From the IMG/VR virus record IMGVR_UViG_3300012920_009603, positions 1-27,268 of that record: a stretch of DNA of 27,268 nucleotides; one strand, given 5' to 3'. Shown here piece after piece: positions 1 through 27,268 of the stretch (its first letter is position 1; each line of letters starts with the position of its first letter). The position numbers were made by a program, and so were the translations under genes. Origin of the DNA: a virus. The notes below the pieces were generated by a model. It saw only the letters and a program-made list of their open reading frames with translations. It was not told the DNA's origin and searched no databases.

Positions 1-31
1 AATATACGAATAAATCTTTAGAACCCCACAA
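1..31 (-). promoter_or_regulatory. Possible promoter, cut by the window edge
   Basis: On the minus strand TGTG (30-27), 20 bases, then TATATT (6-1). The string TTCGTATATT (10-1) is identical to that in the candidate promoter at 19966-19997, and the spacing is the same. The second box is incomplete and the gene it would serve lies outside the window, so this is a weak call. Confidence 0.3.
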
Positions 32-33
32 CT

Positions 34-483
34 TTATGCAAAAGATTTTAAATGTTTACACATTCCATCTTTCGCTCTCCACTTACCAGGACAATTGCAA
101 TAATGCTTTACTTCACCTGAAGGATAAGTAGTGCGAGTTGCTTTGTAAGTAATTGTTGGATCACTCTTTGAAGCAAATGTTTTAGTTTCTTTAACAGGCT
201 TTTTTAATTCAGGCTTAACATGAACTATATCATCAAAAGTAGTATTAGGATGGACTTCCTTCCAAGTAGGAATAATATATTTTTTACCATTCACTATAAA
301 AAATGAAGGTGGGTAAGGATGTTCGTGCTTATACATTAAACGTTGAACATCATAAAATTTAGTTTTACCATTAGGCTTATAACTAAATTGAGATGATTTT
401 TGTATTACCAACTCTTCGACTCCGTCTTTGTAAACCTTGAAAATAGCCATTTCTTTAACTTTCGGCATAAATGTACGAACCAT
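34..483 (-). CDS. SWIM-type zinc finger protein
   Basis: The 149-residue protein ends in a SWIM finger, C129-x-C131-x10-C142-x-H144 (HYCNCPGKW then MCKHLKSF), matching CxCxnCxH. Before it, residues 65-100 carry a strand-rich part (KKYIIPTWKEVHPN) and a Lys-rich linker. SWIM fingers bind DNA or proteins and occur in nucleases, MuDR-type transposases and recombination accessory proteins. The start 483 is supported by GAGGAAA ten bases upstream; a downstream ATG at 450 is possible. It is the last gene before the left-edge promoter-like element. Confidence 0.75.
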   Translation of the reverse strand: MVRTFMPKVKEMAIFKVYKDGVEELVIQKSSQFSYKPNGKTKFYDVQRLMYKHEHPYPPSFFIVNGKKYIIPTWKEVHPNTTFDDIVHVKPELKKPVKETKTFASKSDPTITYKATRTTYPSGEVKHYCNCPGKWRAKDGMCKHLKSFA

Positions 484-686
484 TTTTTGGATTTCCTCGG
501 TTGGAGCACAACAGGGTTGTGAAAAGATTTACCTTCACGATTTAATTGGTGTTCAAGAGCTAGCATTGAACACATTTGCTTAAATGCTAAAGGATTGTAG
601 GTAGCTATAAACACCAAATCCTCTTCAGAAATGGTATTTATAGCTTCCTCAATACTAATGGGTTCTTGATTAATATCAAATTCCAT
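405..686 (-). CDS. Hypothetical protein, acidic N-terminus and basic C-terminus
   Basis: In the 93-residue protein, the first half is acidic and helical (SIEEAINTISEEDLVFIATY), the middle has MCSMLALEHQLNREGK, and the last third is strongly basic with tryptophans (RKSKKWFVHLCRKLKKWLF). I recognise no family. Its 3' end overlaps the SWIM gene by 79 bases, long for this window, so its last part or the SWIM start may be misjudged. Confidence 0.5.
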   Translation of the reverse strand: MEFDINQEPISIEEAINTISEEDLVFIATYNPLAFKQMCSMLALEHQLNREGKSFHNPVVLQPRKSKKWFVHLCRKLKKWLFSRFTKTESKSW

Positions 687-843
687 ATTGTGACAAATCT
701 AGATCCTCATCATCTGTAAATGGGATCTCAGGGCGCTTACGCTTTTTCTTTTTACGGGCTTTATACTTAGGATATTCATTTTCCATAAAGCGATCCCATT
801 CTTTGAATTGCTGATAACGCTGTTGCATACTATTTTTGCTCAT
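676..843 (-). CDS. Short charged protein (55 aa)
   Basis: The frame runs from ATG 843 to TGA 676-678. The product begins MSKNSMQQRYQQFKEWDRF, has a Lys/Arg patch (KARKKKKRKRPEIP) and an acidic end (DDEDLDL). It overlaps the previous gene as ATGA and the next by 11 bases, with GAGG upstream of ATG. These couplings favour a true gene. A basic patch beside an acidic tail suggests interaction with nucleic acid and a protein partner, but nothing more can be said. Confidence 0.55.
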   Translation of the reverse strand: MSKNSMQQRYQQFKEWDRFMENEYPKYKARKKKKRKRPEIPFTDDEDLDLSQYGI

Positions 844-977
844 CGTCCTTGACCTCTATAGGCTTTTTTATAATTACGTGAATTTTTATTTTTACTGGAT
901 TTTGTTTTAGAGTGAACTCCAGGTCGTTTCACATGGTTACCTTTGACGAATTCAAAGGCGTTCATTTTTCTAGCCAT
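840..977 (-). CDS. Short basic protein with KRPGVHSKTK motif (45 aa)
   Basis: The frame runs from ATG 977 to TGA 840-842 and encodes a very basic peptide, MARKMNAFEFVKGN then HVKRPGVHSKTKSSKNKNSR and a YRGQGR end. The KRPGVHSKTK...NYKKxYRGQGR pattern recurs in short proteins of other phages, as I recall (T4-like ones included), so it is likely conserved and real. The charge suggests DNA or RNA binding. Its stop overlaps the next start as ATGA. Confidence 0.6.
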   Translation of the reverse strand: MARKMNAFEFVKGNHVKRPGVHSKTKSSKNKNSRNYKKAYRGQGR

Positions 978-1287
978 TTGACTGTTTAGATTTTAAATAA
1001 TTTATAGCTTCAATAATTTTTTGACAACCTTCATATGCCTCTTCATTTTCATAATGAATGAGGTTTGTTTCTAATGTATTAATAAATTGATCTGTTTCAA
1101 CAGAAAGTGTGTAAATATCTCCTTTACTTTCTACTTCTACTTCAAATATTGGAAGTTTATTTCTTTTAGTATCTATATTATCTAATATAGTTTCTACTAT
1201 AGTTTGTGAAATAGTAAACTTTTGGTTTAGAGCCATTTTAAGCCACTCATCATAGCTATTTACTTGTATTTTTTTCACATATACCAC
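970..1287 (-). CDS. Small phage protein, paralogue of the 2443-2787 product
   Basis: The 105-residue protein starts at GTG 1287, one base after the stop of the short upstream gene; the next in-frame ATG is 17 codons later. A second GTG three codons on is also possible. It has a helix (DEWLKMALNQKFTISQTIVE), strands (IFEVEVESKGDIYTLSVET) and the FINTLETNLIHYENEEAYEG helix, which shares spacing and residues with the gene at 2443-2787. The function is unknown. It overlaps the next short gene by eight bases. Confidence 0.65.
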   Translation of the reverse strand: MVYVKKIQVNSYDEWLKMALNQKFTISQTIVETILDNIDTKRNKLPIFEVEVESKGDIYTLSVETDQFINTLETNLIHYENEEAYEGCQKIIEAINYLKSKQSNG

Positions 1288-1288
1288 T

Positions 1289-1447
1289 TTAAAATAAATC
1301 TAGAAATTTATCGTTTATTTTCTTTTCCTTAAATTTACGCATCTTTTCATCGTTCTCCAAGGTTTTTGTTGCAAGTTTTTCAAGATGTTTATTTTTTTGT
1401 GTTTGATAATCATCTACTAACTTTTGATGTTTTCTTTTACGCTTCAT
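1289..1447 (-). CDS. Short basic protein (52 aa)
   Basis: The frame runs from ATG 1447 to TAA 1289-1291. It encodes a Lys-rich, all-helical peptide (MKRKRKHQKLVDDYQTQKNK at the start) with a C-terminal DKFLDLF. It fills what would otherwise be a gap, and its ATG overlaps the previous stop (ATGA), so it is probably real. The function is unknown; the charge suggests nucleic-acid or partner binding. Confidence 0.55.
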   Translation of the reverse strand: MKRKRKHQKLVDDYQTQKNKHLEKLATKTLENDEKMRKFKEKKINDKFLDLF

Positions 1448-2070
1448 AATCTGGAGATTAGGTCTAGTTCGTCATCTTCTTCAAGCCCAAGTTCTTTTAA
1501 ACGTTGTAAGTGGTAATCATCAATTTCCCAATCTACTTTACTTTCATTTACAGCTTTATGCTCTTCCATTCCTTGGATTTGTCTGTCGTTAAATATATCT
1601 CCAACCTGTAGGAAATAACAATTGTAGCAAAGGAGTTCTACATTATCTAGTTTATAATTTTTCTTTTCCCCATCTTTAAAATTCATAATAAGGGGTACTT
1701 TATAGTCTAATACTCTTCTTTCATTAAACTTACAATTACTACAAGATTCATCAAGGTACCCCTCAGCTATTAGTTTATCCTTAATTTTAGCAGCATCAAA
1801 ATGGGAAGGATCGATTCTACCTTCAATTATATCTACTATAGCAGGTGTTTTTTTGCCCCCATTTAAAAATTTAGGAATACCTTTACCACTTTGGTTTTTA
1901 TGTTGCTCGAATATATTTTCATAACCTTCTTCAGTAGCATCATAGTTTTTAGCCCATTTCTTATAATGAATATAAGAAACACCTAAATATCTTGCAGCTG
2001 CTCTATTACTTTTAGTTTTATTAACAGCAGCTTGTATTTGTTGTTTGCTGAGGGGTTTTGCTTTTGGCAT
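1444..2070 (-). CDS. Phage protein with helix-turn-helix and HNH-like zinc module
   Basis: In the 208-residue protein, residues 8-40 form a helix-turn-helix (IQAAVNKTKSNRAAARYLGV then HYKKWAK) of the kind used to bind DNA. Residues 110-151 hold two Cys pairs, CSNC and CYNC, separated by a DYKVPLIMNF and NVELLCYNC pattern as in HNH-type zinc fingers. The HNH histidine ahead of the second block is not obvious, so nuclease activity is uncertain. The tail is highly acidic (LEEDDELDL). Similar proteins are widespread in marine T4-like phages. Likely roles are nuclease or DNA-binding regulator. The stop overlaps the next start as ATGA. Confidence 0.65.
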   Translation of the reverse strand: MPKAKPLSKQQIQAAVNKTKSNRAAARYLGVSYIHYKKWAKNYDATEEGYENIFEQHKNQSGKGIPKFLNGGKKTPAIVDIIEGRIDPSHFDAAKIKDKLIAEGYLDESCSNCKFNERRVLDYKVPLIMNFKDGEKKNYKLDNVELLCYNCYFLQVGDIFNDRQIQGMEEHKAVNESKVDWEIDDYHLQRLKELGLEEDDELDLISRL

Positions 2071-2477
2071 TATAACTTCATTATTTCTTCAGCCCAATAC
2101 ATTAAAAATTCCCAAAGGTCATCAATTGTATTAAAAATATGTTCCTGATTATTGGAATCAACAAAAGGAATTATTTCCCCTTCATCAGTTTTTCGGGCAT
2201 ATACATAAAAAATAATTGCTTCAGCAGCGATTTCATCAAAACAAAAATTAATAAACCCTTCAATTACCTTAAAAAAAGGGTCATCATAACTAGAAAGATC
2301 AGCACCATATGTAAGATCTATATCATTTTGGCGTTTCCAAACACTTTCAAATATGGTTATTACCTTAATAAACTCTTCTTTCAGTTTACTTTCTTCATTA
2401 GTACCATCAAAACGCATAGTAATATTAGACCCTAAGATCTGTTCAATTACCCCCTTTATTTCCTTCTTCTGATTCAT
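2070..2477 (-). CDS. Hypothetical acidic helical protein
   Basis: The 135-residue acidic protein has no family I can name. It begins with a helix (MNQKKEIKGVIEQILGSN). It has a hydrophobic helical stretch (FINFCFDEIAAEAIIFYVYA) that is too polar to be a membrane span, and ends in a helix (IDDLWEFLMYWAEEIMKL). AGAGG lies before ATG inside the previous gene, supporting the start. The TAA overlaps the next ATG (TAATG). Confidence 0.65.
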   Translation of the reverse strand: MNQKKEIKGVIEQILGSNITMRFDGTNEESKLKEEFIKVITIFESVWKRQNDIDLTYGADLSSYDDPFFKVIEGFINFCFDEIAAEAIIFYVYARKTDEGEIIPFVDSNNQEHIFNTIDDLWEFLMYWAEEIMKL

Positions 2478-2787
2478 TAACCTCTTTTTTTAAATTAACT
2501 AACTCAGCACACTTAGCATAATCCTCTTGATGTTCGTAAAATTTAATAGCAGTATTTAATACTTTAGTAAAGTTACGTTTTTCTAAAACTACAGAACATT
2601 CTAAATTAGGGACATAACATACTCTAGCTGATTTACGATTTTTAGTTAAAGCATGCTCAATTGTAGATATAGCTTCATCTAATAATAATTTATGAAAATC
2701 TTCACTTTCTATTAGAGCTTCTAATTCTTCTTTCTCATCATACTGTATTTCAATAGAGAGAACATCTCTTTCCTTTTTCTTTGCCAT
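2443..2787 (-). CDS. Small phage protein, paralogue of the 970-1287 product
   Basis: The 114-residue, mostly helical protein has a very charged start (MAKKKERDVLSIEIQYDEKE), then helix-strand-helix: EAISTIEHALTKN, VLEKRNFTKVLNTAIKFYE and DYAKCAELVNLKKE. The FxxxLxTxIxxYExxExYxxC pattern is shared with the gene at 970-1287, so the two look like ancient duplicates. The function is unknown. No clear ribosome-binding site is visible before ATG. It is the first gene after a 46-base gap and overlaps the following gene by 35 bases. Confidence 0.7.
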   Translation of the reverse strand: MAKKKERDVLSIEIQYDEKEELEALIESEDFHKLLLDEAISTIEHALTKNRKSARVCYVPNLECSVVLEKRNFTKVLNTAIKFYEHQEDYAKCAELVNLKKEVNESEEGNKGGN

Positions 2788-2833
2788 AATAAATAAATTT
2801 GGGGGTTAATGAGATAGTTATCGTTTATAAATA

Positions 2834-4015
2834 TTATAAACAAACTAATTCCTCCTGGTATTCATTCATCTGGATAATTTCTAGTGTGAGGTTTCCTAAA
2901 CTAAATTTTCCAATTTCTCCACTATCTTGAATAATTTCTGGCAATTGGGTGATAATATTAAAGTCTTGTTGGGTAAGAGTAGATCCATCTATTTCAACTA
3001 GAATTTCATTATTTTTTTCGTTTTGATAAGATTTAATTTTATCTGTTAAATTAAATTGGGTATTAGGCTGTTCATGGAAAATGTATTCTTTAGGTAGAGC
3101 CCATTCACCATCAATATAACAAGCATTACACCAAGGTTCTAATGTCTCTAGGAGTTGATAATTTATGTTCTTTATAATAAAACCTATATCATATTTAGGA
3201 GGTATAATGGGTTTCATTAAAGCATCATGCTGAACAAAATGTCCCCATTTGCGAATAAAGTTACGTGTTGATTTTATATTTTGAGCCAACCATTCAGGGG
3301 AATCTTCATATATGTTTTTTGCTTTATCTATTACATTTCTACGACTACCTCTACAAGTCATGTGGTATACACATCCATGCCAAGTTTGAACAAATTTAAT
3401 ACCATTAAGTTGAAAACGATTAAATATATCGCTATCTTCCTTAGATTGGGGGGCATATAAAGGATCATGTCCTCCTATTTCTTGGAAATCACTTTTCCAA
3501 AATGCCCAAGGGGCAAAAATACCTTCAGTGGTACTATTATTAGGTACCCTTGAATTTATAAAGTCTAATAAACCTTGTTCATCAAATTCTTCAGGTTCAA
3601 CTCCAAAATCTTTAAGTATTTTTTCAGGACCATCAGGGTGAAGTGGAGGTTCAATTCTAGTAAGAGATACTATTGTTTTTTCTTTAAGTTCTTCTTCAAT
3701 AGCATCTAAAGCCTCAGGGCACAAATACATATCGGCATGGTAAATCATACAAATATCATTTGTAGCTACTTCATTAATGAGACGGTCATATAAAATAGTA
3801 TGACCTAAACGTTCACCTGTATCGTTCAGTATAGCTTTAAAATAGGGATCTTTAGCCATCATTTCTTGACACCAATCCCAAGTACCATCTGATGAAGCAT
3901 CATCTGCTACACAAATTTCTACTTCGTGGTTGCCTTGATGTTTACGAATAGAATCATATGACCACTTAAGGTATTTTAAATTATTTCTACCGGGTTGTAT
4001 TAAACTAATCTTCAT
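2834..4015 (-). CDS. Glycosyltransferase family 2 (GT-A) with extra C-terminal domain
   Basis: The 393-residue protein begins MKISLIQPGRNNLKYLKWSY. It has the GT2 donor motif DDASSDGT (38-45), HADM (93-96) at the DxD position, and the catalytic group KEDSD (E193, D194, D196). About 120 residues beyond the GT-A core (270-393), including EILVEIDGSTLTQQDFNII and LTLEIIQ, form an additional domain of unknown kind. It ends the glycan island, 46 bases before the next gene. It is the last enzyme on the message, possibly the chain-finishing step, though order need not show function. Confidence 0.87.
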   Translation of the reverse strand: MKISLIQPGRNNLKYLKWSYDSIRKHQGNHEVEICVADDASSDGTWDWCQEMMAKDPYFKAILNDTGERLGHTILYDRLINEVATNDICMIYHADMYLCPEALDAIEEELKEKTIVSLTRIEPPLHPDGPEKILKDFGVEPEEFDEQGLLDFINSRVPNNSTTEGIFAPWAFWKSDFQEIGGHDPLYAPQSKEDSDIFNRFQLNGIKFVQTWHGCVYHMTCRGSRRNVIDKAKNIYEDSPEWLAQNIKSTRNFIRKWGHFVQHDALMKPIIPPKYDIGFIIKNINYQLLETLEPWCNACYIDGEWALPKEYIFHEQPNTQFNLTDKIKSYQNEKNNEILVEIDGSTLTQQDFNIITQLPEIIQDSGEIGKFSLGNLTLEIIQMNEYQEELVCL

Positions 4016-4916
4016 ATAAATTTATATTAAAATATTTTTGGGCATACTGGTTTCTAACTTCAGGATAAAAATCTAAATCGTCTTCTTTTCTCCTCCAGCA
4101 TAAACCATCTTTTCCTAATAAAATACCATTTTGTTCTGGGGGTTCCAACCTAGGGTCTACTCTCTCCCACTTTAGGTGATGGAACTGAATTCCATTCATT
4201 TGATCCTTATTATCTAAACTACCCTCTGAAGTATTATTTCTACTACCAGCATCATCTTCTTGTCCTGTAATAGTAGATTCTCCTATTACTTTATAAGGGG
4301 AATATTCTGAATTGCAGTAGTAAGTAATATTTTCTGGGGATGTAAAATATGTTTCTTTTTTATCTAAATAAGGGAGAATAGAATCAATGTAAGATTGGGG
4401 GAATTTAATATGTCCCGCAAGTTTACCATAAGGAGAATATCCTAAAAGTTCTACGGTTCTTAAATACCAATCATCATCTTCCATACTAGGATAGTATTTA
4501 TATCTTTCATCCCACCATCCCATACGAGCAATTGTTTTTTTATGAAAAACTACAGCATTCCAAGCATTTAAATGTATCTGTTCTAGATTAGGTTTAGATT
4601 GAAGTATATTTGTAAGAACTTCAAACCAATCAGAATCAAATAACATATCATCACATGTAAGTAATACCCAATTTGTAGTACTATGTATAATTCCCTGATT
4701 CCAGGCTTTAGTTAGTCCTAAATTTTCTTCACTATAAATAAAATTAACATTAGGAAAAGATTGTTGGGCTTTTTTTACATAATCCAATTCTTCTCCTTGT
4801 GTGTTATTATCCCACACTATAACTTTAAAGTCTTTACTTATAGTTTCAAGACATCTTTTTAATCGTTTTCCCCTGTAGTAACTTACAACTACTATAGTAA
4901 TGTCAGATCTATTCAT
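4005..4916 (-). CDS. Glycosyltransferase family 2 (GT-A)
   Basis: The 303-residue protein starts DITIVVVSYYRGKRLKRCL, a GT2 entry strand. NNTQGEE then NLGLTKAWNQGI mark the nucleotide pocket, the DxD is in CDDM (D89, D90), and the ED-type catalytic region MEDDDWYLR (145-153) is complete. Its C-terminal 100 residues are polar and Asn/Ser-rich and look like an acceptor or structural extension. It is distinct from the neighbouring GT2 at 2834-4015, with which it overlaps by 11 bases. Confidence 0.88.
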   Translation of the reverse strand: MNRSDITIVVVSYYRGKRLKRCLETISKDFKVIVWDNNTQGEELDYVKKAQQSFPNVNFIYSEENLGLTKAWNQGIIHSTTNWVLLTCDDMLFDSDWFEVLTNILQSKPNLEQIHLNAWNAVVFHKKTIARMGWWDERYKYYPSMEDDDWYLRTVELLGYSPYGKLAGHIKFPQSYIDSILPYLDKKETYFTSPENITYYCNSEYSPYKVIGESTITGQEDDAGSRNNTSEGSLDNKDQMNGIQFHHLKWERVDPRLEPPEQNGILLGKDGLCWRRKEDDLDFYPEVRNQYAQKYFNINLYED

Positions 4917-5475
4917 TGCTTTTTATAATTGATATTGAAGGCCAGAGTGAATTAATTACCTCATAATTTGTTAAAGTCCTAATACTATTAATAGGAGTTT
5001 TATTATATTTAACCATCCACTCTTCTTGATCTCTTTGAGTACTGCCTCCTTCAAAGGCTAGTATAGAACCCTTTTGGATGTGTTTAATTAATTTATTGTA
5101 AGTGTTAAATATAATTTCCCCAGTATTTGAGATATCAAGGTGAAGAAAATCAAATTTAGTAGGGGATTCTAACCACTTCCAATAATCTAAATCTTTAAAT
5201 TCTACATATTCGGATAAGTTATAATCTTGAACATTTTGTTGTGCTACATTAAGTGTAGTATGTTTATATTGATACTTGTCCCATATGTCATATGACGTAA
5301 TTTTCCCCCTACCCAAGTCTTTTAAAGCCATAGCCATAGCTATAGTAGAATAACCATACAAACTTCCAAATTCTACTATATTAGAAGGTTTATATTTAAT
5401 TATTAAATCATAAAGAGTTTTCCCTAGATTATTTTTTCTATAGGAAGATTCTATGTTTATATTTTTGTACATCAT
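4909..5475 (-). CDS. SAM-dependent methyltransferase (class I)
   Basis: The 188-residue protein has a class I methyltransferase fold. Motif I is VEFGSLYGYST (residues 34-44, the glycine-rich SAM loop), the acidic ribose-binding residue is in SYDIWD (D63), and the post-motif strand is FDFLHLDISNTGE. The form is close to macrocin-O-methyltransferase or cephalosporin-hydroxylase-like enzymes, suggesting an O-methyl on a sugar. No DNA-target motif (DPPY/NPPY) is visible, so it is unlikely to be a DNA methylase. It is co-translated with the neighbouring transferases; the overlap with the next gene is 8 bases. Confidence 0.8.
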   Translation of the reverse strand: MMYKNINIESSYRKNNLGKTLYDLIIKYKPSNIVEFGSLYGYSTIAMAMALKDLGRGKITSYDIWDKYQYKHTTLNVAQQNVQDYNLSEYVEFKDLDYWKWLESPTKFDFLHLDISNTGEIIFNTYNKLIKHIQKGSILAFEGGSTQRDQEEWMVKYNKTPINSIRTLTNYEVINSLWPSISIIKSNE

Positions 5476-6218
5476 TAAAGAGTTTCTCCAGATTGGAGTC
5501 GTAAATATTTTTTACCATCACTATAAGTTTTTATTTTATATCCCGCTTTAGTAAAAATATTAGTAAATTCAATTTCCATTTGGCTATCTGAAGCGTATTC
5601 ATAGCCTTTAGTATTTGATGAAGTTACATCTAATATATTTGGGGTTTGCATAAAATGGGGATAAGTTTCCCATATTTTATTAAATATTGTAGTAGAAGTA
5701 AGACCACACCCTCCATGAGCATGTGGGGGTCCCCCTCCAGTTGATGTAATATACCCATTTAAATCAAACGTAAAAGCATGTTTATTATGAACAAAATTAG
5801 AAGCTGCTACAAATCCCACATTAATATCTGATTCTAAAATATGGATCATGTCTTTAATGGCATTATCATATAATATGATAACATCATCTTCGTTAAAGTA
5901 CCAATAATCATAATCGTTTTGATATTTAAAAAAGGCATATTTGTAGGAACCAAAACTTAAATCATAATTAATACGAGGTCTATGTAAAATTCTAACTTTA
6001 CCATTGAAAATAGGTTCACCTTCATATCTATCTAAAATATTTTTAGATGTTTCATTTCCAGTATAGTGGTTAACTATTAATAAATCACATTCAATCCCTA
6101 AATCAAGATTTTTATGGTAAACAATTTGTTTGTTTATTAAATCTAAAACTTCTTGCTCATTTTTAGGATAGTGGCGACGTGAGCCTAAATAGGTAGCCAT
6201 TACTTGTACTGCTTTCAT
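5475..6218 (-). CDS. Putative GT-A-type glycosyltransferase
   Basis: The 247-residue protein opens MKAVQVMATYLGSRRHY. It has CDLLIVNHYTGN as a second strand, and a DxD-like acidic group in WYFNEDDVIIL (E110, D111, D112) where GT-A enzymes bind the metal-nucleotide. A later GGGPPHAHGGCGLTSTTIFN segment fits the acceptor-side region. No close family name can be given; it may be a GT2-like or phage-specific family. It ends two bases before the GT9-like gene begins upstream, and its stop overlaps the methyltransferase start (TAATG). Confidence 0.6.
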   Translation of the reverse strand: MKAVQVMATYLGSRRHYPKNEQEVLDLINKQIVYHKNLDLGIECDLLIVNHYTGNETSKNILDRYEGEPIFNGKVRILHRPRINYDLSFGSYKYAFFKYQNDYDYWYFNEDDVIILYDNAIKDMIHILESDINVGFVAASNFVHNKHAFTFDLNGYITSTGGGPPHAHGGCGLTSTTIFNKIWETYPHFMQTPNILDVTSSNTKGYEYASDSQMEIEFTNIFTKAGYKIKTYSDGKKYLRLQSGETL

Positions 6219-6220
6219 TA

Positions 6221-7177
6221 TTAATATACTTTAGAAGTGTTATCTTTAAACCAGTATTTAGTACCTCGAATGCAATTACTTCCTAATCCATCTTCACTGT
6301 AGGGGGTTAACGCAATTACTTTAGAACCACCCCCACTAATAGCATCTGTCATACCTGATTGATATCCTAAATTAAAATAAGCGTTTTGTTTAATATATAA
6401 TTGTTGTCTTAAAGTTAGTCCTAATTCTTCAAAATTAATATTATTTTTAAAAATATCCCCCCATTCTGTTTTACTTAAATCAAATTGAGAATAATAAAAC
6501 ACAGGCATATCCCTGAATTCCTGAGCATTAGGGAAAAGAATAGAATCAAATTCCCATCGACCCATATATTTTTCTACCCTTCCTGAGAATAGTAAGCAAC
6601 CATAAGGATTATTTCCTACATGTTTATTGATAATTTCATCACATTCTTGTTTTTCTTCTTTTGAAAAATATATTTTGGGTCTAGTATCCCACTGGGTTAG
6701 TTCTTCATCTGTTGCCCCATAAGCTCTTAATATTTGTTCAATTAAAGGTTCATTAAAATTATCTTTATAAGACCACACACGATAATGATCAGTGTATATT
6801 TCGTATTCCCACTCTCCAGGAGATAACCAATGATCTATATAGGGATCATGTTGCCATAACATATAACCTGTTTCCCAAGGTTTTTTAGTTATAGACGACC
6901 ACCTCCCCGCATTAAAAAGAGGTGCAAAAATTTTATGACATAAAGCAGGGTTGGGAACTGCAATTGTGCTATTAGGATATAATTTTTTAATGTGTTTAGG
7001 TAAAGAACTTAAAATTCCCCAATCTCCTATAGAATGAGCTGTAGGAGTAAAAGCAAAAGTAAAAGATTGATCTTTTTGGGGTTGAGGTATTTTTGTAGTT
7101 TCTTTATAAGATCCTAGCCTAGAAACTTCTACTCCTCTATCAAATAAAGCTTCGTTTAAAATTTGCCATACTCTCAT
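6221..7177 (-). CDS. Putative GT9-like (heptosyltransferase-type) glycosyltransferase
   Basis: The 318-residue protein looks GT-B-like. The first domain has a GDWGILSSLPKHIKKLYPNS stretch typical of the opening of ADP-heptose:LPS heptosyltransferases. Near residues 272-293, NLGYQSGMTDAISGGGSKVI resembles the SGxxHxAxxxG donor loop of family GT9. The middle holds aromatic, Trp-rich segments unlike standard GT9, so the family call is tentative. It starts with ATG overlapping the SDR stop (ATGA) and has AGGAGG three bases upstream. It may transfer a sugar to the growing glycan. Confidence 0.5.
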   Translation of the reverse strand: MRVWQILNEALFDRGVEVSRLGSYKETTKIPQPQKDQSFTFAFTPTAHSIGDWGILSSLPKHIKKLYPNSTIAVPNPALCHKIFAPLFNAGRWSSITKKPWETGYMLWQHDPYIDHWLSPGEWEYEIYTDHYRVWSYKDNFNEPLIEQILRAYGATDEELTQWDTRPKIYFSKEEKQECDEIINKHVGNNPYGCLLFSGRVEKYMGRWEFDSILFPNAQEFRDMPVFYYSQFDLSKTEWGDIFKNNINFEELGLTLRQQLYIKQNAYFNLGYQSGMTDAISGGGSKVIALTPYSEDGLGSNCIRGTKYWFKDNTSKVY

Positions 7178-7815
7178 AACCCTCCTGTAAGTTGAATTGT
7201 AGTTCCATTAATATAGGGACTGTTAATAAGAAAATCAATAGTTTGAGCTATTTCTTTAGGAGTCCCTAGTCTTTTTGAAGGAATATTTTTAATAGTTTGA
7301 TCAAGAAATTCTTTAGGTAAAGTATAAGTTAAACCCCCATCCATATACCCTAACTGGATACAGTTTGCTGTGATTCCCTTAGATGCATTTTCTAGAGAAA
7401 TGGTTTTAACTAAATTCTCATAATATGCTTTTGAAGCAGCATACACTGAAGTACCCATCACATTATTTTCAACTGTAATGCTAGATGCTAGAATAATTCT
7501 ACCATATTCTCTAGCTCTCATAGTTTTTAAAGCTCGAGAAATACACTCTGTTGTACCCTTGATGTTTATATCAATTTGCTTGTACAATTCAGGATCACCG
7601 TCTTTATACTTATGAAGAAAAGAATTATAATTGTAATTAGAAAATACTACTACTACGTCAACATCGTTATTCCTATAAAAATAATTAGAAATATGATGTT
7701 CTTGTGTAAAATCAACTTCCCTTGAACTAATAGAATCTACTTTATAATTAGTAAGATGTTGTATTACTTTAGTTCCTAATCCTCCACTTCCTCCAAAAAA
7801 TGCTATTTTTTTCAT
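7174..7815 (-). CDS. Short-chain dehydrogenase/reductase (SDR)
   Basis: The protein is 213 residues from ATG 7815, chosen because MKKIAFFGGSGGLGT begins right at the Rossmann strand. ATG 7836 would add seven residues and overlap the dioxygenase by 11 bases, and cannot be excluded. The NAD(P) loop is GGSGGLG. The catalytic serine region ILASSIT (S111/S112) and YAASK (Y125, K129) are present, and the end INGTTIQLTGGL matches FabG-like classical SDRs. It could reduce a keto group of a sugar nucleotide or related small molecule. Its last codons hold AGGAGG, the ribosome-binding site for the next gene. Confidence 0.9.
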   Translation of the reverse strand: MKKIAFFGGSGGLGTKVIQHLTNYKVDSISSREVDFTQEHHISNYFYRNNDVDVVVVFSNYNYNSFLHKYKDGDPELYKQIDINIKGTTECISRALKTMRAREYGRIILASSITVENNVMGTSVYAASKAYYENLVKTISLENASKGITANCIQLGYMDGGLTYTLPKEFLDQTIKNIPSKRLGTPKEIAQTIDFLINSPYINGTTIQLTGGL

Positions 7816-7825
7816 TGTTTTAAAA

Positions 7826-8695
7826 TTATATTTCATGCCCTAATATATCTTTTTGGGATAAATCTTTTTCTGAGTATTTCCCTTCTGCAACATGGGAAAA
7901 CATAGGAGAATAATAGTGATTACACCCTTCAAAGTAAAAATGGGTTGCTTGTGCATATCTCGTAGAGTTTGAATTTGATATTGGGGCTCCCCCATGTAGC
8001 AAATTAGAAGCCCAAATAATACACTCACCTTTTTTACCTAACCAATGTTTCTTTTTGACATCCATTGATTCTAATAATTGTACTAAAAAGTTTTCATACT
8101 CACTATAATTTTCAAACTGGTTTCCATACTCTACAACAGGTAGATTTAAATTTTGGAAATTATAATGAGGCCATTTATGAGAACCAGGTACTACTGTAAG
8201 GGGCCCACAGTCTTCAGTCATATCCTGAAGAGCAGTCCAGGTACCAACCATCCATCTTTGTGGTTCAGTATAAAAATGAATTGAATCTTGGTGTAAGGGT
8301 TGGTTACTACCTTTTAAAAAATTAATTGTTTGAAACGGAACAGGGTTTCGACCATATAATAATTTTAATGTGTTTATAATTTTAGGATGTTTAGCTAAAG
8401 ATAACACATTAGGTATAGTCTTCCATGCTTCAAAAACTCTTGGAGAATCAGAGTAATGATACTTATCATTTTGTGTTTTTAGTGATTCTAACTCGTTTTT
8501 AACATCTTTTAGTAAGGTATCAACAAATTCATCTGTTAATTCTAAATCAATTGTTATGTACCCATTTTCATAGTAATCAAATAAAACCTTTAATTCTTGT
8601 TCTGAGTAGTCACTGTTACCTACTAGTTTATAAAAGAAAGGTGATTCTATAAATGGAATATCTAGGGCATTTTTATCAGTGCTATAGTTTTTCAT
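7826..8695 (-). CDS. Phytanoyl-CoA dioxygenase (PhyH)-like Fe(II)/2-oxoglutarate oxygenase
   Basis: The 289-residue protein has the double-stranded beta-helix iron site: HQD at H135-Q-D137 (PLHQDSIHF), distal H234 (LLHGGAP), and R246 (STRYAQ) for 2-oxoglutarate. The substrate-side block GPLTVVPGSHKWPH is typical of the PhyH family. It should hydroxylate a small molecule or sugar using O2 and 2-oxoglutarate; the substrate cannot be told. Similar genes appear in glycan and small-molecule islands of marine phages. It overlaps the acyltransferase stop (TAATG) and precedes the SDR. An intact iron triad suggests it is active. Confidence 0.9.
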   Translation of the reverse strand: MKNYSTDKNALDIPFIESPFFYKLVGNSDYSEQELKVLFDYYENGYITIDLELTDEFVDTLLKDVKNELESLKTQNDKYHYSDSPRVFEAWKTIPNVLSLAKHPKIINTLKLLYGRNPVPFQTINFLKGSNQPLHQDSIHFYTEPQRWMVGTWTALQDMTEDCGPLTVVPGSHKWPHYNFQNLNLPVVEYGNQFENYSEYENFLVQLLESMDVKKKHWLGKKGECIIWASNLLHGGAPISNSNSTRYAQATHFYFEGCNHYYSPMFSHVAEGKYSEKDLSQKDILGHEI

Positions 8696-9261
8696 TACTT
8701 TTGTTTTAAAAATTTAGGATCATTAGCTAATTTAAGGACATTTTCTTTATTACGAGGTTTATGTAATTTAGCAGGGTTTCCTAAATATACCCCCCAAGGT
8801 TCTAAATCATTTTTAGTATAGATAAAACTTTTTGCTCCTACTGTACACCCTTCAGGGATTACAACTTTAGGAAATACCATTACATCTGATGCTATTCCTG
8901 AGTAATTTTTAAGGGTAATATCTCCTCTATAAATTTTATTATTACCCCAAAATTCATTTACAGGGCCTTCTTCTCCACTATAATCTTCAGAAGCACAAAA
9001 TAATTTAGACCCGTACCCAATAAAACACCATTTTCCTAAACTAATTTTATGTTGTTTACCACCCCCAAGGACAGCATGGGAACAAATCTGAGTGTAACTA
9101 TCTACTTCTAAAGCAGTAGTAATCAAACAAAAAGGATCTATTCTTACATTGTCAGCAAGATAAACTTCACTAGGATTTGTAAAAATTACATTATGTCCTA
9201 TAAATACATTTTTACCACAAGATCCTAAATGCTTTTTTATTTCTTCATTCCACCCAATCAT
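8695..9261 (-). CDS. Left-handed beta-helix (hexapeptide) acyltransferase
   Basis: The 188-residue protein is built of hexapeptide repeats ([LIV]-G-x4 type) from about residue 15 to 165, including NVFIGHNVIF, VRIDPFCLI, KWCFIGYGSK and VVIPEGCTVGAKSFI. It ends with the usual GNPAKLHKPR cap, like WbbJ/maltose-acetyltransferase relatives. An acetyl-CoA-dependent sugar O- or N-acetyltransferase is the likely role. It lies after the aminotransferase and a small gene, which fits acetylation of an amino sugar. The bases before ATG (TTAATAAGTTATG) match those before the gene at 19686-19940. Confidence 0.85.
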   Translation of the reverse strand: MIGWNEEIKKHLGSCGKNVFIGHNVIFTNPSEVYLADNVRIDPFCLITTALEVDSYTQICSHAVLGGGKQHKISLGKWCFIGYGSKLFCASEDYSGEEGPVNEFWGNNKIYRGDITLKNYSGIASDVMVFPKVVIPEGCTVGAKSFIYTKNDLEPWGVYLGNPAKLHKPRNKENVLKLANDPKFLKQK

Positions 9262-9267
9262 AACTTA

Positions 9268-9480
9268 TTAATTTTCTTTAAATATTTCTATCATTAAAAC
9301 ATTTTTATCATTTACCATTACAAAACTACCATCACGTAATTCAAATTTTGTAAATTGGCCTTGTCTAATAGTATGAGTATTTACTCCCTCTATTGTTTTT
9401 TTTTCTCCTCCTATAAAATGAATAATTTTAGTTACCCATTTTCCCTGGAGTTTGACTGAAGATTCTAGATCAACTGACAT
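9268..9480 (-). CDS. Small beta-rich hypothetical protein
   Basis: The 70-residue protein appears to be nearly all beta strand: VKLQGKWVTKIIHFIGGEKK, then GQFTKFELRDGSFVMVN and VLMIEIF. It has no Cys and no signal peptide. It has one of the better ribosome-binding sites in the island (AAGGA, nine bases before ATG), and it begins three bases after the aminotransferase stop. I do not recognise it; a small beta-barrel or Sm-like fold is possible but unproven. Confidence 0.6.
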   Translation of the reverse strand: MSVDLESSVKLQGKWVTKIIHFIGGEKKTIEGVNTHTIRQGQFTKFELRDGSFVMVNDKNVLMIEIFKEN

Positions 9481-9483
9481 TTT

Positions 9484-10668
9484 TTACCATCCTTTTTTAA
9501 TACAGTCTACTATATATTCTCTTTGTTCTTCAGTAACCCACCATCCTACAGGAATAGATACTATCTTACCTACGGTTTTATCAAGGTTAGGTAACGCTGT
9601 TCTGTATTCATGAGAACAAGTATGTTTATCATTTCGTTCATGTACTTGTGAAACCGAAACACCATGATCATGCATGTGTTTATAAAAACCATCTCGATTT
9701 TCTACTAACATACTGTAAATCCAAAATGCAGAATTAAATCCTTTTTCCCTTTTTAAAAGAGTAACTCCGGGAACATTTTGTAAATGTTTGTCATAAAATT
9801 TAGCATTTGATCTATGTTTACCTACTATATCTTTAACATATTTTAAATTTTCCATACCTACAGCAGCACATACATCGTTCATATGAAATTTAAATCCCCA
9901 TTCTTCAATATTAGCCTCACATCTAAAATCTTTTCTATCCCCATCTCGATCAATACCATACCACCTTAACAATCTGGCCCTTTTGTTTAATTCATTATGG
10001 GGAGAAATTAATATACCCCCGTCTACTGAAGTAATGTGTTTAATAGCTTGAAGGGAATACATTGTAAGGTTACCATGTGATCCTATTTTTTTACCTTTAT
10101 ACTCAGATCCAAATGAATGGGCTCCATCTTCAATTACTGCAGGTTGAAATCCAAATCGCTTACAAGCATTTTCTTGAATTTTTTTAATTCTATCTAAATC
10201 ATTAGGATAACCCCCCCAATGTACAAGCATTATAACTTTAGTTTTAGGAGTTATTTTTCTTTCTAAATCATCTAGATCCATATTAAGTGTAGTTGGATCT
10301 ATATCTACCCACTTAATTTTTAACCCATTTCCTAAAATGGGCCAATTAGAAGCAGTACATGTCATAGCAGTTGCTAGTACTTCATCTCCTTCTTCTAACC
10401 CAGGCCAATTTGACTCAACCCCAGCAACACCTGGTACAATCTGTTTAAAACTCTTAGAGGGCTTTTTTAACATGTGTAGCGCTAAATGTAAAGCTGAAGT
10501 ACCTGAATTTACTGTAGAAATATAATCGTTATTAAAATATTTGCTAAGTTGAGTTTCAAATTCATCAACTTTGGGACCCTGCCCTATATATCCACTATCT
10601 AATACTTTTCCTACTTCTTCTTTAGCAGTAGGAGCCATAAAAACTTTAAAAAGAGGTATTTGTTCCAT
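9484..10668 (-). CDS. DegT/DnrJ/EryC1/StrS-family sugar aminotransferase
   Basis: The 394-residue PLP enzyme begins with the family opening around SGYIGQGPKVDEFE. It also has NSGTSALHLAL, EDGAHSFGS (D181, contacting the PLP ring) and YSLQAIKHIT, with K210 as the PLP lysine, followed by DGGILI. These enzymes transaminate a keto group on a nucleotide-linked hexose, using glutamate. An insertion of about 25 residues between 70 and 95 (from KKPSKSF to GLEEGDEV) is longer than in most relatives. With the SDR and acyltransferase downstream it forms an amino-sugar set, though no dTDP- or UDP-sugar dehydratase is seen in this window. Confidence 0.92.
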   Translation of the reverse strand: MEQIPLFKVFMAPTAKEEVGKVLDSGYIGQGPKVDEFETQLSKYFNNDYISTVNSGTSALHLALHMLKKPSKSFKQIVPGVAGVESNWPGLEEGDEVLATAMTCTASNWPILGNGLKIKWVDIDPTTLNMDLDDLERKITPKTKVIMLVHWGGYPNDLDRIKKIQENACKRFGFQPAVIEDGAHSFGSEYKGKKIGSHGNLTMYSLQAIKHITSVDGGILISPHNELNKRARLLRWYGIDRDGDRKDFRCEANIEEWGFKFHMNDVCAAVGMENLKYVKDIVGKHRSNAKFYDKHLQNVPGVTLLKREKGFNSAFWIYSMLVENRDGFYKHMHDHGVSVSQVHERNDKHTCSHEYRTALPNLDKTVGKIVSIPVGWWVTEEQREYIVDCIKKGW

Positions 10669-11285
10669 TATAATGTATTATAAAACTGATTTTGTTGTTC
10701 TTGACGTTTAATATCCTTAATATGAATTAAACAAAATTCATCATTTGCAGGTAAATGAGATTCTGTTTTATGACCTGTTAAAACTTCATGTACTTTATTT
10801 TTCCATTTAATTCTTTTAACATTTTTCATAATACGGCATTGATAGTCCGGAAAATTTACTCTATTATCCTGATCAACATTCCACCCCCATTGAGTAACAT
10901 GTTCTTTAGTAAGCCCCTTTACTCTATTAATTCGAGGTACCCAAAATATATCTACACTATCATTCATTTTAATAACAGTTTCAATAGTATCCATCAAATA
11001 ATCATCTGGGTATTCATCGGCATCAATCTGAAAAATATAGTCCCCCGAACAGTGTTCTTTTAAATTATTTTTAAATGTTGCAAAATTACCATTTAGTGGA
11101 AACTTAATTACTTGAATTTTATCTTTATATTCTTCTAATACTTGGTATACACTAGGGGTAGTATTTCCTTCATCACATTGGACTACAATTTCGTCTTGTT
11201 CACGTTTATGTTTAAATAGATAATTTAGAAGATATTCTAATTGCATCCATTCATTACATACTGGTATAGCGTAGCTTATTGTCAT
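10668..11285 (-). CDS. Glycosyltransferase family 2 (GT-A)
   Basis: The 205-residue protein starts MTISYAIPVCNEW, the GT2 nucleotide-binding strand, and has the metal-binding DxD motif as DADEYPDD (D88, D90) at the usual distance. EIVVQCDEGNTTP takes the place of the second conserved Asp region. It is short, only the catalytic GT-A core with no added domain. The likely reaction is transfer of one sugar from a UDP-sugar or similar donor. It follows the zinc-ribbon gene (TAATG) and precedes the aminotransferase by the same overlap. Confidence 0.82.
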   Translation of the reverse strand: MTISYAIPVCNEWMQLEYLLNYLFKHKREQDEIVVQCDEGNTTPSVYQVLEEYKDKIQVIKFPLNGNFATFKNNLKEHCSGDYIFQIDADEYPDDYLMDTIETVIKMNDSVDIFWVPRINRVKGLTKEHVTQWGWNVDQDNRVNFPDYQCRIMKNVKRIKWKNKVHEVLTGHKTESHLPANDEFCLIHIKDIKRQEQQNQFYNTL

Positions 11286-11734
11286 TATTTATTCACTTCA
11301 AACATGCCAATATAATCCATAGCTTCTATGAAATCACGCTCTTTAAAATAAGAAGCATTTTTCATGTCCATTTTGTAAGTAGCATCTTCTGGAAAATTTT
11401 GTTTTTCTTCTTCTACAAGTTTTTTAGCAGGACAAGCTACCCAATTCCAATCATCAACTGAAGTACCCTGGATGAATATCATTCCTTTATTTTCAATGTT
11501 AATTGTAGAAGGAATCCAAGTAAGACCATTTTCATCTACTGAGGTTAAATCCTTATAGAGTTCGGGTAATACTTCTAATTGTTCTTCTAAAAATTCACTA
11601 TCTTTAGTCATTAGAGTATTAGTAGTAAACCCACACCCATAACACATATGAACTTTATAATCAGCTCCTAAATTATTTTCGTAGCAGGCATCACTACCGC
11701 ACCGAGAGCATATTGTTAATTTATCCTTTGACAT
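11285..11734 (-). CDS. Zinc-ribbon protein of unknown function
   Basis: The 149-residue protein has one N-terminal zinc ribbon: C9-x2-C12 (CSRCGS) and C31-x2-C34 (CYGCGF). An acidic helical part (EFLEEQLEVLPELYKDL) and a strand-rich middle follow, with GLTWIPSTINI, GMIFIQG and WNWVACPA. A C-terminal helix ends the protein (FKERDFIEAMDYIGMFEV). I know this only as a conserved protein of marine T4-like phages, and its role is unknown. It sits inside the glycan island, overlapping GT genes at both ends (14 bases, then TAATG), so it is co-expressed with them but need not act on glycans. Confidence 0.65.
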   Translation of the reverse strand: MSKDKLTICSRCGSDACYENNLGADYKVHMCYGCGFTTNTLMTKDSEFLEEQLEVLPELYKDLTSVDENGLTWIPSTINIENKGMIFIQGTSVDDWNWVACPAKKLVEEEKQNFPEDATYKMDMKNASYFKERDFIEAMDYIGMFEVNK

Positions 11735-13019
11735 CTTCTAATTTTTTAAGTTTAGGTAATCCTAACTTGGGGAGTTCTAATTTTATTTCTTTAGGAAACT
11801 CAGGTACGTATTGATCTAAATACCCCTTTAATTGAATAACCATTTGATTAAAATTAAATTCGGTACGGCTTTTATATGCTTGGCGAGTTGCTTTTTCCTT
11901 ATAATTTTTATAATTAGTAAAAACATCTCTCATGGCTACAACTGTTGCTGTATGGTCTACTCCAAACCACTCAAATTCTTTTATTAACACATCTTTTACT
12001 ACTGAACTATCATCTAATTTATGGAGTTGGCCTGGGAGGAGAGTAGTAAATTTAGGGTCTAAGAAATCTAAATGGCCACTCCAATTTGTAGCAATAATAG
12101 GTTTTTTAGTTAAACTAAATTCTAGTAAAGGACGACCAAAACCTTCACCCTTAGTTAAATTAATCATAGCCTTAACTTTATTGTGGGTATAGATTTCATT
12201 CATTTCTTCATCAGTAAACTCTCCTTGTAATAAATAAACATTAGGTAAAGTACGAGCATCTTCTACAGAATTTCGGATCATGTCAATTCGTTTGAGAATT
12301 TCATTTCTATCCATATAAGAAGTTCCTACTGTAGAAGTTTTTAAGATTAGAGCTGGTGTTTTCTTTTTATTTTTAAATGCTTCAAAAAATAATCTTACGA
12401 GTAATCCTACATTTTTTCTATCATGTCCTATATTACCCTGCATCCAGTGCCCTACAAACAAATAAGCAAAATCTTCTTCAATTTGGCTTAAATCAAAGGT
12501 TGATTTTTTAGGTTGATAGATATCTAAATTAGCACCTTCAATTAGTACTTCAATAGGCTTTTGTAATCTATATTCTCCTACTACTTGATTAGTTTCTTTA
12601 TTTCTTTGTTCAAATTTAATAGTTTCAAATACCTTAGCACTGTGGGTTGAAGAAGTTAATACTAAGTCCATTTTGTTACAACCTTCAACCCATGAGGGAT
12701 GACATCCTGTAGTTTCAATACCAGCTGTTAAACCTATATTATATTTTCCCACAGGTGTAAATTCATTTGGTACTGTTATTTGGCACCAAATTTCAGGCTG
12801 TTTTGGAAGTTGATTACCTACGGGAAGGAGATGAGGTATTAAAAAATCCCATTCAGGATGATCACCTATAAACCCCCAAGGTGTTTGCCCCCATCTTTGG
12901 GGTAAAACTTTAACATCATATTCATCTAATTCAATAAGAGCTTTTACAAAATCTCTAGCTCTTGCTCCGTAACCGCTGTACGTGTCAATCGGACAGCTTA
13001 CTATAAACATCGGTTTCAT
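11721..13019 (-). CDS. Glycosyltransferase family 4 (GT-B)
   Basis: The 432-residue second GT4 enzyme starts MKPMFIVSCPIDTYSGYGAR, with the glycine loop that opens the acceptor domain. The donor domain contains LFVGHWMQGNIGHDRKN and the EX7E motif GEGFGRPLLE (E292 to E300), followed by IIATNWSGHLDFL. It differs clearly from its neighbour at 13019-14452, so this is not a recent duplication. The C-terminal tail is Lys/Leu/Pro-rich (LELPKLGLPKLKKLEDVKG), possibly for membrane or partner contact. It overlaps the following zinc-ribbon gene by 14 bases. Confidence 0.9.
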   Translation of the reverse strand: MKPMFIVSCPIDTYSGYGARARDFVKALIELDEYDVKVLPQRWGQTPWGFIGDHPEWDFLIPHLLPVGNQLPKQPEIWCQITVPNEFTPVGKYNIGLTAGIETTGCHPSWVEGCNKMDLVLTSSTHSAKVFETIKFEQRNKETNQVVGEYRLQKPIEVLIEGANLDIYQPKKSTFDLSQIEEDFAYLFVGHWMQGNIGHDRKNVGLLVRLFFEAFKNKKKTPALILKTSTVGTSYMDRNEILKRIDMIRNSVEDARTLPNVYLLQGEFTDEEMNEIYTHNKVKAMINLTKGEGFGRPLLEFSLTKKPIIATNWSGHLDFLDPKFTTLLPGQLHKLDDSSVVKDVLIKEFEWFGVDHTATVVAMRDVFTNYKNYKEKATRQAYKSRTEFNFNQMVIQLKGYLDQYVPEFPKEIKLELPKLGLPKLKKLEDVKG

Positions 13020-14452
13020 TAATATACTAAATTATGTTGTGCAACTTTTTTCTTAAGGGGAATTGATTTAATCAACTCGTATTTAGATCGGGGTTTCCAA
13101 GTTTTAAATAACTTTTCTATGTTTTCTATAACTCTTTCTCCTTGATATTCCGCAGTAAATCCCGCTTCACTACTAGTAGCCCATTTTCTACCCAATAAAC
13201 CTACTGCTTTTCTACGTTCAGGATCTAAATTATAAACTTCTATAAGTTGATCAGCAGCATCACTAGCTTCACATCTATCATCAAAAATATAAGGAGTTGG
13301 GGGTGAACCTACAATTGAAATACTAGCAGGAAATACTGGGAAAGCCCAAGGTCCACACTTTTTAAATGTACCTCTATGGTTTGAAGGGAATAATTCATCA
13401 AATTCTATCCAAGTACCATTTTTAGTTTCAAAACGCATTTGATCTTGCATCCCCCCTGTTACATTAGCAATAATAGGATTACCCGCTAACATAGCTTCAG
13501 TTAAACTTAATCCCCATCCTTCATTTGAAGTAAGTTGAATTTGAACATCTGTACTATTATACAGTAAATTCATTTCTTCTGTAGAAAGTCTTTGTTGATG
13601 AAGAATTATATTATACCTTTCATCATCTCCACAAAGCATATCTATTACTGCAGGTAAATCAGTACCATTGGGATCCACAGCCTGAGTGTGTAAAACTAAA
13701 GCACATTCTTTGGCTTTTTCTAAAGGTAGTTTATCTACAAATTGTTTAAATGCCCATATAGTATCTGGTACTTGTTTACGGCGAATATTTCTAGAGTTAT
13801 AAAAAGCTACAAAATTATATTCTTTGTCTTTAAACAAATTTTTCTTAAATTCTACTAAATTAGAATCATCCTTTGCTAAAGGTTTATAAATTTCATGGTT
13901 TAAACCATGAGGGACGTATTCTATAATTTTGCTGTTTGCTTTTTCCCCTAAAACAATTTTATTTATATTAACAGTTTGTTTAGAAATACCCATTAATAAA
14001 TCACATGATTCATAGAATGCTTCGTTATAACGAGGTGCGGGGTAATCATCCCAAATATTAAGATAAATAATAGGAATTTTTCTTCGGATTTCTGCTTCCA
14101 TTTGGAATAACCAAGCCCAATATCTAGGATCAGTTATAATAAAAATAGCATCGGGTTTTTCTGTGCTTAGGATTTGTCTAAGCATATCAGGGTTACCATA
14201 CCCACTAGAAGGATAAACAATTACTGAGGCATCATCGATACCTGCAGCTTCATTAGTACTTTGGCTTAAATCTAGTTTTTTACCTACTTCAGGGTGTTCA
14301 ATAGCAGCCCCAACATTTACATAGTTAAAGTGGTGAGCTGTATGAAGTACTATTTCTTTTGCAATAGTACCAATTCCTGAGTGGGTTCTAATATCATCAC
14401 ACATCAACAAAATTTTCTTTCGTTGATTTTGTGGAATATAACCTTTTTTCAT
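13019..14452 (-). CDS. Glycosyltransferase family 4 (GT-B)
   Basis: The 477-residue protein is a GT-B enzyme with two Rossmann domains. The N-terminal domain begins at KKILLMCDDIRTHSGIGT; the C-terminal nucleotide-sugar domain has PHGLNHEIYKP, AFYNSRNIRRKQ and the EX7E motif NEGWGLSLTEA (E311 to E319), which holds the donor sugar-nucleotide ribose/phosphate. These are the marks of retaining GT4 transferases. It is the first enzyme of the glycan island, and its stop overlaps the next GT4 gene (TAATG), so the pair act in sequence. Acceptor and sugar cannot be told from sequence. Confidence 0.9.
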   Translation of the reverse strand: MKKGYIPQNQRKKILLMCDDIRTHSGIGTIAKEIVLHTAHHFNYVNVGAAIEHPEVGKKLDLSQSTNEAAGIDDASVIVYPSSGYGNPDMLRQILSTEKPDAIFIITDPRYWAWLFQMEAEIRRKIPIIYLNIWDDYPAPRYNEAFYESCDLLMGISKQTVNINKIVLGEKANSKIIEYVPHGLNHEIYKPLAKDDSNLVEFKKNLFKDKEYNFVAFYNSRNIRRKQVPDTIWAFKQFVDKLPLEKAKECALVLHTQAVDPNGTDLPAVIDMLCGDDERYNIILHQQRLSTEEMNLLYNSTDVQIQLTSNEGWGLSLTEAMLAGNPIIANVTGGMQDQMRFETKNGTWIEFDELFPSNHRGTFKKCGPWAFPVFPASISIVGSPPTPYIFDDRCEASDAADQLIEVYNLDPERRKAVGLLGRKWATSSEAGFTAEYQGERVIENIEKLFKTWKPRSKYELIKSIPLKKKVAQHNLVY

Positions 14453-14459
14453 TTTTGCT

Positions 14460-14645
14460 TTATAAATCTAAATTGTTGTGATTGTGGATTTGTCGTTTAA
14501 AATCCTCATCTGTAAGATACAAATGAACACATCTGTCAGCAAGTTTTTGAAATGAAAACTTATGTCTAACACATGCTACTTTAAATTCCTCGAATAAATC
14601 GCTTTGAATTTTTACGCTTGTTAATGTTAAATCTTTTTTACTCAT
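14460..14645 (-). CDS. Small ribbon-helix-helix-like DNA-binding protein
   Basis: The 61-residue protein has an N-terminal strand (LTLTSVKIQ) followed by two helices (LFEEFKVACVRHK and SFQKLADRCVHLYLTDEDF). This is the order of Arc/MetJ ribbon-helix-helix repressors, whose strand enters the DNA major groove as a dimer. It has two Cys but no zinc pattern. It lies alone between a 44-base gap upstream and a 7-base gap before the glycan island, so it is placed to control that island. The fold is inferred from pattern only. Similar small proteins are conserved in T4-like marine phages. Confidence 0.6.
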   Translation of the reverse strand: MSKKDLTLTSVKIQSDLFEEFKVACVRHKFSFQKLADRCVHLYLTDEDFKRQIHNHNNLDL

Positions 14646-14689
14646 AATAATATATTTTATATAATTTGTGTATATAAATATGTACGGAG

Positions 14690-15625
14690 TCAGGAAGATT
14701 CATGTTTATTACATAATTCTTTTTTTCCATTAAAAGAGCACCATTCACATAATCTTGATATTACTTTAGGGTGTTCTTTTTCTTGATATTTACCTTTAGG
14801 AGTAAAGCATTCACTAATAAATTCATCTAATATTTTATTAGCTTTATTAAGTTTATTACGACCCGCTGCAGGTTTATGTAATTGTACTCTATGAATTGGA
14901 TAATCGCTATTTTCCCAAATTTTTCTACGTACAATAAAAAATTCTACTTCTATATTTTCAAGTGGAATTCCATACTGTTCATTAAAAAACTTTTTGTAAA
15001 GGACTAACTGCATTTGCTTATTTTCATCCTTTTTAGCTTTAGCACCCCATCCCCTAGTAGATGTTTTTATATCGTATATATAAAATTTATTTGTGGGTTC
15101 ATGGTATAATACTAAGTCAATAAAACCCTTGTATACTAAGTTTCTACCAACGTTCATTACAATTGGTAATTCGATGCCAGCAAGATACCAACCACGTTTA
15201 CTAAAGTATTGATTACGTTTTTTCTTAATAAAATTAAGAATTGCTACTCCATCTTCAAAAAATTCTCTTAATTCTTCTGGGGATGAATAATGGGTGTTAT
15301 TGTTTTTTTTATAAGACTCTTGGTATAAAGCAATAAATTTTTCTTGAAATTGTTCTTCTAAATTTATTTTATCCGCTTTAGCACCTGATTCTTCATATAA
15401 AACAGTAAGCCAATCTTGGATTACTTCATGCATTGAAGTACCAAATGTAAAATGTATATTAGGGGAGTCATCATAATGTCCATCTTTATACTGAAGTGCC
15501 CACTTATGTGGGCAACTTCTGTACATTGACATTTGAGAAAAAGAAATTGTTTTTTGGTAAGCGTAGTTTACCTCGGGTAATTCCTTATTTTGTATCTCTT
15601 TGAGTATTTGAGGCTTCTTGGCCAT
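14690..15625 (-). CDS. PD-(D/E)XK nuclease, RecB/Cas4-like, with likely Fe-S cysteines
   Basis: The 311-residue protein has the RecB/Cas4-type exonuclease layout. SFSQMSMYRSCPHKWAL holds C38, GTSMHEVIQ holds the motif I histidine (H66), GFIDLVLY holds D170, YDIKTS holds D185 and K187, and Q-x3-Y follows (near 206-210). Near the end C293, C296 and C305 (CEWCSFNGKKELC), together with C38, make the four-cysteine set that binds a 4Fe-4S cluster in Cas4 and AddB. It should degrade or trim DNA ends in recombination or host-DNA breakdown. No helicase domain is attached and no CRISPR is nearby. It follows the clamp loader and ends 44 bases before the next start. Confidence 0.85.
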   Translation of the reverse strand: MAKKPQILKEIQNKELPEVNYAYQKTISFSQMSMYRSCPHKWALQYKDGHYDDSPNIHFTFGTSMHEVIQDWLTVLYEESGAKADKINLEEQFQEKFIALYQESYKKNNNTHYSSPEELREFFEDGVAILNFIKKKRNQYFSKRGWYLAGIELPIVMNVGRNLVYKGFIDLVLYHEPTNKFYIYDIKTSTRGWGAKAKKDENKQMQLVLYKKFFNEQYGIPLENIEVEFFIVRRKIWENSDYPIHRVQLHKPAAGRNKLNKANKILDEFISECFTPKGKYQEKEHPKVISRLCEWCSFNGKKELCNKHESS

Positions 15626-15800
15626 ATAATTTTTCTAATTTTTCTAAGTAAAGTATAGCATCCATAAGTTCTTCTTTCATGTGAGTAATCCATTCTTGAA
15701 ATTTAAGATCTTCTCTATCTAAATTAACACCATACTTTTTTTCACCAAATTCAGCTCGAGTAGTGAATTGTTCTATAACTGAGGTAACTATACTATCCAT
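15585..15800 (-). CDS. Small MazG-like (all-alpha NTP pyrophosphatase type) protein
   Basis: The 71-residue, all-helical protein has the segment FGEKKYGV followed by EWITHMKEELMDAILYLEKL. The E43-E44-x2-D47 pattern in that helix is the EExxD metal-binding motif seen in MazG/dUTPase-2-type all-alpha NTP pyrophosphatases. The protein is shorter than MazG proper (about 100 residues per domain), so it may be a minimal or tetrameric form, or only a structural relative. If active it would hydrolyse a nucleoside triphosphate. The 3' end overlaps the nuclease gene by 41 bases. Confidence 0.5.
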   Translation of the reverse strand: MDSIVTSVIEQFTTRAEFGEKKYGVNLDREDLKFQEWITHMKEELMDAILYLEKLEKLYGQEASNTQRDTK

Positions 15801-16210
15801 TATTTGAACATGTTAATTACTTCTTTATCTTGGTATCCCGCTTTATAAAGGATATCTTCTAAATCATCATTATCTAATACGATTACCATATTAGTAGCTT
15901 CACGAGTAGAACACTCATAAATTTTAGATAATGCTTGTACTAATTCAATTTTAGGTTGTTTCATTTTTGATTTAATATATTTAAGCCAAACATTTTGTTT
16001 GGGTAACAAACCACAATATACTGTATAATATTTCTTTTTATCAGTGTAAGGGATTGTTTGAACATAGTTTATTAACTCAATAAAAGGTTGATGCATAGAT
16101 AAAAAACGATTAACCATATAGGGATTAAAGGACTCTTTTTCCTTATCAGTAAAGGAATCCCAATCTCGTTTTTTACCTGTTAATTCTTTTAGCCAATCAA
16201 ATAGTGTCAT
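15800..16210 (-). CDS. 62: Clamp loader small subunit
   Basis: The protein is 136 residues from ATG 16210 (GTG 16216 would add two). The start MTLFDWLKEL, then WDSFTDKEKESFNPYMVNRF and FLSMHQPFIELINYV, match the short gp62 form of marine T4-like phages; T4 gp62 is longer (187 residues). gp62 is the single non-ATPase subunit that holds the four gp44 subunits as a clamp loader. Supporting context: it lies two genes after gp44. The rest is helical with a single Cys pair, not a zinc site (VYCGLL, YECST). The stop overlaps the next ATG (TAATG). Confidence 0.85.
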   Translation of the reverse strand: MTLFDWLKELTGKKRDWDSFTDKEKESFNPYMVNRFLSMHQPFIELINYVQTIPYTDKKKYYTVYCGLLPKQNVWLKYIKSKMKQPKIELVQALSKIYECSTREATNMVIVLDNDDLEDILYKAGYQDKEVINMFK

Positions 16211-16439
16211 ACTCACTACGGAGTTCCGGTGGAAGAGTATCAGCTAAAATTTTACCTGTTTCCTCATCATAAAAAACAGGAATTGGGAGCACAGCATCTT
16301 CCGCTCCATTAGTAATAAAGCGAGATACCTTTCTTAAAATAAACCCTTGTTGGAAAAGTTGACCACCTGATCCGTTAGGGATTGAAGTGGTTTTACCCAA
16401 ATCAATTTGGGGTTGGGATGTCATTTCTGATTTCTGCAT
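16197..16439 (-). CDS. Small protein resembling a zinc-ribbon phage protein that has lost its cysteines
   Basis: The 80-residue protein has no cysteine at all. Its core, LFQQGFILRKVSRFITNG then AVLPIPVF, resembles a small phage family I recall, in which CxxCG pairs flank this same LRKxSRF...PIPVF core. Here the positions read NGSGG and YDEETGK, so zinc binding is lost. It overlaps the gene before by 38 bases and gp62 by 14, so it is tightly coupled. The function is unknown; it may be a structural adapter. The family comparison is from memory and moderate in certainty; the absence of Cys is seen directly. Confidence 0.6.
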   Translation of the reverse strand: MQKSEMTSQPQIDLGKTTSIPNGSGGQLFQQGFILRKVSRFITNGAEDAVLPIPVFYDEETGKILADTLPPELRSEYDTI

Positions 16440-16611
16440 AATCTATTTCTTTAATTTCGTTACAAAAATAATATAAATTTTCTTTTTTTAAAACTGTGTC
16501 GCAATGCCAATAATCTTTAAGTATATTAGCATCTATTTTTTTTTCATTTCTTATTATACGATATAATAAGAACTTTCTATCTCCAAATTCTATAATGTCT
16601 TTATATAACAA
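16402..16611 (-). CDS. Small conserved phage protein between gp44 and gp62
   Basis: The 69-residue protein starts, as far as can be seen, at TTG 16611; no in-frame ATG exists before residue 20. It overlaps the gp44 stop by 11 bases. It is charged and mixed alpha/beta, with two single Cys (WHCDTVLKK and YYFCNEIKE) that do not form a zinc motif. The central block has the look of a small strand-turn-strand fold. I know of no function. Its place between the two loader subunits suggests conservation as part of the replication operon. Confidence 0.6.
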   Translation of the reverse strand: MLYKDIIEFGDRKFLLYRIIRNEKKIDANILKDYWHCDTVLKKENLYYFCNEIKEIDYAEIRNDIPTPN

Positions 16612-17527
16612 CTTTACCGGAGATATCGAGTAGTTTAGAAATACAAGCCATTACATTAATTTCTTTATCAATCCGAAAATTTGAATGGTACATGTATTCT
16701 TCAATAATAATAACTGCTTCAGCAGGTCGTGATGTATACTCGTCTATACGTTCATATAGTGCTTTATACAGCGATTCAAAATCTTGTACGTTGGAATCGG
16801 CAATTACTTGTCTAATTTGTTTAAATGATTTTTTATTAGGGAGTAATTCAATTACTTTATCTACATAGTTAGATGATACAAGTGTTTGTTTGTCTAAAAC
16901 AAGTTCACCTTCTTTAGCAGACATTTGACACACATTAAGCATTTTACGCACATCGGGGTAGTACTGGTTAACAATTGTTTTTAGATCATCAGTATTATGT
17001 TGAACATTTTCATTAGATAATACTTTAAAAATATGTTTTGCTACTTCACCTTTACTAGGGGGTACAATTTTAAGTACTTGACAACGTGATTGAAGTGGGT
17101 CAATAATACGTTCTACATAATTACAAGTTAAAATAAACCTAGTACTTTTAGAAAACGTTTCAATTACATTTCGAAGTGATGCCTGTGCTTGGATTGTGAG
17201 AAAATCAGCCTCATCTAAAATAACTACTTTAAGAGGTTTAAACGACATTGTACTAGCAAATCCTGATACTTTATCTCGAATTGTTTCAATACCTCTTTCA
17301 TCACTCGCATTGATGTAGAGGTAATCACAATTAAGATTATTAACGAGTAGTTTTGCTAATGTAGTTTTTCCAGTACCTGCGGGTCCATAGAAAATCATAT
17401 TATTTATATCATTTTCTTCTATATACTTAGATATAGTACCTTTAAGGTGTTCATTCCCAATGTAATTTTCTAATACATTAGGTCTAAATTTCTCAACCCA
17501 TAAACTATTATTTGTAGCCGTCTCCAT
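16601..17527 (-). CDS. 44: Clamp loader large subunit, AAA+ ATPase
   Basis: The protein is 308 residues from ATG 17527 (T4 gp44 is 319). It carries an RFC-like AAA+ domain: LWVEKFRPN at the start, Walker A GPAGTGKTT (48-56), Walker B VVILDEAD (101-108), sensor 1 TCNY (134-137), and the SRC box with the arginine finger (147-149), followed by a helical collar region. With gp62 it opens and closes the gp45 ring on primer-template DNA using ATP. An upstream TTG (17536) is in frame, but the ATG gives the expected N-terminus. The 3' end overlaps the next gene by 11 bases. Its distance from gene 45 (chaperones between) differs from T4, where 45 and 44 are close. Confidence 0.95.
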   Translation of the reverse strand: METATNNSLWVEKFRPNVLENYIGNEHLKGTISKYIEENDINNMIFYGPAGTGKTTLAKLLVNNLNCDYLYINASDERGIETIRDKVSGFASTMSFKPLKVVILDEADFLTIQAQASLRNVIETFSKSTRFILTCNYVERIIDPLQSRCQVLKIVPPSKGEVAKHIFKVLSNENVQHNTDDLKTIVNQYYPDVRKMLNVCQMSAKEGELVLDKQTLVSSNYVDKVIELLPNKKSFKQIRQVIADSNVQDFESLYKALYERIDEYTSRPAEAVIIIEEYMYHSNFRIDKEINVMACISKLLDISGKVVI

Positions 17528-17771
17528 AAAAATCAAATGTTTTGATTGGTTCTGGTTTAATTTCTACTTCTGTTCGTTTAACTGCATACAAAGCACTTCC
17601 AATAGGATCCAAATAAAAAGCAGCATTAAACTGTGTTTTTTTAAAATATGCTTCTAATGTTTCAGTTAATGTGGGATGAATTGCACTTTCATCAACTAGT
17701 TGCCAGCGGTCCCCTGGGGGGACTCGCTTGGCAATAAGTTGTTTCTGCTCTACTGTTTCGAATTCAGACAT
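17508..17771 (-). CDS. Hypothetical protein between groEL and clamp loader
   Basis: This is an 87-residue acidic protein with no family I can name. It has a mixed start (MSEFETVEQKQLIAKRVPPG), a helix around residues 30-46 (HPTLTETLEAYFKKT), a strand region (FNAAFYLDPIGSALYAVKR) and an aromatic tail (FDFYGDGYK). It starts nine bases after the groEL stop. Its 3' end overlaps the gp44 gene by 20 bases, so it links the chaperonin and clamp-loader genes on one message. It has no zinc ligands or membrane helix. Confidence 0.65.
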   Translation of the reverse strand: MSEFETVEQKQLIAKRVPPGDRWQLVDESAIHPTLTETLEAYFKKTQFNAAFYLDPIGSALYAVKRTEVEIKPEPIKTFDFYGDGYK

Positions 17772-17780
17772 TATCTAAAT

Positions 17781-19685
<1,905 letters not shown>

Positions 19686-19686
<1 letters not shown>

Positions 19687-19940
19687 TACAAAAAATTTTC
19701 GTTAAATTCGTTTAAAATTGATTTATATTCACTAATATATTGTTTTATACTATCATAAGACTTACCTTTCATAGTATTATCAGCTATTTTTTTAAGTGCA
19801 CCTCCAATATTTCCAAAATGACCAATACATGAGTCATAAGGGGTTCCACTACTAGGTGTAATAGTTTTATATGCTGAGTAGTTATACTCATCAATTACAA
19901 TGTAATAATCTCCCAACAGTGGGTCTCTTAAATATTCCAT
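19686..19940 (-). CDS. Hypothetical protein upstream of groES
   Basis: This 84-residue protein begins MEYLRDPLLGDYYIVIDEYN, a beta-hairpin-like start rich in Tyr and Asp. It passes through a Ser/Gly/Pro loop with one Cys (SCIGHFGN) and ends in a charged helix pair (DSIKQYISEYKSILNEF). I do not recognise a named family, though proteins with a similar opening occur in other phages. It is the first gene after a candidate promoter and its stop overlaps the groES start (TAATG), so it is co-translated with the chaperonins. A chaperonin-related role is possible only from position. Confidence 0.65.
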
Positions 19941-19965
19941 AACTTATTAATTTTTAATTTCGAGG

Positions 19966-19997
19966 TGAATATACGAAGGCTTCTTTAGGGCGCCAAA
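19966..19997 (-). promoter_or_regulatory. Candidate promoter for the orf84-groES-groEL unit
   Basis: On the minus strand, TTTG (19997-19994), exactly 20 bases, then TATATTCA (19973-19966). This is the same spacing as at 20508-20539, with a weaker second box than the Bacteroidota TAnnTTTG. A start near 19959 gives a leader of about 20 bases before ATG 19940. The 10-base string TTCGTATATT recurs at the left edge of the window. Confidence 0.42.
19983..19994. repeat. 12-bp inverted repeat, left copy
   Basis: CTTTAGGGCGCC on the plus strand pairs perfectly with 20479-20490. This copy falls inside the spacer of the candidate promoter for the groES/groEL unit, touching the last base of its TTTG element. 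A bound protein would block that promoter. Seen directly; the operator role is inference. Confidence 0.6.
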
Positions 19998-20003
19998 TTA
20001 TAA

Positions 20004-20423
20004 TTACTTAATCTTAATAGATTTTGGTTTTGATTCCTTCGTTAACGGGATGGATATTTTTAATAATCCATTAAGCATTTCAGCTTCAATTTTTGATAAG
20101 TCAAATTTAGGAGCAATTTTATATCCTAAGCTAAATGACTTTTTACTTAAACCGTGGTAAATGTAACCCGAATAATCTTGGGGTTTGCTACTTTCTGGTT
20201 TTTCATATGAGATATTTAATATATCTCCTTCTATTTTTAATTGGACATCATCCTTAGCTAAACCAGTACAAGCAATCTCAAAATAGAGACCATTCTCGTC
20301 ATAATAAATGTCTAGGGGATGGGGTTGTTTTGAATTTAGTGCAGGAGCAAATGCTTCATCTGCTTTAAAAAAGTTTCGATATAGAATATCGAATGGGGTG
20401 TGTTCATTGAATAATGTACTCAT
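20004..20423 (-). CDS. hsp20: Small heat shock protein Hsp20
   Basis: The 139-residue protein has an alpha-crystallin domain at about residues 36-130: the PLDIYYDENGLYFEIACTGL strand pair, LKIEGDILNISYEK, and the hallmark near the C-terminus MLNGLLKISIPL (the A/G-x-L-x-I/V-x-I/V-P signature). The tail ends SIKIK, an IxI-type motif that docks into neighbouring subunits. Hsp20 proteins are ATP-independent holdases that keep unfolding proteins soluble, and hsp20 is a frequent gene in marine T4-like phages. The gene stands alone between two gaps, is preceded by a candidate promoter, and is bracketed by a 12-bp inverted repeat, which suggests its own regulation. No clear Shine-Dalgarno is seen before ATG 20423. 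Confidence 0.92.
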   Translation of the reverse strand: MSTLFNEHTPFDILYRNFFKADEAFAPALNSKQPHPLDIYYDENGLYFEIACTGLAKDDVQLKIEGDILNISYEKPESSKPQDYSGYIYHGLSKKSFSLGYKIAPKFDLSKIEAEMLNGLLKISIPLTKESKPKSIKIK

Positions 20424-20478
20424 ATCATTTAAATTTGTGAGTGCCTAAGCTACTCGGGTTAATAAAATATATAACTAA

Positions 20479-20490
20479 GGCGCCCTAAAG
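20479..20490. repeat. 12-bp inverted repeat, right copy
   Basis: GGCGCCCTAAAG on the plus strand is the exact reverse complement of 19983-19994 on the other side of hsp20. It lies in the hsp20 leader, about 10-20 bases after the predicted transcription start. It stands out because the window is strongly AT-rich and its core GGCGCC is itself palindromic. A protein-binding site is the simplest reading. Confidence 0.6.
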
Positions 20491-20507
20491 TATGCCCTTG
20501 TTTTTCA

Positions 20508-20539
20508 TAAATATACATAAAGAGACCTTTGTCTCCAAA
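20508..20539 (-). promoter_or_regulatory. Candidate Bacteroidota-type promoter for hsp20
   Basis: On the minus strand, TTTG (20539-20536), exactly 20 bases, then TATATTTA (20515-20508) match the known Bacteroidota pattern (TTTG or TTG, about 20 bases, TAnnTTTG) except for the last base. Transcription would start near 20501 and leave an hsp20 leader of about 78 bases. It sits in the largest gap of the window (20424-20539). Matching two short motifs in AT-rich DNA is weak evidence by itself; the support is the identical spacing at 19966-19997. Confidence 0.45.
20521..20536 (-). promoter_or_regulatory. Small hairpin/dyad within promoter spacer
   Basis: GAGAC and GTCTC form a 5-bp inverted repeat with a 4-base loop (CTTT on the plus strand). 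It lies just after the stop of the 162-aa gene and inside the 20-base spacer of the candidate hsp20 promoter. Only three T follow on the minus strand, so it would be a poor intrinsic terminator. It could also be an operator dyad. Seen directly; function inferred. Confidence 0.35.
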
Positions 20540-21028
20540 TTACTTAATAATTCCTGCTTTATATTGCAGTTGACGTTTTTTCCAATCTTTTACTATTTTA
20601 GCTTCAGCCATTTCTTTTCTTTTAGCTAAGTCTTGTTGAAGAGCTTTATCATATTTAATAGCAAACTCTTTAGCTTTTTTAGGGGAAAGAATAAATTTAG
20701 GATCAGATTTTAATTCTTCTATAAAGGCATTAAATTCTTCATCTGAAAGTTGTTGGAATCTGCCTTTATCTCTTTCATTTTTGATTAAACCAAGAGCTAA
20801 TCTCAAATAGAGTTCAGGTTGATCTTGAATTACATAGTAAGGGGATTTTTTTCCGTATTCCTGCTTTTGGGCAAAGTTAAAAACGTCTTGTCCCCACTTC
20901 TTAACTCCACCTTCAATGTATGGGTTTAAATAATCACGTCCCGAAACATTACCACTAAGAGCATCGCTAATGATTTCAATAGCATCCTGAATTGCTCCTC
21001 TTATTTGATTATAAATTGGTTGCGCCAT
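20540..21028 (-). CDS. Hypothetical protein, charged and helical
   Basis: This is a 162-residue protein I do not recognise. It begins MAQPIYNQIRGAIQDAIEII, has a tyrosine/glycine-rich middle (SGRDYLNPYIEGG and KKSPYYVIQ), and a second half that is mostly charged helix, very rich in Lys/Glu (KEMAEAKIVKDWKKRQLQ). It has no membrane segment, Cys pair or nucleotide-binding motif. It starts 11 bases after the clamp stop and is the last gene before the candidate hsp20 promoter, so it probably ends the polymerase-clamp unit. Its placement suggests a replication or structural accessory role, but nothing in the sequence proves one. Confidence 0.65.
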   Translation of the reverse strand: MAQPIYNQIRGAIQDAIEIISDALSGNVSGRDYLNPYIEGGVKKWGQDVFNFAQKQEYGKKSPYYVIQDQPELYLRLALGLIKNERDKGRFQQLSDEEFNAFIEELKSDPKFILSPKKAKEFAIKYDKALQQDLAKRKEMAEAKIVKDWKKRQLQYKAGIIK

Positions 21029-21039
21029 GCTAATAAATA

Positions 21040-21792
21040 TTAATAATCTGCTTTTCGTACAACAAAATATGTAGTATCTATACCTTCATCCTCAGATGTA
21101 AAGATAAGGCGGAGCAAACCATCATCCACAAAACTCAAATGACATTCATCTGATGTTTTATTTGCATTAAATATTTCTCTAAGCATTTCACTGTTAAAAG
21201 GGATTTTATTATCTTCTCTAACACTATCACCAAACTTAGCATTAACATGAAATTCTACTTTATTAGAAAATTCCATTCGTTCTCCAAAAACAAACTTAAC
21301 AATAGGAGTGTCAATTGTATCCCTAGTAGCAGCTAATGTTACTATTTCATTTCCTTGAATAGCAGACGCTGCTCTAACAAATGTATGAAAATCTTCATTT
21401 TCAAGTGTTGCTTGTATTTTCCAATCAATATCTTCATCTACTTCACCCACTTTTTGGATCATAAGTGGATCCGCAAGTGAATAATTAATAGTAGATTTAG
21501 CATCTTGGATCGTAAGTTTAGTTAAAACTTTTTTAGTTTTAGAAGCGTCAAGCATTAAATCCCCTGCTAATACATTTAACAACCTATTAAGTTGTGTTGT
21601 ATTAAAAATAGCAAGTGTGCCATCTATTAATAAAGGAAAATTACTACATGATAATCTACCAATCATATCCTTGGTAGGTGCCATAAAATCAATATGTAAT
21701 TTTCCATTTTCAACTACCCATTTAACGGATTCTACTTTACCTCCAAGGTAATACTTAGAAATAATTGATTGGAGTGTATTTTTTGCTATCAT
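21040..21792 (-). CDS. 45: Sliding clamp, DNA polymerase processivity factor
   Basis: The 250-residue protein fits T4 gp45 (228 residues) in length, acidic character and position after the polymerase. Recognisable blocks are an N-terminal helix (NTLQSIISKYY), the strand pair around KLHIDFMAPTKD, the NTTQLNRLLNVL helix, and a C-terminal strand ending YFVVRKADY. Trimeric gp45 rings are loaded on DNA by gp44/62 and tether the polymerase; in T4 the same ring also activates late transcription. The ATG overlaps the polymerase C-fragment stop (TAATG), keeping polymerase and clamp on one message. The loader genes are downstream but separated by the chaperone block. Confidence 0.85.
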   Translation of the reverse strand: MIAKNTLQSIISKYYLGGKVESVKWVVENGKLHIDFMAPTKDMIGRLSCSNFPLLIDGTLAIFNTTQLNRLLNVLAGDLMLDASKTKKVLTKLTIQDAKSTINYSLADPLMIQKVGEVDEDIDWKIQATLENEDFHTFVRAASAIQGNEIVTLAATRDTIDTPIVKFVFGERMEFSNKVEFHVNAKFGDSVREDNKIPFNSEMLREIFNANKTSDECHLSFVDDGLLRLIFTSEDEGIDTTYFVVRKADY

Positions 21793-22718
21793 TAGAAGCT
21801 AAAGAATTTATTAATATTTGGGTTTAAATTTAAGGTCCATCCTAAATCATTATAAAAATTTTCTAATTTTGATTGTAAGATAGTTTCAAATGATTTTTTT
21901 CTATCTGCATAGTTATTTAGAAATGTACGCATTTTATCTGGCATATCAAAGTTAAGGAAGCCAATTACTTCAACTTTATAGGGATTATCAATTAAATAAA
22001 CCCATTTAATTTTATCACCTTGTACTATTTGGCTATGTCCTTTAATGTTCCAAAACTTAAGCAAATCATTATACACAATAGCCGCTTTAACATTCACAGG
22101 CGCACCTTTTTTAATTTCAGTCATTACTTCACCTGCTCGGGGTTTACGTCCTACATACTCATTTAGGGTCTTAACTGAAGTAGGATTACCTAATAAAGTA
22201 ATATCTGTGTCCTTAGACATAACTTTATCTCTAAATGCAAGAATTAAATCATCAATTTCTTTTTGTTTAGCCCCCTTTAGGATCATTTCTAAAATATCAT
22301 TGAAAAACTTACCAAACACAGGAGGAAAATTAGCTTTTCTAAATTCAAGTCCTTTAATATCAAGTGATTCTTTAGCAATGCCCTCTTGTTTTGTAATCCA
22401 TTGAGCATATCTACGAGTAGCCCTAAAATAAGCTGAGCGTATAACACATTCCGTTTTCATTTCAAGTCTATGTTCTTGAACATTAAAACAATCCCTAGCT
22501 AGTCTATCATAGTCAGCTGTGATAATATCTTGGTATTTGAGAGCAACTTGTTCTAACACATCATCTTTTTCTTTATCACTCATTTCCTCAAAATTAGGAT
22601 ACAAATGTTCTAATAAAGGTTCAGCATTAAAATAATTAGAATCTGTGTCTACATAGGCACAAAAATTATAATCACCCTCATCACAAATCCACCAAGGAGT
22701 ATCTTCTAAATGTTTCAT
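21792..22718 (-). CDS. 43: DNA polymerase family B, C-terminal fragment (motif C, thumb)
   Basis: The 308-residue protein has the family B motif C, AYVDTDSNYF, with the catalytic pair D24/D26 almost at its start. It continues as the rest of the palm and the thumb to the end of the T4-type polymerase (NYADRKKSFETI, then the Trp-containing tail DLGW). It has no exonuclease domain, motif A or motif B; those are in 24248-25930. The first 20 or so residues form a new leader before the palm strand. A TTG two codons upstream is open, but ATG 22718 makes ATGA with the cysteine synthase stop and is preferred. Its TAA overlaps the sliding-clamp ATG. Known T4-like polymerases keep motifs A-C in one chain, so this piece must assemble with the N-fragment. 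Confidence 0.92.
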   Translation of the reverse strand: MKHLEDTPWWICDEGDYNFCAYVDTDSNYFNAEPLLEHLYPNFEEMSDKEKDDVLEQVALKYQDIITADYDRLARDCFNVQEHRLEMKTECVIRSAYFRATRRYAQWITKQEGIAKESLDIKGLEFRKANFPPVFGKFFNDILEMILKGAKQKEIDDLILAFRDKVMSKDTDITLLGNPTSVKTLNEYVGRKPRAGEVMTEIKKGAPVNVKAAIVYNDLLKFWNIKGHSQIVQGDKIKWVYLIDNPYKVEVIGFLNFDMPDKMRTFLNNYADRKKSFETILQSKLENFYNDLGWTLNLNPNINKFFSF

Positions 22719-23593
22719 AAGCAACTAAAATATCTTTCACCTCTATCACAAAGGATTGTAACTACATTAGTAGCATATCCTTCTTTTATAAGGCGTTCAG
22801 CAACAAGATAATTAGCAGCTGCTGAAAATCCAACAAAAAGTCCCCATTGTTTTGCTAGGCTTTTAGATTTATCTATAGCATCTTGAGTTGGAACTACTTC
22901 AATTCTATCTATATCCTTTAAATCTACTAAAAATTTACTACCATCCCCTATACCCTGGATCCCATGTAAACCAGGTTCGCCCCCAGACATTACAGGAGAT
23001 TCAGCAGGTTCTAGAGCAACTAATTTACATTCAGGGTACATATTTTTTATAAATTTTCCCGCTCCCATTATAGTTCCCCCAGTTCCGGTTCCTGCTACAA
23101 AAGCATCAATTTTTTTATTTAATGGAAAATCCTTACATACTTCAAATCCTGTAGTATACCAATGAGAAGCAGTATTCAATTCATTATGAAATTGATTGAA
23201 ATTAAACCAACCATTATCTTTAGCTAGTTTATTCCTTAATAAAATAGCACCATCAAAATCACCAGCAGGAACTTCCACTAATTTTGCACCAAAAGATTTT
23301 AACATAACTTTACGTTCAGTGCTCATATTTGAGGGCATTACTATAACACATTTAAACCCCATATTAGCACAAAACATAGATAAAGAAATACCCATATTAC
23401 CTGAAGTAGCTTCAACAATAGTATCTCCTTTTTTTAAATCTCCGTTACATAGTGCTTGGTTTAAGATATAAGCTACTGGTCTATCTTTTATAGAACCTCC
23501 AGGATTTGTAAATTCTGCTTTACCCCAAATTGTTCCTTTTTTTAAGGGGAATTCTAAAAGAGGTGTATTTCCTACTATATCTATTAGTTTCAT
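22715..23593 (-). CDS. cysK: Cysteine synthase (O-acetylserine sulfhydrylase), PLP-dependent
   Basis: This is a complete fold-type II PLP enzyme of 292 residues (family usually about 300-320). It shows the PLP-lysine motif NPGGSIKDR (K36), the substrate loop EATSGNMG (63-68), the phosphate-binding loop GTGTGGT (168-174) and the C-terminal CDRGERY block. The expected reaction is O-acetylserine plus sulfide to cysteine plus acetate; related sulfhydrylases or cystathionine beta-synthase-like enzymes are alternatives. I chose ATG 23593 because it makes an ATGA overlap with the DUF2452 stop, has GGA upstream, and begins directly at MKLIDIVGNTPL; ATG 23605 is also possible. The gene lies between the two polymerase fragments and overlaps the second by ATGA. 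No cysE or sulfate-assimilation gene is nearby, so it would draw on host O-acetylserine. Confidence 0.9.
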   Translation of the reverse strand: MKLIDIVGNTPLLEFPLKKGTIWGKAEFTNPGGSIKDRPVAYILNQALCNGDLKKGDTIVEATSGNMGISLSMFCANMGFKCVIVMPSNMSTERKVMLKSFGAKLVEVPAGDFDGAILLRNKLAKDNGWFNFNQFHNELNTASHWYTTGFEVCKDFPLNKKIDAFVAGTGTGGTIMGAGKFIKNMYPECKLVALEPAESPVMSGGEPGLHGIQGIGDGSKFLVDLKDIDRIEVVPTQDAIDKSKSLAKQWGLFVGFSAAANYLVAERLIKEGYATNVVTILCDRGERYFSCL

Positions 23594-23988
23594 ATTTTTT
23601 TCCATTTTTGGTCTGTTTCTAACTTAAATGATCCTAAACAATGCTTATTCCACTCATTAGGAGATATTAGTGATAAAAAGTTCTTACCATCCTCTCCCAT
23701 ATATAAATGATAAATTTCTCCTACTATTGGTTCAAAATTAAATTTTGCGTTATAAACTAAATCATTCCACTTAAATTCTTCAATTAGTTTATTATATTCA
23801 TTTTTAAGTTCTAGAAACTTAGTTTCTAAATGGTGGTTTACTTTAGTTATTCCTTGTTTTCTCCAACTATCTATATTGTCTGGTTTAATAACAGGAGCGC
23901 CTACATTAGAAGCATAAGGTAGTATATTAGCAACCCACCTTTGCTTGTCTTCATCCCAAGCTACATTATCAGGATATTTTTTAGGCAT
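23590..23988 (-). CDS. DUF2452-family protein
   Basis: The 132-residue protein matches the DUF2452 pattern as I know it: an N-terminal LPYASNVGAPVIKP block at about residues 23-36, a helical middle, then FEPIVGEIYHLY and LSLISPNEW near residues 85-112. Proteins of this family are small, occur mainly in Bacteroidota and some phages, and have no established function. The gene is the second of three between the polymerase fragments. Its stop TGA overlaps the favoured start of the cysteine synthase (ATGA). The family assignment is from memory of the motif; a profile search would settle it. Confidence 0.7.
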   Translation of the reverse strand: MPKKYPDNVAWDEDKQRWVANILPYASNVGAPVIKPDNIDSWRKQGITKVNHHLETKFLELKNEYNKLIEEFKWNDLVYNAKFNFEPIVGEIYHLYMGEDGKNFLSLISPNEWNKHCLGSFKLETDQKWKKI

Positions 23989-24251
23989 TAAAATCTAGCC
24001 TCAGGATCAGGAATTTGAATAATACCCCCATCTTTGGTCCCCCGTGAAGTTAAAATAGGATCTTCAATAATAATTTTAAATTTATTATTATCTATTTTAA
24101 CTGTACCTCCTTGTTTAACCATTTTTCTAAAGTAAACAATTTGTTTTTCATTCCAAAGTGCACTCATATCTATAATTTCTTGTTTAGAGATGGGTTCTCC
24201 ATTCCAAGTAATTTTTACGTTATTTCTAATTGATTGGGGTGTTAATTTCAT
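23988..24251 (-). CDS. Hypothetical protein inside the split polymerase locus
   Basis: This is an 87-residue soluble protein that I do not recognise as a named family. It begins MKLTPQSIRNNVKITWNGEP, has a helical middle (about 22-46) and ends in a beta-rich, Lys-rich part (GGTVKIDNNKFKI) with a proline-containing tail. It has no Cys pair, membrane segment or nuclease motif. Its ATG overlaps the stop of the polymerase N-fragment (ATGA), and its TAA overlaps the next ATG (TAATG), so it is translated as part of the polymerase transcript. It is the first of three genes between the two polymerase pieces. Nothing suggests a homing endonuclease. Confidence 0.7.
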   Translation of the reverse strand: MKLTPQSIRNNVKITWNGEPISKQEIIDMSALWNEKQIVYFRKMVKQGGTVKIDNNKFKIIIEDPILTSRGTKDGGIIQIPDPEARF

Positions 24252-25930
24252 AATTCTACTTCATTTCTAATTACACGATTCATATGTCTATTAGCACATA
24301 AGGCCGATTCCTGAATAATTCGTTGACCTGATAGAGTAATAGCTTCACTCAAAATTACATTACCATATCTAAATGAGCCTAAAGCAGTAGCCCCATATAA
24401 ACTATTTAACAAAATTTTCATTGTGTGTTGGCGTTGGTGCCAAAACGCTCCTTTTTCTTTATCTCCTGCTTTATATGCTTTTTTCATATAACCTTTATAT
24501 TCTACTCGTTCATCAAACCACTTATCCAAAATAGTAGCTAGTACCGAACGTTTATCAGTGCGGAATATAACACCATTTGCAGATATAGCAAAGTTATTAT
24601 CTTCTATAAACTGAATAAGTTTGTTTACTTTAATATAAGTTTGTTTACGTTCTGGGTTTTCAATAAGTAATTCTTCATCTCCATCCCGTTCCTTTAAATC
24701 ATTTAATCCTAGACGATTATTTCTATCATCACTATCTATAATACGAGCCATAAGTGTTTCTTTACCTATGTTGAGAGACATAATAATAGAAGGATATAGT
24801 GAAGTTAAATCCTCATCAAACATATATTTATAAAGTCCTGCTTGTGGGCAAAATAAATAACCACCAGCATATCCTTTTTTATATATTGGGTTTCTATCTC
24901 TAGAGGGGGGAACAATATTTTGTCCTAATAAATAAGCAGAAATTGCTCCATCTTGGGTTTTAGTATTAGCATAAACCTCACCATAATTGTGTTTTCCTTT
25001 ATGTGATAGATTTTTTACAAGGCCAATATATTCAAATTTTTCATCTAGCTCCTTAAGTATTTCTACATCACGAAAATTATACTTAATAAACTTTTGAATA
25101 TCATCTTCAAATAATCTATCTAAATTTCCATCATATTCAATTTTACCTAAACCTACATATTTTTCTCCAATAGCATCTAATCGCATAGAGGGTTCATCAC
25201 GAAAACTAAATTTTTTATGTAGTTTCATATAATCTAGTGATTCAACTCCAGCAATATTAAGCCATCCATTACGATTCCAAGCGCTTTCATCTTTTACAAC
25301 ATCAATAGGAGATAAAGCATTAGCAAAATCTTCACCTAATACTCTACTAATTCTATAGTAAAGATAAGGGATATCAAAATAGTCACTATTCCATCCTACA
25401 AGAATATCTGGGTTTATTTCTCTGAACTTTTCAATGAATTTACCTAGTAATTCTTCTTCTGTTTTACAAGGAATAATTTCCTTATGTCCTTTAGTATGTT
25501 TAATTTGTTCCTTTTTATCTAAAATAAGGATAACCCATTCATTAGGTGTTTTATCATACCAAGCAATTGAAGTAACAGGTTTAGGAGCTTCTTGAATATA
25601 CTCTTCAGTAAGAGCTCCACCCATTTCAATCTCAATATCAAAAAATACCTCTCTATGCCCCTTAGATATAGTATCATCAGTCCCATATTTTTCAATAAGA
25701 AACTTTTGGTAAGCAGGCATATCGTGAAAGTGAAGTTTAGGATTATCTTTATCCCAATTATAGGTTTTCTTTAGCCACTCACCTTTTAGTCCTTGGTATT
25801 CTGCCTCACGTTCTGAACACTCTACATAAGCTGGGACACGGTAGGGGATTATTGAGTAGCCTTCTTCTTCCCATAAATGTATTTTATACTGATTTTTACC
25901 AGCATATTCAGCATAACATTTTTTATACAT
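24248..25930 (-). CDS. 43: DNA polymerase family B, N-terminal fragment (exonuclease, motifs A and B)
   Basis: The 560 residues carry the 3'-5' exonuclease domain: Exo I FFDIEIE with D98 and E100, Exo II GWNSDYFD at 179-186, Exo III YNFRD at 284-288. They also carry palm motif A, DLTSLYPS, starting at D374, and fingers motif B, KILLNSLYG, with K505, N509 and Y512. The frame then stops 55 residues after the motif B lysine, before motif C. The rest of the enzyme is encoded separately at 21792-22718, after three unrelated genes. Together the fragments give 868 residues, close to T4 gp43 (about 900). No intein splice junction is visible at the end. Alone this fragment could proofread and bind DNA but lacks the second catalytic aspartate, so it must pair with the other piece to polymerise. 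Confidence 0.93.
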   Translation of the reverse strand: MYKKCYAEYAGKNQYKIHLWEEEGYSIIPYRVPAYVECSEREAEYQGLKGEWLKKTYNWDKDNPKLHFHDMPAYQKFLIEKYGTDDTISKGHREVFFDIEIEMGGALTEEYIQEAPKPVTSIAWYDKTPNEWVILILDKKEQIKHTKGHKEIIPCKTEEELLGKFIEKFREINPDILVGWNSDYFDIPYLYYRISRVLGEDFANALSPIDVVKDESAWNRNGWLNIAGVESLDYMKLHKKFSFRDEPSMRLDAIGEKYVGLGKIEYDGNLDRLFEDDIQKFIKYNFRDVEILKELDEKFEYIGLVKNLSHKGKHNYGEVYANTKTQDGAISAYLLGQNIVPPSRDRNPIYKKGYAGGYLFCPQAGLYKYMFDEDLTSLYPSIIMSLNIGKETLMARIIDSDDRNNRLGLNDLKERDGDEELLIENPERKQTYIKVNKLIQFIEDNNFAISANGVIFRTDKRSVLATILDKWFDERVEYKGYMKKAYKAGDKEKGAFWHQRQHTMKILLNSLYGATALGSFRYGNVILSEAITLSGQRIIQESALCANRHMNRVIRNEVEL

Positions 25931-25950
25931 AACTTAATTATAGTTAATAG

Positions 25951-26880
25951 TTAGGTCTGTGGATTGATCCCCCGCCGACGTTTTTTTTTTTGAGAAGATT
26001 TTTCACCATATACTTCTAGTGGTTTTTCTACTTCAATAATTTTTTCAATCACTTTAATTTCTTCTTTAACTGAAGGACGTAATTCAACAAAAGCAAAATT
26101 TGCAGCTATCACTAAAGATATGGCTAAGGGATCAAAAACAAAAATTATTGTTAAAAGAAGATAATTTATTATTTTATCCATACTTAAACCAGTTAAACCT
26201 GCTAAATATTTAAGTGGACCTAATTCACTTCCAACTTCACTATTAGTTTGTACTTCTACTATTTTAGTTTCGTATTCAAATAGTTGTTGATTTAAATCAT
26301 CCACTCTAGAATTTATTACAGTTTGTCTTTCGATTGCTTGATCTAATTGGCGTTCAAGGGCCCTACGAGTAGCACCCGAAGTTGTTGTTACAACATTGCC
26401 TAACGTGTCTGTATACTGTATTACATTGTTAGATAGACCATCACGTAATGAAGCCACGGCAGTATTAATAGAATTCTTTTCTTCAGTGTATACCGCAAGT
26501 TGTTCTTTTACATTATCTCTTTTAGTTTCTATAAGAGCAATTTGAGAATCAACACTACCTGCTAATGCTGCTGTTTCTTGATAAGCCGCAGATAAAAACC
26601 CATAAATTCCCGCTGAAGTGATTAATACAAGAATAAAACAAGCAATTGATAAATAAGTTCTAAGTGCCTTATTTATTGTATCCCAATATTGATAAAGTAA
26701 AGAAGCTATTACAAGTTTAGAAACTTCCAATGAACCCGCCATTATAAGCACCTCAGTTGAAGCACCAGCAAACAATTTACTTAATCCTGTAACTGAGTAA
26801 AATGCTGCTGATGCTGAAACTGATAGGGCACTTAAGGCTATGATAAAAGGAAATATTCTTTCTTGTAGCTTCTTAAGCAT
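25951..26880 (-). CDS. Integral membrane protein with central coiled coil
   Basis: The 309-residue protein has three hydrophobic helices in the first third (about residues 10-30, 42-62 and 77-97), then a long soluble region. That region is rich in Glu, Gln, Lys and Arg and predicts as coiled coil (about 105-145 and 170-215). A fourth membrane helix follows (about 239-262), and the tail is strongly basic (KKKRRR, near 298-303). Close relatives are common in marine T4-like phages as conserved membrane proteins of unknown role. It may hold a replication or virion component at the inner membrane, but that is a guess. It sits directly before the DNA polymerase and its start overlaps the thioredoxin stop (TAATG). 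Confidence 0.75.
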   Translation of the reverse strand: MLKKLQERIFPFIIALSALSVSASAAFYSVTGLSKLFAGASTEVLIMAGSLEVSKLVIASLLYQYWDTINKALRTYLSIACFILVLITSAGIYGFLSAAYQETAALAGSVDSQIALIETKRDNVKEQLAVYTEEKNSINTAVASLRDGLSNNVIQYTDTLGNVVTTTSGATRRALERQLDQAIERQTVINSRVDDLNQQLFEYETKIVEVQTNSEVGSELGPLKYLAGLTGLSMDKIINYLLLTIIFVFDPLAISLVIAANFAFVELRPSVKEEIKVIEKIIEVEKPLEVYGEKSSQKKKRRRGINPQT

Positions 26881-27131
26881 TAGTTTTGATTATACATATC
26901 TAAATACATCATCTTAGATGCATTTCCTACTTTTCGCCCAACTTCTGTACCATCAACTGTAAGTACTACAGTTGGAATATTACGAACTCCAAATTGTTGA
27001 GATAATTCGGGGTTATTATCTACATCAATTTTTTGTACAGAATAACCTTCATTATTTAATTCTTCCATTACAGGACCTAACATTCGACAAGGTCCACACC
27101 ATTTGGCTGAGAAATATAAAAATTTTTTCAT
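26880..27131 (-). CDS. Thioredoxin-like protein
   Basis: The 83-residue protein has the thioredoxin active site WCGPC (W11, C12, C15) and the cis-proline loop NIPT (P53), followed by a beta strand and a GxxVG-type turn (VGRKVGN). This is enough for a dithiol-disulfide oxidoreductase fold. It is shorter than a host thioredoxin (about 105 residues) because the N-terminal strand and helix are missing, as is usual for phage thioredoxin/glutaredoxin-like proteins. Likely roles, by family, are reducing ribonucleotide reductase or acting as a polymerase processivity partner; neither is shown here. The start overlaps the upstream gene as ATGA, and the stop overlaps the next start as TAATG. Confidence 0.88.
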   Translation of the reverse strand: MKKFLYFSAKWCGPCRMLGPVMEELNNEGYSVQKIDVDNNPELSQQFGVRNIPTVVLTVDGTEVGRKVGNASKMMYLDMYNQN

Positions 27132-27268
27132 ACTAATTCTTCGATTATGCCTACTGCTTCACTTATTACAAGTAAAGTAGTAGCGGTTATTAAATTGAGG
27201 GGTATAAATATATAACCCACTATTCTAATTCCAGATTTCAAAAATGAAATCCTGCGATGCCATTTTTG
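27128..27268 (-). CDS. Small phage membrane protein, C-terminal part (5' end outside window)
   Basis: An open frame runs from the right edge of the window for 46 codons and stops at TGA 27128-27130. The visible part starts with a basic stretch (KWHRR, then LKS) and continues into one hydrophobic segment of about 25 residues (visible residues 17-38), ending in the acidic tail GIIEELV. This is the shape of a small single-span membrane protein. The stop overlaps the thioredoxin start as ATGA, so the two are translationally coupled. I recognise the general pattern from marine T4-like phages but know no function. The start lies outside the window, so total length is unknown. Confidence 0.6.
   Translation of the reverse strand, partial: QKWHRRISFLKSGIRIVGYIFIPLNLITATTLLVISEAVGIIEELV

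Follow-up and report, generated by a model that had tools for sequence, protein, structure and literature searches.

A likely homing origin for a clade-wide split of T4-type DNA polymerase between motifs B and C

Rhodothermus phage RM378 is related to T4 and carries its polymerase parts on separate genes, with the seam between the exonuclease and polymerase domains and not between motifs B and C. For the split gp43 of Aeromonas phage 25, the account available through PMC2988022 has 43A and 43B co-purifying and polymerizing (Petrov, Ratnayaka and Karam 2010), and a GIY-YIG endonuclease gene lies between the two genes. In 44RR, motif A is found in 43A and motif C in 43B, which covers profile positions 492–557 including motif B. 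Split family B polymerases (PolBs) are also known from the archaea Methanothermobacter and Nanoarchaeum (Kelman 1999; Choi 2006); as far as PMC4104785 describes them, their origin is attributed to inteins, and the Nanoarchaeum enzyme is trans-spliced by an intein. Freestanding homing endonucleases have split other essential phage genes, as in Aeh1 nrdA with mobE and T4 topoisomerase gene 60 with mobA, and the split NrdA of Aeh1 assembles into an active enzyme (PMC2988022).

The locus analyzed here lies in a window of 27,268 bases that constitutes an entire IMG/VR fragment. On the minus strand, the genes run in the order 43A (24248–25930, 560 aa), ORF87 (family F1, function unassigned; 23988–24251), a gene for a DUF2452 protein (family F5; 23590–23988), a gene for a CysK/CysM-like PLP enzyme (family F7; 22715–23605), 43B (21792–22718, 308 aa), and, directly downstream of 43B, a sliding clamp-like gene (21040–21792). 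The DUF2452 and CysK-like genes are cargo of the seam between the polymerase halves, and a predicted membrane protein is encoded on the same strand just upstream of 43A (25951–26880). Clamp loader and clamp genes are both present in the window. A preliminary description of this DNA had reported gp43 to be split between motifs B and C with three unrelated genes between the pieces, and its coordinates and gene order are correct. It had also joined all of the seam genes by ATGA or TAATG, which holds at three junctions (ATGA at 43A/ORF87 and CysK-like/43B, TAATG at ORF87/DUF2452) but not at DUF2452/CysK-like, where the overlap is 16 nt.

The N-terminal PolB chain, 43A, matches PF00136 and PF03104 and contains the exonuclease as well as the motifs DIE (residues 98–100), YNFRD (284), DLTSLYPS (motif A, D374), and K505 with NSLYG (motif B). 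The C-terminal chain, 43B, matches the C-terminal parts of phrog_262 and phrog_1918 and comprises motif C (DTDS, residues 24–27), the rest of the palm with RRYAQW and KGLE also recognizable in the chain, and the thumb; its C-terminal FFSF is possibly a clamp-binding motif. The exonuclease motifs and polymerase motifs A, B, and C of a T4-type family B polymerase (gp43) are all present, and every catalytic motif is found across the two halves, with the Asp of motif A in 43A and the Asps of motif C in 43B. The window's 43A ends in the conserved tail GQRIIQESALCANRHMNRVIRNEVEL, and its 43B begins with the head MKHLEDTPWWIC; in an alignment of the clade, this pattern is largely kept, as GQRIIQESAL.AN.HMN in the 43A tail and PW[WF]IC....N..Y.DTDS in the 43B head. 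When aligned to a profile of RB69 gp43, 43A ends at about position 609 and 43B starts at about 607, placing the seam just before D621/D623, so the polymerase core seems to be without losses, as had been proposed. Summed over both chains, 79 residues lie between Lys505 of motif B and Asp24 of 43B in motif C. The preliminary figure of about 79 was therefore right, but the roughly 18 extra residues that it placed at the seam need not stem from the cut, because an intact relative, L208, has a spacing of 77 residues (K510 to D587).

A search for relatives with the same seam and for intact sisters, which had been suggested at the outset, yielded both. The same loop is broken in the loci of 146 metagenomic relatives, a set that includes some contigs fetched twice and reduces to 115 distinct loci, which form 45 clusters at 85% identity (wherever possible, the counts are of distinct loci), with zero to six genes in the gap. 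Among the first 80 close relatives, all of those long enough to show both halves are split at the same place; because relatives break in the same loop, the seam is not an assembly error. In L208 and L209, which are 55% identical to 43A, this polymerase is a single chain of 888 aa. Both halves are under strong constraint (dN/dS of 0.04–0.18 for 43A and 43B alike), and their pairwise distances are correlated (r = 0.84; permutation maximum 0.17). An intact second polymerase, a possibility raised in the preliminary description, was found in none of ten related records of 100–170 kb; these contain no family B polymerase besides the split one, and PolA matches in the large relatives did not exceed the cut-off. 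This result applies to the longer relatives, as the window is a 27-kb fragment. A gp23-type capsid gene is present in six of the ten, and the gp23 family in relatives together with the T4 replication module marks the window as predicted T4-like phage DNA of a marine lineage, with gene content suggesting possible membership of the Far-T4 group (PMC4360716).

The predicted structure of the fused L208 polymerase (pLDDT 88.8, pTM 0.81) resembles RB69 with a Foldseek TM of about 0.8, and its least confident internal stretch, residues 570–572 (<50), is the seam-equivalent loop between the helix at 530–559 and the strand at 583–587. Its palm strands at 650–685 are confident, whereas their equivalents in 43B folded alone are mostly below 50. 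In that lone 43B model the thumb is confident, and residues 1–14, 86–102, and 108–114, all below 50, correspond to palm in the one-chain model; the best structural match is again RB69 (E 3.9e-8). Both predictions give the RB69-like fold of a gp43-type polymerase, and the low palm confidence of lone 43B is in keeping with a chain that depends on 43A. A two-chain polymerase with its aspartates on different polypeptides had been proposed from the window, and this reading gains support from the conservation of the split across the clade, the motifs, purifying selection, correlated divergence, the single PolB per large record, and the fused relative. Most likely, the window encodes an obligate two-chain polymerase, and we infer that the 43A and 43B chains physically assemble and are active.

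The content of the seam varies across the clade. In 26 distinct split alleles the halves adjoin with no gene between them, mostly by an ATGA overlap; in the others, the cargo amounts to 26 gene families with up to six genes per gap. Of 140 loci, 101 have a seam of more than 150 nt, compared with 16 at the 43B–clamp junction, which rarely holds cargo. The window's cargo also occurs in L007 and L152, and seam and cargo are common to independent metagenomes. ORF87 is the most frequent seam gene (95 copies) and has no meaningful match in Pfam, PHROG, or PDB. Its absence outside the seam suggested a seam-specific third subunit, an idea weakened by the finding of ORF87 elsewhere in the genome in two relatives with intact polymerase (G012 and G017); a homologue of the membrane protein adjoins ORF87 in G011, G012, G014, and the record of L329. 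For cargo family F2, a Toxin_BN_H assignment was rejected, as the match was weak and far below the cut-off and the sequence reads as Smr-like. Some window-clade seams encode endonucleases (GIY-YIG in L004/L005, HNH-like in L059), and most do not. The window's own seam has no homing endonuclease and no intein, as had been noted, and also no Rfam intron.

Phylogenetic trees give the split clade good support. L208 and L209 group beside split members (UFB 98 / SH-aLRT 92), and a topology uniting every split member is only marginally rejected (AU p 0.048). With these intact genes among the split clade, re-fusion in L208 is possible, as is a second split or one made after L208 branched off. The polymerase of the uncultured phage LR756508 (484 kb) has a break close to this position yet groups with intact polymerases, so its split is apparently independent; it has intein-like sequences at motifs B and C, and a scan with its 43B found no relatives.

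Searching with ORF87 led to the intact-polymerase phages G012 and G017 and to G014, whose polymerase is broken in the seam loop. With the G012 polymerase as query, 78 loci of this sister clade were then identified, eight of which are split and the others intact or partial. All eight splits fall at residues 565–573 of 862, with DTDS at 579. Endonuclease-like genes occupy four of the eight seams: a GIY-YIG/NUMOD endonuclease gene in L433, a GIY-YIG copy broken into two reading frames in L430, an HNH-like gene in L432, and a zinc-ribbon endonuclease-like gene in L427. The other four have unrelated genes and no recognizable endonuclease. Two endonuclease families are shared with the seams of the window clade, as the GIY-YIG of L004/L005 is 51% identical to that of L433 and the HNH-like protein of L059 is 44% identical to that of L432; the L432 and L059 genes are read as HNH-like from their sequences, with no Pfam match. 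The preliminary description did not mention the seam as a recurrent target of homing cassettes.

When each of the eight split alleles was compared with its nearest intact relative, identity was 85–99% outside a tract of about 35 codons at motif C and 32–46% inside it (residues 566–602). Among intact pairs of comparable overall identity (n = 105), the minimum in the same tract is 62%. Inside the tract, seven of the eight split alleles share 78–88% identity with a split allele elsewhere in the tree, and several such pairings are closer inside than outside (86% versus 80% for L428/L432, 88% versus 80% for L429/L435); L427 has a tract of its own. At the DNA level, 17–139 bp of the intact gene near motif C are replaced in split alleles. 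A whole-protein tree that includes window-clade members requires nine changes between split and intact, and well-supported branches make at least eight of these unavoidable. Split alleles are scattered as randomly as shuffled labels in the 43A tree and grouped in three changes in the 43B tree, where longer branches may partly explain the clustering. As judged from these comparisons, the diverged motif C tracts of the sister clade are a footprint of homing co-conversion. Such tracts were measured in the sister clade, since nearly all members of the window clade are split and intact ones are too few for the comparison. As to the older split of the window clade itself, the shared loop and the shared endonuclease families point to the same homing origin, and the window is probably the fixed end stage of a homing-driven split.

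We therefore propose a route in which a freestanding homing endonuclease cassette would have inserted into an unbroken gene 43 where motif C is encoded, so that 43A stopped short and 43B acquired a start of its own. Of the resulting enzyme, 43A would supply the N-terminal and exonuclease domains, motif A, and the fingers, which include motif B, and 43B the motif C hairpin, remaining palm, and thumb. The break would lie in a flexible loop that connects the helix following motif B to the strand of motif C, so that no peptide bond would be needed for the halves to fold together. In the window lineage, the split would then have been fixed and the endonuclease usually lost, and the tolerated 43A/43B junction would have taken up other genes. 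That the two chains assemble without splicing into one polymerase and that the split was made by a homing cassette and later fixed is, taken jointly, a reading we hold to be likely. We lean, with more reserve, toward the further idea that the split itself is a mobile allele: the cassette would swap the motif C segment for its own diverged copy and turn an intact gene 43 into two genes, and in the window lineage this selfish insertion, once fixed, would have ratcheted an essential single-chain enzyme to obligate dependence on two subunits, with the junction between them becoming a landing site for cargo.

A two-chain polymerase could also have arisen in the window clade through ordinary gene insertion or rearrangement, for example if ORF87 had moved into gene 43. 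No other gene is as frequent in the seam as ORF87, which sits elsewhere in intact-polymerase phages, beside the membrane-protein gene, and most window-clade seams are free of endonucleases; however, the 26 gene-free alleles, the repeated striking of one loop in different lineages, and the endonuclease families common to both clades make such an origin rather unlikely. The seam could instead be a scar left by a split intein that an ancestor carried at motif C, the intein parts of the fractured gene having been lost. L127 provides an example of a fractured gene 43, with a split intein immediately after DTDS and a separate gene in the gap; LR756508 combines intein-like sequences at motifs B and C with a nearby split, and intein loss has been proposed for archaeal split PolB (PMC4104785). 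Yet the window's break lies 23 residues before motif C and not inside it, and the conserved tails and heads of its clade contain no intein motifs, so we regard a scar as improbable.

Post-expression joining of the halves, by intron or intein trans-splicing or by frameshifting, draws on the bare ATGA overlap of some seams. It is highly improbable given that the seam has no Rfam match and no intein motifs, that whole genes separate the halves in most relatives, and that each half has its own conserved stop or start. For a decayed duplicate or an assembly artefact we found no point in favor, and the sharing of seam and cargo among independent metagenomes (L007 and L152 with the window's cargo), the selection on both halves, and the single PolB per large record leave it with next to no probability. 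Misassembly, a pseudogene, a second polymerase, an intron, an intein, and a frameshift were each tested and disfavored, and the preferred reading remains that of two chains that arose through a homing cassette.

The origin of multi-subunit machines from single proteins is an old question, for which neutral ratchets tend to be invoked in retrospect. If the homing origin is correct, a selfish gene would have made an essential enzyme of one piece into one that permanently consists of two. The likely stages can be seen among close relatives: intact genes, splits with an endonuclease cassette, with a decaying endonuclease, or with different cargo, and a lineage in which the split is fixed. The route from homing to subunit becomes testable in one enzyme of well-known structure. 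The seam also offers a natural cut site for split DNA polymerases. A literature search, mostly of sources outside subscription journals, found no paper that deals with this seam, with a split across a clade, or with gene 43 conversion tracts.

Compared with the described systems, archaeal split PolB resembles the window in being a family B polymerase made as two polypeptides, but it is cellular and its origin is attributed to inteins, and no intein or splicing was seen in the window. Fractured genes with split inteins, such as that of L127, likewise consist of a replication gene that is interrupted, the gap being occupied by a freestanding gene; they possess intein halves, which the window and its clade lack. 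The Aeromonas phages 25 and 44RR are like the window in having a T4-type gene 43 in two cistrons with motifs A and C on different chains; catalytic aspartates on two chains have a precedent in 44RR, and the available account in PMC2988022 describes an active split gp43 in phage 25. The Aeromonas-type seam, as in 44RR, is located before motif B, whereas that of the window follows motif B, which remains in 43A, and is common to a whole clade and holds metabolic cargo. Phage 25 has an endonuclease gene between the halves, as do the window's relatives L004/L005 and L059 but not the window itself. The nrdA and gene 60 cases concern other genes; here, intact and split alleles coexist in close relatives with conversion tracts visible, and in the window clade the split has outlived the endonuclease.

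The gene found most often at the seam between the polymerase pieces 43A and 43B, ORF87 (23988-24251 in the window, minus strand), belongs to a family with 342 relatives in viral contigs and no known domain. In most split-polymerase relatives ORF87 is located in the seam, and in phages with an intact gene 43 it lies near a membrane-protein gene. The seam cargo of three related loci (L155, L157, and L174) is similar in kind to the genes of a long run at window positions 2834-14452, which includes glycosyltransferase, methyltransferase, aminotransferase, and dioxygenase-like genes. Genes for GroEL, GroES, and Hsp20 adjoin the replication genes (window 17781-20423); GroES/GroEL are also present, after the clamp, in L208, a relative with an intact polymerase.

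Within the sister clade, the seam GIY-YIG endonuclease is whole in locus L433 and broken up into two frames (57 and 156 amino acids) in L430 (2343-2990), where it is probably an endonuclease in decay after the split. At another related locus (L042, 4884-5816), motif C of 43B contains an in-frame TAA (SDT*ADS), a 6-nt insertion, which may represent a sequencing error, decay, or recoding. The intact polymerases of L208 and L209 have split alleles (L210-L220) as neighbors, with an identity of about 55-63%, and natural re-fusion of a split polymerase is possible in these two loci.

Two other split polymerases contain intein or intein-like sequences. In L127 (5001-9084), a split intein fractures a phage PolB immediately past motif C (GDTDS/CDSETL... 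and ...ILIHN/SNH), with one 322-amino-acid gene between the halves. The polymerase of a 484-kb phage (L082, LR756508.1 251363-269165) has intein-like insertions at motifs B and C and is additionally split close to the window's seam, with several genes in the gap.
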